Positions 1 through 64,000 of a DNA stretch of 64,000 bases are shown piece after piece. Both the position numbers and the translations under genes were made by a program. Within the stretch, counting starts at the first letter, position 1. Each line of letters begins with the position of its first letter. Below the pieces are notes generated by a model. It saw only the letters and a program-made list of their open reading frames with translations, did no database searches and was not told where the DNA came from. The DNA is from Nodularia sp. NIES-3585 (GTDB lineage Bacteria > Cyanobacteriota > Cyanobacteriia > Cyanobacteriales > Nostocaceae): contig NZ_BDUB01000001.1 in NCBI RefSeq assembly GCF_002218065.1, forward strand, positions 4,869,118 to 4,933,117, in the 5' to 3' direction.

Positions 1-60
1 TCTGATTTTTCAGTTACAGATGTTAATGTCTCTAGTCAAATTACAAAGCAGAACCACAAA

Positions 61-618
61 ATGATCGAAAAATTTCCAGGAACAGCCTCAGATATGGTAA
101 CGCGTTTATTTGCGAGAGGCGAAGCCTTTGATTCAGAAGGATTTATTCAATTTTTTACTGAAACACCAGTATACCAGTTTGGTAACTTTGCACCATGTTT
201 TACTAAAGCTACCATCAAGCAATCTGTCGATGCCTTCTTCAGTCAAGTCTCGGCTCTGTACCACGAAATTAAAATGATGTGGGAAGTTGGAGATGTAGTG
301 TTTGTAGAAATGGATGTTATTTACTGGCGCAAGGATGGTTCAGTAGTGACATTACCTTGCTGTGATATATTTCGTTTAGAGGGTGATAAATTCTCAGAGT
401 TGCGGATTTTTATGGATGCAAATCCGCTAGCTGATGCCAGTATTCCTGTTCCTCAAACTTCTTCTGTACTTACCATTAGTCAAGGACAAAAGTTGACCCC
501 ACCAGACACCATGAAAAGGTACTTCATGGAACATGATGAAGGAAAAAATCGGGTAGTAACAGGACTTGCCCCTAAATGGTCACAAATTTCATCTAAATGG
601 TCACTTCTTACCGTATAG
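61..618 (+). CDS. NTF2/SnoaL-like protein
   Basis: A 185-residue protein whose first ~125 residues read as a SnoaL/NTF2-like cone fold: an N-terminal helix, then FTETPVYQFGN, a VGDVVFVEMDVIYWRKDG strand pair and LRIFMDANPL. Such folds serve as small isomerases, hydratases or binding domains, so no substrate can be named. A ~50-residue tail after the domain (from about residue 135) has no recognisable motif. It is related to the next gene, which shares the FTE..x.FGN and RIFMD patterns. The ATG follows an A-rich stretch without a clear Shine-Dalgarno site. The upstream context lies outside the window. Confidence 0.65.
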   Translation: MIEKFPGTASDMVTRLFARGEAFDSEGFIQFFTETPVYQFGNFAPCFTKATIKQSVDAFFSQVSALYHEIKMMWEVGDVVFVEMDVIYWRKDGSVVTLPCCDIFRLEGDKFSELRIFMDANPLADASIPVPQTSSVLTISQGQKLTPPDTMKRYFMEHDEGKNRVVTGLAPKWSQISSKWSLLTV

Positions 619-793
619 ATTTACCAAATTAACTTTACGGGCAAGTTAATAGTGAAATGAAGGAAAAGTGTGGGAAGTGTCGGCAAATTCACTCTTTACA
701 CTACCCCCTCTTCCTTTCTATGTTGCTCTCGTAGCATTCTGATCTATACCTTGAAGTGATCTATTCATATTCTGAATCAACAAGATTAAAGTC

Positions 794-1288
794 ATGGAAA
801 ATGTTAAGACTAGTCTCAGCCGTCGCCATTTATTATCTCTAGGGGCAGGAACAACAGCTATCTCGATTCTTGTTAATCGGATGACTACTGCTCAGGGGGT
901 AACTCCTATTTGGCGAAAATTTAATTTAGCTTCCATCAAACTTGTATTTGCAACTATCGATCAGATGAAGGTAGAAGAATTTGTCGCTTTCTTTACCGAA
1001 GATGCACAGTTCCGGTTTGGTAATACTGACACCGTATTCGGAAAGCAAGAGATTCGAGTTGCCATAACCGAATTCTTTTCCTCAATTCAGGGGCTAAATC
1101 ACAACATCACAGGAGTCTGGAAAGGGAAATGGCCTATGGGAGATGTAGTAAGTGTCGAAGCAAACGTTACATACATTCGACAAGATGGCATAGTGGTCAT
1201 ACTTCCAGCCACCAGTACTTTGCGATTAAAGGGCAATTTGATCCAAGACTATCGGATATTCATGGACATATCTCCAGTTTTCACTTAA
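794..1288 (+). CDS. NTF2/SnoaL-like protein with Tat-type leader
   Basis: A 164-residue paralogue of the preceding protein: FFTEDAQFRFGN, VVSVEANVTYIRQDG and YRIFMDISPVF line up with it. Unlike the first copy it starts with SLSRRHLLSLGAG followed by a hydrophobic stretch and TTAQG, which fits a twin-arginine signal, so this copy is probably exported while its neighbour is cytoplasmic. The pair reads as a duplication with divergent location. The catalytic role is unknown. The separation is 175 bp, so shared transcription is possible but not shown. Confidence 0.65.
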   Translation: MENVKTSLSRRHLLSLGAGTTAISILVNRMTTAQGVTPIWRKFNLASIKLVFATIDQMKVEEFVAFFTEDAQFRFGNTDTVFGKQEIRVAITEFFSSIQGLNHNITGVWKGKWPMGDVVSVEANVTYIRQDGIVVILPATSTLRLKGNLIQDYRIFMDISPVFT

Positions 1289-1581
1289 GAGTAAAAAGGT
1301 ATTTATGTATTGCCAAATGTTACGTGAGGACAATAAATTAATATCTGTTTCAGTAGCCTCTTTTAGCAAAATTTGAGCTTTCAAAGTATTTTAAGACTTA
1401 CGCAAAATCATCAAAAAATTAATTACATTCACACCGCGTATCCTCTTGGGAGAAGCACATAAATAACAGCGTGTTATTGCGTAAGTTATATCTTTGATGA
1501 AGATGCCAGAGTTAGTTTGAAGTTATATCTCCTCAGCAGAGATAAAAGTATAATTAAGCACATTCAATAATAGGATTAATC

Positions 1582-2028
1582 ATGATCGAAAGTATCTTCC
1601 ACTTCAACATTAATTGCACCGACTTAGACCGCTCGTTAAGCTTTTACGAGAAGTTGGGCTTCAAAGTTATACTGGACTTCAAAGAGGGAATGAACAGTGA
1701 ACCTATGGCTAAGGCATTTAATATGTCACACGCACAGATACGAGGAGTTCACTTAATCTTAGAAAATGATCCGACAGGAACTCGAATTGATCTTGTGGAA
1801 TTCCAAGATCCCAAGACGGAAGGAAAACCCTATCCTCATCTTTATCATACCGGAATTGCTCGTATGTGCCTTCGGACTCAGAATATTCATCAAGTATATG
1901 CAAACCTCAAACAAAAGGGCATAAACTTCTTTTCCGAGCCTCAAACACTGCCTGGTACTAACGTCACTATTGTTTGCTTTACTGACCCAGATGGTACTGT
2001 ACTGGAATTACTCGAAGGTAGTTTTTAA
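1582..2028 (+). CDS. VOC family (glyoxalase/dioxygenase fold) protein
   Basis: A 148-residue two-module VOC protein. The first module opens with FHFNINCTDLDRSLSFYEKLGF, the second has HTGIARMCLRTQNIHQVYANL and ends FTDPDGTVLELLEG, the usual metal-site glutamate region. VOC proteins bind a divalent metal between paired beta-alpha-beta-beta-beta units and act as glyoxalases, dioxygenases or resistance proteins; the substrate cannot be read from the sequence. It starts at ATG 1582 after TAATAGGATTAATC, which offers an AGGA-like ribosome site. It stands alone between repeats, so horizontal acquisition is possible. Confidence 0.8.
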   Translation: MIESIFHFNINCTDLDRSLSFYEKLGFKVILDFKEGMNSEPMAKAFNMSHAQIRGVHLILENDPTGTRIDLVEFQDPKTEGKPYPHLYHTGIARMCLRTQNIHQVYANLKQKGINFFSEPQTLPGTNVTIVCFTDPDGTVLELLEGSF

Positions 2029-2035
2029 AGCTAAA

Positions 2036-2215
2036 TATAGGAATCCGATTTGATTATTGAAAAAATCTACGTATATGTAGGGTGTGTTATGGCTTTAGCC
2101 TAACGCACCGTCTTCTGGGTCTTGGTGCCGTACTCTCCTCGATTTAGCGCAGCCATGCCCCTTGGGCTATACACACCCTACGCGTGTTTCATAAATCAAA
2201 TATGAGTCCTATAGG
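2036..2215. repeat. MITE-like element, copy A
   Basis: About 180 bp with imperfect terminal inverted repeats: TATAGGAATCCGATTTGATT at the left, and at the right the reverse complement TATAGGACTCATATTTGATT. The interior carries the GTAGGGTGTGTTATGGC...GCCTAACGCACC palindromic unit. A second, inverted copy lies at about 17714-17852. There is no coding capacity. TA at both outer ends is compatible with a Tc1/mariner (IS630)-type parent transposase, which is an inference. Confidence 0.7.
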
Positions 2216-2354
2216 TGTAAATAAAGTTAACTGGTGTTCTCGTCCTTCTTCCAAGAAGAGACACTACGCGAACGCTTTAGCGATACTTTGTTTCATGATT
2301 TTGCGTAAGTCCTGTTCATAACATAGTTGGGTTTATTTTTGCTTACCTACTTAA

Positions 2355-2705
2355 TTGGAAAAATACATCTTTAAACTGTTTATGTTTATGCACAACAACT
2401 TCCGATTAAAAACCGTAAATATCCGCAATTTTATGCTAGGTTTTATGCCAAGGCTTAGAATGAATTGGTGGGTCGAAATCATCACTACAGAACCTCTTTG
2501 CACGTACTATTTTGGACCTTTTGCAAACTTTGCAGAAGCAGAATTTGCCCACTCTGGCTATATTGAAGACCTGGAATTTGAAGGGGCGCAGGGAATTAAA
2601 TTTACCATAAAACGCTGTCAGCCAAAGGTCTTAACAATATTTGATTTAGAATCCGAATCTTTTGAAGCTGAATATTCACATTTAAAGAAGACAATACCTT
2701 CATAA
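2355..2705 (+). CDS. DUF1816 domain protein
   Basis: The core NWWVEIITTEPLCTYYFGPFANFAEAE matches the small DUF1816 proteins found almost only in cyanobacteria, which I recall as ~90-100 residues of unknown function. The 116-residue frame opened by TTG at 2355 is longer than that; Met36 (ATG at 2460) sits 6 nt after CCAAGG and directly before NWWVEI, so the true start may be there or at an intermediate Met (2382-2445). A C-terminal acidic tail follows the domain. It stands alone, with no operon partner. Confidence 0.65.
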   Translation: MEKYIFKLFMFMHNNFRLKTVNIRNFMLGFMPRLRMNWWVEIITTEPLCTYYFGPFANFAEAEFAHSGYIEDLEFEGAQGIKFTIKRCQPKVLTIFDLESESFEAEYSHLKKTIPS

Positions 2706-2921
2706 GATTAACGAGATGAACAGAAGAAACTGATGTAATTCAGCATAAATCATCAGAGTTTGTCGTTACAGTTTAGCGCTAAAGGGAGAAAGCGCAAAGC
2801 TGCAAAATTTAAATAGTGATGCAAAGTGTCACTGTAAGTAACCGGGGTTTAGACTAGAAAATTTTTCTATAACTTTGCGATTGGTTGATGAGTTTTAGTT
2901 TTCAGTATTAGAGAGGAATTA

Positions 2922-3524
2922 ATGATTATGACTAATGTTGCTCAAACCGTCATAACTACAGATATGAAAACATATCTTAGTGATGCTATTGAATTAGTAT
3001 TGATTGAAAACAAAAGCGTTTTAGAAAAAATCAACTATTTCACAATTGCCCAGCTTGGGCAAACAATTATGAATTCACCAAGAATATTTGTTGCTGGTGA
3101 AGGGCGTAGTGGCTTAGTGATAAAGATGTTTGCCATGAGACTAATGCATTTAGGACATCAGGTATACGTCGTAGGTGAAACCATTACTCCGTCCATTCAA
3201 GCAGGTGATTTACTGATTAATTTTTCTGGTTCAGGGACCACAGAACACATTTGGCAAATTACCCATAAATCAAAAGAAATTGGTGCTTATGTTGCTAGTG
3301 TCACAACTCAAGCAGATTCTCCTTTAGCTAAAATAGCAGATTTTTTAGTTTTAATTGAAGCGGCTGCAAAGCAAGATCATAGTCATCAAAAATCACAACA
3401 ATTTAGTGGTTCTTTATTTGAACAAGCATCTTTGCTATTGTTTGATACTTTGTTTCATGTACTGTTTAAGGAATATGGTAAAAATGCTGAAAGTCTTTGG
3501 TCTTTACACGCTAACCTTGAGTGA
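2922..3524 (+). CDS. hxlB: 6-phospho-3-hexuloisomerase (SIS domain)
   Basis: A 200-residue SIS-fold protein, the normal length for PHI, which interconverts D-arabino-3-hexulose 6-phosphate and fructose 6-phosphate in the ribulose-monophosphate (RuMP) route of formaldehyde fixation. Diagnostic stretches are GEGRSG (59-64), AMRLMHLGHQVYVVGET (71-87) and SGSGTT (102-107), with FSGSLFEQ near the end; they match PHI more closely than GmhA or KpsF sugar isomerases. Either Met1 or Met3 could start. It lies 60 bp ahead of the synthase gene on the same strand, opposite in order to many methylotroph hps-phi pairs. The pairing makes the assignment firm; the physiological role in a cyanobacterium is open. 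Confidence 0.88.
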   Translation: MIMTNVAQTVITTDMKTYLSDAIELVLIENKSVLEKINYFTIAQLGQTIMNSPRIFVAGEGRSGLVIKMFAMRLMHLGHQVYVVGETITPSIQAGDLLINFSGSGTTEHIWQITHKSKEIGAYVASVTTQADSPLAKIADFLVLIEAAAKQDHSHQKSQQFSGSLFEQASLLLFDTLFHVLFKEYGKNAESLWSLHANLE

Positions 3525-3584
3525 ATAAATCTAGAAATTCTTGACTGTAATAAACTGAAATATTCCCACAATGATGAGGTTTTT

Positions 3585-4223
3585 ATGAAATTACAAGTTT
3601 CCGTTGATTTATTATCCTTAGAGCAAGCAATGAATTTGCTTAAAGAAGTTTATCCTTACGTGGATATTATTGAAGCAGGGACTCCTTTAATTAAGCAAGA
3701 GGGACTAAAGGTTGTCGAAGCATTCAAAAAATATTTTCCTGATAAATTGATTTTTGCAGATATGAAAACAATGGATGCTGGAGGATTAGAAGCTGAGATG
3801 GCATTCAAAGCAGGAGCAGACTTCACAACAGTCTTAGCCGTATCAAATGACAATACGATTGCAGGTGCCATAACTGCCGCGCGTAAATACGGAAAGTACG
3901 TTACTGCTGATATGATTTCTGTTCCAGATCGTGTGTCCCGTGCGCGTCAATTACAAAATCTAGGAGTTGATTACCTAGAACTACACTGTGGACTAGACGA
4001 ACAGGCTCATCATTTGTGTGCTTCTACCGTAAATGAACTCACGGCTATACGAAATGCCATTTCAATTTCTCTTTCGGCAGCAGGAGGTATCAATGAAAAA
4101 ACGATTCAGGAAGTAGAAGCCGCAGGAGCTAATGTAGCAGCAGTTGGTGCTGCCATTTATAGTGCTAAGTCTCCGGCTGAAGCCGCCCGTCGTTTACAGG
4201 AAAAAATCAACTCAAAAGCATAA
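3585..4223 (+). CDS. hxlA: 3-hexulose-6-phosphate synthase
   Basis: A 212-residue OMP-decarboxylase-superfamily barrel. It condenses formaldehyde with ribulose 5-phosphate (or runs in reverse). Asp8, Glu30, ADMKTMDAG (58-66; Asp59, Lys61, Asp64), HCGLDEQA and SAAGGI are the phosphate- and metal-site segments. The DxKTMDAG form is what I remember for HPS, whereas 3-keto-L-gulonate 6-phosphate decarboxylases have DxKIADAG, so HPS is preferred. Start ATG 3585 follows GATGAGGT. It probably forms an operon with hxlB upstream and the epimerase-like gene 37 bp downstream. A side role as a sugar-acid phosphate decarboxylase cannot be excluded. Confidence 0.87.
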   Translation: MKLQVSVDLLSLEQAMNLLKEVYPYVDIIEAGTPLIKQEGLKVVEAFKKYFPDKLIFADMKTMDAGGLEAEMAFKAGADFTTVLAVSNDNTIAGAITAARKYGKYVTADMISVPDRVSRARQLQNLGVDYLELHCGLDEQAHHLCASTVNELTAIRNAISISLSAAGGINEKTIQEVEAAGANVAAVGAAIYSAKSPAEAARRLQEKINSKA

Positions 4224-4260
4224 CAATTTGAGAACAGCATATGTCTTGAATCCCTACTAA

Positions 4261-5337
4261 ATGTCACTTATGTACACGCACGGAAGAAAAGAAGGTTGTC
4301 GCATTAGTTTAGACTACACTTACAAAAGTATGCAGATTGCATACTTGGAGAACGAGTTACTGCGGGTGGGAATATTACTAGAAAAAGGTGCAGATATCTT
4401 TGAATTCACCTACAAGCCTCACAACTTGGACTTCATGTGGCAATCACCAATTCAGATGCGTCCCCCTTTTGTTGCTACTAGTGCGTTACCCGAGGGAGCT
4501 TTCCATGATAATTACTATGGTGGTTGGCAGGAGATACTACCATCAGCAGGATGGTCAGTAGAACCCTATCTGGGGACTTTTCAAGGACTGCATGGTGAAT
4601 TAGCACTCCTCCCTTTTGAGGCTAGCATTTCTGAAGACACACAAGACCAAGTGACTTTATACACACGTGTACGTCTTTACCGTTCACCGTTAATGCTGGA
4701 GCGTAAGATGTCTCTCAAACGCGGTATTGCGGCTTTGTTTATTCACGAACGTCTTGTGAATGAATCAATGGGTGAATTCGCTATCATGTGGGGTCATCAT
4801 CCTGCTATTGGAGAACCATTCTTGGATGACAGTTGTATAGTTCAAACCCCAGCTGCCAAAGTTGAGGTGATGGCTTACCATCAAAATGGTTTGTGGGAAC
4901 CAGGAGAAGATTACAATTTTCCTAATGTCAAAAATCGGCGCACCGGGGTTATACAAGACGTTACTTCTATACTCCCTAGGGAAACCGAATCAGTTGATAT
5001 CGTCTTTTTCAAAGAATTAACAGAAGGTTGGTACGGTTTAACCAATCAAAGAAAGGGTGTAGGCTTTGGAATGGTTTGGGATAAAGAACTGTTTAAATAT
5101 CTTTGGATGTGGCAGGTTTACGGTGGACACACTGATTATCCTTGGTATGGACGGACATATAATTGCGCTCTTGAGCCATTCACGAGTTTTCCTCCTTCTG
5201 GGATCAAAAATGCTATTAAAAACGGTACGGCATTGACAATGAAGGCAGGTGAAATCATTGAAACGGAATTAGTTGCTGTTGCTTACGAAGGAGAAAGCGT
5301 AAAACGTATTACTCGGGATGGAGTTGTGGAGCAATAG
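4261..5337 (+). CDS. aldose 1-epimerase-like protein (galactose-mutarotase fold)
   Basis: A 358-residue protein with mutarotase-superfamily features: FMWQSP, GLHGELALLPFE, a WGHHPAIGEPF segment holding the likely catalytic histidines, and NCALEPFTSFP supplying the glutamate. It resembles the DUF4432-type branch rather than classical GalM. It would interconvert sugar anomers or bind a sugar; the substrate is unknown. The first Met is 37 bp after hxlA and a later Met (residue 23, MQIAYLENELLRVGI) could be the real start because the conserved part begins there. Its place after hxlBA suggests the cluster handles a sugar and not only formaldehyde. Confidence 0.72.
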   Translation: MSLMYTHGRKEGCRISLDYTYKSMQIAYLENELLRVGILLEKGADIFEFTYKPHNLDFMWQSPIQMRPPFVATSALPEGAFHDNYYGGWQEILPSAGWSVEPYLGTFQGLHGELALLPFEASISEDTQDQVTLYTRVRLYRSPLMLERKMSLKRGIAALFIHERLVNESMGEFAIMWGHHPAIGEPFLDDSCIVQTPAAKVEVMAYHQNGLWEPGEDYNFPNVKNRRTGVIQDVTSILPRETESVDIVFFKELTEGWYGLTNQRKGVGFGMVWDKELFKYLWMWQVYGGHTDYPWYGRTYNCALEPFTSFPPSGIKNAIKNGTALTMKAGEIIETELVAVAYEGESVKRITRDGVVEQ

Positions 5338-5581
5338 TCAGTAGGTGGAAAACTTTTGAAATGTGATGAAATATAAGAGTTTCAGATCCTGAGTGTCTAA
5401 TGAGTTCAAAAACAGCCCCTACCTCGGATTTCTCACAACACAAGTTCGACTACGCCCCCTCGACCGAACTCAATGTGGGCTTAAGTTACTTGTTAACTCA
5501 ACGATTTTCGCTGGCTAAAACTGGTGATAACTAGAAAACTAAATAACGAAAACGCAACTTATTCATCAAGGGATCTAAACT

Positions 5582-6352
5582 ATGCGACTCAAAGATAAAG
5601 TTGCTATTATCACTGGTGCTTCTAAGGGCATTGGTTTGGGAATTGCTACAGTTTTGTCTAGAGAAGGAGTTAAAATTGCTGTTGTTGCTCGGAATCCTCA
5701 AGATGGTGAGCAGGCTGCTGAAGATATTCGTAATAAAGGTGGCCAAGCCACATTTATTCCTTGCGATGTCTCTAATGAAGAGCAAGTCAAAACAATGGTA
5801 CAAACAACCCTAGACATATATGGTCAAATTGATATTCTAGTCAACAATGCTGGCGTTGGCATCTATAAAACCGTACTGGAAACTACCAGTGAGGAATGGG
5901 ATCGTTGCTTGGCAATTGACCTCAAAGGTGTATTTCTCTGTTCTAAGTACACCATCCCTCATATGCAGGCTCTAGGAAAAGGGGCAATCATTAATATATC
6001 TTCGGTACACTCCCATGCCACGGTTAACGGTGTTGCTCCTTATGTCGCCTCAAAAGGTGGGATAACTGCTTTAACACGCAACATGGCTATTGATTATGGG
6101 CCGGCTATTCGAGTCAATACAATTTCCCCTGGTTGGGTGCTGACACCTCTAATACAAAGTATCTTCGATGGTTACGATGACCCAGATCAGCAACAGCGTT
6201 TGGTCGAAGAACGGCAAGTGATGAAACGTATTGGTACTCCAGAGGATATTGGCTATGCTGTCGCTTTTTTCGCTAGCGATGAGGCTTCTTTTATTACTGG
6301 TACAGAACTCTTTGTCGATGGTGGTTTGACTGCTCAACTGGAAACCTGGTAG
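5582..6352 (+). CDS. SDR family oxidoreductase
   Basis: A 256-residue classical short-chain dehydrogenase. It has the cofactor motif TGASKGIG (11-18), NNAG (88-91), the catalytic Ser around 140-141, Tyr154 and Lys158 in YVASK, and the ISPGWVLTP loop after it. Members of this group are NAD(P)-dependent sugar or polyol dehydrogenases or ketoacyl reductases. Its position after an aldose epimerase favours a sugar or polyol substrate, an inference only. A 244-bp gap from the epimerase gene allows a second promoter; the next gene follows after 38 bp. Confidence 0.85.
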   Translation: MRLKDKVAIITGASKGIGLGIATVLSREGVKIAVVARNPQDGEQAAEDIRNKGGQATFIPCDVSNEEQVKTMVQTTLDIYGQIDILVNNAGVGIYKTVLETTSEEWDRCLAIDLKGVFLCSKYTIPHMQALGKGAIINISSVHSHATVNGVAPYVASKGGITALTRNMAIDYGPAIRVNTISPGWVLTPLIQSIFDGYDDPDQQQRLVEERQVMKRIGTPEDIGYAVAFFASDEASFITGTELFVDGGLTAQLETW

Positions 6353-6390
6353 GTCAAATTTGTATTAATGATTACAATCAAGGATTTACT

Positions 6391-6786
6391 ATGGTGACAC
6401 TCAACGATGCCCGCCGGATTATTGCTCATGCCGAAGAAAAAGCGATCGCCATCGGTCAACCAATGAATATTGCAGTGGTAGATGCTGGCGGAAACTTGGT
6501 TGCTCACGTGCGTATGGATGGGGCTTGGCTAGGAAGTATTGACATTTCTATCAAGAAGGCTTACACCTCCAGATCCTTTGACTTGGCTACTAAGGATTTG
6601 GCGACACATTGCCAATCTGGTGGGCAATTCTTCGGTATCCATGCATCTAATGATGGCAAAATCATGATTTTTGCCGGTGGTATTCCTCTCAAGAGCAATG
6701 GCATGGTGGTGGGAGCTATTGGCGTTAGTGGTGGTTCGGGAGAACAAGACCACACAGTAGCAGAAGTAGGGGCAGCGGCTTTCTAA
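6391..6786 (+). CDS. GlcG/HbpS family heme-degradation-like protein
   Basis: A 131-residue protein of the GlcG/HbpS (DUF336) family: TLNDARRIIAHAEEKA, NIAVVDAGGNLVAHVRMDGA, the KKAYTSRSF helix and a GAIGVSGGSGEQD end. Homologues bind heme or iron (HbpS) or sit in glycolate and diol operons with no proven reaction. It is part of the + strand cluster, 38 bp after the SDR and 56 bp before the azoreductase gene. A co-operonic accessory role in redox or aldehyde metabolism is inferred. Confidence 0.85.
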   Translation: MVTLNDARRIIAHAEEKAIAIGQPMNIAVVDAGGNLVAHVRMDGAWLGSIDISIKKAYTSRSFDLATKDLATHCQSGGQFFGIHASNDGKIMIFAGGIPLKSNGMVVGAIGVSGGSGEQDHTVAEVGAAAF

Positions 6787-6842
6787 ATAGCAGTTTTCGA
6801 CTTTGTTTTTGTCTAAATTACACAAAATTTGGAGTATGATTC

Positions 6843-7466
6843 ATGACTAATATTTTGCATATCGATACCAGTCCACGTGATGCACGTTCAATTTCTCGCC
6901 AACTAACCAAGGAATTGATCACAAATTGGCAAGGCACTTATTCTCAAGACACGGTGACATATCGAGATTTAGGACATCAATTAATAGCTCCGGTTGATGA
7001 GCCTTGGATTGCGGCTACTTTTAGTTCACCAGAGTCACACACACCAGAATTGGCAGCGGCTATAAAGATTTCGGATGAGTTAATTGATGAGTTTTTAGCT
7101 GCGGAACGCTATGTTTTCGGTGTTCCTATGTATAATTTCAGTGTGCCATCTAATTTTAAGGCATACATTGATCAAATTGTTCGCGTGAAACGCACATTTG
7201 TCGTCAATGAACAGGGTGGATATGAAGGTTTAGTTACTAATAAGAAAATGCTTGTGATTACTGCTAGAGGCGGTAGCTATACACAAGGGACTCCCGCTGC
7301 ACAATTTGACTTTCAAGAACCTTATATCCGGGCAATTTTTGGCTTAATTGGTGTCACGGATATCACTTTTATTCATGCAGATAACTTGGCAATGGGTGAT
7401 GATGCTCGCACTCAGTCTCTGGAAAATGCCCGGCAAGCAATGAAAGATATTGTCAGTAATTGGTAA
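6843..7466 (+). CDS. azoR: FMN-dependent NADH-azoreductase
   Basis: A 207-residue flavodoxin-fold quinone/azo reductase. It has ILHIDTSPR near the start, VFGVPMYNFSVPSNFKAYIDQIVR in the middle and VITARGGSY for the FMN phosphate and ring contacts, all in the expected order. The enzyme reduces quinones and azo compounds by two electrons with NADH and often responds to electrophile stress. ATG 6843 is preceded by GGAG at 6832-6835, a proper ribosome site. It lies in the middle of the + strand cluster; electrophile or aldehyde stress would be a coherent theme with hxlBA, which is an inference. Confidence 0.87.
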   Translation: MTNILHIDTSPRDARSISRQLTKELITNWQGTYSQDTVTYRDLGHQLIAPVDEPWIAATFSSPESHTPELAAAIKISDELIDEFLAAERYVFGVPMYNFSVPSNFKAYIDQIVRVKRTFVVNEQGGYEGLVTNKKMLVITARGGSYTQGTPAAQFDFQEPYIRAIFGLIGVTDITFIHADNLAMGDDARTQSLENARQAMKDIVSNW

Positions 7467-7552
7467 TACTGCTGTAAATCAGGGCAATAGTTGGGGAATT
7501 TATTTTTCATCTTTGCCCTTTTATTCACAATACCTTCGCCAAAATCCTAAAT

Positions 7553-8758
7553 ATGAACAGGCTAAATTCTAATTCTCTACTGGTCAGAATTACTTTATTG
7601 ATTACGAGTACATTAACTGTGATGTCCGGGGCAACGATCGCACCTTCATTGCCAGCGATGCAGACTTACTTCTCGGAGATGTCTAATGCAGATTACTTGG
7701 TCAGGTTGACTTTGACTATTCCGGCCTTATTTGTAGTTATAGGTGCGCCTCTTGCCGGATTAATTGTGGATCGATTTGGCCGTAAACCCTTACTGATAAT
7801 CTCAGTTCTCATTTATGGGTTAGCAGGTAGCTCTGGGTTTATTTTAGATTCTTTAGACCAAATTTTGATTGGTCGGGCATTACTGGGGCTGACAGTTGCC
7901 GGCATCATGACAAGTACAACAACCCTGATAGCAGATTATTATCTAGGACAAGCAAGAGCGAAATACATGGGTTTACAAGCCGCCTTCATGAACTTGGGAG
8001 GAGTTGTATTTCTCTCCAGTGGCGGTTTTCTTGCAGATATCAACTGGCGAATACCTTTTTTAATTTATCTGTTGGCCTTACTGATCCTGCCTTTGGTTGT
8101 ACTGGTGCTATATGAACCAAATCGCCACCTGACCAGAAGACCTGATATTTACGACACTGAGTTACCACAAACTGATCCAGTACCCATTAAGCTATTGATT
8201 TTAATTTATGGCAGTGCGCTGATATCTCAAATTGTTTTCTACTTAATTATTGTTCAAATGCCGTTTTATCTCCAGTCCTTAGGTAATGCTAGTGCTTCTC
8301 AAAGTGGATTAGCGATCGCCTTTACAACTTTGTTTAGTGGTTTGACTGCGATCGCCTATGGAAAAGTCAAAGCACAATTAAATTTTACCGCTATCTTGAC
8401 ACTAAGTTTTGCATTATTCGGAATTGGTTACATAGCCATTGGTGCTATCAGTAGCTACAGCCAAGCATTTATCGGTCTAGCCATTGCAGGTATAGGATTA
8501 GGTTTAATCATGCCCAACTTCACTGTCTGGCTGTCGGCTTTAGTACCAGATGCCATGCGCGGACGTGCTTTAGGTGGACTGACTACATTCTTTTTCTTAG
8601 GGCAGTTTTTATCCCCAATCATTAGTCAACCATTAAGTCAAAGAGTTGGTCTAAACACTACCTACAGTCTCACTGGATGTTTGATGTTTCTTTTAGCCGT
8701 GCTACTTTTGGGTATGAAACAGCAATTGATGACTCTGAATACTAGTCCTTCAAAATAG
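7553..8758 (+). CDS. MFS transporter
   Basis: A 401-residue protein of about 12 hydrophobic segments. Between TM2 and TM3 it has the MFS loop DRFGRKPLL, and the second half has a related DAMRGRALGG loop. It resembles drug or metabolite exporters of the Bcr/CflA or YfcJ type; the substrate is unknown. It follows the azoreductase gene by 86 bp and precedes the porin gene by 14 bp, so carrier and porin are likely co-transcribed and may form an inner/outer membrane route for one solute. Confidence 0.85.
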   Translation: MNRLNSNSLLVRITLLITSTLTVMSGATIAPSLPAMQTYFSEMSNADYLVRLTLTIPALFVVIGAPLAGLIVDRFGRKPLLIISVLIYGLAGSSGFILDSLDQILIGRALLGLTVAGIMTSTTTLIADYYLGQARAKYMGLQAAFMNLGGVVFLSSGGFLADINWRIPFLIYLLALLILPLVVLVLYEPNRHLTRRPDIYDTELPQTDPVPIKLLILIYGSALISQIVFYLIIVQMPFYLQSLGNASASQSGLAIAFTTLFSGLTAIAYGKVKAQLNFTAILTLSFALFGIGYIAIGAISSYSQAFIGLAIAGIGLGLIMPNFTVWLSALVPDAMRGRALGGLTTFFFLGQFLSPIISQPLSQRVGLNTTYSLTGCLMFLLAVLLLGMKQQLMTLNTSPSK

Positions 8759-8772
8759 TAGAAACTGGAAAG

Positions 8773-10326
8773 ATGTATTTCACTATTGTCTTACTTAGCT
8801 CTTTTTTAGCGAGTATCCTCAGTTTTATTACTGTCAATATTCCATCTGTAGCCGAAACTATAGAAAATGACTCAACAGCACAACTCACCTCTGTATCTCA
8901 ACTAGAAGATGTACAGCCTACAGATTGGGCTTTTCAATCGCTGCAATCTTTAGTTGAGCGATATGGTTGTATTGCCGGGTATCCAGATCAAGTATACCGA
9001 GGCAATCGAGCCTTGAACAGATATGAGTTTGCCGCAGGTTTAAATGCTTGTTTGCTCCGAATCAACGAACTGATGGCGACGACTACTTCTAGCTTGATCA
9101 ACACCAATGATTTAGAGACTATTCAGCGTCTGCAAGATGAATTTACTACAGAACTAACATTGTTGCGGAGTCGTTTAGATACCTTAGAAGCTCAAACCGC
9201 AGAAATAGAAGCAAATCAATTCTCCACCACCACTAAGTTAACAGGTCAAGTGATCATGGCGGTGAATGCTGGAGGATTTAATGGAGAACGCATTATCAGC
9301 TCCACAGGTCAAGAAATTGCTAGTTTTGATCCCAGTGCTACAGTGCTTTATCGAGTTGCTTTAGACTTGAATACCAGCTTTTCTGGCACAGACTTATTAA
9401 AAATTCGCATTGATACAGGCAGTAACAATGGTATTAACAATGCAGCCGGATTCCTAGAACCATCCTTTGGTAGTACCTTAGACTATGCGGTGAAACCACC
9501 TAGAGATAATAACTTGGGGTTGGGGAGAGTGTACTATACTTTTCAACCACTGCAAAACTTGAGTGTGTCTGTAGGGCCAGACATTCGCACTACAGATTAT
9601 ATTGACCGCAATAGCTACGCTTATTTAAGCTTTCGAGACTTTAGCACCTTGGCTTTTGTGAACAACTACATTCTCTTTCCAGTTAGTGGCCCTAGTGCTG
9701 GGGCGGCAATTGACTGGAAACCAGGAGCGGGAACATTTTCGGTACGGGCTTTGTACGCTGCCGCCGGAGCTGCTAATTCTAGCAATCAAGGGCCTATAAT
9801 GGGGGTTGCGCCGTTTACTCGCCTGCTGTATCCCGTTAGTGGCGGTAAACAAGGCTTATTTGGTGACACCTATCAAAGTGCGCTGGAACTCGAATATGCA
9901 CCCTCAAACATTTTTGCACTGCGTCTTCAGTACAGTGGCGGCGAAATTTATAGTCATCACTATGACGTATTCGGAGCAAATGTTGAGCTAACTGTTTCGC
10001 CACGATTTGCTGTATTTGGTCGTTATGGTTACGGTAACTATCAGGACACCACTGTTGACAATATTAAGCCTAACTACTGGATGGCAGGAATGGTGTTTCG
10101 AGACTTGTTTCGCCAAGGTGCTATGGCTGGAGTTGCCGCAGGCCAACCCTTTATTGCTAACGAAATTGGTGATAGCACTCAAACTAATTTTGAAAGTTTT
10201 TATAGTTTTCCGGTGAGCGATCGCATTCGAGTTACTCCTGTAATTCAGGTAATTGTTAATCCTGGTAATCAGGATACAAATGGGACAATTGTTACAGGGA
10301 GTTTACGTACTGTTTTTTCTTTCTAG
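8773..10326 (+). CDS. SLH-domain outer-membrane porin (iron-uptake porin type)
   Basis: A 517-residue porin: signal peptide (residues ~1-28), one SLH domain (LEDVQPTDWAFQSLQSLVERYG..YPD, to ~95) that binds the peptidoglycan layer, a short coiled coil (LETIQRLQDEFTTELTLLRSRLDTLEAQ split over ~115-150), then an OprB-like beta barrel ending in Phe. Cyanobacterial porins of this design carry inorganic ions and iron and are often annotated as iron-uptake porins. It ends the + strand cluster; the stop overlaps the convergent EamA gene by four bases. Confidence 0.88.
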   Translation: MYFTIVLLSSFLASILSFITVNIPSVAETIENDSTAQLTSVSQLEDVQPTDWAFQSLQSLVERYGCIAGYPDQVYRGNRALNRYEFAAGLNACLLRINELMATTTSSLINTNDLETIQRLQDEFTTELTLLRSRLDTLEAQTAEIEANQFSTTTKLTGQVIMAVNAGGFNGERIISSTGQEIASFDPSATVLYRVALDLNTSFSGTDLLKIRIDTGSNNGINNAAGFLEPSFGSTLDYAVKPPRDNNLGLGRVYYTFQPLQNLSVSVGPDIRTTDYIDRNSYAYLSFRDFSTLAFVNNYILFPVSGPSAGAAIDWKPGAGTFSVRALYAAAGAANSSNQGPIMGVAPFTRLLYPVSGGKQGLFGDTYQSALELEYAPSNIFALRLQYSGGEIYSHHYDVFGANVELTVSPRFAVFGRYGYGNYQDTTVDNIKPNYWMAGMVFRDLFRQGAMAGVAAGQPFIANEIGDSTQTNFESFYSFPVSDRIRVTPVIQVIVNPGNQDTNGTIVTGSLRTVFSF

Positions 10327-11210
10327 AGGTTATGCTTGGTACTAGATTGACGTAGTTGACTAGTTCGTTGTCCGATAAAAACACTCATCAAAACAATAGC
10401 AATCCCAATCAGTTGAATGGGCGTAAATGCTTGATCTAGTAAAAGGAATCCAATTATTGTTGCGACTACAGGACTGATCAAACCTAGATATGAAACAGCC
10501 GATGCTTTGAGTTGATCAATCCCCCGGAACCAAAGGGCATAAGCAACTCCAGTGCCAACCAAACCCAGGTAAACGAAAGCTAATAGATTCGTTGTTGAGA
10601 CATAAGTTATCGGCCCCTCAATCACCAAAGCGATTGGTAACAAGACAATTCCGCCAACTACTAATTGCCATGCTGTAAACACAAGTAAAGAAACTGGGCG
10701 TTTCCAGAGTTTGACTAATACCGTTCCTAAACCCATGACTGCGGCTCCAGCGATCGCGGCAAAAATCCCAACACTATCAAGACGCGCACTCGGGCCTAGA
10801 ACCAGCACCCCGACACCTACAAAGCCAGCGATCGCTGCCACAATAGATAATTTAGACGGTTTTTCCTGCAAAATTAACCAAGAAAACAATACAACTAATA
10901 AAGGCTGGATTGCCCCCGCTGTTGCCGCAACGCCACCTGGAAGGCGATAAGCAGCTATAAATAATAGCCCTTGGAAGATGCCAATATTGAGACTACCTAA
11001 GAGCAAAATCCGCCACCACCAAATACCTTGAGGCAGTTGTCTTAACCATGCTGTTAACAGAATACCAATGGGTAGCGAACGTAAGGAAGCCACCAATAGC
11101 GGATGGTTAGGCGGTAAGAATTCAGTGGCGACAACATAAGTCGTTCCCCAAGTCATCGGCGCTAAAGCAGTCAGCAGAACATCGGACAAACGAACATTAG
11201 CTGTCTTCAT
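10323..11210 (-). CDS. EamA family (DMT) transporter
   Basis: A 295-residue protein with ten hydrophobic segments arranged as two EamA repeats: the first holds TTYVVATEFLPPNHPLL and RLPGGVAATAGAIQPLLV, the second VFTAWQLVVGG and LGLISPVVATIIGFLLLDQAF. Such carriers usually export amino acids or metabolites. It runs against the porin gene and shares its last bases. ATG 11210 is followed by a 1.1-kb gene-free stretch, so it has its own promoter. Confidence 0.87.
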   Translation of the reverse strand: MKTANVRLSDVLLTALAPMTWGTTYVVATEFLPPNHPLLVASLRSLPIGILLTAWLRQLPQGIWWWRILLLGSLNIGIFQGLLFIAAYRLPGGVAATAGAIQPLLVVLFSWLILQEKPSKLSIVAAIAGFVGVGVLVLGPSARLDSVGIFAAIAGAAVMGLGTVLVKLWKRPVSLLVFTAWQLVVGGIVLLPIALVIEGPITYVSTTNLLAFVYLGLVGTGVAYALWFRGIDQLKASAVSYLGLISPVVATIIGFLLLDQAFTPIQLIGIAIVLMSVFIGQRTSQLRQSSTKHNL

Positions 11211-12328
11211 GGTGTTTATTTTATATCAAGATAATAGGCGATTTCATGGTGTTTATCAACCTCAGTATATATTAGTTTTATTGTTCTAAATTAATTAGCG
11301 ATCGCTTAAAATGTAGATAGCTGACATTATCAACTTTTTGCTCACACAAGTGTATATTTCTTGTAAAAAAGATATTTCAACTTCCAATAAATTAAATGAA
11401 TCAATGAAGTCAAGAAAACTTTTGCAATTAGCTTAAGTAAGTTGGCAAGAATAAAGCCAACTATCTGAAGTCATGTAAAAATATTGTAATTTAGCTCGTA
11501 GTGAGGGCTTTAGCCCTTAATTCAGGACTAAAGTCCTGACTACAAACCTTTAATTATTTACGATAACTTAGTTAACCTCTTAAGATCCTTTTCAGACTAT
11601 TTGTTAGTTAATTTTTGCTGGGCGAGATAACATTGCTATTTTATATAACTATAAACTAGTATAAAATAACAACAAAATTTTGTCTAATAAAAATCGCCAA
11701 CTTAAGAATCAACTTAAGAGGTTTTCCAAATTTAGCCATGAATAACTAGAGTTTCTTAAAAGCCAATACGGTTCATTTAAAGACAAAACCAACCCAAAAT
11801 CACAGCGTTTTTCAGTTAAATGAACCACATCTTTAGGGATTTCCAGAAAATAAATTGCCCCATTTCATCAGACCATATCCTGAAATGCCTTGATTAATCC
11901 ATCTTTATCTGTGTTAATCTGCGTCCATCTGCGTTCAATTATGCTTGATATTTTATTCCATGCAGCTTCATATTAATTTAGTATTAGGCGCAAAGGAAGA
12001 AAGAAATACAGATATCAGCGCGTGGTCTAAATACAGAAATGTTGTCAGAAAAAAGCTTCGTGTAGCTTCCGCGTAGAGCATACCGCATTTCCTTAGCGTC
12101 TCCCCTTGGAAGAAGGACGCAAAGAACACGAATGAATAAGAGTTTCTATGTAGCTACTTAGTTTCTTAAGTTGAGCTTTAACCTCATGTTTTTCACTGGT
12201 GAAAACCTGCCAAGCTTGAAAAACTGAAAGCAGAAAAGTGTTCCATTATTCATCACCTCTACACCCAAAAATAGAATTTACCTCTACTCAACTGCAAACA
12301 AACTGGTTATAAAAATTAGAGAGTAATT
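11211..12328. other. 1.1-kb gene-free region between EamA and the NRPS gene
   Basis: No convincing coding frame on either strand. It holds a palindromic unit near 11498-11552 (AGGGCTTTAGCCCT and AGGACTAAAGTCCT halves), the left 30-bp inverted repeat of the NRPS unit (11801-11831), stray pieces of dispersed repeats near 11895-11940 and 12030-12125, and the NRPS leader. GAGAG at 12320-12324 is the likely ribosome site for the NRPS. An AT-rich tract at 11640-11670 could hold a promoter, not assignable. Confidence 0.5.
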
Positions 12329-15300
12329 ATGCAAACCGAAGATGTGAATATTCAAAACATTGCTTATCTAGATTCAGAAGATTTGATAGCAAAATCTCTT
12401 CTTGACTTGTTGTTAGAGCAAGTGCAGATTCAACCCAACGAAGAAGCAGTTATCTGTGATCATTGTGATCATGAATGTATAACTTACAAAGAACTTGCCG
12501 AAATCAGTTCGCGCTTGGGGTCGTATCTGCAAAATCTTGGGACATCTGTCGATGAATGTGTAGGTATTTTCCTTGAACCGTCTCTGGAGTTAGTCGTTGG
12601 GATTTGGGGCATTTTATTCTCAGGTAGCGCCTACTTGCCATTATCACCAGAATATCCCGAAGACCGACTGAGATATATGGTTGAGGATGCAGGTGTCAAA
12701 ATTATTTTTTCACAAGAAAAGCTACGCCCAATCTTAGCCGAACTTGTACCCCCTGATACGCAAATTGTTACCCTGGAAGAAGCTGAGGCCTTTGAGATTC
12801 CATCCAGCATAACTAAACAGGATCAACTCTCTAAACAACCGCGTCCAGACAACTTAGCTTATGTAATTTATACATCTGGAAGTACGGGAAAACCAAAAGG
12901 GGTGATGATTGAACACCGCAGTATCATCAACCAGATGAAGTGGATGCGCGCTGTTTGCAAATTGGATCAAAGCAAAGTTGTTTTGCAAAAAACACCCATG
13001 AGTTTTGATGCAGCACAATGGGAAATTCTAGCATCCTGTTGTGGCACTAAAGTGATTATGAGCCGTCCTGGAACCTATAAAGATCCAGAACAATTAATTG
13101 AGACAATTATCAAACATCATGTAACGACTCTGCAATGCGTTCCCACGCTGTTACAAGCTCTGATTGATACCGACATATTCCACAATTGTCAATCACTCAT
13201 ACAGATATTCAGTGGCGGCGAAATTCTGTCAAAAAAACTGGCGCTACAATTCATCGAAGTACTGCCAGAATGCGACTTAATTAATATCTATGGACCAAGC
13301 GAATGCACTATCAATGCTTCCGCTTTTAAGGTTGATAAAAATAAGATTGCTCATTTGTCTGAGGCAATCCCTATTGGCACTCCTGTTTACAACACTCAGT
13401 TTTACATTATCAACAGTCATAAAAAGCTAGCACGAGTGGGAGAAACCGGTGAGCTATACATTGGTGGTGTTCAGCTGGCGCGTGGATACATTAATCGACC
13501 AGACTTGAGTCAAGAAAGGTTTGTCAAAGACTGGTTTTCGATGATATCTGGAGATGCCAAACTTTACAAAACTGGTGACTTAGTTTATCGGAATGTAGAT
13601 GGTACTGTTCAGTTCGTAGGCCGGATAGACAATCAGGTGAAACTTAGAGGGTTTCGGATTGAGCTTGACGAAGTAAAGGTGGCTATTGAAAAGCATGATT
13701 GGGTTAAAAATGCAGCTGTTATAGTTAAGAAAAATTCCCGTACCGGATACTCTGATTTGATTGCATGTATTGAATTGAGTCCTAAACAAGCTGCTGTGAT
13801 GGATCAAGGTGTTCAAGGTGAACACCATTTGTCTAAGCAAAATAAGCTTCAAGTCAAAGCTCAATTGTCGAATCTTGGATATAGGGGTATCGACGAAGAA
13901 GATTGTGTGCCTAGCCAGATAGTGATTGATCTTCCAGGTAAAACACCGACTGAAGAACAGCGGCAATTAGCGTTTCATCGGAAATCCTACCGTTTATTTG
14001 AGGGTGGTGCCGTTCACAAAGCTGATATTATCCAGCTACTGGATGGACAAGTTACTAGCGCCAAGACCGACAATTTGACCGATGATCGTAGCTTGGATAA
14101 GTTGAGCTTCACAGAATTAGGTCACATTTTGAGGTATTTCGCACCGTTTCACAGCGATGAGCGTCTATTACCCAAGTACGGTTACGCATCACCGGGTGCA
14201 TTGTATGCAACGCAAATGTATCTCGAATTAGTCAACATAGCTGGTTTGCAGTCTGGTTACTACTATTATCATCCGGGACACCATCAATTAGTACTATTAA
14301 ATCAAATAAATAGTACAGAAAAAACACGCATAAAAATACACTTCATTGGCAAGAAAAAAGCTATCGAGCTAGTTTATAAGAATAATATTCAAGAAGTACT
14401 CGAAATTGAAACTGGCCACATATTGGGTCTGTTTGACAAGATTCTTCCAGCATATAAACTGAGCATTGGCGATGCTGAATATACGCCTGATGTCCAAGAT
14501 GACCTGGTATGTTCAGACGAGTACTATTATTATTTGGGTTCTTTTGGTTTGGTGTCTCAGGTCAGTACATTATCCAAGGAAGTGGTTGATATCTATGTGC
14601 AGAGTCATCCTGGAAAAATCGCTGACTTACCGGCAGGTCTGTACAAATACAAAGACGGTGGCTTGGAAAAAATCTCAGACGATATCATTCTCAAGGGGCA
14701 TGTAATAGCTATCAATCAGCTAACCTACGAACAAGGAAGTTTTGGCATCACCATGATTGGTAGAAGCGTTTGTAAATGGGCGAATTATTTCGCCCTCGGC
14801 AGGAAGCTGCAACATTTACAGATGAACGATCTCAATTTGGGTCTATTGTCCTCTGGATACAGCTCTGAAACTAGTAATGATCTGCCTTCGGCAAAGCGGA
14901 TAACAAGGATACTCAGCGCCAGTCATGAAGAACCAGGCCCTTCTTATTTCTGTATTGGTGGTCGGGTGAGTCATGAGCAGTTAATTAGCGAGGGAATGAA
15001 GGAAGATGCCGTCCAGATGAAAGGCCCCGCAGAGTTAATCAAAGAGGATATACACAATTTCTTGCCTGATTATATGATCCCTAACAAGATCATAGTCATG
15101 GACAAGTTACCGCTGACTGTCAATGGAAAAATCGATGTAAAAGCACTAGAAGCATCGGAAAAAGTGAATACCGAAATGGTTGCCCGGCCTATGATTGTAC
15201 CTCGGACAAATACTGAACAGCGCATCAGCGAAATTTGGAAGAAGGCTATGAAGTGGGATTCTGTCTCGATATGTGACGATTTCTTTGAATCCGGCGGCAA

Positions 15301-16237
15301 TTCACTGATTGCTGTGAGAATAATCAACAGTATTAATAAAGAGTTTCATCGTACCTTGCCTTTACATGCTCTTTTTGAAGCTCCAAGCATTGAGAAGCTG
15401 GCTCAGAAGATTGATAGTGATAAAGTTGAATTTTCCTCGCGTTTAGTACGCCTGTCCTCCACGGGAGTAAATCATCCCGTCTATTGCTGGCCTGGACTTG
15501 GCGGCTACCCAATGAATTTGAGGTTGCTAGCAGACAAAGCAAATATCAATCGACCCTTTTACGGTATCCAGGCCTATGGAATCAACCAAGGAGAAAAGCC
15601 GTTTCCTTCGGTGAGTGAGATGGCTAAAGAAGACATTAAGGAAATCAAGCGGATTCAACCAACTGGTCCCTATACGCTCTGGGGATATTCCTTCGGCGCA
15701 CGGGTGGCCTTTGAAGCTGCTTATCAGCTGGAACAGTCGGGTGAGCAAGTGGAAAATCTCTTTTTAATCGCTCCGGGTTCACCAAAGGTTCGCACTGAGA
15801 ACAACGTTATTGATAGCAATCAACCTGTATTTACCAACAAAGCCTATGTGACAATTCTGTTCTCGGTTTTTGCCAGTACTATCACTGGCCCTGCACTGGA
15901 GGAGTGTCTGAAGGTTGCACAGGATGAAGACAGCTTCGCATCATTCATTTCAAGATACAAGAAGCTTGATTTGGATCTGGTGGAACGAATCATGAAAATT
16001 GTACAGCAGACATACGAAGCCAAGTACACATTCCGCGAACTAGCAAAGAGACAAATCATTGCGCCCATAACTATTTTTAAGGCGGCTGGTGATGATTATT
16101 CATTCATTGAAAATAGCGGTGGATACTTTAAAAAGACTCCGACGATTATCAATCTCCGAGTTGATCATTATAGTATGCTCAAGATTACAGGCATTAGCAA
16201 ATTGGTAAGCGCCATTGATCAACTGTCCCAACTTTAA
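12329..16237 (+). CDS. indigoidine-synthetase-like NRPS (A-Ox-PCP-TE)
   Basis: One module of 1302 residues. The adenylation domain has YTSGSTGKPKG (181-191), GDLVYR (416-421) and LRGFRIELDE (439-448). It is then interrupted by a ~350-residue SagB/nitroreductase-like FMN oxidase domain (RKSYR 551-555, PGALY 622-626, LSSGYSS 840-846) and resumes to Lys934. A carrier domain follows (Ser992 in GGNS), then a thioesterase (GYSFG, Ser1121; His1280). Oxidase inserted within A, with a terminal TE, is the plan of BpsA/IndC (about 1280 residues), which turn two L-glutamines into the blue pigment indigoidine. Specificity residues read D227 A228 W231 Q269 F294 G296 I320 I328 N329 K934, close to the glutamine code DAWQFGLIDK as I remember it. 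No indA or indB homologue or phosphopantetheinyl transferase lies near. The product is therefore inferred. Confidence 0.85.
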   Translation: MQTEDVNIQNIAYLDSEDLIAKSLLDLLLEQVQIQPNEEAVICDHCDHECITYKELAEISSRLGSYLQNLGTSVDECVGIFLEPSLELVVGIWGILFSGSAYLPLSPEYPEDRLRYMVEDAGVKIIFSQEKLRPILAELVPPDTQIVTLEEAEAFEIPSSITKQDQLSKQPRPDNLAYVIYTSGSTGKPKGVMIEHRSIINQMKWMRAVCKLDQSKVVLQKTPMSFDAAQWEILASCCGTKVIMSRPGTYKDPEQLIETIIKHHVTTLQCVPTLLQALIDTDIFHNCQSLIQIFSGGEILSKKLALQFIEVLPECDLINIYGPSECTINASAFKVDKNKIAHLSEAIPIGTPVYNTQFYIINSHKKLARVGETGELYIGGVQLARGYINRPDLSQERFVKDWFSMISGDAKLYKTGDLVYRNVDGTVQFVGRIDNQVKLRGFRIELDEVKVAIEKHDWVKNAAVIVKKNSRTGYSDLIACIELSPKQAAVMDQGVQGEHHLSKQNKLQVKAQLSNLGYRGIDEEDCVPSQIVIDLPGKTPTEEQRQLAFHRKSYRLFEGGAVHKADIIQLLDGQVTSAKTDNLTDDRSLDKLSFTELGHILRYFAPFHSDERLLPKYGYASPGALYATQMYLELVNIAGLQSGYYYYHPGHHQLVLLNQINSTEKTRIKIHFIGKKKAIELVYKNNIQEVLEIETGHILGLFDKILPAYKLSIGDAEYTPDVQDDLVCSDEYYYYLGSFGLVSQVSTLSKEVVDIYVQSHPGKIADLPAGLYKYKDGGLEKISDDIILKGHVIAINQLTYEQGSFGITMIGRSVCKWANYFALGRKLQHLQMNDLNLGLLSSGYSSETSNDLPSAKRITRILSASHEEPGPSYFCIGGRVSHEQLISEGMKEDAVQMKGPAELIKEDIHNFLPDYMIPNKIIVMDKLPLTVNGKIDVKALEASEKVNTEMVARPMIVPRTNTEQRISEIWKKAMKWDSVSICDDFFESGGNSLIAVRIINSINKEFHRTLPLHALFEAPSIEKLAQKIDSDKVEFSSRLVRLSSTGVNHPVYCWPGLGGYPMNLRLLADKANINRPFYGIQAYGINQGEKPFPSVSEMAKEDIKEIKRIQPTGPYTLWGYSFGARVAFEAAYQLEQSGEQVENLFLIAPGSPKVRTENNVIDSNQPVFTNKAYVTILFSVFASTITGPALEECLKVAQDEDSFASFISRYKKLDLDLVERIMKIVQQTYEAKYTFRELAKRQIIAPITIFKAAGDDYSFIENSGGYFKKTPTIINLRVDHYSMLKITGISKLVSAIDQLSQL

Positions 16238-16261
16238 TTTTCCCATATTTAGGTCTGAGAG

Positions 16262-16350
16262 GATGTTTGAAAAGTCTAATTTATGACTAGCCTTGGCGAC
16301 TAGAAGTCGCGGCTATACAAACCAAACCCGCCTGCACGGCTTAAAAACCG
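16262..16350. repeat. dispersed GACTAG...GGCGACTAGAAGTCGCGG repeat
   Basis: The stretch after the NRPS stop contains a TAGCCTTGGCGACTAGAAGT repeat with a GCGACTAGAAGTCGC hairpin. The same unit reappears, cut off, at the right edge of the window (63980-64000). It is non-coding. It may also act as a transcript end for the NRPS, although no T-run follows the hairpin. Confidence 0.5.
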
Positions 16351-16535
16351 GACTTTTTCATTAGTCCAGGTCGCTAGATTTCCGTAGGGTAAGTCGCTAC
16401 GCGTCATGCTGTGTGTAGTAGCGTACAGACTGCGACACGCTGATACGTGAGATATAAAGATGTGGTTCATTTAGCTGAAAATCGCTGTAAATGAATAACC
16501 ACAGCTTATTACCATTGAAAACAAGAGGTTTAAGG

Positions 16536-16988
16536 ATGAATGAACGCACGATTTATCTGTTTGCGGCACTCGCTGGAGGGGCGATTCTACCTGTTCAAAT
16601 CGCCCTGAATACGCTGTTGCGACGTTATGTGGGTGAGCCAATGCAAGTTACCTTTGTTTCATACCTTGCAGGGACATTAACATCGCTTGCTATCTGTTCT
16701 TTTGCGCGGTATCCAATTCCGGCTGCAACTGCGCTTTTTCAAACATCTTGGTGGATGTGGGTTGGTGGTTGTTTGGGTACTTTGTATGTTTGGGCAACTA
16801 TTTTTTCCACACCTAAGATAGGAGCCGCACTTGCACTTTCGCTGACGATTTCAGGTCAAATGATAGCAGCACTTTTTCTGGATCATTATGGTGCTATTGG
16901 GCTGACTAAATATCCAGCTAGTCCGTTACGTATAATCGGAATAGTCTTCGTGATTATTGGGGTTTCTTTGGTTGCGGCTAAAAAATGA
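16536..16988 (+). CDS. YdcZ-type (DUF606) small DMT transporter
   Basis: About 150 residues with five hydrophobic segments: ERTIYLFAALAGGAILPVQIALNTLLRR, then YLAGTLTSLAI, SWWMWVGGCLGTLYVW, ALALSLTISGQMIAAL and a last TM ending VAAKK. This is the half-size DMT type that works as a dimer. The frame is open from 16491, but ATG 16536 is better: AAGAGG lies 8 bases before it and homologues begin with the first TM. It is the only gene close downstream of the NRPS, so a role in moving its product is conceivable but unsupported. Confidence 0.8.
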   Translation: MNERTIYLFAALAGGAILPVQIALNTLLRRYVGEPMQVTFVSYLAGTLTSLAICSFARYPIPAATALFQTSWWMWVGGCLGTLYVWATIFSTPKIGAALALSLTISGQMIAALFLDHYGAIGLTKYPASPLRIIGIVFVIIGVSLVAAKK

Positions 16989-17064
16989 AGATTGTGTTTA
17001 TCAGGTGTTAAGTTAGGTTGAGAGGGAGTAGTCGGGTCAGGTTCGATAATCACTTCTCTCTCCT

Positions 17065-17406
17065 CTATCTAGCTTCATTAGCCGAAGAGGTTTGCATTTC
17101 TACCCATTGCTTGACGAGCAAATATAAAATAGAACGGATCATGACACATTTTTGAGTGCAGGTATATTTAAACTGAATTTTTAAAGCTTTGGGGATATAC
17201 CCTTTAACATCTTCATATTCTTCGTTAGCTAAATCAACAGGTAATTTATGAATAGGTGCATTAAGTTGTATCCATTGCCTGATTAATTGCTCTAAAACTT
17301 CACTCATGTTTAATTCTTGTTTTACACAAATAACTTTAAACTGAAGTTTTAAAGTTTTTGGTATTGCTCCCTTGACAATAACAATTTGTTCATTATCCTT
17401 TCTCAT
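17065..17406 (-). CDS. tandem ribbon-helix-helix-like protein
   Basis: A 113-residue protein made of two copies of one ~37-residue unit: residues 11-47 (VKGAIPKTLKLQFK ... LIRQWI) and 67-103 (VKGYIPKALKIQFK ... LVKQWV). A short strand, then two helices, is the layout of Arc/CopG-type ribbon-helix-helix DNA-binding units, so one chain could supply both halves of an RHH dimer. No toxin partner is next to it. The function is inferred from the pattern alone; a copy-number or regulatory DNA-binding protein is likeliest. Confidence 0.55.
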   Translation of the reverse strand: MRKDNEQIVIVKGAIPKTLKLQFKVICVKQELNMSEVLEQLIRQWIQLNAPIHKLPVDLANEEYEDVKGYIPKALKIQFKYTCTQKCVMIRSILYLLVKQWVEMQTSSANEAR

Positions 17407-17453
17407 AGCAGATATATATATAACCCTTTTCTGTCATTTTTCTGGATTAAAAA

Positions 17454-17609
17454 AACGTGAGTTCGATAAGTTGGATATGACCCCACTCCAAACCTCTACC
17501 CTGGAAGGAAAGAGGCTTAAAAAGCCTATTATTTCGTACCACGTCATAGATTTTCTGCCCCTTCTCTACAAGGTCAGGGGTTGGGTTTAGGTTTCATAGA
17601 ACTCACGTT
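17454..17609. repeat. 156-bp inverted-repeat element
   Basis: AACGTGAGTTC at 17454-17464 is matched by GAACTCACGTT at 17599-17609, each flanked by A-rich runs. A related partial sequence lies at about 50768-50830 (GAATTCGAT...GGATATGACC then CCTCTCCCCTG), so this is a dispersed family. It is non-coding. Confidence 0.55.
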
Positions 17610-17713
17610 AAAAAAGTAAGAAATAAGCCAGATTAGCCAGAAAATGAATGAGGGTACACAGGGGCGGGCAAGTGGATTACTCCAAATGCTGTTCAATTTT
17701 CGTGATTTCGTTT

Positions 17714-17852
17714 GAAATTTATGAAACACACCTAGGGTGTTGTGATCCAGGAGAGTACGGCACCCAGACTCAGAAGACGGTGCGTTAGGCTAAAGCCATA
17801 ATACACCCTACAGATACTTAGATTTTTTTAATGATCAAATCGGATTCCTATA
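17714..17852. repeat. MITE-like element, copy B (inverted relative to copy A)
   Basis: Read on the - strand it runs TATAGGAATCCGATTTGAT, then GTAGGGTGTATTATGGC and GCCTAACGCACCGTCTTC, almost as copy A at 2036-2215. Its other terminus has drifted and part of the interior is shorter. Confidence 0.7.
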
Positions 17853-17929
17853 GTACAAATCATGATTATGAGGAAACAGGCAAAGATTTCACATTGGCTG
17901 TAATTTTTCCCCTGTTTCCTTCAGGGGGA

Positions 17930-19384
17930 TTACACCTTAGTTAAAAGCCCAAGTGCTTTGGCAACTCCTTCTCCATAAACTGGATCTGCCTTGGTAAAGT
18001 GTGCTAGTTGCCGTTCAATAATAAACTGTGGTACACCCTGCATCGCTGCTGAAATATTTTGAAAAAGTCGTTGCTTTTCGTCTGCTGATAGTAACCTAAA
18101 AAGCTCGCCAGCTTGCTTGTAATCTTCATTACCAGCACGGTGATCGTAACGGTCAGCATTACCAGAAATCTTCAATGGAGGTTCTTGGAAACGTGGATCT
18201 GCAACTGGGCCTCCAAAGCTGTTTGGCTCATAGTTGACCGATCCTCCGCCGTTGTCATTGAAACGCATCATACCGTCACGATGATAGTTATGTGTCCTAG
18301 AAGCATGTGGGCAATTGATCGGCAAGCTTTCGTAGTTTACTCCCAATCTGTAACGGTGTGCATCTGGGTAAGACAAAATACGGGCTTGCAGCATTTTGTC
18401 TGGGCTGAATGAAATTCCCGGTACAACATTAGAGGGAGAAAATGCAGCCTGTTCAATTTCTGCAAAGTAGTTTTCTGGATTGTGGTTAAGTTGAAGAATA
18501 CCAACCTCAATTAATGGGTAATCTTTGTGTGGCCAGACTTTAGTTAAATCGAAAGGATTATAAGATGTTTTATCTGCATCGGCTTCTGGCATAATTTGCA
18601 CGTGTAATCGCCACTGTGGATATTCACCCTGCTCAATGGCATAAAATAAGTCACGTTGTGCGCTTTCACGATCCTCTCCCATAATCTTTGCAGCTTTGTC
18701 ATTGGTTAGGTACTGGTGTCCTTGCATGGTTTTAAAGTGGAACTTGACCCAGAACCGTTGATTTTCTGCGTTAATAAAACTGAATGTATGGCTACCGTAA
18801 CCATTCATGTGACGATAACTTTTGGGTAAGCCGCGATCGCTAAATAAAATTGTCAGTTGATGTAAACTCTCTGGTGATAGTGACCAGAAATCCCACATAC
18901 TTGTGGCATTGCGGAGATTCGTTTTGGGATCACGTTTTTGGGTATGAATAAAATCGCTAAACTTCATGGGATCGCGCACAAAGAAGACTGGGGTGTTATT
19001 TCCTACCATATCCCAGTTGCCTTGTTCAGTATAAAACTTAACTGCAAAGCCGCGGACATCTCGCTCGGCATCTGCCGCACCCCGTTCACCTGCAACCGTA
19101 GAAAATCTGGCGATTACCTTCGTTTGTTTGCCAATTTCTGCAAAAAGTTTCGCCTGTGTATAGGCTGTGATATCATTAGTCACAGTAAATGTGCCATAAG
19201 CACCCGATCCTTTGGCGTGAACTGATCTTTCTGGAATACGTTCCCGGTTAAAATGCGCCATCTTCTCAATTAGATGAAAATCTTGCATCAACACTGGTCC
19301 GTGTGCGCCTGCGGTTAATGAGTTTTCGTTATCACCCACGGGAATGCCAGCATCTGTAGTCAGAATTTCTTTTTCGTTATTCAT
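17930..19384 (-). CDS. katA: monofunctional heme catalase
   Basis: A 484-residue small-subunit heme catalase that dismutates hydrogen peroxide. It has the distal His56 in [12 protein letters not shown], the conserved [11 protein letters not shown] (Asn129/130), the long heme-pocket segment and the proximal tyrosine region [14 protein letters not shown] near residue 338. It is full length with no disruption. It is transcribed 57 bp after the isochorismatase-fold hydrolase gene, so an operon is likely. Cyanobacteria mostly rely on KatG or Mn-catalases as far as I recall, so this clade may have been acquired. Confidence 0.93.
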
Positions 19385-19441
19385 GATTTTCTCGGAATTT
19401 TTATGGGATTTGAATCTATGGAGATAGGGGTAAAAACTTAA

Positions 19442-20101
19442 CTATGCCTGTTTAGCCAGATAGTTCATATGAGCAGTAACAAACCCAAAATTAGGCATTC
19501 GCTGGGCATAGAGCTTTCCTAAAGCCGGGGCGAATGCACTGGACCAATCTGATAAAATTTCCGCAATTACCATATTGGTATTAGCAATTTTCACTCCTGC
19601 CTGACTCATGCGAAACATAGTTGCATACAAAGCTTGTTGATTGACTGTGCCAGAAGCATCCATTACGGCATAAACGTCGTAGCCATTTTCAACTGCACTG
19701 ATAGCCGGGAATGTTAAACACACATCTGCTGTTACCCCTGCCATGATCAGTTTTTGGCGACCAGTTTGTTGAACTGCCTGAACAAAGTTAGGATCATGCC
19801 AAGCGTTAATGCGGACTCGATCAATCACGGGTATATCTGGAAAGATTTCTAGGAGTTCTGGAAACAAAGGACCGTTTGCACCTTTGGGATTACTTGTAGT
19901 GAGAATAACTGGTAAATTAAAGATTTTTGCTGCTTCTGCTAGCCACAATGTTTGGTTTTTCAAATGTAATGCATCAATATCAGCAAGACCGAAGTTCATC
20001 GTTCCCACTTGGTGATCGATTAGCAGCATAGCTGCATTGTCTGGGGTGAGTAACTCGTAATACGAATTGTGTTGAGAATTGTGGTTGGAGATAGTTTCCA
20101 T
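19442..20101 (-). CDS. isochorismatase-fold (YcaC-like) hydrolase
   Basis: A 219-residue cysteine hydrolase. Asp29 lies in AMLLIDHQVG, the nucleophile Cys128 in AGVTADVCLTFPA, and the characteristic RVRINAW segment between them. Family members hydrolyse amide or vinyl-ether bonds; YcaC itself has no settled substrate. A C-terminal extension (FGFVTAHMNYLAKQA) follows the domain. It is the first gene of the pair with the catalase, which suggests stress-linked expression. Confidence 0.82.
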   Translation of the reverse strand: METISNHNSQHNSYYELLTPDNAAMLLIDHQVGTMNFGLADIDALHLKNQTLWLAEAAKIFNLPVILTTSNPKGANGPLFPELLEIFPDIPVIDRVRINAWHDPNFVQAVQQTGRQKLIMAGVTADVCLTFPAISAVENGYDVYAVMDASGTVNQQALYATMFRMSQAGVKIANTNMVIAEILSDWSSAFAPALGKLYAQRMPNFGFVTAHMNYLAKQA

Positions 20102-20854
20102 CTTTTATTTCTGCAATATTTAACGTGTTGGCTAGGGAACTTAGACCTGGATTGATTGAGAATAAGTGCTGGTAATTGAGATATAAAATCCGATCTCACA
20201 TTTTTCTGTTGCTCCCTTCAAGCCCGAAGTTAAATAATTATTCACTTTTTCTCAGATTTTGAGTATGTAAGATCAATAATTTAAACAAAAACTTAAGAGA
20301 ATTTTTTGAAATGCTTCAGCCAGGATTATTTGTAACTAGCCTGTAATCTATCGGTTTGAGCCAGGATTATCGGCAACTATAAGGTAAAAAAAGCACAATT
20401 TATTAACTGCTTCACTGGTAACCCTCAGATCAGGGAACACCAAAAAATTAAGGTTCTTGCGTCTCTTTTATGGTGATTGAGGATTGATTATAACAAAACC
20501 CTTATGGGGTAAGGGTTATAAAGAATCATGGCATGATTTTGAATGCAATGCCTACGGAATAAGGATTTTAACGATTTTGAAGCTGGTTTTCCATCAAAAG
20601 TACCGAAGAAGCAAGCCCTAATTATCCAAAAATTGTAGTCGGGGAAAGCGATCGCGTCACCCACGATAAATTTAAGGGATATTGGTGGGTTACGGACTAT
20701 CGTCCTCACCTACCCTACAAATTGGGGATTTTATTCCTTGGAAGTCCCTAATCTTCTCATCCAAACGGATGATTGCAGGCTAGTTGCATTTAATCCAGGG
20801 GCGGAGTCGCAGAGTATAAGAGTTAAAAAGAATTCAACAAGGCTCATATTTTGG
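20102..20854. other. gene-free region upstream of the hydrolase gene
   Basis: No supported gene. It contains a small palindrome (AACCCTTATGGGGTAAGGGTT near 20498) and a GTGGGTTACGGACTATCGTCC / CTACCCTACAA tract near 20685, which look like dispersed intergenic repeats. A 73-codon frame on the - strand (20488-20709) is composed of these repeats. Promoters for the 20101 gene should lie within the first ~200 bases, but none is clear. Confidence 0.5.
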
Positions 20855-22123
20855 CTAAATCACGTCTTGTAGAACTCCGCGAGTGTTTTTCCAAGCCCAA
20901 ATACCAACACTCGCTACTACTATACTCATTCCCACCAAAACAGTTCGTAAACCGAGAATATCAGTTAAGGGGCCAGTAATTGCCAAGGGTGCAGATAAGG
21001 CAATATTGACGATATGATTTTGAAAACCAAACACTTTACCGTGCATAGTGGGTGGTGTGCGCTGTTGAATTAAAGTTTGCATCGGTACGCCAATTAAAGC
21101 TGCACCTATACCCAAAAAGGCACTTAGTCCTAAAGCTAGAAATAAATTATGGGTGAAAGTGAACAGCCCTAAAACCAGGGACATAATCAAAAATCCCATC
21201 AGGGGTAAAGGCTTGTGATGCAATTTATCACCCCAGTGTCCCAAAATTGCTGCCCCAAATACCATCCCCACACCAGCGGCGGCTAAGAAAAAGCCAAATT
21301 GTTTTTCTTTCAAACCAAAGTCGGCGGCTAATCTAATCGTCAACACCATTAAGGCGGCAAATACACAATATAAAGTGGTGAGTTGCAGCATGGCATTTAA
21401 TATCAAACGATTTTTTGTGAGATAGCGCAAACCTGCTTTAAAGTCAGCCCAAGGATTAATTTCTGTACGAAGACCATCGCCAGATAATTTGTTTTCAGAT
21501 CCGAAGTTAATCGGCTGTACGGCTAATGCCGATAGTAAATATAGTCCACCAACCACAACTTCTTGACCATAACCTGCTCCTAACCAAGATTTTGCCAAAC
21601 TTAATATTGGTTCTCCAATGGCAAAACCGATAATTAAAGCTCCCATCATGGTGCTGCTATACAGTGCATTGGCTGCCATGAAATTCTCTTTTTTTACCAA
21701 AACAGGAATAGCGGCTTGCTCGGCTGGAGCAAAAAACTGTGCCAAGGTGGAAATTGCAAAGGTTAATATTAAGAGAATAAAAAACTCCCGTGGTAAAAAC
21801 GCTATGAGCAGCATTAATAATGTCTGCAATACATTAGCGCCCACTAAAATGAACTTTTTAGAAAACCGATCTACAAAGATACCACCGGCAGAACCGAACA
21901 AAATCGCCGGTAATGTGAAGGCGAGCATCAAAATTGAGTACATGGAGTTTTGGGCTAAACCGGGAGGCGGTTGGTAGTTCTCCAGTAGGGCGACCATTAA
22001 GACAAAGAATATTTTATCTCCCAACTGGGACAACAGCTGCCCAATCCACAGGAGCATAAAGCCACGATTTTTCAGCAGGGCGCTAAATCCGTTATTGACA
22101 GCAGCTGGTTCAGTGGGAAACAT
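20855..22123 (-). CDS. MFS transporter
   Basis: A 422-residue protein with 12 hydrophobic segments; FMLLWIGQLLSQLGDKIF at the start and GGIFVDRFSKKFIL after TM2 are typical of the EntS/LmrP-like MFS-3 group. Such carriers export drugs, siderophores or lipids; the substrate is unknown. Translation starts at ATG 22123, just before a heptamer STRR (22135-22180). It is not in an operon with its neighbours. Confidence 0.87.
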   Translation of the reverse strand: MFPTEPAAVNNGFSALLKNRGFMLLWIGQLLSQLGDKIFFVLMVALLENYQPPPGLAQNSMYSILMLAFTLPAILFGSAGGIFVDRFSKKFILVGANVLQTLLMLLIAFLPREFFILLILTFAISTLAQFFAPAEQAAIPVLVKKENFMAANALYSSTMMGALIIGFAIGEPILSLAKSWLGAGYGQEVVVGGLYLLSALAVQPINFGSENKLSGDGLRTEINPWADFKAGLRYLTKNRLILNAMLQLTTLYCVFAALMVLTIRLAADFGLKEKQFGFFLAAAGVGMVFGAAILGHWGDKLHHKPLPLMGFLIMSLVLGLFTFTHNLFLALGLSAFLGIGAALIGVPMQTLIQQRTPPTMHGKVFGFQNHIVNIALSAPLAITGPLTDILGLRTVLVGMSIVVASVGIWAWKNTRGVLQDVI

Positions 22124-22134
22124 TTAGATTCTGG

Positions 22135-22180
22135 GGAATGGGGAGTAGGGAGTAGGGAGTGGGGAGTGGGGAGTAGGGGG
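22135..22180. repeat. GGGGAGT-type heptamer tandem repeat (STRR)
   Basis: Six or so tandem copies of GGGAGTA/GGGGAGT between the MFS start and the next gene. It belongs to the short tandemly repeated heptamers known from heterocystous cyanobacteria; the same family occurs twice inside nifJ (38110-38142 and 38962-38997). Confidence 0.9.
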
Positions 22181-22295
22181 AATAAGCAAATTAATATTTT
22201 CTCTGATTCTCCTCATCTCCTGATGTTCATAATTTTTAATTTTGAAATTTGACTTGTTTAATCTTCACTCCTGATGACTCATTCTGTTTTCCGGA

Positions 22296-22868
22296 TTAAT
22301 TTGGTTCATAACGTTTTAGTAGCATCTGCAAGAATTCGGTTGCAGTTAGATGAACTGGACGGTGAGAAACTTCCACAGATGGATCTACCCACCAACCTTT
22401 TACTGTTTGGGGCGATCGCCACATGGACAAATGCTCAACTGCTGGTTCTGCGTAAAAATTATCATGTCCACCTCCCAATAATGAAGAACTCCAATGGGTG
22501 AAATAATCATGACTCATGCGATGAATAGGAAAGTTTCCCGCTAGTGGTACTCCCCAGCCATCTATAGCAATAAAAGCTTTGACATTACCTCCTAAAAGTT
22601 GCCAAGAACAGGCTGCGCCGATTGCGCCGACTACACCAGCACTAAAGCTAATGAATATCACTGGTGATTTTAGATTATCTTGCAAGCGATCGCTTAAAAA
22701 CTGCAAAATGTGAAGTGATGATAAAGTTAATAAACTTTCACTGGGAAAAATCAGGATTTTGCCCCCACTTTGCGCCTTTAAGCTACCAGACGCTGAAAAT
22801 AAGCATTCTGATATAAATTCTCCAGTTAGCGCTGGCTCATGAATTCCAGGGCAAATGATGATCCTCAT
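22296..22868 (-). CDS. alpha/beta-hydrolase-like protein
   Basis: A 190-residue protein starting RIIICPGIHEP and holding ISFSAGVVGA at about residues 72-81, which occupies the place of the nucleophile elbow (S-F-S-A-G) of an alpha/beta hydrolase. AFIAIDGWGVPL follows as the next strand, and an HRPVHL segment could give the histidine. The chain is short and no cap domain is seen. Conserved hypothetical hydrolase; the substrate is unknown. Confidence 0.6.
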   Translation of the reverse strand: MRIIICPGIHEPALTGEFISECLFSASGSLKAQSGGKILIFPSESLLTLSSLHILQFLSDRLQDNLKSPVIFISFSAGVVGAIGAACSWQLLGGNVKAFIAIDGWGVPLAGNFPIHRMSHDYFTHWSSSLLGGGHDNFYAEPAVEHLSMWRSPQTVKGWWVDPSVEVSHRPVHLTATEFLQMLLKRYEPN

Positions 22869-23246
22869 TCGACTTCAGTAATCACAGGTTTCCAGTTATC
22901 TATAAATGATTTTGTATTCAATCAGACATGGTTAACAGTAATTCAGAGTAAACAGAGTGCCAACATAAATTTACTCAATTACTCAACCTTGCCTTTAGGA
23001 TATCTGAAAATCTCCCTCTAATACAAATTAAGATGTGAAATCCAGAGTCCTATAAACTTAATTTTTCCGTACTCAGTAACGAGTAATAACCCCAGTATGC
23101 CTTTTGATATATTATTGTGAATTTTGTCACGACCCTATCCCCCTGGATGGGATAATAAACTACGAGTTAGCAGACCAGTAGAGTTATTCCCTAACTTAAT
23201 TGGTTGTCAACTCTGGTTTATATAGATTTATATTGAGGAACTCATT
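22869..23246. other. leader region of the ferrochelatase-like gene
   Basis: No gene is supported; a 60-codon frame (22839-23021) looks random. GATGGGATAATAAACT near 23144 offers a TAATAA -10-like box about 100 bases before the GTG start, with no strong -35. Confidence 0.4.
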
Positions 23247-24365
23247 GTGGTTGCCACCCCAGAAAAACAGCAACACACCCACGAGCAGTTATCAGGTAAA
23301 GACAGAGTAGCCGTCTTACTCATGGGCTATGGTGAAGTCGAAAGCTATGAAGATTTTGCTAACTATAACGAACAGGCTTTAAATCTACTGACTGCAAAAT
23401 TCGCACCAGTACCAACCTGGATTTATCCTCCTTTAGCAAAGCTATTGGCCTTATTTGACCGTCATGAATGGGGACATACGCACCATGATTTTATTTCCCC
23501 ACACAATGCCATCTTTGAACAGCAACGTGCTGGTATAGAAAAGAACTTGCAAGCCAAATGGGGCGATCGCATCCAAGTTTTCAAAGCCTTTAACTTCTGT
23601 GCGCCTCACCTACCGGATCAGGTTTTAGCAGAAATTAAAAACCAAGGCTTCGAGAAAATCCTCATTTACCCCTTATTAGTAGTTGATTCCATTTTTACCA
23701 GTGGAATTGCCGTTGAGCAAGTTAATAATGCTTTAGCGAATATTCCTGATGGAGAAGAACATTGGGTCAAAGCACAGCGTTACATCCCCTCCTTCTATAA
23801 CGAACCAGCCTACATTGATTTGATGGCTAATCTCGTTGAGGAGAAGATTAGCGCCGAAGTAGGTGCAGCATACCTACCTTCTCAAATCGGCATTGTCTTA
23901 ATGAATCATGGCTGTCCCCACAAAGCCAAAGGATTCACCTCTGGAATCACCGAAAGTCAGGCACTATATGATTTAGTCCGGGATAAGTTAATTAACCGCT
24001 ATCCTTTAATTTCGGTGGGTTGGCTGAACCATGACACACCTTTAATTGAATGGACATTGCCAAATGCCGAACAAGCTGCTAGTAACTTGATTCAATTGGG
24101 TGCAAAAGCCATCATCTTTATGCCCATTGGCTTTGCGACAGAAAACCACGAAACTCTCTTAGATGTACACCACATCATTCATGCTTTAGAGAAAAAGCAT
24201 CCCGGCGTGAGTTATGTCCAAATGGCCTGTGTCAACGACAATCCAGAATTTTTGGAAATGGCTGCTGAATGGGCAAATGCTCATATTGCGGAGTTAATGA
24301 ATCAAGAAGCTATGGCGGTTAATCCCCAGTTGGCGGGAAATCACCATCACCATCATCATCATTAG
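23247..24365 (+). CDS. ferrochelatase-family protein with natural poly-His tail
   Basis: A 372-residue chelatase-superfamily protein. It has VAVLLMGYGEVESYEDF at the N-terminus, FNFCAPHLPDQV and the second-half GIVLMNHGCPHKAKGF and GFATENHETLLDVHH segments. It differs from the cyanobacterial HemH that opens GVLLLNLGGP and ends in a chlorophyll-binding-like helix, so it is probably a paralogue. It could insert iron into a tetrapyrrole or handle another metal. The last seven residues are all histidine (366-372). GTG 23247 is the start, after GAGGAA. The substrate remains inferred. Confidence 0.75.
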   Translation: MVATPEKQQHTHEQLSGKDRVAVLLMGYGEVESYEDFANYNEQALNLLTAKFAPVPTWIYPPLAKLLALFDRHEWGHTHHDFISPHNAIFEQQRAGIEKNLQAKWGDRIQVFKAFNFCAPHLPDQVLAEIKNQGFEKILIYPLLVVDSIFTSGIAVEQVNNALANIPDGEEHWVKAQRYIPSFYNEPAYIDLMANLVEEKISAEVGAAYLPSQIGIVLMNHGCPHKAKGFTSGITESQALYDLVRDKLINRYPLISVGWLNHDTPLIEWTLPNAEQAASNLIQLGAKAIIFMPIGFATENHETLLDVHHIIHALEKKHPGVSYVQMACVNDNPEFLEMAAEWANAHIAELMNQEAMAVNPQLAGNHHHHHHH

Positions 24366-24404
24366 ACATCGACCGAATTTAAATATACATCTGACCTAAC
24401 CGTT

Positions 24405-24441
24405 GTAGAGACGTTGCATGCAACGTCTCTACATTTTTTGT
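24405..24441 (+). terminator. hairpin terminator after the ferrochelatase-like gene
   Basis: GTAGAGACGTTGCATGCAACGTCTCTAC is a near-perfect palindrome followed by ATTTTTTG. The stem is also a dispersed repeat (a related arm is at 32824-32853), here reused as a rho-independent-type end. Confidence 0.65.
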
Positions 24442-24550
24442 CACCCTGAGAGAATATCATCCCCATAGCTCAAGTTTCGTTGTTAATCTAAAAGTAGCTA
24501 GAAGATTTGGGTACAACCGTCTTCATAAGTAACAGTTTTAGGAAGGAATA

Positions 24551-25153
24551 ATGACACAACCTAACTTAACCCCGGCTATTGCTGTCAATATCCCAAATAC
24601 ATTAACACTTCAAGTTTCCCATGAGCAATTTGTTGATTTGGCACTCGCTAACCGAGACTTACAATTAGAACGAGATGCTACGGGGGAGTTAATTATTATG
24701 CCACCAACGGGCAGCGATACGGGAAACAAAAACCTAGATATAGAAGGGCAGCTTTGGCTGTGGAACCGTCAAACTAGACTGGGTAAAGCTTTTAACTCTT
24801 CAACAGGTTTTCGTCTTCCGAATGGTGCTAATCGCTCTCCTGATGCAGCTTGGGTAAGTAAAGCCAGATGGGATGCTCTGACTTTAGAACAGCAAGAAAC
24901 TTTTGCGCCAATTTGTCCTGATTTTGTGCTGGAATTACGTTCTAAAACGGACTCTATAGAAAAGTTGCAAGCCAAAATGAGGGAATATATAGAAAATGGT
25001 GCTGGTTTGGGTTGGTTGATTGACCGCAAAAATCAACGAGTGGAAATTTATCGTCCTGGTAGAAATGTAGAACTTTTAGATCATCCTGTTAGTTTATCAG
25101 GGGAAGATGTTTTACCTGGATTTTTGTTGGATTTAACTGAGGTTTGGAGTTGA
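24551..25153 (+). CDS. Uma2 family (DUF820) endonuclease-like protein
   Basis: A 200-residue protein of the PD-(D/E)XK-fold Uma2 family, very abundant in cyanobacteria. NRSPDAAWV carries the Asp, FVLELRSKTDSIEKL the Glu-x-Lys-like site, followed by YIENGAGLGWLIDRKNQRVEIYRPG. The biological role is unresolved; many copies are thought to be mobile or selfish. It stands alone, with GGAAGGAATA before the ATG. Confidence 0.87.
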   Translation: MTQPNLTPAIAVNIPNTLTLQVSHEQFVDLALANRDLQLERDATGELIIMPPTGSDTGNKNLDIEGQLWLWNRQTRLGKAFNSSTGFRLPNGANRSPDAAWVSKARWDALTLEQQETFAPICPDFVLELRSKTDSIEKLQAKMREYIENGAGLGWLIDRKNQRVEIYRPGRNVELLDHPVSLSGEDVLPGFLLDLTEVWS

Positions 25154-25160
25154 CTGGAGT

Positions 25161-26312
25161 TTAGAGAAGTTGCTGAATTTGATTGACTGCATTGATTATC
25201 AGAGAGGATGTTTTTTCTATTTCTGCTTTGGTGGTAAATTTACCAATACCAATTCTTAACGCTCCCTCAATCAGATTTTGAGAAAGATTCATCGCTTGTA
25301 AAACGTGAGATGGTGCAAAAACACCCGATGAACAAGCCGCACCTGTAGAAATGGCTAATTGATGGCGAACTCTCGCAATAATCGCACTATTAGGAATATT
25401 CGGGATAACAATATGTAAGTTACCTGATAAACGGTTGTTTAAGTCTCCGTTAACCACTAAGTCAGGTATTTGAGATCGTAGCAAGTTTTGGAGTTGGTTT
25501 CGCATAAGTGCGATCGCCTGTTCATCTGCTGACATCTCCAACCGTCTCCAGTGACAAGCTTCACCTAAACCAGCGATTCCGGGGACATTGAGTGTACCTG
25601 ATCTGAGTCCCTGTTGATGTCCACCACCATATACAATAGGTTGCAGGTGATGACCTTTTTTGACGACTAATGCACCAACTCCTTTGGGCGCATAAAGTTT
25701 ATGTCCAGAAATAGCTAGATAGGTAATACCCCAGTCTTGAAAGTTGAGGGGAATTTTACCGACTGCTTGGGAAGCATCACAGAGAAAAGGAATATTGTAT
25801 GAGGAAGCGATCGCCCCAATTTTTGCAGTAGGATAAATTGTACCCACTTCATTATTAGCAGCCATCACACACAGCAGAGAAGCACCCTCAGCGCAGACTT
25901 TTTCCAGATAGTCTAAATCAATTTGAGCTTGTTGATTAACCTTTAACCAAACAATTTCCACTAACTTTTTTTTAGCTAATGCAGCACAGGTATCTAAAAC
26001 CGCCTTGTGTTCAACTGGGGAAACAATGATTTTGCATGGGTGATGCTGTTGAGAAACATAACCTTGAATTGCTAAATTAATGCTTTCAGTTGCACCGGAG
26101 GTAAAAATAATTTCTTTGGGGGAAGCATTGATTAATTCCGCTATTTGTTCACGGGCTTGTTTAACAACTTGTGCTGCTTCATCTCCATATATATGATCTA
26201 CACTATTAGCATTACCAAAAGCATTAATCATATAATATATGACTTTTTCTGCTACTCTCAAATCAACGGGAGTAGTTGCATGATAATCAAGGTAAATTAT
26301 CGTTTCTTGTCT
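25161..26312 (-). CDS. cysteine desulfurase-like protein, 5' end cut by an IS
   Basis: A class V PLP aminotransferase that takes sulfur from cysteine. It has SGHKLYAPKGVG with the PLP lysine, FTSGATESINLA, DASQAVGKI, and the reactive-loop Cys in STGAACSSGV. The usual N-terminal IYLDYHATTPVD block is present in frame up to 26312, but the next codons belong to the inverted repeat of the IS and soon hit TGA, and no ATG, GTG or TTG opens that part. The first usable ATG (26261) lies after the conserved block. So the gene has lost its start and is probably silent or makes a shortened product. IscS/NifS-like and DndA-like identities are both possible. Confidence 0.8.
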   Translation of the reverse strand, partial: RQETIIYLDYHATTPVDLRVAEKVIYYMINAFGNANSVDHIYGDEAAQVVKQAREQIAELINASPKEIIFTSGATESINLAIQGYVSQQHHPCKIIVSPVEHKAVLDTCAALAKKKLVEIVWLKVNQQAQIDLDYLEKVCAEGASLLCVMAANNEVGTIYPTAKIGAIASSYNIPFLCDASQAVGKIPLNFQDWGITYLAISGHKLYAPKGVGALVVKKGHHLQPIVYGGGHQQGLRSGTLNVPGIAGLGEACHWRRLEMSADEQAIALMRNQLQNLLRSQIPDLVVNGDLNNRLSGNLHIVIPNIPNSAIIARVRHQLAISTGAACSSGVFAPSHVLQAMNLSQNLIEGALRIGIGKFTTKAEIEKTSSLIINAVNQIQQLL

Positions 26313-27741
26313 CAGGGTAAGAGCATCTCAATTAGGCTTGACATAAGGGCTGAGAAGAATCTAATGTAGAGTCAATGAAACAGGAACTGAGAACTCGAAT
26401 CATGTAATCGTTATCCATACCAGTCCGTTTCATTTTTTGTCGGAGACTCCGTTTGTAAGTTTGTTCACGATTGAGGGCATTGAGAGCAATGCGTCGTAAA
26501 AGCGCAAAATTTCGGGGGCTGTGGAAAGAGCGAATGCGACAAGAGTCCTCAGCAAAAGTACAATCGAGAGTCCAGTGAACTTGGTTTTCAATCCCCCAAT
26601 GTTTGCGGATGGCTCGACCTAAAAGTTGAGCATCACTGTGTAAAGAAGTGAGATAAAATTGAACCTCACGAGTAGTTTTGTTCCAAAGACGACGCTCCCG
26701 AACAACCATGACAACGCTTTGGAGTCCAGCCCAGACTTTGGGTTGGTAAAGTTCACCAAGAGCAGAAACTCTCGCCGACCAAACTTGACGGATTTCCGTG
26801 CGATGATGTCCTTTTTCAATGCGTTGGTCATAACTAACATCAATGCCTTGAAAATCCTCTGCTACTGCTGTTTCAAACCATTGTTCGACCTGATGGTAGA
26901 GAGTGGGATGATTCGCTTTAAGTGCCAGGACATAATCGGCTTTGGAGTCGATAATTTTTTTGGCAATTTCGGTTTGTGTTCCCATTGCATCAATAGTAAT
27001 AATCGAACCTGTGATATCTAACAATTCCAATAATGCGGGAATCGCAGTAATTTCATTGGATTTATCCTCTACTTTCATCTGTGCTAAAACCAGGTGTTGT
27101 TCACTAGACCAGGCACTAATCACATGAAGTGCTGATTTACCTTGATTTCGGTCATAAGAACCTCTAATGCTTTTCCCATCGATGGGAATAATCTCTCCTC
27201 CTGTTTTCGTAACCAGGGTTTCTACCCAACTGAGAAAACATCGATTTAATGCCTCTGGGTCGATGAACTCAAACACCCGACGGAAAGTGTCATCTGATGG
27301 TATTCCGTTTGGTAGTGCCAAGAACTCTTCTAACCACTTTTGCTTACTGATGCCGTAATTCTCAATATCTTCCCATCCCTGCGCTCCGGCGATGACTGCC
27401 AGAATCGCAATTACTAAGATGTCTGTGAGTTGGTGTTTTTTGGTTCGCTCTACTCTGGGGTCTTTGATATCCGCAAAATGCCCCACTAAACTCTGTTGAA
27501 TACTGCCAATATCTGCCACTTGTGTTGACTTTCTCTGACCACTACAATTTTTGGGAGCATCAGCAAATTTAGTTTCAAAGCCTTGTGACATCAACCTGAC
27601 TCCTAATATTAGTGACAACAGCATTGAATTTCTCTCATTTCTTTTGCTCAGGGGAGCAACGCGATTTTTATCCAGTTCTTTATACTTGTTTTCTTTAATT
27701 TGTCAAGTTACTATTATACCAATTTAGATGAGCTTACCCTG
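26313..27741 (-). mobile_element. ISAs1-family insertion sequence, complete
   Basis: 1429 bp bounded by inverted ends: CAGGGTAAGAGCATCTCAAT at the left and, on the other strand at the right, CAGGGTAAGCTCATCTAAAT. The CAGGG start fits ISAs1-family ends as I recall them. It has one intact transposase gene. The 8-10 bases on the two sides do not match, so there is no visible target duplication, and the two flanking genes are different and both broken. This suggests a deletion or recombination at the element after insertion. Confidence 0.88.
26332..27624 (-). CDS. ISAs1-family DDE transposase
   Basis: A 430-residue transposase with the family landmarks: FADIKDPRVERTKKHQL, IPIDGKSIRGSYDR (first Asp), IITIDAMGTQTEIAKKI (second Asp), ADYVLALKANHPTLY, and HWGIENQVHWTLDCTFAEDS (Glu). 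There is no frameshift or stop, so the element may be active. Met12 (MSQGFETKF) is an alternative start. Confidence 0.93.
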   Translation of the reverse strand: MLLSLILGVRLMSQGFETKFADAPKNCSGQRKSTQVADIGSIQQSLVGHFADIKDPRVERTKKHQLTDILVIAILAVIAGAQGWEDIENYGISKQKWLEEFLALPNGIPSDDTFRRVFEFIDPEALNRCFLSWVETLVTKTGGEIIPIDGKSIRGSYDRNQGKSALHVISAWSSEQHLVLAQMKVEDKSNEITAIPALLELLDITGSIITIDAMGTQTEIAKKIIDSKADYVLALKANHPTLYHQVEQWFETAVAEDFQGIDVSYDQRIEKGHHRTEIRQVWSARVSALGELYQPKVWAGLQSVVMVVRERRLWNKTTREVQFYLTSLHSDAQLLGRAIRKHWGIENQVHWTLDCTFAEDSCRIRSFHSPRNFALLRRIALNALNREQTYKRSLRQKMKRTGMDNDYMIRVLSSCFIDSTLDSSQPLCQA

Positions 27742-28459
27742 CTTCTAACCCTAATCTCTCCTCATTTTGATGTTCCAACATAGCCTGAATCAATTCTCGT
27801 CTAGCTTTTGTCCCCTGAGAGGTTAAATCTCGACGGTTAATTAATTCATTCCAGAGAATAGGACTGTGATGATAAACTTGATCGCAAATATCAGAAAGTT
27901 TGCTATTAAAATCAGTAATATTATTGAGTTTGGTAAGTTTTCCTTCTACCCAACAGCGCTGATTTATCCCAATACTAAAGGACTGACTGAGGTTTTCATC
28001 TAAAGATTGTTCAGCTTCTAATAAACGATAATTTACCTCTTTTCTCGCCACCCCATCAGTTTGTAATTCCTTAGCTGTTTTTTTGATATTATTCAACGCC
28101 ACAAATTCTAGGGTGCGAATCCTCAAAATAGCTAAATTCGCTGCACTCAAAATCACTAAGGGTTTACCATCGCTCGTTGTGGAAGGAACAGCATCAGGAA
28201 TTTCTTCATCTACCCAATACCCCACAAAACCATCCGCATCAACGCTACTACAACTTAATTGCTGCAAGTCGTGGGATTTATCTAAATAATGGCGTTCAAA
28301 ATAACGTAAAGTCCCCTTTTGGTAACTGTGACGTTGAGCCACTAAAGGTCTGAGAGGACGGTGCCAAGATAGAAGTTTTACTAAAGGCGATCGCTCTTGT
28401 TCGATATAATTAGATAACTCACGATCAACATTAAAATCAGAACCTTGCCAAATCCGCAA
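27734..28459 (-). pseudogene. remnant of a large defence-type ATPase protein
   Basis: A 241-codon internal piece of a larger protein. The frame continues native-looking sequence upstream of its TTG start (D-E-L-R-I-W-Q-G-S-D-F) until a TAA, and at the other end it runs into the IS at 27741 right after NEERLGLE, so both ends are lost. RIWQGSDFNVD, PLVAQRHSYQKGTLRYFE and SPILWNELINRRDLTSQGTKARRELIQ (split here only by memory) remind me of the large ATP-binding proteins of BREX/Pgl-type phage defence (BrxC/PglY-like, DUF6079), but that is a recollection without a search. No P-loop remains in the fragment. Confidence 0.5.
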
Positions 28460-28611
28460 TTCATCTTAATAAATGATGATGTTTATGAACTACATAACAG
28501 ATCAATGTTCTCCTGCAATTTACGGTTGCTTTGTCGTAACTAAAAAGATTATCATGAAGTAGTTAAGCGTAATTTCATCGGCCAAGTAATCTTTACTAAA
28601 CGCAAAAGTTT

Positions 28612-29766
28612 ATGTCAGTTCACAATAATTCAGCAGTTATAAAATTTGAACTTAAATTAATTCAAGAAGAAATGCATTTCTATATTAACTTATTAACTTC
28701 ACAATTTATAAAACAACAAGCAGCAGATGTTCTTATTTTTGGATTGATTCCATACAGATCACTTTTAACTGTAGAATCATATTCTTATATTCAAGACAGA
28801 TTTCCAATTAATGCAAAACATTTATTTAAATATGAGAAAATAATACGTAACTCTCGAATGCGAATCAAACTTTTTGATGAAAAAAGCAGACAAATTAGTG
28901 GTATGTTTGAACTAATAAATTTTATTTTTCAATACCATGAAGACTGGTTTATTAATGTCCATAAAGGTTATCTCTCTCCACTAAAAAAATCTTTACAACC
29001 TGATTTGGGTATTTTTATATATGATGGACATATTATTGGTTCAACACATACTGCTATCCTGTTTACGGGTTTGGAAAAAGAACAGCTATCTGAAAATTTG
29101 AAAGATAGGGAAGCAATGCTTAAAGAATTACTATTTTCCGTTAGTCAAGAAGTTGGAAAATATCTGAGACAATTAAGTACATGGAGTGAATTTAACCCTA
29201 TGCAAAGCAACAGCTTTGATTACAATATTCAAGATAATAAACTTGGCTACATGGATGTTAAATCTGTCAAATTATTACCTAAAATATTTAATTTATCTAA
29301 TAGCAAATCAATCAACTCTAGTCTTTTTGTATTTCTTTGTACAATCAATTATGTTCGCTATATTATTCCTAACCTTTTGCTTAATTCACCTGAGCTTTTA
29401 TTTAAACTAAAGTTTATTACCCTTTATCATTTAGTTTCCAGCTTAAAAAAACTACAAAAATATTACTATTCTAAAAATATATTTACTAAACAATCTAAGG
29501 AATATTTAACAATTATTTTTAACGATTCATATCTGAGAAAAATCACATCTAAAAAACATTTGAGAAATATTTTAGTGCATTATCAAATTGAAAAAATACC
29601 TGAGCATTTAATTGTTTCAAACTTGACTTTCAAAGATTTAATCGAGTATTTTTTTAACGGGGAGAGTTTTGAAGAAATTGACAAAAAACTAGATGAACAG
29701 ATTACTCGTATATCAAACATTTTGGAAGAATGGTTCAATTACTCTATCAAGCCAAATGGGTTTTAA
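28612..29766 (+). CDS. AT-rich orphan protein with HEPN-like RNxxxH motif
   Basis: A 384-residue protein that I do not recognise as a whole. It is rich in Lys, Ile, Asn, Leu and Phe, and its DNA is more AT-rich than its neighbours, suggesting transfer. Residues 318-323 read R-N-I-L-V-H within a helical C-terminal third, the spacing of the Rx4H motif of HEPN ribonuclease domains. The N-terminal half shows an alternating strand pattern (DVLIFGLIPYRS, DLGIFIYDGHIIGS) without catalytic residues. It lies divergent from the ATPase remnant in the same decayed island, so an abortive-infection role is a fair guess, not more. Confidence 0.5.
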   Translation: MSVHNNSAVIKFELKLIQEEMHFYINLLTSQFIKQQAADVLIFGLIPYRSLLTVESYSYIQDRFPINAKHLFKYEKIIRNSRMRIKLFDEKSRQISGMFELINFIFQYHEDWFINVHKGYLSPLKKSLQPDLGIFIYDGHIIGSTHTAILFTGLEKEQLSENLKDREAMLKELLFSVSQEVGKYLRQLSTWSEFNPMQSNSFDYNIQDNKLGYMDVKSVKLLPKIFNLSNSKSINSSLFVFLCTINYVRYIIPNLLLNSPELLFKLKFITLYHLVSSLKKLQKYYYSKNIFTKQSKEYLTIIFNDSYLRKITSKKHLRNILVHYQIEKIPEHLIVSNLTFKDLIEYFFNGESFEEIDKKLDEQITRISNILEEWFNYSIKPNGF

Positions 29767-29775
29767 GGTGGTGAA

Positions 29776-29889
29776 GTGAAACATTTAGCCAAGTTAACTG
29801 ATTTATATTTTGACTATGGCGCGATCGCTAACTTTATAGTTAAAGAGGTGGAATCAATACCTGCTCGATACAAACATCATTTCAAATAG
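29776..29889 (+). CDS. possible 37-residue peptide
   Basis: GTG at 29776, six bases after AAGGTGG, opens a short frame (start VKHLAKLTDLYFDYGAIANF) that ends TAG at 29887-29889. It follows the orphan gene by 9 bases. It may be a real small gene or the remnant of a larger one; nothing else supports it. Confidence 0.25.
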   Translation: MKHLAKLTDLYFDYGAIANFIVKEVESIPARYKHHFK

Positions 29890-29950
29890 GGATTTTTCTC
29901 AAGGGAGAATCCATGCACGGAAATGTTCTCCCCTGATATCTATCTTGTGT

Positions 29951-30496
29951 CTAATTAACTCGGCGCAATTTCCGAGTATTGTCTACTAAACTCTGAGCAA
30001 ATTTATCAAACCTTTCCGACAGCTTTTCATCTAACAGCTTTCCTTCAGGACTAAAAGCGCCCCAGGCTTGTCCAATAGCAATTTGCTCTGGTATAACCCA
30101 GCCATGTACCCATCTGACAATTAGCCGTAGCTCATTTAGTGCATTGCTATTAGCTTGACCACCTAATACACTCAGCACTCCTGTGACTTTATCAGAGAGT
30201 TCATCAAAACTCATCAAATCTAAAGTATTCTTCAAAACACCACTAACACCGCCATGATATTCTGGTGTCGCTAAGATTAATCCATCAGCACCACTCACGG
30301 TATCACGCAACCGTTGAACGTCTGGGTATTCTGGATATTCTTTTCCACCATGACAAAATGGTAAATTCAACTGCCGCAAATCTAAAATTTCTACTTCTGC
30401 ACCCAGGGCTTCTACCCTCTGTGCTGCTACTTTTAAAGCTATTTGGGTGTAGGAATCAGGTCTTAAACTACCACCAAGTCCAACAATTTTTACCAT
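29951..30496 (-). CDS. NAD(P)H-dependent FMN reductase
   Basis: A 181-residue flavodoxin-like reductase. VGLGGSLRPDSYTQIAL gives the FMN phosphate loop, and LILATPEYHGGVSGVLKNTLD the ring-binding segment typical of the SsuE/ArsH/chromate-reductase type. It would supply reduced FMN or reduce quinones with NAD(P)H. Full length, monocistronic. Start ATG 30496 is preceded by a reasonable AT-rich leader. Confidence 0.88.
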   Translation of the reverse strand: MVKIVGLGGSLRPDSYTQIALKVAAQRVEALGAEVEILDLRQLNLPFCHGGKEYPEYPDVQRLRDTVSGADGLILATPEYHGGVSGVLKNTLDLMSFDELSDKVTGVLSVLGGQANSNALNELRLIVRWVHGWVIPEQIAIGQAWGAFSPEGKLLDEKLSERFDKFAQSLVDNTRKLRRVN

Positions 30497-30867
30497 AATT
30501 CACCCATCAACTCAATATTTTGCTCCACCACCAGGATATTTAAAAGGCGGAGTCATTACGATTTTATATTAGCGAGTTATATTTTTATCGTCAATCAAGA
30601 TTATTATCTGTAGTTGTGTATCTTAGCACTTAATCTCCCGATCTCCCCTCTCTCTTGGCGATGAGCTAACTTTTTCCCATTTTTCCCTGGTTGGTAGGGT
30701 AATAATTGGGGAACTATTGAATAGTAAGGAGTGAAAACTGGGGAATAGCTTTGTCTAGAAGTTAGACTAGATGAGAAAATAGTGATTTCCAGTTATGGCA
30801 ATTTTTGCTAGAAGAATAGGCATAAAACCAGTGTCCAGCTGATGCCACTAGACAAAAGGTAATTATT
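30497..30867. other. divergent promoter region, FMN reductase / ftsH
   Basis: 371 bases with no gene. It must hold both promoters. A TTAGACTAGATGAGA tract at 30764-30778 and AAAAGGTAATTATT before the ftsH ATG are the only notable pieces; AAGGTAA is the likely ribosome site. Confidence 0.45.
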
Positions 30868-32736
30868 ATGCAAAATTTTGGGAAAAAATCATTGATCAAA
30901 CAGCGAACAGCCGCCCTAGCAGCCAGTTTACTCATGTTGCCGGGTATTTTCATGGGTAGTCCCGCCTTGGCGCAAAAACCAGAGGATGACTCCCTGAGTT
31001 ATGGTCAGTTACTCAATAAATCTAAGGAAGGACTAGTACAAAAAGTAGAGCTGGACGAAACTCAACAGATAGCCAAGGTTTATCTCAAGGGACAAGACCC
31101 AGATACACCACCAGTAGAAGTCAGGCTTTTAGCACAAAATACTGAGTTAATTAACACGCTCAAAGAACAAAACGTTGATTTTGGCAAGGTTTCCTCTGCT
31201 AACGGCACTATTGCTGTGGGGCTGTTAATCAATCTCATGTGGATTTTGCCCCTGGTAGCTTTAATGTTATTGTTCCTGAGACGCTCTACCAATGCTTCTA
31301 ACCAAGCCATGAACTTTGGTAAATCTCGCGCTCGTTTCCAAATGGAGGCCAAAACTGGTGTGAAGTTTGACGATGTAGCTGGGGTGGAAGAAGCGAAAGA
31401 GGAATTAGGAGAGGTCGTTACCTTCCTGAAGCAGCCAGAAAGATTCACGGCTGTAGGCGCACGCATTCCCAAAGGAGTCTTATTAATTGGACCGCCTGGA
31501 ACTGGTAAAACTTTACTCGCAAAAGCGATCGCAGGGGAAGCCGGTGTACCTTTCTTTAGCATTTCTGGCTCAGAATTTGTGGAAATGTTTGTGGGTGTGG
31601 GTGCATCCCGTGTGCGTGATTTGTTTAAAAAAGCCAAAGACAGTGCGCCATGCTTAATATTTATCGATGAAATTGACGCTGTAGGACGACAACGTGGAAC
31701 TGGTATCGGTGGCGGTAACGACGAGAGAGAACAAACTCTCAACCAATTGCTCACCGAAATGGATGGTTTTGAAGGTAATACAGGGATTATTATTATTGCT
31801 GCTACTAACCGTCCAGATGTCTTAGATTCGGCATTGCTTAGACCAGGACGCTTTGACAGACAAGTGATGGTGGATGCACCAGACCTCAAAGGACGAGCGG
31901 AAATATTGTCAGTTCACGCACGCAATAAGAAAATTGACCCTAGTATATCTTTAGATGCGATCGCTCGCCGGACTCCTGGTTTTACTGGCGCAGATTTAGC
32001 CAACTTACTCAATGAAGCGGCAATTCTCACAGCCAGAAGACGCAAAGAAGCAATCACCATCCTCGAAATCGACCATGCCATAGATAGAGTCGTAGCGGGG
32101 ATGGAAGGCACAGCTTTGGTAGATAGCAAGAACAAGCGCTTGATTGCCTACCATGAGGTCGGACACGCCTTAATCGGGACATTACTCAAAGGCCATGACC
32201 CCGTGCAGAAAGTCACACTCATTCCACGAGGTCAAGCACTAGGATTAACTTGGTTTACTCCCAGCGAAGAACAGGGGTTAATTTCTCGTTCTCAAATCAG
32301 AGCCAAAATTACTTCTACTTTGGGTGGTCGCGCCGCTGAGGAAATTGTTTTTGGTAAGCCGGAAGTCACAACAGGTGCTAGTAATGATTTGCAACACGTT
32401 ACGAACATGGCACGGCAAATGGTGACCAGGTTTGGGATGTCTGACTTAGGACTATTGTCCTTGGAAAACCAAAGTAGCGAAGTATTTTTGGGTCGCGACT
32501 GGATGAATAAATCAGACTATTCTGAAAAAATTGCCGCCAAAATTGATTCGCAAGTCCGCGAAATTATCAACAATTGCTACCTAGAAGCAAAGGAATTGTT
32601 GCAAAACAACCGCGCTGCTTTGGAATATTTAGTCGATTTGCTAGCAGACCAGGAAACCATTGAGGGGGAAAGATTCCGTGAAATCGTCACGGAGTATACC
32701 CAGGTAACTGACGAAACCCTAGCTGTATCTCATTAA
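30868..32736 (+). CDS. ftsH: FtsH ATP-dependent zinc metalloprotease
   Basis: A 622-residue membrane protease: an N-terminal hydrophobic segment ([19 protein letters not shown]), a lumenal/periplasmic domain, a second TM ([18 protein letters not shown], ~115-135), the AAA+ domain with Walker A GPPGTGKT (208-215) and [14 protein letters not shown], and the zinc site HEVGH (429-433). FtsH hexamers of this kind degrade damaged photosystem II D1 and other membrane proteins in cyanobacteria. Length and motif order are normal. It is monocistronic; which of the several cyanobacterial paralogues it is was not determined. Confidence 0.96.
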
Positions 32737-32960
32737 CTACACAAACTCAGATTGCCCCGCGGGCTAAAGTTCTTCGCTTTTGGTGTTTGTGTGGGATTAA
32801 TGTCAATACTTTTCGGTTAACAAGTGTAGAGACGTTCCACCGAACGTCTCTACAAGGGTTTTCCGCTCACGAATTTGCTGAACTGAGTACTATTAGGATT
32901 GATTTGATCACCATACAGGAATCCTCAGCGCCAGCTGTGTCGCCGGAGATTTGGCACAAG

Positions 32961-32986
32961 AAAGCCCTCATAAAATAGCTGAGGGC
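32961..32986 (-). terminator. rho-independent terminator of rpsU
   Basis: On the - strand, GCCCTCA-loop-TGAGGGC followed by TTTCTTG, 21 bases past the rpsU stop. Confidence 0.8.
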
Positions 32987-33006
32987 ATTGATTCACATTT
33001 ATCTAA

Positions 33007-33195
33007 TCAAGTGCGGAAACGTCTCTTACCTTGCCTGTGCTTGGCAACTTCTTTACGCTTGCGTTTTTCAATAGGCGTTTCAAAGTGACGATGCTTCCTC
33101 ATATCGGGGAAAATCCCTGCTTTGGAAACTTCTCGCTTAAATCGGCGTAAGGCTGACTCAATGTGTTCATTGTCGCCCACAATTATTTGCGTCAT
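33007..33195 (-). CDS. rpsU: 30S ribosomal protein S21
   Basis: 62 residues: [20 protein letters not shown], then the basic [20 protein letters not shown] and [17 protein letters not shown] tail, the typical bS21. It lies 129 bp after the RNA-binding-protein gene on the same strand; the rbp-rpsU pairing is known from Anabaena, where it is linked to cold response. The ribosome site GGAGAG is 7 bases before the ATG. Confidence 0.96.
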
Positions 33196-33261
33196 TATCT
33201 CTCCTACTAATTTGACTTACTTCATGGCTCATAATGGTAAGCTGCCCTGTTGACTAAAGTC

Positions 33262-33286
33262 CAAAAAAAGACAGACTTTTTGTCTA
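33262..33286 (-). terminator. terminator/attenuator between rbp and rpsU
   Basis: On the - strand AGACAAAAAGTCTGTC is followed by TTTTTTTGG, 40-60 bases after the rbp stop. It probably ends part of the rbp transcripts and lets some read through into rpsU. Confidence 0.65.
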
Positions 33287-33324
33287 GCCTGAAAATTCGC
33301 TGATCAAATTTCAGGTTTTAAAGC

Positions 33325-33633
33325 TTAGTAACGGTTGCGGGAGCCGCCGCCACCGTATCCTCCCCGGTTACCACCAGAGGAACCTCTGTCTTCCCTGGGC
33401 TTGGCTTTGTTAACTTTGAGGTCACGACCCATCCATTCAGCGCCATCAAGGGCTTCAATCGCAGCTGCTTCTTCAGCTTCAGTTCCCATTTCCACAAAAC
33501 CGAAACCGCGTAATTGTCCTGTTTCGCGGTCAGTAGGTAGTTGAACGCGCCTTACAGTGCCGTATTCTGCGAAAACAGCGCTCAAGGTGTCTTGGGTAAC
33601 TTCGTAAGAGAGATTGCCTACATAAATTGACAT
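33325..33633 (-). CDS. rbp: RRM-type RNA-binding protein with Gly-rich tail
   Basis: 102 residues: one RRM (about 1-80) with RNP2 IYVGNLSY and RNP1 LRGFGFVEM, then an acidic-basic hinge (KAKPREDR) and a glycine-rich tail (GGNRGGYGGGGSRNRY). This is the cyanobacterial Rbp class, cold-induced RNA chaperones that also help mRNA localise or stay stable. Start ATG 33633 has TAGGAGAT close before it. A ~360-bp gene-free leader upstream fits the long 5' UTR known for cold-regulated rbp genes. Confidence 0.94.
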   Translation of the reverse strand: MSIYVGNLSYEVTQDTLSAVFAEYGTVRRVQLPTDRETGQLRGFGFVEMGTEAEEAAAIEALDGAEWMGRDLKVNKAKPREDRGSSGGNRGGYGGGGSRNRY

Positions 33634-33994
33634 GGATTATCTCCTAATTTATCACTGTGTAGAGATTTAAATTTCGGAGAAAAGTCTGTAAATACCAAAA
33701 GGAAAAAGCCTGTCAATACTAAAAACAAAGACGCTCACCGAATTAATTCTCCTAGTCTAAGATGACATACTTGGCAACTATTTAACAAGATCAAAAATTA
33801 GACTAGTTTAGCATAATGGCTAAAACCTTTTCTGTATCTATATTCTGGGCTTTACACACGTCTCGATTGCTTCCGACACAGCCCTGAGAGCGATCGCCTG
33901 ATCCAAAATTTCCCCTACTATAGTCGTGACTCCGACTTGGCTGTGAAAAATCCGACAATACTAAACCATCAGCTACATTAACAATTGGTGGTTT
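33634..33994. other. long leader region of rbp
   Basis: No gene in this stretch. It lies between the start of rbp and the end of the 33995 gene. Two AGTCTAAG/TTAGACTA-type half palindromes (33753-33763 and 33796-33807) are seen and could be part of a regulatory fold. No clear riboswitch. Confidence 0.4.
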
Positions 33995-34318
33995 CTATTT
34001 GGTAGCGTCTTCAAAGTCTGCTAGCGCGTAGGCAAACTCACTAAAGGCTGTTTTAATTAAAACTTCTTTCATACTTCTTTCCAGCCGAGAGTTGCGGATG
34101 AGTTCTGCTAACTCTATAAACAACAGAGAAAACATATAACGGTCTTGGCGGTCAACTTGTTTTAAACCAGAGAAGATAAACTCATAAAGTTCAGTCTGTC
34201 TGGCTTTAGTTTGTTCGTCCCATATTTGAAAACCCAGCCGGAAGGTCTTTAAGCGGATCTCATTACTGTTATAGGACGTATCTTTGTAGCGAATTGATAC
34301 GCGCTGAGGTATGTCCAT
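33995..34318 (-). CDS. conserved hypothetical protein
   Basis: 107 residues, mostly helical: IRLKTFRLGFQIWDEQTKARQTELYEFIF, then DRYMFSLLFIELAELIRNSRLERSMKEVL and a last helix with an acidic end. No family recognised and no catalytic motif. Coding character is normal for the window (codon use, clean start ATG 34318). It is on the same strand as the TauD/Rieske genes 110 bp upstream but probably separate. Confidence 0.6.
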   Translation of the reverse strand: MDIPQRVSIRYKDTSYNSNEIRLKTFRLGFQIWDEQTKARQTELYEFIFSGLKQVDRQDRYMFSLLFIELAELIRNSRLERSMKEVLIKTAFSEFAYALADFEDATK

Positions 34319-34427
34319 AAGTTTTAGGCATGGAGATTTGATATAGAGTATTATTCATTTGTTTCTCAGTTAATCCGGACAAAACACTCATTAAATTTCT
34401 CAATGTGCTGCCAAACAGTGGAAAATA

Positions 34428-35369
34428 TCATGTGTTGTCCACCAAACCTACACGTAAAGCAACGCGCTTATACTTGCTGGCATCATAGGGAATACCAGCG
34501 TGCATCACTTGGGAATTGTCCCAAACAACAAGATCACCCGGTTGCCAAACATGAGTATAAACTGGTGTGCGTTCCAGAACAGTTTGAAACAAATCCTGCC
34601 AGAACCGTTTTGCCAAATCCAATTTATCCTCCATACCAACAAGAATGGATGTGTCCGAGCCAAGATATAATCCTTTTTTCCCAGTTACCTGATGTATGGA
34701 AACAATAGGATGGCTTTTCATCGGTACATCATCTCCTGGCTGAAAGTATCTTGGAGGTAAATGATGCATAGACATTTGCTCTAATTGCTGCTGATGCTGA
34801 GAATCGAGATTGTTGTAAGCTTCTATCATGTCGAGAAAAGCCGTTGTGTGGGGCTGACCATCGACTCCTTCAGGCGGTATTTCCACTCCATAAAGCATCA
34901 CCACATACAAAGCATTCATATCCAGACCTGCTGTAGTGGGAAGGAAATCCTTATCATGATGCCATTGCCAAGCAAATTTACCCACAATTTCCTGAGTATG
35001 CTCTTGAGGATTCCCTAAAATAGATACGCCAATACTTTGTAAATCTGGATCAATATTTGGATCAAGGGGTTTAGGTGGATAATTAATATTAGACTCACCA
35101 AAAGTTTTATAGGCAAATTCCTTTAATTGTGAAGCAGTTAAATGTTGGTTTTTTACAACAACCACACCATGCTCCCAAAGAGCTTGTTTAAATTTACTTA
35201 TCTGTTGGTTTGTAACTTCTGTAAGCTGGCATTGTTGTAATAATTCCGTGCCAAGTCGAGAATGTTCTTGCACTGTCTGAAATTGCATTTTCAAAACCCT
35301 CTTAATATTACTCATTCCTCTTCTCTGCGCCTCTACGTGAGACAACGCCCAAAATTCATCACTATTCAC
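34428..35369 (-). CDS. TauD/TfdA-family Fe(II)/2-oxoglutarate dioxygenase
   Basis: A 313-residue oxygenase. The iron ligands are visible as the H-x-D in QWHHDKDFLP and the distal His in VMHAGIPYD; the 2-oxoglutarate arginine is in KRVALRVGL. It hydroxylates an unidentified substrate. Its ATG overlaps the stop of the Rieske gene by four bases (ATGA), so the two are translationally coupled. Met19 (MSNIKRVLK) is an alternative start, but the overlap favours the first. The pair likely modifies one molecule in two oxidative steps. Confidence 0.85.
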   Translation of the reverse strand: MNSDEFWALSHVEAQRRGMSNIKRVLKMQFQTVQEHSRLGTELLQQCQLTEVTNQQISKFKQALWEHGVVVVKNQHLTASQLKEFAYKTFGESNINYPPKPLDPNIDPDLQSIGVSILGNPQEHTQEIVGKFAWQWHHDKDFLPTTAGLDMNALYVVMLYGVEIPPEGVDGQPHTTAFLDMIEAYNNLDSQHQQQLEQMSMHHLPPRYFQPGDDVPMKSHPIVSIHQVTGKKGLYLGSDTSILVGMEDKLDLAKRFWQDLFQTVLERTPVYTHVWQPGDLVVWDNSQVMHAGIPYDASKYKRVALRVGLVDNT

Positions 35370-36703
35370 TGCTCAAAGTGAGTATAAGAGTATTGAAAGT
35401 GAGTTTTTAACTTTTCAGCCACAACTGCCAGCGCCACCGATAGCAGCGCCGCAAAAACGAGTATAAAACTACTCAGCCCATCTGTGATAATTGCCAAAGC
35501 TGCCAAAGCGATCGCAGCACCCACAAAGGCTTGTTTTAGCAGATTTGTGACCCGATATGCCTGATTGCATGAACTACAAACAAGTGTGTGTTGTAAAAAT
35601 CTATCGGCATTTTCTGAAGTGTGAAAGCAATCATTGCTGCCGAAATTTTTAGAACTCAAATAACCTTGATAATATGGTAAAGATGAACCAAAATTATCTA
35701 ACCATTTGCGGTAATTAATCACTAATAAATCTGATGTTTTGAGTGGCAAATATATTTTATTTAAGTTTTCTCCTAACCTCGCTATTTCTGCTTGTTGACC
35801 TAAAATTTGAGGTAGATCCTGTTCCAAGACTTTGTTTTGCCGCAAGTGTTCCAGCCAGCGAGGTTTGGACTTGAATTTTTTAATCATGAAGTTGCGATAT
35901 CTGCGGAGTAACAGACGGCATTTACCCTTACCAATAGGGATTGAATATAAAGCTATGCCAGCATACCAGCCAGGTTTGATGACGTTTAATTTGTAATGGA
36001 CTAAATTGGGGGCAATAAAATCTAAATTTTGCCAAGGTGCATCAGGATTTCGGCTTTGGCGAATTTTCCCCAAAAATCCTTTAACAGAAAAATCGCTGAC
36101 TTCCATTTCTAATGGTTGGGCGCTGGCTCGATTACCTTCTGTGCCATCATGGCTAATATAAACATGAGCCGGATCAACAAAGTTTTCTATTAAATAAGTT
36201 TGGTCATAAGGTAAATCTCTCATATAGTCGGTGTGGACAAATTCTGGTTTTTCCAAATCCGCTATAGTGGGGATGAGTTGATTAATTGCAGTTGCAGTTT
36301 TTCCTGCCCAAACCCAGATTAATCCTTGGCTTTCTACAACTGTAAACGATTTTACACAAGCATTTAGAGGGATTTTAGTATCATCTGGTAACTGCGGAAT
36401 ATGCAAACATTCACCATCAAGGCCAAACTGCCAACCATGATATGAACATTCAATTTTGCCATCAATAATCTGTCCGTCAGAGAGTTTGGCGGCGCGATGG
36501 GGACAACGGTCTGTTAAACAAACCAGGATGCCATTTTGATTCCTGAACAATACAAAAGGTTCGTCATATAAAGAAAAACTATAAGGGCGATTTTTTGGCA
36601 GGTCTTGCACAAAGCAGACAGGATACCAGCATTCTCTCCAATTAAATTGCTCTTCCTCCTCGTGCATCGTCTCTGGCTGGGGAATCTGAGTCTCTAATGT
36701 CAT
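35366..36703 (-). CDS. PaO/Tic55-like Rieske non-heme iron oxygenase
   Basis: A 445-residue oxygenase. The Rieske cluster ligands are in CPHRAAKL and CSYHGWQFG, the mononuclear iron site in NFVDPAHVYISHDG. Near the C-terminus is CSSCNQAY followed by two hydrophobic segments, the CxxC-plus-TM arrangement that marks the pheophorbide a oxygenase / PTC52 / Tic55 group. It is therefore membrane-anchored and thioredoxin-sensitive by analogy. A chlorophyll-type substrate is one option; the upstream GG-leader peptide gene offers another. First gene of the coupled pair with the TauD-like gene. Confidence 0.86.
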   Translation of the reverse strand: MTLETQIPQPETMHEEEEQFNWRECWYPVCFVQDLPKNRPYSFSLYDEPFVLFRNQNGILVCLTDRCPHRAAKLSDGQIIDGKIECSYHGWQFGLDGECLHIPQLPDDTKIPLNACVKSFTVVESQGLIWVWAGKTATAINQLIPTIADLEKPEFVHTDYMRDLPYDQTYLIENFVDPAHVYISHDGTEGNRASAQPLEMEVSDFSVKGFLGKIRQSRNPDAPWQNLDFIAPNLVHYKLNVIKPGWYAGIALYSIPIGKGKCRLLLRRYRNFMIKKFKSKPRWLEHLRQNKVLEQDLPQILGQQAEIARLGENLNKIYLPLKTSDLLVINYRKWLDNFGSSLPYYQGYLSSKNFGSNDCFHTSENADRFLQHTLVCSSCNQAYRVTNLLKQAFVGAAIALAALAIITDGLSSFILVFAALLSVALAVVAEKLKTHFQYSYTHFEQ

Positions 36704-36822
36704 AGTGCTGACGGCGTGGATGTAATTCTAATACTGTCTAACTGGATGAGGTGAATCCATCTGCTGTTAGGAAGATGCGATCGCATATTTATATAGTGGT
36801 ATCAAGCCCCAATTGATAATTA

Positions 36823-36903
36823 AACGCAGAGGGGCGCAAAGGTAACGCAAAGGTACGCAGAGTTTTACGTTAATTCGCCAAATCTCTGCGCCTCTGCGTC
36901 AGG
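36823..36903. repeat. CGCAGAGG-type dispersed repeat (hairpin)
   Basis: ACGCAGAGGGGCGCAAAGG ... CTCTGCGCCTCTGCGT forms an imperfect hairpin between the peptide gene and the Rieske gene. Relatives lie at 41083-41125, 45272-45312, 45758-45823 and 52826-52868, always intergenic. Function unknown. Confidence 0.7.
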
Positions 36904-36937
36904 ATGCAATTAATTTCTTATTTCAAGTTAACCCCGA

Positions 36938-37123
36938 TCAAAAATCAAAGTCATCGTCAAATCCACCGCCAAATCCGCGGTCACGGAAGTAGGGACCACA
37001 ACGTGGGACGATGACAGTCCGAGGACAACGCCTTCCTCTTCCCCTTCGTCCTCCGGAGAGAAGTTGTTGTTCTTCTGTAGATAATTCGACGAGTAGCTCA
37101 GATTGGATACTTTGTACTGACAT
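36938..37123 (-). CDS. double-glycine-leader peptide (putative RiPP precursor)
   Basis: 61 residues. Residues 1-25 are an acidic leader, with VELSTEEQQLLSGG ending in Gly24-Gly25, as in bacteriocin-type leaders cut by C39 peptidases. The core (26-61) begins with an Arg-rich part (RRGRGRRC), has two cysteines (33 and 42), Tyr/Phe/Arg/Pro residues and ends in GFGGGFDDDFDF. GTAAACAATT precedes the ATG. Downstream on the same strand come the Rieske and TauD oxygenase genes (234 bp away), with no peptidase or exporter in the window. The peptide class is clear; that it is a modified natural product is an inference. Confidence 0.7.
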   Translation of the reverse strand: MSVQSIQSELLVELSTEEQQLLSGGRRGRGRRCPRTVIVPRCGPYFRDRGFGGGFDDDFDF

Positions 37124-37146
37124 AATTGTTTACCTCATTTACAATA

Positions 37147-37195
37147 TTAGGTGATCTGCTTGCAGCAGCGCTGGCGTTATCGCCTAATCACCTAA
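37147..37195 (-). promoter_or_regulatory. inverted repeat in the leader of the peptide gene
   Basis: TTAGGTGAT (37147-37155) and ATCACCTAA (37187-37195) are perfect arms around a GC-rich loop, 24 bases before the peptide start codon. It could be an operator or an mRNA hairpin. Confidence 0.35.
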
Positions 37196-37276
37196 ATATA
37201 AGCATCGGTTATGACTAATTCACAACTCTAAAGGTATAACCTATATTCTACCTATAGACAAATCCCTATTCGATGG

Positions 37277-40200
37277 TTAGGGTAGTTGACGTTCTGCCAA
37301 ATATTGATACATCTGCCAACGGGCGTTGACTTCAGCTTGGGCTTGTGCTAAGAGATGTTTCGCAATTTCGGGCTTACTCTTCGTCAACATTTTGAAGCGG
37401 TTTTCCTGATACATTGATTGTTCTACTGATTGCGTAGGCGATCGCATATCCAATTGCAATGGATTTTTACCTTGATTTTGCCACTCTGGATTGTGGCGAT
37501 ACAACAACCAACGTCCTGATTCTACCAGAGATTGCTGATGTTTCATCCCTGTAGTCATGTTAATACCGTGGGCGATGCAATGGCTGTAAGCAATAATTAA
37601 TGAGGGTCCATCAAAAGCCTCAGCTTCTAAAAATGCCTTCAGGGTATGTTCGTCTTTTGCACCCAAAGCTACACTGGCTACGTAGACATTTCCGTAGGTC
37701 ATAGCCATTAAACCTAAATCTTTCTTGGGTGCTGGTTTACCACTGGCGGCGAATTTTGCTACGGCTGCTTTTGGTGTGGCTTTGGATGATTGACCGCCAG
37801 TATTAGAATATACTTCTGTGTCCATGACTAAGATATTCACATTGCGTCCACTGGCTATTACATGGTCGATACCGCCAAAGTCAATATCATAAGCCCAGCC
37901 GTCACCACCGACAATCCAGACGCTTTTTCTCACTAAGTAGTCAGCAATCGATTTTAAATTTTGGATTTTGGATTTTAGATTAGGGTCAGGAGTGAGTATT
38001 TTATCTAACTGTTGTTTGAGTAATTCTACTCTTTCCCGTTGTTCCCAAATATCGGCTTCAGATTTTTGTTCAGCCTTAAGAATAGACTGGACTAAATCAT
38101 TGGAAATATCCCCACTCCCTACTCCCCACTCCCTACTCCCCAATGTTTGCAATAATTCCGCCGCAAATTCAGCTTGTTTATCCAGCGATAAACGATAGCC
38201 AAAACCAAATTCGGCGTTATCTTCAAATAAACTATTTGACCATGCGGGTCCGCGTCCTTCGGCGTTGGTTGTCCAAGGGGTGGTGGGGAGGTTTCCGCCG
38301 TAAATTGAGGAACAACCGGTAGCATTGGCAATGACAGAGCGATCGCCGAACAATTGTGTTAATAATTTTAAATAGGGTGTCTCACCACAACCAGCACAAG
38401 CACCGGAAAATTCAAATAATGGTTCTTGCAGTTGTTGTTGGCGAATTTGGTTGAGTTTTAACTGTCTGCGGTCAGGATTGGGTAAACTCAAGAAGAAATC
38501 CCAGTTTTGGCGTTCTTGTTCCCGCAAAGGTAGCTGCTGCGCCATGTTAATGGCTTTCTGCGATGGCTGAGATTTATTTTTAGCTGGGCAAATATCTACA
38601 CAGATGGCACATCCTGTACAATCTTCTGGGGCGACTTGAATCGTAAATTTTTGATTACTAAAACTCTTATCTTTGGTATTAACTGATTTAAAGCTAGTCG
38701 GTGCATTAATTAACTCATCGGGTTGATAAGCCTTAGCGCGGATAGCAGCGTGGGGACAAACCATGACGCACTTACCACACTGAACGCAGACATCAGCTTC
38801 CCACACAGGTATCTCTTCTGCAACATTACGTTTTTCCCATTTAGCCGTACCCGTGGGAAATGTCCCATCAGCAGGTAATGCACTCACAGGTAAATCATCA
38901 CCATGCCATACCATGATTTCACTGAGGACATCCCGGATAAATTGCGGCGCACTGTCTAAGAGTTGGGGAGTGGGGAGTGGGGAGTGGGGAGTGGGGGAAG
39001 AATGAGGGATATCTACTTTATGTAAGTTGGTGAGGGTGTTGTCTACTGCTTGTAAGTTCTTCTGGACAACTTCTGCACCTTTTTTACCGTAAGTCTTTTC
39101 AATGGCTTTTTTAATTTTGGTAATGGCTTCGGCTTGGGGTAAGACACCTGCTAAGGCAAAAAAGCACACCTGCATAATGGTGTTAATTCTGCCACCCATA
39201 CCACTTTCACGGGCGACTTGGTTAGCATTAATAACGTAGAATTTAAGTTTTTTCTCGATAATTTGTTGCTGTACTTTTGGGGGTAAATATTCCCAGACGG
39301 TATCCGCATCATGAGGACTATTTAACAGCAAAGTTGCCCCAGAAATCGCAGCTTTTAACACATCTATGCGTTCCAGAAATCCCCAGTGATGACAACCAAT
39401 AAAATTAGCTTGATTAATCAGGTAAGTTGAACGAATTGGCTGGGGACCGAAGCGCAGGTGAGAAACTGTCATTGAACCAGATTTTTTGGAGTCGTAGACA
39501 AAATACCCCTGGGCGTAATTGTCGGTTTCTTCGCCAATAATTTTAATCGAGTTCTTATTAGCACCCACTGTCCCATCGGAACCTAAGCCATAGAACATTG
39601 CCCGAATCACGTTATCTGGTTCGGTGGAAAAGTTGGGGTCATAACTGAGTGATGTGTGAGTAACGTCGTCATTAATACCCACAGTAAAGTGATTTCGCGG
39701 TTGCGGTTGGGCAAGATGATCAAAGATGCTTTTTACCATCGCTGGGGTGAATTCCTTTGAGGAAAGACCATAACGACCACCAATAACCGATTTTAGATTT
39801 TGGATTTTGGATTTTGGATTGGCTTCATGAATAGCAGCGACTACATCTAAATACAAGGGTTCGCCGGCGCTTCCTGGTTCTTTGGTGCGGTCAAGGACGG
39901 CGATCGCCTGTACACTTTTAGGTAAGACTTCCACAAATTTCTGCACATCAAAGGGGCGATAGAGTCGCACTTTCACAACTCCCACCTTTTCCCCTTGGGT
40001 GTTGAGATAATCGACTGTTTCGTGGACTGTTTCACAGCCGGAACCCATGAGAATAATTAACCTTTCGGCATCACTCGCGCCGTGATATTCATAGATTTGG
40101 TAATGTCTCCCTGTAATTTCCCCAAATTCATCCATGAGGCGTTGGACGATGGCGGGAGTGGCGTTGTAGTAGGAGTTAGCAGCTTCACGTCCTTGGAAGT

Positions 40201-40873
40201 AAACATCAGGATTTTGGGCTGTTCCCCGCAAGAGGGGACGGTCTGGGGTGAGGGCGCGATCGCGATGAGCTAAAATTAGATTTTCATCAATGAGCGATCG
40301 CAATTGATCATCTGACAATAACTTGATTTTTTGGACTTCATGTGATGTGCGGAAGCCATCAAAGAAGTGCATAAATGATACGCGCGTTTCTAAGGTAGCT
40401 GCTTGGGAAATCAGCGCAAAATCATGGCTTTCCTGGACTGAAGCGGAACACAGCAACGCAAACCCTGTAGCACGGGATGCCATGACATCACTATGATCAC
40501 CGAAAATTGATAAGGCGTGAGTGGCGAGGGAACGGGCGGCGACATGAACCACGGCGCTAGTTAGTTCACCGGCGATTTTGTAGAGGTTGGGTATCATCAA
40601 CAATAACCCCTGGGACGCTGTGAAGGTGGTACTCAGGGAACCGGTTTGTAATGCGCCATGCACCGCAGCCGCAGCGCCTCCTTCACTCTGCATTTGCACC
40701 ACACTAGGAATTGTATTCCACAGGTTGGGCTGATTTGCGGCTGACCAAGTATCTGCCCATTCACCCATTGCTGAGGAGGGGGTAATCGGATATATGGCAA
40801 TTACTTCGTTTAATTTGTAAGCAACACGGGCTACGGCTTCGTTACCGTCAATGGTTGCAAAGGTTTTGTTCAT
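37277..40873 (-). CDS. nifJ: pyruvate:ferredoxin (flavodoxin) oxidoreductase
   Basis: A 1198-residue single-chain PFOR: pyruvate + CoA to acetyl-CoA + CO2 with electrons to ferredoxin or flavodoxin. It has the N-terminal YPITPSSAMGEWAD motif, two [4Fe-4S] clusters (CVQCGKCVMVCP near 690-705, CTGCAICVDICP near 750), a third cluster segment CAGCGETPYLKL and the thiamine diphosphate site GGDGWAYDIDFGG near 990. NifJ feeds nitrogenase or works in dark or iron-poor metabolism. The frame contains four repeat-derived insertions (see separate entries), all in frame with no stop, so the protein is probably still functional. Monocistronic; its 355-bp leader is AT-rich. Confidence 0.96.
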   Translation of the reverse strand: MNKTFATIDGNEAVARVAYKLNEVIAIYPITPSSAMGEWADTWSAANQPNLWNTIPSVVQMQSEGGAAAAVHGALQTGSLSTTFTASQGLLLMIPNLYKIAGELTSAVVHVAARSLATHALSIFGDHSDVMASRATGFALLCSASVQESHDFALISQAATLETRVSFMHFFDGFRTSHEVQKIKLLSDDQLRSLIDENLILAHRDRALTPDRPLLRGTAQNPDVYFQGREAANSYYNATPAIVQRLMDEFGEITGRHYQIYEYHGASDAERLIILMGSGCETVHETVDYLNTQGEKVGVVKVRLYRPFDVQKFVEVLPKSVQAIAVLDRTKEPGSAGEPLYLDVVAAIHEANPKSKIQNLKSVIGGRYGLSSKEFTPAMVKSIFDHLAQPQPRNHFTVGINDDVTHTSLSYDPNFSTEPDNVIRAMFYGLGSDGTVGANKNSIKIIGEETDNYAQGYFVYDSKKSGSMTVSHLRFGPQPIRSTYLINQANFIGCHHWGFLERIDVLKAAISGATLLLNSPHDADTVWEYLPPKVQQQIIEKKLKFYVINANQVARESGMGGRINTIMQVCFFALAGVLPQAEAITKIKKAIEKTYGKKGAEVVQKNLQAVDNTLTNLHKVDIPHSSPTPHSPLPTPQLLDSAPQFIRDVLSEIMVWHGDDLPVSALPADGTFPTGTAKWEKRNVAEEIPVWEADVCVQCGKCVMVCPHAAIRAKAYQPDELINAPTSFKSVNTKDKSFSNQKFTIQVAPEDCTGCAICVDICPAKNKSQPSQKAINMAQQLPLREQERQNWDFFLSLPNPDRRQLKLNQIRQQQLQEPLFEFSGACAGCGETPYLKLLTQLFGDRSVIANATGCSSIYGGNLPTTPWTTNAEGRGPAWSNSLFEDNAEFGFGYRLSLDKQAEFAAELLQTLGSREWGVGSGDISNDLVQSILKAEQKSEADIWEQRERVELLKQQLDKILTPDPNLKSKIQNLKSIADYLVRKSVWIVGGDGWAYDIDFGGIDHVIASGRNVNILVMDTEVYSNTGGQSSKATPKAAVAKFAASGKPAPKKDLGLMAMTYGNVYVASVALGAKDEHTLKAFLEAEAFDGPSLIIAYSHCIAHGINMTTGMKHQQSLVESGRWLLYRHNPEWQNQGKNPLQLDMRSPTQSVEQSMYQENRFKMLTKSKPEIAKHLLAQAQAEVNARWQMYQYLAERQLP
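37951..37985. repeat. TTTTGGA repeat inside nifJ (copy 1)
   Basis: ATTTTAAATTTTGGATTTTG and its continuation encode NLKSKIQNLKS (about residues 963-974 of NifJ). The same array is found at 39788-39826 and, outside genes, at 63143-63174. Confidence 0.85.
38110..38142. repeat. heptamer STRR inside nifJ (copy 1)
   Basis: CCCCACTCCCTACTCCCCAC and more tandem units, encoding a GSREWGVGSG linker (about residues 911-922 of NifJ). Confidence 0.88.
38962..38997. repeat. heptamer STRR inside nifJ (copy 2)
   Basis: Four tandem GGGGAGT units, read in nifJ as SSPTPHSPLPTPQL (about residues 625-638), a Pro/Ser/Thr linker between domains. Confidence 0.9.
39788..39826. repeat. TTTTGGA repeat inside nifJ (copy 2)
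   Basis: GATTTTAGATTTTGGATTTT and on, encoding PKSKIQNLKSVIGG (about residues 349-362). Confidence 0.85.
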
Positions 40874-41228
40874 GTTTTTTGTGTCTTTGTTTGTGGCGGT
40901 CGCTTGGTTGGAATAAAATTAAATATATTAGTTAGTAGGCAGTTTTTATATATTATCTCTGGGAAGTATTTCTATCTATTTAATATTAGTTATGTACTCA
41001 TTATTTATCGGCTTTTGTTGATGCGGGTTTGAGGTGTTTTTTTCTGGTTTATGGGGTGGGGGGATGAGTGTTTTTTAAACGCAGAGGTTCGCTAAGGTAA
41101 GCGCAGAGGTTCGCGGAGGGTTTTTGAGTGTTTTGAGGTGTGAGTTTTCTTGCTTACCTATTTGGTGATTGTCGCTAATGCCATCGTTATGGAGGATGTT
41201 TGAATAATTCCAGATTTTTTGCTAGCAA
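40874..41228. other. gene-free nifJ leader region
   Basis: 355 bases with no gene. It contains a CGCAGAGGTTCGC dispersed repeat (41083-41125). The nifJ promoter should lie in the AT-rich part near 40910-41000; no clear NtcA or Fur box is seen. Confidence 0.45.
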
Positions 41229-41819
41229 TTAAGCAGATGTAGGGTTAAAGGTTTGGGGTAGGGAGACATCTTCATAAATATCAGTTAGGGAACAAGAAAA
41301 GTTTAGGCTGGTCAATTGTAATTCTTGATTTACTCTATAGCTATAAAGCTCCCATCTATCTGCTACATTACGCCGGAAACAATCAACACGCTGACGGTTT
41401 TGACTGACTAAGACATATTCTTGCAATGTTTCTAATTCTTGATAGTCACTAAATTTATCACCTCTATCTAAAGCTTCAGTGGAGGGTGATAGAACTTCAA
41501 TAATTAAGCTGGGATAGCGTTTGAAATATTCAAAATTTGTATCCCTTTGGTCACAAGTTACCATGATATCAGGATAGTAAAAAATATTCAGAGATTCGAT
41601 GCGTGCTTTCATGTCAGCAACGTAAACACGACACCCAGTGCCGCGAATATGATTTCTCAGCAGGGTGACTAAGTTAGCGGTAATTGTTACATGAGCATCA
41701 CTTGCCCCTGCCATTGCATAAATCTGCCCTTGGATATATTCATGTTTAATCAGGCTAGATTTTTCCGTTTCTAGATATTCTTCTGCTGAAAGATAGGGGT
41801 GAGATTGGCTAAGATTCAT
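41229..41819 (-). CDS. Uma2 family (DUF820) endonuclease-like protein
   Basis: 196 residues: YLSAEEYLETEKSSLIKHEYIQGQIYAMAG at the N-terminus, YYPDIMVTCD with the first Asp, and LIIEVLSPSTEALDRGDKFSDYQ with the E-x-L site. It belongs to a different sub-branch of Uma2 from the 24551 gene (HEYIxG type). Alone on its strand, 57 bp from the DUF202 gene. Confidence 0.88.
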   Translation of the reverse strand: MNLSQSHPYLSAEEYLETEKSSLIKHEYIQGQIYAMAGASDAHVTITANLVTLLRNHIRGTGCRVYVADMKARIESLNIFYYPDIMVTCDQRDTNFEYFKRYPSLIIEVLSPSTEALDRGDKFSDYQELETLQEYVLVSQNRQRVDCFRRNVADRWELYSYRVNQELQLTSLNFSCSLTDIYEDVSLPQTFNPTSA

Positions 41820-41876
41820 ACAACTAATTATTCATTAATTGTAATTATATCAAGTGTATCAATAAATTTTGAGGCG

Positions 41877-42317
41877 TTAACGAAGATGGCGCGATTGTGG
41901 TTGATTGGGTGTAGAGGAGGGAGGGGGAAAGACTGTATTTCGCAACAAGAGTAAAGGAAGACTCAGAACCCCTAGAATTATCACTACTCCAGTCATAATC
42001 CACACAGGTAAACGGTGAGGTCGATAATCGGCGCGTTCAATTTCCCAGAATACTTGATTGTACCGCCATGCTGCTAGGGCGATCGCTACAATCCCAAAGA
42101 CTACAAACACAGTCCCCAAGTTTTCTGAGTTAAATATGGGGTTGACTAAAGGCTCTTGTTGTGTAATGGCAACATTTAATTGTCGCATAAATAAACCGAA
42201 TCGGGCGATCGCAAACCCAAAACCAATCAATGAGATGGATGTCCGTAGCCATGCTAAAAATGTTCGCTCGTTGGCTTGATGTTCCCGTTGACGGTCAATT
42301 TTGGGGATTCTACTCAT
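41877..42317 (-). CDS. YidH-type DUF202 membrane protein
   Basis: 146 residues with three hydrophobic segments and the family hallmark ANERTFLAWLRTSISLIGFGFAIARF near the N-terminus, then VVFGIVAIALAAWRYNQVFWEIE and a last TM. Inner-membrane protein, function unknown. ATG 42317; its start and the antitoxin gene at 42393 are divergent over 75 bases, so they share a promoter region. Confidence 0.85.
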   Translation of the reverse strand: MSRIPKIDRQREHQANERTFLAWLRTSISLIGFGFAIARFGLFMRQLNVAITQQEPLVNPIFNSENLGTVFVVFGIVAIALAAWRYNQVFWEIERADYRPHRLPVWIMTGVVIILGVLSLPLLLLRNTVFPPPSSTPNQPQSRHLR

Positions 42318-42392
42318 AATTAAACAGCAGTTTCAGGACATAGGAATTTTTGCTAAAATGGTTTATACCCTCAAAAAATATGGAGTACAAAT

Positions 42393-42686
42393 ATGCAAGA
42401 TATCTCTTTTCAAACAGAACCAGCCTTTAAACGCATTTCCGCAATTGTAGAAGATTTGATTGCTCATAACGATTTGTATCAGGAAAGATTAGATCAAGAG
42501 CAGATGATTAATTATATTTTTGACCTGTTTAGTCAAGCCGATACATCACCAGATATAGACCAAATTAATCAGGAGGATTTGACTAAGAGAATTAATGGTA
42601 TTTTAGTTCTCCATGCTGTAGGAGGAATGCTAAATGATTTAACACCGGAAGAAATGGCAATATTTGATGAAGCCGTAGGTAGATAA
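42393..42686 (+). CDS. putative antitoxin of a PIN toxin pair
   Basis: 97 residues, highly acidic and helical (EDLIAHNDLYQERLDQEQMI, LTPEEMAIFDEAVGR). No DNA-binding fold is obvious. It lies 3 bases before the vapC-like gene, the normal order of antitoxin and toxin, and GGAG precedes the ATG. Its role is inferred from that context. Confidence 0.65.
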   Translation: MQDISFQTEPAFKRISAIVEDLIAHNDLYQERLDQEQMINYIFDLFSQADTSPDIDQINQEDLTKRINGILVLHAVGGMLNDLTPEEMAIFDEAVGR

Positions 42687-42689
42687 AAG

Positions 42690-43094
42690 ATGAATTATCT
42701 CCTAGATACTAACATTGTGTCGGCTATTTTAAAAAATAATCACAAAGTCATCAAACCGCTAGATAAGATACGTATTCAAGGTGAAAAAGTTTTCATGAGC
42801 GGCATGACTTATTATGAAATAAAAAGGGGACTTTTAGCGATAAAAGCTAATAGAAAGTTACTTTATTTCGAGAAGTTATGCAATGACTACCCTGTTTTAC
42901 TATTAGATGATATGGCAATATTTAAAAAAGCCACCGAAATTCATGCTGATTTGAAAATTAGAGGTTTACCAATCCAAGATGCAGATGTATTTATAGCAGC
43001 TACAGCTATGATTCATAATCTTATTTTAGTTTCTCATGATTCGGATTTATTAAGAATACCTAATTTAAAATTAGAGGATTGGTTGCAAGATTAA
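42690..43094 (+). CDS. vapC: VapC-type PIN-domain toxin
   Basis: 134 residues. The four acidic residues of the PIN nuclease site are present: Asp6 in LLDTNIVSA, Glu in TYYEIKRG, Asp in PIQDADVFIAATA and Asp in SHDSDLLRI. It should cleave RNA when freed from its partner. Full length and intact, so the pair may be active. Confidence 0.87.
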   Translation: MNYLLDTNIVSAILKNNHKVIKPLDKIRIQGEKVFMSGMTYYEIKRGLLAIKANRKLLYFEKLCNDYPVLLLDDMAIFKKATEIHADLKIRGLPIQDADVFIAATAMIHNLILVSHDSDLLRIPNLKLEDWLQD

Positions 43095-43156
43095 ATATCT
43101 GCCAAAAATACGTTAGAATTTTAAATATAACAAGCATTTGCCGCTTAAAAATTCCC

Positions 43157-43897
43157 ATGCTGGAGACTCTACAGACACGACTTTACGAACTAGAACAATT
43201 TGCCAACACCTTAGTATCTAACCAATTAACGCACCTCAGCTTACTCAGTATTGGCATTATTTTCACCGCCGGCTTACTCACCAGTCTGACCCCTTGTATG
43301 CTGTCCATGCTACCCATTACCATTGGTTATATCGGCGGTTACGAAGCCAAAGGTCGCCTCCAAGCAGCCGCACAGTCTACATGGTTTGCTTTAGGTTTAG
43401 CAACGACTTTAGCAGGGCTTGGTATTATAGCAGCTTTTGTGGGAAAAGTCTATGGTCAAGTGGGAATTGGCTTACCAATTATCGTCAGTATTATCGCCAT
43501 TCTCATGGGGCTGAACTTGCTAGAAGCCTTACCGCTACAATTTCCTTCCCTGGGTGAAACTAATTGGATTTCGCCAGATTTACCACCGGGTGTGCGTTCT
43601 TATTCCTTGGGGTTAACTTTCGGCTTGGTTGCGTCTCCTTGTAGTACCCCGGTTTTAGCCAGTTTACTGGGTTGGGTTGCGAGTACACAAGATTTAATTC
43701 TCGGCGCTATTTTGTTACTATCCTATACGGCAGGCTATGTAGCACCTTTGATTTTAGCAGGTACTTTTACGGCTTCGATTAAAAAGCTGCTGGAACTGCG
43801 GCGCTGGTCTGGTTGGATTAATCCAGTTAGCGGTGTGCTATTAGTAGCATTTGGAGTATTTTCTTTAATTTCTCGATTTCCCTTGGGAATTTTTTAA
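43157..43897 (+). CDS. ccdA: CcdA-type cytochrome c biogenesis membrane protein
   Basis: About 246 residues with six hydrophobic segments. Two conserved cysteines lie in SLTPCMLSMLP and VASPCSTPVLAS; they carry reducing equivalents from stromal thioredoxin across the thylakoid membrane to keep apocytochrome c thiols reduced. The frame is open from 43079, but ATG 43157 (MLETLQTRLYELEQ) fits homologues. The next gene, ccsB, begins 3 bases after its stop, so the two are an operon of system II cytochrome c assembly. Confidence 0.9.
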   Translation: MLETLQTRLYELEQFANTLVSNQLTHLSLLSIGIIFTAGLLTSLTPCMLSMLPITIGYIGGYEAKGRLQAAAQSTWFALGLATTLAGLGIIAAFVGKVYGQVGIGLPIIVSIIAILMGLNLLEALPLQFPSLGETNWISPDLPPGVRSYSLGLTFGLVASPCSTPVLASLLGWVASTQDLILGAILLLSYTAGYVAPLILAGTFTASIKKLLELRRWSGWINPVSGVLLVAFGVFSLISRFPLGIF

Positions 43898-43900
43898 GCA

Positions 43901-45274
43901 ATGACTGTAGAAAATTCAGCGTCCACAGAATTAAATTGGTGGTTAGTACCTGGGCGATTCTTACGCAGGGAGATTTTACCTGTACTGACTAATTTACGAC
44001 TAGCGATCGCACTCTTATTAATTATCGCTCTTTTTAGCATCAGTGGCACGGTCATTGAGCAAGGTCAGTCACCTGCATATTATCAGTCTAACTATCCCGA
44101 AAGTCCAGCTTTATTTGGTTTCCTGACTTGGAAGGTAATTCAGGTAATTGGCTTAGACCATGTATATCGGACTTGGTGGTTTCTCGGTTTATTGATTTTA
44201 TTTGGTACGAGTCTCACAGCTTGTACATTTACCCGTCAGTTACCAGCTTTAAAAACCGCCAGACGCTGGAAATATTACGAAGAACCCCGGAAATTCCAAA
44301 AATTAGCCTTGAGTGCAGAACTTGATACTGGTTCTCTCAATTCTTTAAACGAACTCTTACAAAATCGCCGTTATCAAATATTTCAAGCACCAGAAAAAGA
44401 CAATATCCTTTATGCGCGTAAGGGAATAATTGGACGTATCGGACCGATTATTGTCCATGTGGGGATTGTGACTATTCTCCTGGGGGGAATTCTCGGCGCG
44501 ATGACTGGTTTTATGGCTCAAGAAATGATATCTAGTGGTGATACATTTCAAGTCAAGAATATTATAGATGCTGGTCCCTGGGCAAATTTCCAAATTCTCA
44601 AAGATTGGTCTGTACGGGTAAATCGTTTTTGGATTGATTACACTCCCACTGGTGGAATCGACCAATTTTATTCAGATATGTCAGTCTTGGATAAACAGGG
44701 AGAGGAAGTTGACCATAAGAAGATTTTCGTTAACCAACCCCTGCGTTATCATGGCGTAACTTTTTATCAAACTGATTGGGGAATCTCCGCAGTTCGCATC
44801 CAATTTAATAATAGTCCCATATTTCAGTTACCAATGGCGGCATTAGACACCAACGGGAAAGGACGCATTTGGGGAAGTTGGATACCCACCAAACCAGATT
44901 TGAGTGATGGCGTTTCTGTGATTGCCAAAGACTTGCAAGGAATGGTGTTAATATATGATTCTACCGGGAAATTAGTAGACACAGTACGCACGGGAATGTC
45001 AGCCAAAGTCAATGGCGTAAATCTGAAAATTGTCGATGTCTTGGGAAGCACTGGCTTACAAATTAAATCTGATCCTGGGATACCCCTAGTTTACACAGGA
45101 TTCGCCTTATTAATGTTAGGCGCAACCATGAGTTATTTCTCTCACTCGCAAATTTGGGCATTAAAAACAGGCGATCGCTTGTATATTGGTGGTAAGACTA
45201 ACCGCGCCCAAGTTGCATTTGAACAAGAAGTATTAGAAATTTTAGATAACCTGAGTTCTCAATCTGGAGTTTAA
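43901..45274 (+). CDS. ccsB: Ccs1/ResB cytochrome c biogenesis protein
   Basis: A 457-residue ResB-family protein: three N-terminal TM segments ([51 protein letters not shown]), a large lumenal domain ([13 protein letters not shown]), and a last TM ([18 protein letters not shown]). It works with CcsA in haem delivery to c-type cytochromes. CcsA itself is not in the window. Coupled with ccdA. Confidence 0.93.
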
Positions 45275-45335
45275 CGCAAAGGTACGCGAAGGTTAGCGCA
45301 GAGGTACGCAGAGAGTTTTTCCTCTTCGTCTATGT

Positions 45336-45722
45336 CTATTTCTGATGACGCACTTCTACTACTGTATGGACGTTACCACGGGGAGTGAAATCTGCCTTGA
45401 CTGTGACTTCTAAAGGATCACAAGCAGCCACAAAATCATCTAAAATTTGATTGGCAGATTCCTCATGAGAAATATAGCGATCGCGATAACTATTAATATA
45501 CAGCTTCAAAGCCTTCAATTCTACCACAAGCTCATCAGGCACATAGGTAATATAAATCGTCGCAAAATCAGGATAACCAGAAAACGGACACTTACAAGTA
45601 AATTCCGGTAAAGAAATACTCACATCATATCGCCTACCCACACGCGGATTAGGAAAAGTAATTAACTTACCCTCAGTAATCTCACGTTCACCATACTTCA
45701 TCTCAGGAGAAGAATCGCTCAT
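45336..45722 (-). CDS. queF: NADPH-dependent preQ1 synthase (QueF)
   Basis: 128 residues, the short (unimodular) QueF that reduces preQ0 to preQ1 on the way to queuosine. The thioimide-forming Cys45 is in CKCPFSGYPDFA with Asp52, and ELKALKLYINSYRDR is the QueF motif. Full length. The leader (45723-45816) holds a CGCAGAGG-type repeat, and no preQ1 riboswitch could be recognised. Confidence 0.94.
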   Translation of the reverse strand: MSDSSPEMKYGEREITEGKLITFPNPRVGRRYDVSISLPEFTCKCPFSGYPDFATIYITYVPDELVVELKALKLYINSYRDRYISHEESANQILDDFVAACDPLEVTVKADFTPRGNVHTVVEVRHQK

Positions 45723-45816
45723 ACTACTTTCAATATATAACTTTTAAACACTCTGCGTACCTACCCTACGGGAACGCCTAAAGGCGAAATGCGTTTCCCT
45801 TAGCGCCCCTCTGCGT

Positions 45817-46227
45817 TTAAAACCTCTCCTCCTCTTTCTTTTCCCAATCAGGACAATTTTTATCATCCCACCCATGAGGATGCATCCCACAAACTAACAG
45901 ATTACCACCATATACTTGACCGTGATAGTGATCACAACCAACACAAGCAGGATTTTTTTCTACAGTAGGTTCAACCCCGTAAGGAAAACCAGGATCTGAA
46001 TCTCCCACAAAATCTTCCAGTTCCCAGTAAACTTCCATAATTGGGTCGGTCAGTTCCTGTAAATACTGGTCAATTTCAGTCGCTATAGAATTTTGTACTT
46101 GATCTGAAAATTCTTCAGTTAGGTCAAAAAATACATCTACCATTTCAGTCATTCCCAGGAAGAAGCGTTCTATTTCATCAGCCACGGTTTCGACCATTTG
46201 TGCTAAATCTTTTTGCCACTGTTCCAT
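45817..46227 (-). CDS. conserved cyanobacterial protein with Cys/His cluster
   Basis: 136 residues: an acidic helical N-terminal half (MEQWQKDLAQMVETVADEIE, DQVQNSIATEIDQYLQEL) and a C-terminal part ACVGCDHYHGQVYGGNLLVCGMHPHGW..NCPDW that looks like a metal-binding site with four cysteines and three to four histidines. No function is known to me. Separate from queF by a repeat. Confidence 0.65.
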   Translation of the reverse strand: MEQWQKDLAQMVETVADEIERFFLGMTEMVDVFFDLTEEFSDQVQNSIATEIDQYLQELTDPIMEVYWELEDFVGDSDPGFPYGVEPTVEKNPACVGCDHYHGQVYGGNLLVCGMHPHGWDDKNCPDWEKKEEERF

Positions 46228-46383
46228 AAACCTACGCCCTTACCGGATATAAACAGGACAGTTAGTGCTACCCGGCTTGCAGCACTATTCTACATCCTAG
46301 GCAATGTATATTATCAAGTTTCTGCACACAAAGCTATAACTATATGCCGCTTACTACACAGACACAAGGTTAAAAATTATTTT

Positions 46384-46785
46384 TTACTGATCGTGTTGCA
46401 GATTTTTTAACTCTTCTTGCAGTTTTAGCACTTGTTCGCGCAAGTGATCAACATTATCTGTTGAAGTCTCTTGTGACTTTGGGGAATCTTTAGCAGTTCC
46501 CACTTCATCTTCTTCTAAAATTTCAATCCGGCGCGGTTCAGAAGCTGGTGGTTTATCCGGCGCTGGACTGGATTTTGGTGGTTGTTGGGCTTGCTTCATC
46601 ATATCTTCGACGAAACGGCGGGCTTCTTCGGTGTTCATTTCACCCTTTGCCACCATTTCATCCGCCAGTTTTTGGACTTGCGATCGCAGTTCGCCTAACT
46701 TCCCTCCTGCTTTCTCACCTGCGTAAGAAGCTAACCCGACACCGAGGTAAAAAGCTTTTTGAACGAAATCTCCTAAACCAGGCAT
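46384..46785 (-). CDS. phasin-like helical protein
   Basis: 133 residues: FVQKAFYLGVGLASYAGEKAGGKL, then a coiled coil through VQKLADEMVAKGEMNTEEARRFVEDMMKQAQ, a Pro-rich hinge and a second short coiled coil (LREQVLKLQEELKNLQ). The family is annotated as phasin-related (granule surface or PhaF-like); in most cyanobacteria it is not tied to PHB genes. 26 bases from the SRP RNA gene, which is upstream on the same strand. Confidence 0.7.
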   Translation of the reverse strand: MPGLGDFVQKAFYLGVGLASYAGEKAGGKLGELRSQVQKLADEMVAKGEMNTEEARRFVEDMMKQAQQPPKSSPAPDKPPASEPRRIEILEEDEVGTAKDSPKSQETSTDNVDHLREQVLKLQEELKNLQHDQ

Positions 46786-46811
46786 TGCTGCTGACCGCTG
46801 CTAATAAAATA

Positions 46812-46886
46812 GGGCGACCCGGAGACTACGCCTACCATAAGCATCCCGTATTGCTGCTACCTTCCGGTTCTGACAAGATTTGGGCG
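46812..46886 (-). ncRNA. ffs: signal recognition particle RNA (4.5S type)
   Basis: On the - strand the conserved apical hairpin reads TGTCAGAACCGGAAGGTAGC then AGCAATACGGG, the bacterial SRP domain IV (Ffh-binding) signature, closed by flanking stems (CGCCCAAATC near the 5' end, CCGGGTCGCCC near the 3' end). U-rich sequence follows. The exact ends are uncertain by 5-10 bases. Confidence 0.92.
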
Positions 46887-46946
46887 TTAAAGTCGCGTAG
46901 ATCCAGGTCTAAAGCCAGTATAGCATTAAAAGTCTGTAAGTGTGTG

Positions 46947-47213
46947 TTACTCGACAACAATTTTCCATTCATAAAGCTGATAACTCACACAGCCGTTCTG
47001 CACCAATGGATCAAGAGCCACAATTGCTTCGGCCTCATCCCTAGAAGCAGCCTCAAACATCAACATTCCGCCCCTGTCTTCTGCCCAATAGCCTGTTCTG
47101 GCTCTGTGTCCTTTGGCAATCAAATCCTCAACATAGGCTTTATGAGCGGGTACGTATTGGTCAAAAATGGGTTTATCGACTTTACCTGCTTCAATTTTGA
47201 CAAATAAAGGCAT
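46947..47213 (-). CDS. YciI-like protein
   Basis: 88 residues of the YCII-related ferredoxin-like fold: PLFVKIEAGKVDKPIFDQYVPAHKAYVEDL, then RTGYWAEDRGGMLMFEAASRDEAEAIVALDP, with the family's conserved His and Asp. Enzymatic role unproven. The 5' leader is cut close by the TnpB element (RE end at 47243), which may have separated it from its own promoter. Confidence 0.85.
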   Translation of the reverse strand: MPLFVKIEAGKVDKPIFDQYVPAHKAYVEDLIAKGHRARTGYWAEDRGGMLMFEAASRDEAEAIVALDPLVQNGCVSYQLYEWKIVVE

Positions 47214-47242
47214 TTACTTGCGACCTCTCGATTTTCTGTGCC

Positions 47243-47400
47243 TTGACACTCCTCGACCTAAAGGTACGAGGATTCTTGCTTCGCGGGGATTCCAATGAAT
47301 TTACCCTCTGCAAGCATCTTGACCGTATGCCCTACGGCTGCAAGTCCGCGGATTGCGACTACTTGAGCAGCTGCAACATCTCTATCAGTTGTATAGCCGC
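47243..47400 (-). ncRNA. predicted omega-RNA (right end of the tnpB element)
   Basis: In known TnpB systems the guide RNA overlaps the 3' end of tnpB and runs through the element's right end into the flank. Here the 3' hairpin and GTGTCAA end at 47243 suggest that scaffold, with the guide coming from 47223-47242. The 5' limit is arbitrary. Confidence 0.4.
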
Positions 47401-48481
47401 AATTTGAGCAAACATGAGTACGTTGTGAAAGTTCTTTCTTTCCTGTCTTAATTCCGCAGTTGGGACAGATTTGGCTTGTTTTCCGTGCATCTACTTTTTG
47501 AAAATAGACATCACGTTTAAAACAAGTCTGTTCAAGAATATTAAAGAATTGACCAAACCCCGCATCCAGGCAATGTTTACCCAAGATTCCACGGGACAAA
47601 CCAATTAAATTTAAATCCTCAACAAATACCATCCCGGCGCTGTCACAAATTTGATGAGACAGCTTTCTGTGCCAGTCTTGACGACAATTAGCAACGTACT
47701 CATGCAATGAAGCAACTTTGGTTTGTGCTTTCTTCCAATTGTTCGAGCCTAATCGTTTTTTGGAGACACGCTGTTGCAGCAATTTCAGCTTGCGTTTGGC
47801 ATCTACAAAAAACCTCGGACGCTTGACTAAAAGACCATTAGAAGTGGCAATAAAATTTGTTAATCCCACATCAATTCCTACTGCTTCCCCATGTGGCATG
47901 GGTTGGGGTAGACTAACATCCCACTGGATAGTTAACATTACGTACCACCCAGAAACACGCTTGACTACACGTGCTTGTTTCATCACTCCCCCATCTGGGA
48001 TTGAACGGGATTGTCGGAATTTAACCCAACCAATCACAGGTAGGTTAATTCTCCCACCACTCAATCTATCCCCCTTCATTTGCGGGAAGACAAAACTACG
48101 CATCTTTCCAGATTTTTTAAATCTAGGAAATCCATGATTTTGTTCCCACATACTTGTGAATGCGTTTTCAACTCGTTTTAACGTTTGTTGCAAGACCTGA
48201 GATTGTACCGATTTTAGATCAGGATTAGTCCTTTTGGCTTCGGTTAATGATTTGCATTGACTAGCGTAGGTGGGACGGGGAGTATCGGACCGAATGATGT
48301 ATTCACAGCGGAGGGAACAAGCATTAACCTGACAACTGCGAGACTTATACCAATCTTTACGTTCGCGCAAAGCATAGTTATAGACGCGACGATTAATCTC
48401 AAGCCATTGCTCAAAAGTATTCGATTGTTTTCGAGTCGGTTTGAGTTTAAATTCGTAGGTCAGGTTAAACACTTTTATCAC
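47258..48481 (-). CDS. tnpB: TnpB RNA-guided nuclease (IS605 OrfB)
   Basis: 407 residues. RuvC acidic residues are Asp204 (VGIDVGLTNF), Glu288 (MVFVEDLNL) and Asp368 (TTDRDVAAA); the zinc knuckle uses Cys339, Cys342, Cys358 and Cys361. The N-terminal OrfB helix-turn-helix-like part (FKLKPTRKQ, RRVYNYALRERKDW) is complete. No frameshift: probably active as a guide-directed DNA nuclease. It may help retain copies of the element. Confidence 0.94.
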   Translation of the reverse strand: MIKVFNLTYEFKLKPTRKQSNTFEQWLEINRRVYNYALRERKDWYKSRSCQVNACSLRCEYIIRSDTPRPTYASQCKSLTEAKRTNPDLKSVQSQVLQQTLKRVENAFTSMWEQNHGFPRFKKSGKMRSFVFPQMKGDRLSGGRINLPVIGWVKFRQSRSIPDGGVMKQARVVKRVSGWYVMLTIQWDVSLPQPMPHGEAVGIDVGLTNFIATSNGLLVKRPRFFVDAKRKLKLLQQRVSKKRLGSNNWKKAQTKVASLHEYVANCRQDWHRKLSHQICDSAGMVFVEDLNLIGLSRGILGKHCLDAGFGQFFNILEQTCFKRDVYFQKVDARKTSQICPNCGIKTGKKELSQRTHVCSNCGYTTDRDVAAAQVVAIRGLAAVGHTVKMLAEGKFIGIPAKQESSYL

Positions 48482-48658
48482 CTCCTGGGTACATTCTACA
48501 TTATTTTTAACTATCGCTAGAATGAAAGATAAAATAAATGCTCTAAATAAAAAGCCGTCCTAGAAGGACGGGGCTTTAAACCCACTATTTTCGGTAATAT
48601 GTTTGAGGATTTGGCAAAGTGATCACAGCCGCTAAAATGCTTTCATCTTCAACCCAAA

Positions 48659-49207
48659 ATGAGCCGTTTTTTCATCGCCCTGTTACCACCACAGCACATT
48701 CAAGAGTACGCTAACGAAATTAAGCAGTACTTCGCTGACCATTATGCCAGTCGTGGGGCGCAAAAGTCGCCGCCTCATATTACCTTGCAGCCCCCTTTTG
48801 AATGGTCTGATGCTAAGGTTCCACAGCTAGAAGCATCCCTGAGAGAGTTTGCTCATGGACGACAATCAATACCAATTACACTCAACGGTTTTGCAGCTTT
48901 TCCTCCCCGTGTTATATACATAGATGTAGTTAAAAGTCAACCACTTTTAACTTTACAAGCTGATTTAATGGCTTACGCCGAAAGTAATTTAGAAATTGTT
49001 GATCAAGTATCTCAAACTCGCCCCTTTGCGCCCCATATGACTGTGGCGTTTCGGGATTTAACAAAGCCAAATTTTAGACTTGCTTGGCCGGAATTTGTCC
49101 ACCGTTCTTTAAATTTTGACTTTATGGCGGAAAATTTAACGCTGCTGCTTCATGACGGTCAGCGCTGGAATATCAAATCAGAGTTTGCTTTCTGCCCAAA
49201 CCGCTAG
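48659..49207 (+). CDS. 2'-5' RNA ligase/LigT-like phosphoesterase
   Basis: 182 residues with the two HxT motifs of the 2H phosphoesterase fold: PPHITLQPPFEW near residue 40 and APHMTVAFRDL near 125. These enzymes act on 2',5'-linked or cyclic phosphates in RNA or nucleotides. The start is MSRFFIALLPPQ. It precedes the invertase gene by 127 bp; the two are not obviously related in function. Confidence 0.86.
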   Translation: MSRFFIALLPPQHIQEYANEIKQYFADHYASRGAQKSPPHITLQPPFEWSDAKVPQLEASLREFAHGRQSIPITLNGFAAFPPRVIYIDVVKSQPLLTLQADLMAYAESNLEIVDQVSQTRPFAPHMTVAFRDLTKPNFRLAWPEFVHRSLNFDFMAENLTLLLHDGQRWNIKSEFAFCPNR

Positions 49208-49334
49208 CAATTTTGGTGATCCAAAGTACACAACCGAAGGAATCAGCGCACTTGTTCACAAATTCCACTACATTGTACATATGCCGTCCTGCAATCAGGA
49301 AATTATAAATTTTTAAATTACTTAATTAAGAATT

Positions 49335-50738
49335 ATGTCTCGCGTAATTGACAAGAACGACCAGCTAGATACACAAGCCTGGAAGCTTCTAGAAGAATCC
49401 ATAATTTATTACAAAGGCCAACCCATTGGTACTGTAGCCGCCCATGATCCAGAGTTAGATGCACTAAATTATGATCAGTGTTTTTTCCGCGATTTTGTAC
49501 CTTCGGCTTTGGTGTTTCTCATGGCGGGTAAACCAGAAATTGTCCGCAACTTCTTAGTAGAAACACTGAAATTACAAAGTCAGGAAAAGCAAATGGACTG
49601 CTTTGAACCGGGTGCAGGATTGATGCCTGCTAGTTTTAAAGTAGAACATAATGGCGATGAAGAATTTTTAGTGGCTGATTTTGGTGAACACGCGATCGCT
49701 CGTGTTCCCCCTATAGACTCCTGTATGTGGTGGATTATCCTCCTCCGGGCTTATGAGAAAGCTACAGGCGATGTGGAACTGGCACGTCAGCCAGAATTTC
49801 AGGCAGGAATTAAGTTGATTTTGGATCTTTGTTTGGTACATCGGTTTTCCATGTACCCCACAATGTTGGTTCCCGATGGCGCATTTATGATTGATCGGCG
49901 CATGGGAGTCTACGAACATCCACTAGAAATTCAGGTGTTATTTTACTCCGCGCTCATTGCCTCCCGTGAATTGCTGTTCACAGACAAAGATAATGATGGC
50001 TACATTACTAAAGTAAGTGGGCGATTGGGTGCATTAAAATATCACGTCCGCAACTATTACTGGATAGACCTCCAGCGATTGAGCGAAATTTATCGCTATA
50101 AAGGTGACGAGTTTGGCAAAGAAGTTGCTAATAAGTTCAACATTTACCCAGAATCAATTCCCCATTGGTTAACCGAATGGCTACCCGAAGATGGAGGCTA
50201 TTTAGCAGGGAATTTGGGGCCAGGAAGGATGGATTTTCGCTTTTTTGCTTTAGGAAATCTCATGGCCATTTTGTCTTCCTTAGCCAGCGATGCTGAATCT
50301 GAAAGCATCATGAATTCATTTGCTCAACGCTGGCACGATTTAATGGGTCATATGCCTGTTAAAATCTGCTATCCGGCTTTAGAAGGTGCAGAGTGGCGGA
50401 TGACTACCGGATGTGACCCGAAAAATACGGCTTGGTCTTATCATAATGGCGGTAACTGGCCGGTTTTACTATGGTTATTTGTGGCAGCTGCTCAAAAAAT
50501 CGGTCGCCCAGAACTTGCCAAAAAGGCGATCGCTATTGTCGAAAAGCGGTTAATTGCCGATAAATATCCTGAATATTACGACGGCAAAAATGGTCGTCTC
50601 ATTGGCAGAGAAGCCCGGCTGTATCAAACTTGGAGTATCGCCGGACTACTTGCAGCAAAACAGTTTATGGCTAACCCAGAACAGTTGAAACTGCTCAGTT
50701 TTCCTGAAATTAGCGATAGTTTAGGTTGTAAACGTTAA
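49335..50738 (+). CDS. invB: neutral/alkaline invertase (GH100)
   Basis: 467 residues, full length for cyanobacterial GH100. The catalytic Asp is in [18 protein letters not shown] and the acid Glu in the [16 protein letters not shown] region; [18 protein letters not shown] and [18 protein letters not shown] close the barrel. It splits sucrose in the cytosol to glucose and fructose; in heterocyst formers such invertases supply the heterocyst with reductant. The inv paralogue (A or B) is not certain. ATG 49335 follows an AT-rich leader without a strong ribosome site. Confidence 0.93.
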
Positions 50739-50767
50739 CATTCCCCATTCCCCACTTTCCTACATTC

Positions 50768-50830
50768 AAAAAAACCTGAATTCGATCAGCTGGATATGAC
50801 CTATCTAACCTCTCCCCTGCAAGGCTATCC
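50768..50830. repeat. partial copy of the 17454-17609 inverted-repeat element
   Basis: AAAAAACCTGAATTCGATCA, then GGATATGACC and CCTCTCCCCTG, matching the left part of the 17454 element. Confidence 0.45.
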
Positions 50831-50928
50831 ATTACTCACGGAAAAAAAGGTATTGTTTCTATTGAAAAATATAACTACGTTGCTCTTTCTGGTGGGGTTT
50901 TCAACCTACCCTTTATAATGCTCTTATT

Positions 50929-52809
50929 ATGAGCAGCTACCAATCTTTAAACAAATCCGACAGAAACAACCGCGCGAATGACAGTGACTGGCGGTTATTT
51001 TTAAGACTATTGCCTTATGCCCGTCGCAGTGGACGACTGTTGACACTGGCACTAGTACTACTTATACCAATTGCATTAGCCAACGCATTACAACCATTGC
51101 TGATTGGACAGGTGATTTCTCTAATTCGCCAAGAACCCAGCACCTATGAATTTCTCAGGAATCGTCCCTTGTGGCAAGGGTTGAATATCCTGCAAGTATT
51201 AATCCTGGTTGCCATTGTGATCCGACTTGTATTAACTGGTGTACAAGGTTATCTACTACAGAAGCTAGGGCAAAAAATCACAGCAGCAATTCGCCAAGAT
51301 TTATTTCATCATGTGACATCTTTAGCAGTGCGTTTTTTTGACCGCACACCAGTAGGTCTAATAATTACTCGACTCACCAGCGATGTGGAAGTATTGGGAG
51401 ATGTCTTCTCCACTGGGGCTATTGGTATTATCTCCAATGTCTTAACCATGCTGGTGATTGTCGGGATCATGCTTTCCATTGAATGGAAACTCGCTTGCTT
51501 GCTGCTGGTAATGCTACTGCCAATTACTTGGTTGATTATTTACTTTCAGCAACAGTACCGTAAAGCCAATTACAAAGCAAGAGAAGAACTTTCTAATTTA
51601 AATTCTCAGTTACAAGAAAATGTAGTTGGGATGAATGTAGTGCAGTTATTCCGACGAGAAAGATTTAATGCTGACTTGTTTCGCCACTCCAACCAACGTT
51701 ACACCCAGCAAATAGATCAAACCATCCTTTATGATTCGGCTGTTTCAGCAACTTTGGAATGGATCGGGCTAATAGCGATCGCTGGAGTACTTTTACTAGG
51801 TGGTTGGTTACTTTTAGATCAAACCCTCACTTTCGGGGTTTTAGCTGCATTTATCTTATATGCCCAGCGATTATTTGACCCTTTAAAGGATTTTGCCGAA
51901 AAATTCACCGTTATTCAAGCTGGTTTTACGGCTATTGAACGGATTACCAACATTTTAGATGAACCCATAGAAATCCGCGATGGTACTAATCCTCGCTTTT
52001 CCATATTTGATTCGGGTCTTGGCTATATAGACGAAATAGTTACTAGTATAGAATCCCAAGACTTCAATCCTAGTCAAGAATTAGGAGAAATTCGTTTTGA
52101 ACACGTCTGGTTTGCCTATAAAGATGATGATTATGTGATTCGAGACTTAGACTTTGTGATTCATCCTGGTGAAAAAGTGGCATTAGTAGGCCCCACCGGT
52201 GCGGGAAAAAGTTCGATTATTCGGCTTTTGTGTCGTCTTTATGAACCCACCCAAGGACGCATTTTAGTAGATGGCGTAGATATTCGGGAGTTACCACAAG
52301 CAGACTTACGCCGCTATATGGCAGTAATTTTGCAAGAAGGCTTTTTGTTTGCTGGTGATGTCAAAAGCAATATCACTTTAGGAGACCATTACAGCTTTGA
52401 GGAAATTCAACAAGCTGCTAGGATCACAAATGTTGCTGAGTTTATCGAAAATTTACCCCAAGGCTATGATACTCAACTGCGACAAAGAGGTACAAATATT
52501 TCTAGTGGTCAAAAGCAACTTTTAGCTTTTGCTCGTGCAGCAATTCGGAATTCTCAAATTTTAGTTCTGGATGAAGCTACTGCTAGTTTAGATGTGAGTA
52601 CAGAAACTTTAGTACAAGAGGCATTAAACAAACTTTTGGTGAAACGTACTGCCATTATTATTGCTCACCGTCTGTCTACAATTCGCAATGTGAATCGGAT
52701 TTTTGTGTTGAAGCGCGGTGAATTAATTGAACAAGGTAGCCATGATCAATTGTTAGAGAAAGGGGGACTATATGCTACTTTACATAATTTGCAAATGTTG
52801 GGTTCTTGA
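50929..52809 (+). CDS. ABC exporter (fused permease and ATPase)
   Basis: 626 residues: six TM segments in the first ~330 residues, then one ATPase with Walker A GPTGAGKSS, signature SSGQKQLLAFARA, Walker B ILVLDEATASLD and switch His in IIAHRLSTIRN. An insertion of about 30 residues (DSGLGYIDEIVTSIESQDF) sits between the TM part and the ATPase. It is a MsbA/lipid or multidrug half-exporter working as a homodimer. Substrate unknown; the neighbour (invertase) gives no clue. Confidence 0.93.
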   Translation: MSSYQSLNKSDRNNRANDSDWRLFLRLLPYARRSGRLLTLALVLLIPIALANALQPLLIGQVISLIRQEPSTYEFLRNRPLWQGLNILQVLILVAIVIRLVLTGVQGYLLQKLGQKITAAIRQDLFHHVTSLAVRFFDRTPVGLIITRLTSDVEVLGDVFSTGAIGIISNVLTMLVIVGIMLSIEWKLACLLLVMLLPITWLIIYFQQQYRKANYKAREELSNLNSQLQENVVGMNVVQLFRRERFNADLFRHSNQRYTQQIDQTILYDSAVSATLEWIGLIAIAGVLLLGGWLLLDQTLTFGVLAAFILYAQRLFDPLKDFAEKFTVIQAGFTAIERITNILDEPIEIRDGTNPRFSIFDSGLGYIDEIVTSIESQDFNPSQELGEIRFEHVWFAYKDDDYVIRDLDFVIHPGEKVALVGPTGAGKSSIIRLLCRLYEPTQGRILVDGVDIRELPQADLRRYMAVILQEGFLFAGDVKSNITLGDHYSFEEIQQAARITNVAEFIENLPQGYDTQLRQRGTNISSGQKQLLAFARAAIRNSQILVLDEATASLDVSTETLVQEALNKLLVKRTAIIIAHRLSTIRNVNRIFVLKRGELIEQGSHDQLLEKGGLYATLHNLQMLGS

Positions 52810-52959
52810 GTATGGGGCTTTTTAAACGCAGAGGGGCGCAAAGGTAACGCAAAGTAACGCTGAGGTTTTTTGAGTCTAGTTGGTAATTTTTGCGGGCTTG
52901 TTTTGTAATTGATTTTTGGTAGATAGCAAACTCTGGGATGATTTTTGTGACTGGGTTTT

Positions 52960-53937
52960 TTAGTTACTGCAAGTTACAACTTTATTACAGACAAGCCCGA
53001 TACTCTCTACAGCATATTTGACAAAGACGGAATTATCTTTGGCATTGCAAGAACCTTTTATTTCTAGTGTCTTTGTTTGATCTTTAACAAGTTTTGCTTG
53101 GTAAATAGACAGAGAACCACAGGGTTGTTCTACACTTAATTCGGCTAATATTGTATTGTTATCTAAACTTTGCTGAATGATTTTTCCCGCTACTTTGTAA
53201 TTAAACCAATTCCAGCCGTGGCGAAGCATAAGTTCTCTTTCTAATATTTGCACCGCAGTGGGTAGAATTCCCCAGCCTCTATACACTTTTCTCAGGTATT
53301 GTATATCACCTGTCCGCGTCAAAATTGACCGAAATGATTCTTGATTGAGAACACCATAATATCTGCCATCTGGTAAATCTATGGCGGTTGGTGCAAATCG
53401 ATGTCCACCAAAATGACTGGATTTCCAAATTCGGACATTATCCAATTCTAAATCGGTAATCATAGCGCTAGCTTGGAAATAAAAGGGACTACCATATCTA
53501 GCACAACACTGGTCATGGCTACCGTGGGTACATACTAAAATATCTCTGGTGATATTTGTCTCTATTTCATGGTCGGGTATTTTGCCCCATAAACATTTTT
53601 TTACCACTCCTGCTACTTGTTCAATGTGTGGTAACTTGAACTCGTATTTTTGGTATCCATGACTCAAACCCTCTTGTTTTTGATAAATCAAAAGGGTTGT
53701 ATAGTCTACTTTGTGTGAATAATTATTAGCAATTAAGAGAAATCTTACGGGTAATTTAGCACGGCGGACTTCCTCTACTAAAAGCTGTAAGTTATTTGGT
53801 ACCCATTTAGATTGAAAAGCATCATAAGCCCAGGGTTGAGGACATTCAACTAAAATATATGTTTGGTAATTTGTCGCACTACTAATAATATCTTCTCCTA
53901 TTTCTCGCGCATGGTCGGAACAAAAAAAAGTATTCAT
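52960..53937 (-). CDS. sucrase/ferredoxin-like (thioredoxin-fold 2Fe-2S) protein
   Basis: 325 residues. FFCSDHAREIGEDI at the N-terminus and ILVCTHGSHDQCCARYGSPFY with WKSSHFGGHRFAPTAIDLPDG in the middle are the sucrase-ferredoxin-like family, whose Cys/His residues hold a 2Fe-2S cluster. Known members affect sucrose or actin regulation in yeast; no role is known in cyanobacteria. Runs opposite to the ABC exporter; a large gene-free stretch lies upstream. Confidence 0.85.
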   Translation of the reverse strand: MNTFFCSDHAREIGEDIISSATNYQTYILVECPQPWAYDAFQSKWVPNNLQLLVEEVRRAKLPVRFLLIANNYSHKVDYTTLLIYQKQEGLSHGYQKYEFKLPHIEQVAGVVKKCLWGKIPDHEIETNITRDILVCTHGSHDQCCARYGSPFYFQASAMITDLELDNVRIWKSSHFGGHRFAPTAIDLPDGRYYGVLNQESFRSILTRTGDIQYLRKVYRGWGILPTAVQILERELMLRHGWNWFNYKVAGKIIQQSLDNNTILAELSVEQPCGSLSIYQAKLVKDQTKTLEIKGSCNAKDNSVFVKYAVESIGLVCNKVVTCSN

Positions 53938-54835
53938 CGAAATTTACTCATTAGTGAATTTTATGGACAGTTGGTTTTGAGAAAAGGCTAATGTAATTTT
54001 GGCTACAAAAGTTCAATTCTGATAAATAAACGAGAATAATCTGCATTTATTAGTGAAAAGAAGGTAGCCACTTTATAACATTATTTTCAACAAACGTCTT
54101 TCTGATTAATAAAATCTCTAGATTAGAGTTCACTAACCTCAAGAGAGATATTACAGTGATTTTCAACAGACTTTTGTATTATTTCTGATCTAGTAGGACG
54201 AAAAATTGCCCTTGCTAAGAGTGAATTTGTCTGAACTTATTTCTATAGAAATATATGACTAATCTTAAATTCAGCAATTCCGGAATCAGAGAAAATCCTG
54301 GTTTTTTCCTGTAATTTTCTCTGAAAACTGTTCTGTTAGTCCAATGGCTGTTTAAGGTTTCTCTGACACTACTTATTTTTAATATATCAAAAAAGAAATA
54401 CATACATATTGCAAATAATTCTCAATTAATAAAGAAAAAATAAGACACCAAGCTGAAAGTAACATTACTCTCGGCAGATAAATCATATCAGTAGGTTTAG
54501 TAACAAAACATGATCAGCATTGTTTTCGTTGCCAACGCTAATTTAGCCTTTTTACCTTATCTAATCTACTGACAGTTAGGTATATTTAAACTTTTTTAGA
54601 CTAATAGTTTTATCTTAACTTAATTCAATCCGAAATGCAAGTGTTTTTTCCTTTTGATGACTTTGGTTAATTTCTGTTTTTTGGAAGATTTTGGTACAAG
54701 TTTAAGTTAATTATTATGGAGTTATAGACACAGTGATCATGATCACTATCGAAAGTTTCAATGATACATATAGGAATGTTCAAAACTGAAGAAATTTTAT
54801 GAATATATCAGCAATACTGAGCTAAGTATTTACAG
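53938..54835. other. ~900-bp gene-free region with palindromes
   Basis: No supported gene. An imperfectly looped inverted repeat, CAGAGAAAAT (54287-54296) and ATTTTCTCTG (54314-54323), and a perfect 16-bp palindrome AGTGATCATGATCACT (54732-54747) stand out. AT-rich throughout. Short frames are likely spurious. Confidence 0.5.
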
Positions 54836-55375
54836 TTAATTGAGACTAATGTTTGAGTTTTTTGGGAATTCCCAGCTAAACAATCTTGGTAGCTGTGACA
54901 CATTTAAGGCATAGTTAGCAGTCCAGAGCAAAATTTCTAAAACTAACACATTTTGTATCCACCAGAGTTGACTTACAGAACCCAATAGTGTCAAACCTTC
55001 GTACATCTGCCATATTCGGTAAGGCACGTACAAGTAGGGAATCATTACCCAAACTACGCTGTGAAACAGTCTTAATGAGATACTTTCACAAAGGATTTGT
55101 AATCCTAACATCACAAAGTACCAAGTAAATACTGATAATACGGCAGTATAGCCCCAGAATACACCCCATAACACCATGACCACCAAAGGTAAGAATACTC
55201 CCAGTATTTGCACTGTACTAAACCAGAATTTAAACCATCTTGGCAACGGTTGGGGAATTATGTAGGGTTTTGCGTGTTTCCACGCCCAACCCACAACAAT
55301 GAAAAAAGATGTCGCGGACAGGAAAAACAGTAGGTTTTCCAGAAATAAGTGGAGGTTAATGTTTAAGGCAGTCAT
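54836..55375 (-). CDS. conserved cyanobacterial membrane protein
   Basis: 179 residues with five hydrophobic segments: LFLENLLFFLSATSFFIVVGWAW, FWFSTVQILGVFLPLVVMVLW, VLSVFTWYFVMLGLQIL, SVVWVMIPYLYVPYRIW and NVLVLEILLWTANYAL. No motif of a transporter or enzyme. Downstream of the exoD-like gene on the same strand (60 bp), possibly co-transcribed. Confidence 0.65.
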   Translation of the reverse strand: MTALNINLHLFLENLLFFLSATSFFIVVGWAWKHAKPYIIPQPLPRWFKFWFSTVQILGVFLPLVVMVLWGVFWGYTAVLSVFTWYFVMLGLQILCESISLRLFHSVVWVMIPYLYVPYRIWQMYEGLTLLGSVSQLWWIQNVLVLEILLWTANYALNVSQLPRLFSWEFPKNSNISLN

Positions 55376-55435
55376 GGCAGTATTATCTACGTTTCATAAT
55401 CTCATGCCATACGCCTCTAGTAGTATTTTTGGAGA

Positions 55436-56059
55436 TTAACGCCCTAGCCAAGTCTTGAGTAAATCCAGAAGACTAGAACCGCCCCAAATTACAGCCACCA
55501 AAATTGAAACACTGGAAATTCCCCCGATGAGACAGATAACTAAACCTCCTAAGCTAATCGCACCATCATCTTCGAGTAAACCAAAGCTAGTCACGAAAAT
55601 TCCTATGGCTGGGATGGTATTAGTTCCTGGTATAGGAATCATCATCGAAATGGCCATCAAGGCGATCGCACTGCCAATGGTGACTTTACCTGGTAGAGTA
55701 GTACAAATATAGGTTAACCGCGGCCGAGCGATCGCTTCAATCTTTTGCAACCAAGGATTTCCCGCCTGCAAAAACTTCTGGACTGTTTCCAGTTTAATGG
55801 GATGATTGAGCATTTTTTGGGGTAGCCAGGGTATTTTTGCCCCGAAAATCAGCTGTATAGCCAACAAAAAAATCAGCACACCGAAAGGAGTCGAGTAACC
55901 AGGCGCAGGAACTGGTAAAGCGGAAGGAAGAGACAAAATCACCAGCAGAAATCCAAAAACTCGCTCCTTAGCTAGCAGCAGAATCTCTGCCAAAGTTACG
56001 TGTGAGGTGCGTTCTTCGTCAAAAAAATAGCGTTGTAACTCGTGTGATAGTCTAGCCAT
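55436..56059 (-). CDS. exoD: ExoD-type exopolysaccharide synthesis protein
   Basis: 207 residues of the ExoD family: VTLAEILLLAKERVFGFLLVILSLPSALPVPAPGYSTPFG (seen in pieces) with four TM segments and LPGKVTIGSAIALMAISMMIPIPGTNTIPAIG. ExoD proteins are linked to exopolysaccharide and alkaline stress in rhizobia; role here by homology only. Start ATG 56059. Confidence 0.85.
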   Translation of the reverse strand: MARLSHELQRYFFDEERTSHVTLAEILLLAKERVFGFLLVILSLPSALPVPAPGYSTPFGVLIFLLAIQLIFGAKIPWLPQKMLNHPIKLETVQKFLQAGNPWLQKIEAIARPRLTYICTTLPGKVTIGSAIALMAISMMIPIPGTNTIPAIGIFVTSFGLLEDDGAISLGGLVICLIGGISSVSILVAVIWGGSSLLDLLKTWLGR

Positions 56060-56147
56060 AGGTTACCGATGAAAATACCCGCGTCTTCAGACCAGGGAAA
56101 GGTCAATACAATACAATAGTATATACTCAACTTCTGGAGTTCTATTC

Positions 56148-56723
56148 GTGGGATTATTTGATGATTTAAGTCGGTTTCTAGAAAATCGTTTAGAAGAATT
56201 CTTGCGTAATAATCCACATTTGGAGTTAGAAGCGCTGTTAGAACAGCTGCGGCAGCAAGAAGAAGATACTTTAAAGTTAATTGCAGAGTTAAAATTACAG
56301 GAGAAGCGATCGCAAGACGAAATTCTCTCTACAGCCCAAGAAATTCAACTTTGGCATATCCGGGTTCAAAAAGCCAAAAATGCTGGTAGACAGGATTTAG
56401 CAGCCGCCGCACAGGATAGAGAAGCCGCCCTCTTGCGCGAAGGTAACAAGCGCTGGGGACAAATGCAGGGGTTAAAAGAACGCCTAGCCCAATCTCAAGA
56501 ACTGCTGCGGAAAATTCAAATCCGGCGACAAGAAGTACAAGCCAAAGCTACAGAAGCCCAGACAGCCCGCACTCAAGCTAAAACTCAGCAGCACATAGAA
56601 ACAGATGGCTGGTGGAATCCTACTAGCAGTTACACCAGTGGCTTGGACGATTTAGAAGAAAAGTTTCGTCGTTGGGAAACTCAAGATGAGTTGGAACAAA
56701 TGAAGCGAAATTTAGGAAAATGA
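56148..56723 (+). CDS. TIGR04376 family coiled-coil protein
   Basis: 191 residues; a GTG start is needed to give GLFDDLSRFLENRLEEFL at the N-terminus. Most of the chain is coiled coil (LEALLEQLRQQEEDTLKLIAEL; KERLAQSQELLRKIQIRRQEV), then a C-terminal LDDLEEKFRRWETQDELEQM. Restricted to cyanobacteria; PspA-like in style but unproven. Divergent from exoD by 88 bases. Confidence 0.85.
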   Translation: MGLFDDLSRFLENRLEEFLRNNPHLELEALLEQLRQQEEDTLKLIAELKLQEKRSQDEILSTAQEIQLWHIRVQKAKNAGRQDLAAAAQDREAALLREGNKRWGQMQGLKERLAQSQELLRKIQIRRQEVQAKATEAQTARTQAKTQQHIETDGWWNPTSSYTSGLDDLEEKFRRWETQDELEQMKRNLGK

Positions 56724-57004
56724 TTTGGTTGTAGTTATCAGTGAACATTAATCGGTTCACTGATGATCTTGCAAACAATCCAATTAAATTATATTTAAAC
56801 TAAATTTAATATGATTTTCTCAGATTTTAAATTATGAGAATCTCAAATGTGAATTATGGAAATTTTATTTAATTTGTTAAGGCAGCTTTTATTTACTGAT
56901 AAATTTAATATAAGCAGACTTTAATATCTTCGTCCTGTTTGTCTATCTACTATTTTTTGTGCTTGCCGCAGTATTTTTTAGACCTTACAAATAAGCACTG
57001 AGGC

Positions 57005-57580
57005 ATGGAATCTAGTATATTTTTAGATGTTTTAGCTAGCCTGCAAAAGTTATTTGTCGGTTACATTCCAGCCGCTGTTTTAGGTAGTTTAGTGGGATAT
57101 TTGATAGGTATAAACACCCCCATCTATCAAATATTAAAGCGGTTATTTCAGATACCCCATAGTATCCCTCCTATAGCCTTGCTACCTATTGCGCTCGTAG
57201 TCTTTGGCGATAACAGTGAACCAGCAACCGTAGTCATCGTTTTTTTTGGCACTCTCTGGCCGATGATTATTAATACTGCCATAGGGATGCAACATTTTCG
57301 CAGACAAAGAAACAATTTTCGAGCCGCTATATTTCATCTATTTTATGCTTTAAAAGTTGGCATTTGGATAGCATGGTTTACAGTGATTTCCACCGAAATG
57401 TTAATCGGACCCAAAGGATTGGGATTTGTGATTTGGAATGCTTATAAAACTGGCAATGCTAATTACATAATTGAGGTGGTACTTTACGTTGCTCTTATTG
57501 CTTTGTTGCTGGATCAGTTGCTAGATTTTACAGGAAATCTGCTGTCGCAGATTGTTTCAGATGGCAAAAAACCTTCTTAA
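57005..57580 (+). CDS. ABC transporter permease, orphan and short
   Basis: 191 residues of the NrtB/SsuC/TauC permease type (VLASLQKLFVGYIPAAVLGSLVGYL, FFGTLWPMIINTAIGMQ, STEMLIGPKGLGFVIWNAY), usually ~260-280 residues. The conserved cytoplasmic EAA loop after NTAIGMQ seems about 18 residues short and has lost its G-x3-A-x4-P look; the N-terminal TM may also be missing. No ATPase or binding protein is nearby. It could couple to a distant system or be decaying; the frame itself is intact. Confidence 0.7.
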   Translation: MESSIFLDVLASLQKLFVGYIPAAVLGSLVGYLIGINTPIYQILKRLFQIPHSIPPIALLPIALVVFGDNSEPATVVIVFFGTLWPMIINTAIGMQHFRRQRNNFRAAIFHLFYALKVGIWIAWFTVISTEMLIGPKGLGFVIWNAYKTGNANYIIEVVLYVALIALLLDQLLDFTGNLLSQIVSDGKKPS

Positions 57581-57743
57581 ATTTTTGGTAGATATCGCAA
57601 TTTTATTTGAGATCAGAAGATTATCGTACCGCCAAGCCGCCAAAAGCGCCAAGAAAAAAAGCCAAGAGGGAACACCGTAGCCCCTACAGGCTAACGTTTA
57701 CACACAAGTATTCTCAAGTTGCGTCATCACGTTTTTATGCAAA

Positions 57744-57776
57744 TAAAAAAGTGGTTCTGGTATGTACAGAACCACT
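57744..57776 (-). terminator. rho-independent terminator of acsF
   Basis: On the - strand AGTGGTTCTG-loop-CAGAACCACT is followed by TTTTTTATTTG, 30-60 bases after the acsF stop. Confidence 0.88.
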
Positions 57777-57804
57777 CACGCTTACAAAAAATTAGTAGTC
57801 TAAC

Positions 57805-58881
57805 TTAGCGTACTCCTCCATGAGTAGCAACAGTATCAATGGGTTTCATTAAGTACAAACGCAGGAATTGCCAAGCATGAGAGAGATAAATTGGCGCTTT
57901 CTGGAAGAACTGTAAGAATTTGGGAGTTTTAGAGTTGGCGATCGCAGCCAATTTTTCGTTATTCTGAATACAGGTATCTAAACGCTGATAAAATTCCGGA
58001 TTTTCTACATCCAGCATCAAAGGAAAGACTCTACCCGCATTTTCATTGGTCTTTTTAATTACGTGGATGTCGTATTCTCGCGCATCTAATCCCAGGGAAG
58101 CATAAAAATCTTTACGCTGGATATCATTGAGATACATTGTGGCAAACACTGACAACAGGAAGAAGCGACTCCAAAGTTTTGCCTTCCAATCATTCAACAT
58201 TTGTGGCTGGGATCTCATGATCGCGTCAAAGAAATCTCCATGACGGTTTTCATCCTGACACCAGTTTTCAAAGAACCGGAAAATTGGGTAAATTCTATCC
58301 TCAGGATGTGCTTCTAAATGACGATAGATGGTGATATAGCGCCAATAACCAATTTTTTCTGAAAGATAAGTAGCGTAGAATATGAATTTTGGCTTAAAGA
58401 AGGTATAAGCGCGACTCTTGGTCAAAAAGCCTAAATCTAGGGACAGATTGAAGTCTGACATCGCTTTGTTTAAAAAGCCGGCATGACGAGCTTCATCTCG
58501 TGACATGAGGTTGAAGCACTCAGCTAGTACGGGGCTTTTTCCCTTCAAACGGCGGCCGAGTTCTTTATACAGCAAAAATCCCGAAAATTCGGCTGTGCAA
58601 GAACGTTCTAGGAATTCTACAAACAATTGGCGAGTTTCTCCGTCAATGTGATCCCAGGATTGTTCAAACTCGGCATCTCTAACGAAGTGATGGCGATTGT
58701 AATCAACACGGAACTCTTCGAGAATGGCTTGTAACTCGTCTTCGTTGACGGATATATCCATCTTTGCCATTTCATCAAAGTCGGTTGTGTAAAACCGTGG
58801 TGTTAACAGGGTTTCTTTTGCCGGGGCTTTTACCCCTGGCCGCATTTCTTCAAAGCCTGGTTTTTTGAGGGAATCTACCAT
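57805..58881 (-). CDS. acsF: Mg-protoporphyrin IX monomethyl ester cyclase (aerobic)
   Basis: 358 residues, the oxygen-dependent AcsF/ChlA cyclase that closes the fifth (isocyclic) ring of chlorophyll. Diiron ligands are in [29 protein letters not shown] and [14 protein letters not shown]. Normal length, monocistronic, with a strong terminator. Cyanobacteria often have an oxic and a low-oxygen copy; this one was not assigned further. The leader contains an inverted repeat (58943-59011). Confidence 0.96.
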
Positions 58882-59466
58882 GTCTTAATTGCTCTTTTGT
58901 CTTTATGATCTTGAGTACACCAACAGAGCCAATACCAATTCGTAGTTGAGAACCTCAGACTGCATCAGGGTTGCCCCATGATTATGTCTGTGGAATTTTG
59001 GTTCTCAACTAGTATGAGGGTAATGCTCTCACAAGGCGCAGCAGACGAGAATAATTTATTTGTATAAAACTCAGTCTACCAAGATGCAGCCTAGAATTTA
59101 GTATAGAAAAAGTTAAGAGTTGCAACAATATGTCAAAGCTGAAGGAACCAAAAATCAATATTTTATAGTCATGATCGATAATCATGTGTCTTCCACTTAA
59201 TCAGTTTGTTAGAGTCTGATTAGCGTGGCACACGCTGACCATGATTGACCAGATGCTGCTATTTCAGTAAATTTTTGTGGTTTTTAATACAATAATTTTA
59301 AGTGTTTTGATTATAAATGATTCACTTGAAATTAACAAATATTTCACCAATGGCATAATTACTGAAGACGATTAAATGACTCTGGCTGACCATGCTGATT
59401 TGAAATTAAACTGGATCAACAATCCATCTTCAACAACAAGAGAAAATCCAAAGGGTTGATAAAAAG
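58882..59466. other. gene-free acsF leader region with inverted repeat
   Basis: 585 bases, no gene. TAGTTGAGAACC (58943-58954) and GGTTCTCAACTA (59000-59011) form a perfect 12-bp inverted repeat 60 bases before the acsF start; GGCGCAGCAGACG follows. AT-rich DNA then leads to the TM2 gene. Confidence 0.5.
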
Positions 59467-59964
59467 ATGAATCCTGACAACAATCAGCACAAAGACCGTC
59501 TTCTTGTATCTTATATTTTGAGTGCAGCCTTGTTTTTCGGCTTAGGAGGACTGCACCGTTTATACAATGGCAAAATAGGCACTGGTATTTTGTGGCTATT
59601 GACTGGCGGTGTGTTTGGTATAGGGCAGTTTGTAGATTTGCTGCTGATCCCAACTATGGTTGATGACTACGAACAGAATCTCAGAGCTAAGGCTGGTTTA
59701 TCTCCCTTGGGTGTGCCTGTAAATCAACCTGCGATCGCAACTCAAGTCTACCGCCCAACTGGTAACAAACTGATGATGGAACTGCTCAAAGCCGCAGAAA
59801 GCAAGGGTGGAAGTTTGACTGTGACTCAAGGTGTGAGTGCCACAGGAGCCGGCTTTAGGGAAGTGGAGGCTATACTCAAAGAAATGTTTAAATCAGGTTA
59901 TGTGAGAATAGATAACGACCCCATTACTGGAGCCGTTACTTACTACTTCGATGAACTTAACTAA
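59467..59964 (+). CDS. TM2-domain protein
   Basis: 165 residues: a TM2 domain ([43 protein letters not shown]; two TM segments with the GxxGxHRxY turn), then a soluble part [44 protein letters not shown] that looks like a small winged-helix-like domain. Function unknown. The stop is overlapped by the end of the convergent DUF2996 gene. Confidence 0.83.
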
Positions 59965-60590
59965 TTTCTACCTAGCCACTTTTGACCGTTCAAACGCTGC
60001 ACTAAACCAAATACTAAAAGGTCTAGTGTAATTCGGCGCTCATCAATTAAGAATGACTCAAGTGTGCTAGGTTTTTTACCTTCGTTACAAGAAAATCCTT
60101 TTTTCCCTGTAATATTTTCGTCTGGGAAATATAAGTTAAACTGGCGCTGACCACTTTGCCAACTGCCGATGACTTGCCAGCATTCTTCGGCTGACTGAAA
60201 GCCAGCGATGGGCAGTTTCTGTTTCGCAAAAGCCAGCTGCAAATCTTCCACACCTTCCTGGGCGATCGCTTTTTGCAAAGTCGGCAAGTAGTGTTGCTCC
60301 ATAAACTCTACAAAGGGCTTATCTTCCAACGCTGGCGGTTTTTCCTTTTTGGCGGCTTTCGCTGCGGCTGGGGGCTTTTCTGCCTTGGGTGGTGCAGTTT
60401 TTGTCGTGGCGGCGTTAGGGTTAACTTCTGGATTCGCTGCTTTGGGATCTGGCGTGTTGGCAGTAGGGATATCTGTTGCTACTGGTTCGTCAGTGCTGGG
60501 AGCATTTTTTTGTGCGACAGTGGGAGCCTGTTTGTCAACAGTGCTGGGAACCACTTCTGAGGCTTGATTGTGATTTTTTTCTTCTGCCAT
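59961..60590 (-). CDS. DUF2996 protein
   Basis: 209 residues: a disordered Pro/Ala/Lys-rich N-terminal half (~1-100), then the DUF2996 domain ([64 protein letters not shown]). Found in cyanobacteria and plastids; no firm biochemical role known to me. Start ATG 60590. Confidence 0.85.
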
Positions 60591-60699
60591 TGCTCAGGTC
60601 AATCCTTTGTCTAGCTTTGGGAGCGATTTTATCTTCATTTTGACATAGGAGAGCTTGGCGATCGCTATAAACTAAAAGTGTAACTAAAACTTCCATCCC

Positions 60700-60862
60700 A
60701 TGAAGCCTTTGCAAGACTACACTACTGTTATTCGTCCCGATGACAATGGCACATTTGTGGCTTATGTCCGGTGCGATTGTTGGTTGTCACGCTTGGGGAC
60801 AAACACCAGATGAAGCCCGTGCTGAACTAATTTATGTGTTTGAAATGATTCAGGAAGAATAG
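60700..60862 (+). pseudogene. HicB-like antitoxin gene with a frameshift
   Basis: The ATG frame reads MKPLQDYTTVIRPDDNGTFVAYV, then shifts; in the next frame AIVGCHAWGQTPDEARAELI and YVFEMIQEE complete a HicB-type sequence up to TAG 60860-60862. The shift is near 60762-60772. Either a true pseudogene or a sequencing error. No hicA neighbour. Confidence 0.6.
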
Positions 60863-60874
60863 GAAGACGAAGAC

Positions 60875-61092
60875 GTAGGTTGGGTTAAGCGCAGCGCAAC
60901 CCAACGCTGCCAATAATGTTGGGTTTGGTTACGTCAAACCAACCTACAATTTTTGGCATCATTTTAAGCTTGCCACGTCAGTAGGTTGTGTTATGCAGTA
61001 GGCTAACGCACCTGGAACTTCTAAAACTGAGCGCAGCCTGAGCGCAGCCAAGTTTTAATGGTGCGTTGCGCTGCGCGACAACACACCCTACA
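60875..61092. repeat. two palindromic dispersed repeats
   Basis: A TAGGTTGGGTT...AACCAACCTA pair (60878-60950) and a GTAGGTTGTGTTATG...CAACACACCCTAC unit (60980-61092) fill the gap between the HicB-like gene and the MoaD/ThiS gene. The second shares its core with the MITE and with 63836-63870. Confidence 0.6.
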
Positions 61093-61121
61093 TTAAAATT
61101 TCTTAACTAATGACTTCTGTA

Positions 61122-61397
61122 TCAACCACCAGCTACAGCCGGGACAATACTCACTTCATCACCATCTTTCAGGGGTGTCTCTATCCCGTCTAAAAAGCGG
61201 ATATCTTCGCTATTCACATAGAAATTTAAAAAGCGCCGCGCCTGTCCTTTTTCGTCACATAACCGGGCTTTGATTCCAGGGCAGTTTTGCTCTAGAGAAT
61301 CGAACAGTTCGGAAACATTACTACCACTACAGGTCAGGGTAGCTTGATTATTTGTGAATTTTTGCAGCGCCGTGGGAACTAAAACTTTAACAGCCAT
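61122..61397 (-). CDS. MoaD/ThiS-family sulfur carrier
   Basis: 91 residues with a ubiquitin-like fold and a C-terminal Gly-Gly ([10 protein letters not shown]), the usual site of thiocarboxylate formation. It lies 90 bp downstream of thrC on the same strand; in several bacteria such a gene is paired with threonine synthase or used in cysteine or thiamine sulfur transfer. Probably the CysO-like type; not certain. Confidence 0.85.
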
Positions 61398-61487
61398 AGA
61401 AGTAGAAATTTAGGAGTAAAAACGGAGAGTTAAGAGTCTAGTTAGCAGTTGAAAGTTAGGAAGAAAACCTTAACTCACAACTCGTAA

Positions 61488-62792
61488 CTAAACGAGGACT
61501 TGTTGCCATTCCAAGCGGTCAAGTGTGCGAGAGCGCTCTAATGCACGTTCAAAGCTATCTAGTTTAGCATCAATTGTCAAAGGTTCGCCGACGTAGCCTT
61601 GGACTGCTTCTTGGGTTTTTAAACCGTTGCCAGTAATGTAAACTACTGTAGTTTCATCTGGGTCAATCTTGCCGGCTTCGACTAATTTTTTCAGCACAGC
61701 AATGGTTGTACCACCTGCTGTTTCTGTGAAAATGCCTTCTGTTTCTGCTAGTAGCTTGATTCCGTCAATAATTTCGGCATCATTGACTGATTCAATATTA
61801 CCGCCAGTTTTCTTAGCCAGTTCAACAGCATAAATACCGTCGGCGGGATTGCCAATGGCCAGTGATTTAGCAATTGTATTCGGTTTCACTGGTTTAATAA
61901 AGTCGCGCCCTTCTTTAAATGCTTGGGCGATGGGTGAACAACCTTCGGGTTGAGCGCCACTGAAGCGGACATCTTTAGCTTCCACTAAACCGACTTCCAC
62001 AAATTCTTGGAAACCTTTATAAATTTTTGTAAATAGGGAACCAGAGGCTAGGGGAGCAACTACATGATCTGGTAGTTCCCAACCGAGTTGTTCTGCGACT
62101 TCAAAGCCTAGAGTTTTGGAACCTTCAGAATAATAAGGGCGTAAATTAATATTGACAAAACCCCAACCGTGTGTATTAGCGACTTCCGAGCAGAGACGAT
62201 TTACCTGATCGTAGTTGCCCTTGACTGCCATCAGCGTCGGACTGTAGATTAAGCTACCTAGGATTTTACCGGCTTCTAAATCTGCGGGGATGAATACACA
62301 ACAATCTAAACCGGCATGAGCGGCGATCGCAGCTGTAGAATTTGCCAAGTTACCAGTGCTAGCACAGGAAACAGTAGTGAAACCCAATTCCCGCGCTCGG
62401 CTGAGAGCGACTGACACCACCCGATCCTTAAAGCTCAGGGTGGGCATATTCACAGCATCATTTTTAATATAAAGCTTATTTAGACCCAGGCGACGAGCCA
62501 GGCGGTGGGAACGTACCAGGGGAGTCATACCTGTTCCCACATCAATTACATTGTCAGTTGCGACGGGCAAAAAGGGACGGTAGCGCCAAATTGAATTTGG
62601 CCCGGCGGCAATTTTTTCACGGGTAATCGTCAGACGTAACTCACTGAAGTCATATTTAACTTCCAGTGGACCAAAGCATAACTCACAGACATGACTGGCT
62701 TTAAGTTCGTATTCCGCACCACATTCTTTACACTTTAAAGCTTTTAAAGTCGAAGTTGTTGATTGGGTATCTTTGGTGATTGCCTGAGTCAT
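61488..62792 (-). CDS. thrC: threonine synthase
   Basis: 434 residues: an N-terminal zinc ribbon (CKECGAEY, CELCFGP), then the PLP-dependent fold with LSFKDRVVSVAL (PLP lysine), SCASTGNLANSTAA and ETAGGTTIAVL. It turns O-phospho-L-homoserine into threonine. Full length. With the MoaD/ThiS gene after it. Confidence 0.95.
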   Translation of the reverse strand: MTQAITKDTQSTTSTLKALKCKECGAEYELKASHVCELCFGPLEVKYDFSELRLTITREKIAAGPNSIWRYRPFLPVATDNVIDVGTGMTPLVRSHRLARRLGLNKLYIKNDAVNMPTLSFKDRVVSVALSRARELGFTTVSCASTGNLANSTAAIAAHAGLDCCVFIPADLEAGKILGSLIYSPTLMAVKGNYDQVNRLCSEVANTHGWGFVNINLRPYYSEGSKTLGFEVAEQLGWELPDHVVAPLASGSLFTKIYKGFQEFVEVGLVEAKDVRFSGAQPEGCSPIAQAFKEGRDFIKPVKPNTIAKSLAIGNPADGIYAVELAKKTGGNIESVNDAEIIDGIKLLAETEGIFTETAGGTTIAVLKKLVEAGKIDPDETTVVYITGNGLKTQEAVQGYVGEPLTIDAKLDSFERALERSRTLDRLEWQQVLV

Positions 62793-63353
62793 AAATGAAG
62801 CCTTCCCTGTTTGTCGCTCAACTATGGGCTGATACTAACACGAGTCAAAATACCCGTCAAACATACCCGACTATTTTTGTCGGGTATAGTTGTGTAATGA
62901 ATCTCACAGTTAGGTTTAACAGTGACTCAATCCCTTAGACAGAGCAGAAAATCAGGCATCACACACCATTCGTCAGAGGAGAAGCGACTTCTGACTTCTT
63001 AGGATGGACTTGAGCCTTGAAAAAGAGGCAAGAGAGCAAGGGGGATAATTCAGATGGAGATTCGACCTCACCTGAACAAGAACCAGCTCCACTCCACGCA
63101 GGAAAAAGGGGTGATTTTCCCCTGCTCCCGGCTAAGTCAAACAATTTTAGATTTTGGATTTTGGATTTTAGATTGACTGCACCCATAAATGGATGCAACT
63201 TGGGGATTTTGGATTAACGTTAGCGAAGCGTACGCAGCGCAGCGAGTATTTTAGATTTGTTCCACCCACCAGGGGAGGGGCTTGTACCAAAAATCATCCC
63301 AAATCCAAAATTTAAAATTCGGAGGGTCAAAGCAGAAGATAGGAGCGATCGCT
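62793..63353. other. gene-free region with TTTTGGA repeats
   Basis: No supported gene; frames at 62959-63217 run through repeats. It contains a TTTTGGA array (63143-63174), an AGCGAAGCGTACGCAGCGCAGCGAG tract near 63222-63246 and scattered pieces of the same array near 63302-63318. AGGAG at 63341-63345 is the ribosome site of the DUF2267 gene. Confidence 0.5.
63143..63174. repeat. TTTTGGA tandem array (intergenic copy)
   Basis: ATTTTAGATTTTGGATTTTG and on; the same array that is found twice inside nifJ. Confidence 0.85.
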
Positions 63354-63797
63354 ATGACAATGACAGGACTGGATATATTTGATACAACAGTTCAGACGAC
63401 AATTCCTTGGGTAAATGACTTGTGTAATAAGCTGGGCTGGGAAAGTAAACACCAAGTCTTTCAGGCGTTACGTGCCACATTGCACGCGTTGCGCGATCGC
63501 CTGACAGTAGCAGAAGCAGCACATTTAGGAGCGCAGTTACCCATTCTCTTAGGGGGATTTTATTACGAAAACTGGCGACCTGGAGCAACTCCCACTAAAG
63601 AAAGGAATAAAGAAGCATTTTTACAGCATATTCGTGATTACTTCCGCAACATTGACCCCGAAGTTGATGCCGAGCGCGTTGTGCGTGCAGTCTTTCAGCT
63701 ACTGGCTGAACGTGTGACTAGAGGGGAAATTGATGATGTGATCAATATGATGCCGCCGGCTTTGCGAGAACTCTGGCCTGAAGAGGTCCGAGCTTAA
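63354..63797 (+). CDS. DUF2267 protein
   Basis: 147 residues when started at ATG 63354, which has AGGAG 8 bases before it; the longer frame from 63282 would run through repeat DNA. The DUF2267 signature is present: WESKHQVFQALRATLHALRDRL, EAAHLGAQLPILLGGFYYENWRP, VRAVFQLLAERVTRGEIDDVINMMP. Function unknown, frequent in stress-related loci. Confidence 0.85.
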   Translation: MTMTGLDIFDTTVQTTIPWVNDLCNKLGWESKHQVFQALRATLHALRDRLTVAEAAHLGAQLPILLGGFYYENWRPGATPTKERNKEAFLQHIRDYFRNIDPEVDAERVVRAVFQLLAERVTRGEIDDVINMMPPALRELWPEEVRA

Positions 63798-64000
63798 TTG
63801 ATCTGGAAACGCTATAGACAAATTCAAGGATTTTGTAGGGTGTGTTGTCGCGTAGCGCAACGCACCATCCTAGATTTTCCCTACCAAATGAAAGAAAGGT
63901 TTTTGGGCTTTTGTGTACACCGTAGGTAGCCTAGAAGGGGGAGGCTTTCAACCCAATTTTTTGCCTAACATTTAATTTCTTACTAGCCCTGGCGACTAGA
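63798..64000. other. right edge of window, repeats
   Basis: Only dispersed repeats: GTAGGGTGTGTTGTCGC...GCGCAACGCACC (63836-63868) and the start of a GGCGACTAGA repeat (63980-64000) like that after the NRPS gene. Confidence 0.5.

What the first reader, a model, noticed from the sequence alone, without database searches (positions are those of the whole stretch)
12329..16237. Indigoidine-synthetase-like NRPS in a cyanobacterium
One gene has an adenylation domain interrupted by a flavin oxidase, then a carrier and a thioesterase, the plan of BpsA/IndC. The specificity residues read by hand (D A W Q F G I I N K) differ in two of ten places from the glutamine code I remember, D A W Q F G L I D K. 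All catalytic residues seem present. A blue glutamine-derived pigment, or an oxidised diketopiperazine relative, would be unusual for an oxygenic phototroph.
Basis: partly seen in the sequence, partly recalled or inferred. Interest (0 to 1): 0.87.

Follow-up and report, generated by a model that had tools for sequence, protein, structure and literature searches.

The report
Cyanobacterial blue-pigment (indigoidine) synthetase locus
A cyanobacterium carries a complete gene for making indigoidine, a blue antioxidant pigment built from two glutamines, placed between two likely export-pump genes whose usual repressor has been lost; rare relatives in other cyanobacteria suggest the gene has moved between species.

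Summary
Observation confirmed. ORF 12329-16237 (1302 aa) is a full-length A-Ox-A-T-TE synthetase, 57.6% identical end to end to the BpsA/IdgS-type enzyme of Streptomyces lavendulae. Glutamine pocket, FMN arginine, Ox tyrosine, carrier and TE serines are conserved.

It is rare in cyanobacteria (9 genomes found; 7 of 217 in the family sample) and probably spread horizontally: synonymous divergence is below that of rpoB in 35 of 36 pairs. G403 keeps a fuller cluster beside recombinase genes.

New in the neighbourhood: a YdcZ-type DMT gene is the direct neighbour in 7 of 9 genomes. In synthetase-less relatives its orthologue is divergent from a PecS-like gene (6 of 12 loci) across two palindromes, also found at 5 of 5 PecS-PecM-like loci. 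In synthetase genomes pecS is missing or a fragment and the palindromes decayed. The window gene lies between this YdcZ and an orphan PecM-like exporter with a palindrome relic. Dickeya PecM is reported to export indigoidine, so I read both as indigoidine exporters freed from PecS.

The parts
12329..16237 (+). Indigoidine synthetase, A-Ox-A-T-TE, 1302 aa; pocket residues 227, 228, 231, 269, 294, 296, 320, 328, 329, 934; Ox Arg551, Tyr683; carrier Ser992; TE Ser1121, His1280
   Evidence: 57.6% identity to the S. lavendulae enzyme
13736..15043 (+). Ox (FMN oxidase) insertion, residues 470-905, between A8 and A9/A10
   Evidence: Profile match to BmdC and CyaGox; 17-member alignment
16491..16988 (+). 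YdcZ-type DMT membrane protein (PF04657), proposed exporter; the true start is probably the MNERTIYL methionine, 15 codons into this ORF
   Evidence: Pfam; direct neighbour of the synthetase in 7 of 9 genomes; orthologue divergent from a pecS-like gene in 6 of 12 synthetase-less loci
10323..11210 (-). PecM-like EamA/DMT exporter, divergent from the synthetase, no PecS partner
   Evidence: 75.7% to the PecM-like protein of Nostoc PecS-PecM-like pairs; 49.7% to the EamA of the S. lavendulae cluster; at E 1e-40 in 6 of 217 family genomes
11216..11233 (-). Relic of the PecS-type palindrome, 5 nt before the PecM-like start codon
   Evidence: 3 mismatches, not significant by number alone, but aligned with the Nostoc palindrome at the same place

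Best explanation
The gene encodes an indigoidine synthetase. After phosphopantetheinylation of Ser992 by the host PPTase, the A domain activates L-glutamine and loads it on the carrier; the TE (Ser1121) releases and cyclises it to 3-aminopiperidine-2,6-dione; the FMN Ox domain dehydrogenates this (Arg551 holds FMN, Tyr683 is the likely base); two molecules couple in air to blue indigoidine. The order cyclise-then-oxidise is taken from IdgS (PMC10989907, which leaves oxidation on the carrier open as a second route). The pigment, or its reduced form, is exported by the YdcZ protein next door, and in this strain probably also by the divergent PecM-like EamA. Both exporter genes derive from PecS-type divergent pairs; in this lineage the pecS gene is gone and its palindromes have decayed, so export is no longer under PecS. 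The synthetase entered cyanobacteria once, as far as the sampled sequences show, from a fuller cluster (tautomerase, IndA, HAD phosphatase, upp, DMT) still seen in G403, and then moved between genera. Shown: homology, conserved residues, linkage, relic DNA, low synonymous divergence. Inferred: activity, product, export role, loss of PecS control, direction of transfer.
For: Full-length 57.6% identity to the S. lavendulae protein, whose Arg539, Ser603 and Ser1102 fall at the published IdgS numbers (PMC10989907). Pocket identical to it in 9 of 10 positions. Residues matching its Arg539 and Tyr665 conserved in 16 of 17 members, carrier and TE serines in 17 of 17. dN/dS 0.15-0.20 overall. A PPTase-family gene in the genome. 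Cyanobacterial group supported 100/100. G403 carries IndA (PF04227), a tautomerase fusion, HAD, upp and two YdcZ with the synthetase. YdcZ is the direct neighbour in 7 of 9 genomes; PecS-like gene divergent from the YdcZ orthologue in 6 of 12 synthetase-less loci, pecS fragments between synthetase and ydcZ in L001, L002, L035; palindromes; no close PecS in any of the 9 synthetase genomes. Two papers state that PecM exports indigoidine in Dickeya (PMC12288460, PMC6391409, passages read).
Against: No experiment on any of these nine proteins is known to me. IndA, upp, HAD and tautomerase, common in other indigoidine clusters, were not found in the window, and IndA is missing from 8 of 9 genomes; BpsA is known not to need them (recalled). 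YdcZ of G403 is only 27% identical to the window's and not directly beside the synthetase. The Xenococcaceae locus has no YdcZ in the 14 kb held. In 6 of 12 synthetase-less loci YdcZ has no PecS. PecM is near the synthetase only in the window, and no other of the 7 synthetase genomes of the family sample has it at 1e-40. NCBIfam gives the PecS-like and PecM-like proteins no name above cut-off. The title of the primary Dickeya work says 'possible involvement' in efflux, and an A. fabrum PecM has another substrate (PMC12288460). Two stray palindrome matches with 2 mismatches lie away from such genes (L079:10529, L035:4870). The Pelatocladus copy lacks about 72 residues of the A domain (assembly error or decay).
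Confidence: 0.88

Rival explanations
1. The enzyme makes another glutamine-derived compound: the uncoupled 3-aminopiperidine-2,6-dione, or a C-nucleoside of the minimycin kind, with indigoidine at most a by-product.
For: Minimycin and indigoidine have divergent biosynthesis from a shared start (title of a reference seen; details recalled, the paper was not held). The Ox step could be limiting in vivo.
Against: Minimycin-type chemistry needs an IndA/PUG-like enzyme (recalled), which is absent from the window genome and 7 other synthetase genomes. Ox residues are intact and under much the same constraint as the rest.
Confidence: 0.08
2. The gene is silent or inactive in this strain: a transferred gene kept without use.
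For: Patchy distribution (7 of 217), a relative with an A-domain deletion (L006), no tailoring genes found, and no close PecS.
Against: dN/dS 0.13-0.23 in A, Ox and T-TE alike across seven relatives; upstream DNA shared with L035, L002 and L001 well above shuffles, though not with L003, L004, L006 or L044.
Confidence: 0.1
3. YdcZ and the PecM-like EamA sit beside the synthetase by chance and export something else.
For: Both families are found without the synthetase; an A. fabrum PecM serves another substrate (PMC12288460). PecM is linked in 1 of 9 genomes only. Close YdcZ relatives also lie on plasmids of other cyanobacteria (surroundings not examined).
Against: YdcZ is the direct neighbour in 7 of 9 genomes, upstream in L005 and downstream in the other six; the synthetase-linked YdcZ lie on one branch, 7 of its 8 rows, 96/92; PecS control is tied to indigoidine in Dickeya (PMC6391409), and MarR genes lie by the synthetase clusters of Vibrio and Corynebacterium.
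Confidence: 0.3

Closest known systems
BpsA/IdgS of Streptomyces lavendulae (relative on plasmid pSA3239, WP_030237949.1)
   Same: Domain order, insertion point, pocket apart from one V/I change, Ox and TE catalytic residues, length
   Different: 57.6% identity; its neighbourhood has upp, EamA, tautomerase, IndA-type glycosidase, ribose-phosphate diphosphokinase and a SARP regulator; of those searched for only an EamA is near the window gene
Synthetases of Leisingera plasmids (IgiD-type, name recalled) and of Vibrio sagamiensis
   Same: Same architecture and pocket DAWQFGLINK
   Different: 47% identity; other neighbours (tautomerase, MFS, arylmalonate decarboxylase in Leisingera; PecS-like MarR, EamA, upp, IndA, HAD in Vibrio)
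PecS-PecM of Dickeya, Vibrio and relatives
   Same: DMT exporter that in relatives of this strain is divergent from a MarR repressor with 18-bp palindromes between; PecM is said to export indigoidine in Dickeya (PMC6391409, PMC12288460)
   Different: In the window both exporters are without PecS; one of them is the half-size YdcZ type instead of EamA
BmdC oxidase of bacillamide synthesis; CyaGox
   Same: FMN oxidases matched by the insert
   Different: Separate proteins acting on thiazolines (BmdC: PMC8795117; CyaGox recalled); here embedded in the A domain

Membership tests
Indigoidine synthetase (BpsA/IndC/IdgS) | Single module A-Ox-A-T-TE with Ox between A8 and A9 | tested here: met
Indigoidine synthetase (BpsA/IndC/IdgS) | Glutamine pocket as in family members | tested here: met
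   DAWQFGIINK against DAWQFGVINK in S. lavendulae; among 17 members it varies at the V/L/I position and, in 2, at the Phe; positions placed by motif from recalled GrsA numbering
Indigoidine synthetase (BpsA/IndC/IdgS) | FMN-binding Arg (IdgS Arg539) and active-site base Tyr (Tyr665, number recalled) | tested here: met
   Arg551 and Tyr683
Indigoidine synthetase (BpsA/IndC/IdgS) | TE serine (IdgS Ser1102) and carrier serine | tested here: met
   Ser1121, Ser992, 17 of 17
Indigoidine synthetase (BpsA/IndC/IdgS) | Makes indigoidine from glutamine, ATP and O2 | not testable with these tools
   Needs expression with a PPTase
Indigoidine gene cluster with IndA-type partner | IndA (PF04227) next to the synthetase | tested here: not met
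   Absent from the window genome; present in 1 of 9 cyanobacterial synthetase genomes, G403
PecS-PecM regulated exporter pair | PecM-like DMT exporter divergent from PecS with palindromic sites between | tested here: not met
   PecM-like gene present, but no PecS in the genome at E 1e-5 and the palindrome decayed

The most novel reading that the evidence does not exclude
Cyanobacteria hold a distinct indigoidine locus in which the synthetase has taken the place of the repressor in a PecS-YdcZ pair: YdcZ, a half-size DMT protein, is a second family of indigoidine exporter next to PecM, and loss of PecS and of its two-palindrome operator made a stress-switched export function serve a constitutive or newly regulated pigment in an oxygen-producing cell.
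Probability: 0.35. Interest if true: 0.68.

Novelty: new member of a known kind. Interest (0 to 1): 0.52.

Why it matters
It puts a one-gene, colour-scored antioxidant pathway in oxygenic phototrophs, where reactive oxygen is a daily problem, and gives named strains (Amazonocrinis nigriterrae CENA67, Westiellopsis prolifica IICB1, Nostoc sp. WHI) to test. The neighbourhood ties a little-known membrane-protein family (YdcZ) to a regulator family known for controlling indigoidine, and supplies a candidate operator sequence.

Tried and rejected
Rejected: 'odd pocket' as a sign of another substrate (the Asn is in 17 of 17). Rejected: diketopiperazine product (no second module). Not counted as kin: the other 11 of 13 genomes with a hit in the phylum sample (best E 1.8e-14 to 8.9e-4); their matches are short and most lie in frames over 1400 aa, so I take them for BmdC-like Ox domains of larger synthetases, which I did not test. 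Left as a lead: the SIS and HPS-like genes at 2922-4223. Looked for and not found: NtcA-type GTAN8TAC sites upstream of the window gene and of seven of the other eight (one site in G403, 609 nt upstream); remnants of IndA, upp, HAD or tautomerase in the window or of pecS by the window gene. My label of Tyr601 as the active-site base in the script was a wrong recall; one search shows the YKNN tyrosine to be Tyr665 in the S. lavendulae numbering. The tree cannot order the non-cyanobacterial lineages: long branches, 4 open forks; its outgroups are 7 plasmid loci of the 37 records that cover at least 80% of the query, plus Vibrio. In one search, L001 and L035, of one genus, share no upstream DNA above shuffles, and the window shares none with L003, L004, L006 or L044.
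Full report
The observation. The window has one long ORF at 12329-16237 on the + strand, 1302 aa. Pfam gives an AMP-binding domain, a carrier and a thioesterase. Between motif A8 and the end of the A domain lies an insert that Pfam does not recognise with the limit at E 10. phmmer finds the FMN oxidase BmdC (E 2.2e-6); a profile of 17 homologous inserts finds BmdC at 2.2e-12, a putative nitroreductase at 5.1e-7 and CyaGox at 3.2e-4. PMC8795117 (passages read) states that the Ox of indigoidine synthetase lies between A8 and A9 and is a fused pair resembling a BmdC dimer.

Identity. tblastn against plasmid records gives 37 records where one place covers at least 80% of the query; the best are Streptomyces, mostly 48-57%, then Leisingera, rhizobia and others at 36-47%. 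The S. lavendulae CCM 3239 protein on pSA3239 carries Arg539, Ser603 and Ser1102 at exactly the numbers published for IdgS (PMC10989907, first two of five parts read), so it is the IdgS/BpsA enzyme or a near copy. Against it the window protein is 57.6% identical: 55.7% in the A part, 56.7% in Ox, 48.6% in the carrier, 63.0% in TE.

Residues. The ten pocket positions, placed by motif from recalled GrsA numbering, read DAWQFGIINK. Across 17 members the Asn is invariant, the seventh position is I, V or L, and the Phe is replaced in two. Arg551 matches IdgS Arg539, whose Ala mutant is colourless and makes no indigoidine (PMC10989907); Tyr683 matches Tyr665 (the number of the proposed base is recalled); Ser621 matches Ser603; Ser1121 matches Ser1102; Ser992 is the carrier serine. 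Streptomyces microflavus (L033) is the one member lacking the Arg and the Tyr.

Is it used? Nei-Gojobori dN/dS against seven cyanobacterial relatives is 0.15-0.20 overall and 0.13-0.23 in A, Ox and T-TE taken apart. A PPTase-family gene (PF01648, 73.6 bits, cut-off 25) is in the genome.

Distribution. Sampled genomes with a strong Ox match (E <= 1e-20): 2 of 386 in the phylum sample (which has 11 further genomes with weak hits that I do not count), 7 of 217 in the family sample, 4 of 388 in the order sample; the samples overlap. A scan of named genomes gave 9 loci: 6 cyanobacteria, Vibrio sagamiensis and two matching the A domain only. In all: the window and eight other cyanobacterial genomes.

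Horizontal spread. In a tree of 17 full proteins the nine cyanobacterial ones form one group, 100/100. The nearest other rows are two Streptomyces, but that join is only 90/91. Synonymous differences per site (pS) are lower for the synthetase than for rpoB in 35 of 36 genome pairs; for example window against Xenococcaceae 0.37 and 0.76, G380 against Nostoc WHI 0.16 and 0.48; within one genus G380 against Amazonocrinis is nearly equal, 0.20 and 0.21. The exception is Pelatocladus against Westiellopsis, also one genus, 0.32 and 0.22. Upstream DNA is shared between Nostoc WHI and Symploca, which are of different families (local score 63, shuffled maximum 17), and between the window and G380, WHI and Amazonocrinis (75, 56, 39; shuffled maxima 15, 15, 14), but not between the window and L003, L004, L006 or L044. 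In G403 the cluster lies beside a resolvase, a phage-type integrase and a DUF3987 gene; Xenococcaceae has integrase pieces nearby. That this is transfer, and in which direction, is inference.

A fuller cluster in G403. On L044 (minus strand) the synthetase carries a C-terminal tautomerase domain and is followed by IndA (PF04227), a HAD phosphatase, two YdcZ proteins, a questin-oxidase-like protein and upp. Vibrio has IndA, HAD, upp, EamA and a tautomerase; S. lavendulae and Corynebacterium have upp, EamA, tautomerase and IndA; S. clavuligerus has the fused tautomerase and a questin-oxidase-like protein. Xenococcaceae L003 keeps the first 20 codons of upp (90% identical) running into an EamA reading frame. 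IndA is found in no other of the nine genomes.

The exporters. A YdcZ gene is the direct neighbour of the synthetase in 7 of 9 loci: downstream in the window, L001, L002, L004, L006 and L035, upstream in L005. G403 has two YdcZ in its cluster, not adjacent and only 27% identical where comparable; L003 has none in the 14 kb held. In the family sample 59 of 217 genomes have a YdcZ hit at 1e-5; by my count of the rows 26 have a close one (E <= 1e-50), six of them synthetase genomes. I fetched 12 of the 20 others. None shows a synthetase in the stretch held. Six of the 12 have a full-length PecS-like MarR gene divergent from ydcZ about 100 bp away, 76-81% identical to that of Nostoc PecS-PecM-like pairs; the other six show none at E 1. 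The Nostoc protein is 45% identical to the MarR gene beside the Vibrio synthetase and has a tryptophan in an N-terminal extension, which PMC6391409 names as a PecS mark; NCBIfam gives it no name above cut-off. In the synthetase loci L001, L035 and L002 only 26, 31 and 39 residues of the PecS C-terminal part remain, between synthetase and ydcZ, on the expected strand. In the other six synthetase loci none was found at E 1. None of the nine genomes has a close PecS; the best is a weak hit in G495 (8.4e-6), against 1.4e-83 and 1.2e-101 in two comparison genomes.

The palindrome. The six PecS-YdcZ intergenic stretches share an 18-bp palindrome, TATCTTRAYWTCAARATA, in two copies 41 bp apart. The motif was read from these six; it was then found in 5 of 5 PecS-PecM-like intergenic stretches, two copies, 41 bp apart in four and 26 in one. 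With up to 2 mismatches, 50 letter shuffles of L059 (16 kb) gave none; among the 26 sources searched two such matches lie elsewhere, L079:10529 and L035:4870. The six YdcZ loci without PecS have none near ydcZ. In synthetase loci a copy before ydcZ remains with 1 mismatch in L001 and 3 in L035 and L002; none before ydcZ in the window, L004, L005, L006. Before the window PecM-like gene there is a copy with 3 mismatches at 11216-11233. Three such matches in 64 kb are near chance (mean 1.49, 19 of 100 shuffles reach three), but this one aligns with the Nostoc palindrome next to the start codon (5 nt before it here, 6 in L078), one base short.

The PecM-like gene. Window 10323-11210 is 75.7% identical to the Nostoc PecM-like protein and found at 1e-40 in 6 of 217 family genomes; the other five have it beside the PecS-like gene and no synthetase. 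It is 49.7% identical to the EamA of the S. lavendulae cluster, but similar values are reached by many EamA proteins on plasmids, one of them under a tet(A) annotation, so that similarity alone is weak. Two papers state that Dickeya PecM exports indigoidine (PMC12288460, PMC6391409, passages read); the title of the primary work says 'possible involvement'.

Literature. Nine searches: indigoidine with cyanobacteri: 73 papers, 25 listed; with Nostoc: 14, 13 listed; with genus terms; the 15 listed of 241 hold no indigoidine, so this one says little; 1 paper; PecS with YdcZ: 0. I opened passages of two papers. The only mention of indigoidine genes in a cyanobacterium that I saw is the sentence in PMC12587747; the cluster table shown lists no indigoidine cluster. 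Only open-licence papers are held, so reports elsewhere are possible.

Judgement. The synthetase is an ordinary, intact member of a known family in an uncommon host. The new part is the neighbourhood: two orphaned PecS-type exporters around it and, in relatives, the remains of the lost repressor.

Noticed in passing
window 2922-4223: SIS and HPS-like (OMPdecase) genes, a ribulose-monophosphate-type pair. The HPS-like gene is in 7 of 217 family genomes at 1e-40, five of which are among the 7 with the synthetase (hypergeometric 1.1e-7, not corrected for relatedness); just upstream of the synthetase in L004 and L006, on other contigs than the synthetase in G495 and G387.
   Followed up: partly
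window 61-7466: SnoaL, glyoxalase, SIS, HPS, DUF4432, SDR and HbpS-like genes; a similar block, not next to the synthetase, occurs in G495 and G387 (L096, L097).
   Followed up: partly
L033:3833-7696: Streptomyces microflavus homologue lacks the FMN Arg, the Ox Tyr and the Ser603 equivalent and lies near two aroA genes and asnB; it may make something other than indigoidine.
   Followed up: no
L006:6567-10259: Pelatocladus synthetase lacks about 72 residues of the N-terminal A domain.
   Followed up: no
L030 and L031: Synthetases of S. clavuligerus and Rhizobium rhizogenes K84 end in a fused tautomerase domain like that of G403; in Vibrio, Leisingera, Corynebacterium and S. lavendulae the tautomerase is a separate gene nearby.
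   Followed up: partly
window 17930-20101: Catalase and YcaC-like hydrolase genes downstream of YdcZ; no counterpart grouped with them at the other synthetase loci.
   Followed up: no
G000:C1:4963809-5018122: Run of further NRPS A and carrier matches starting about 30 kb beyond the window end.
   Followed up: no
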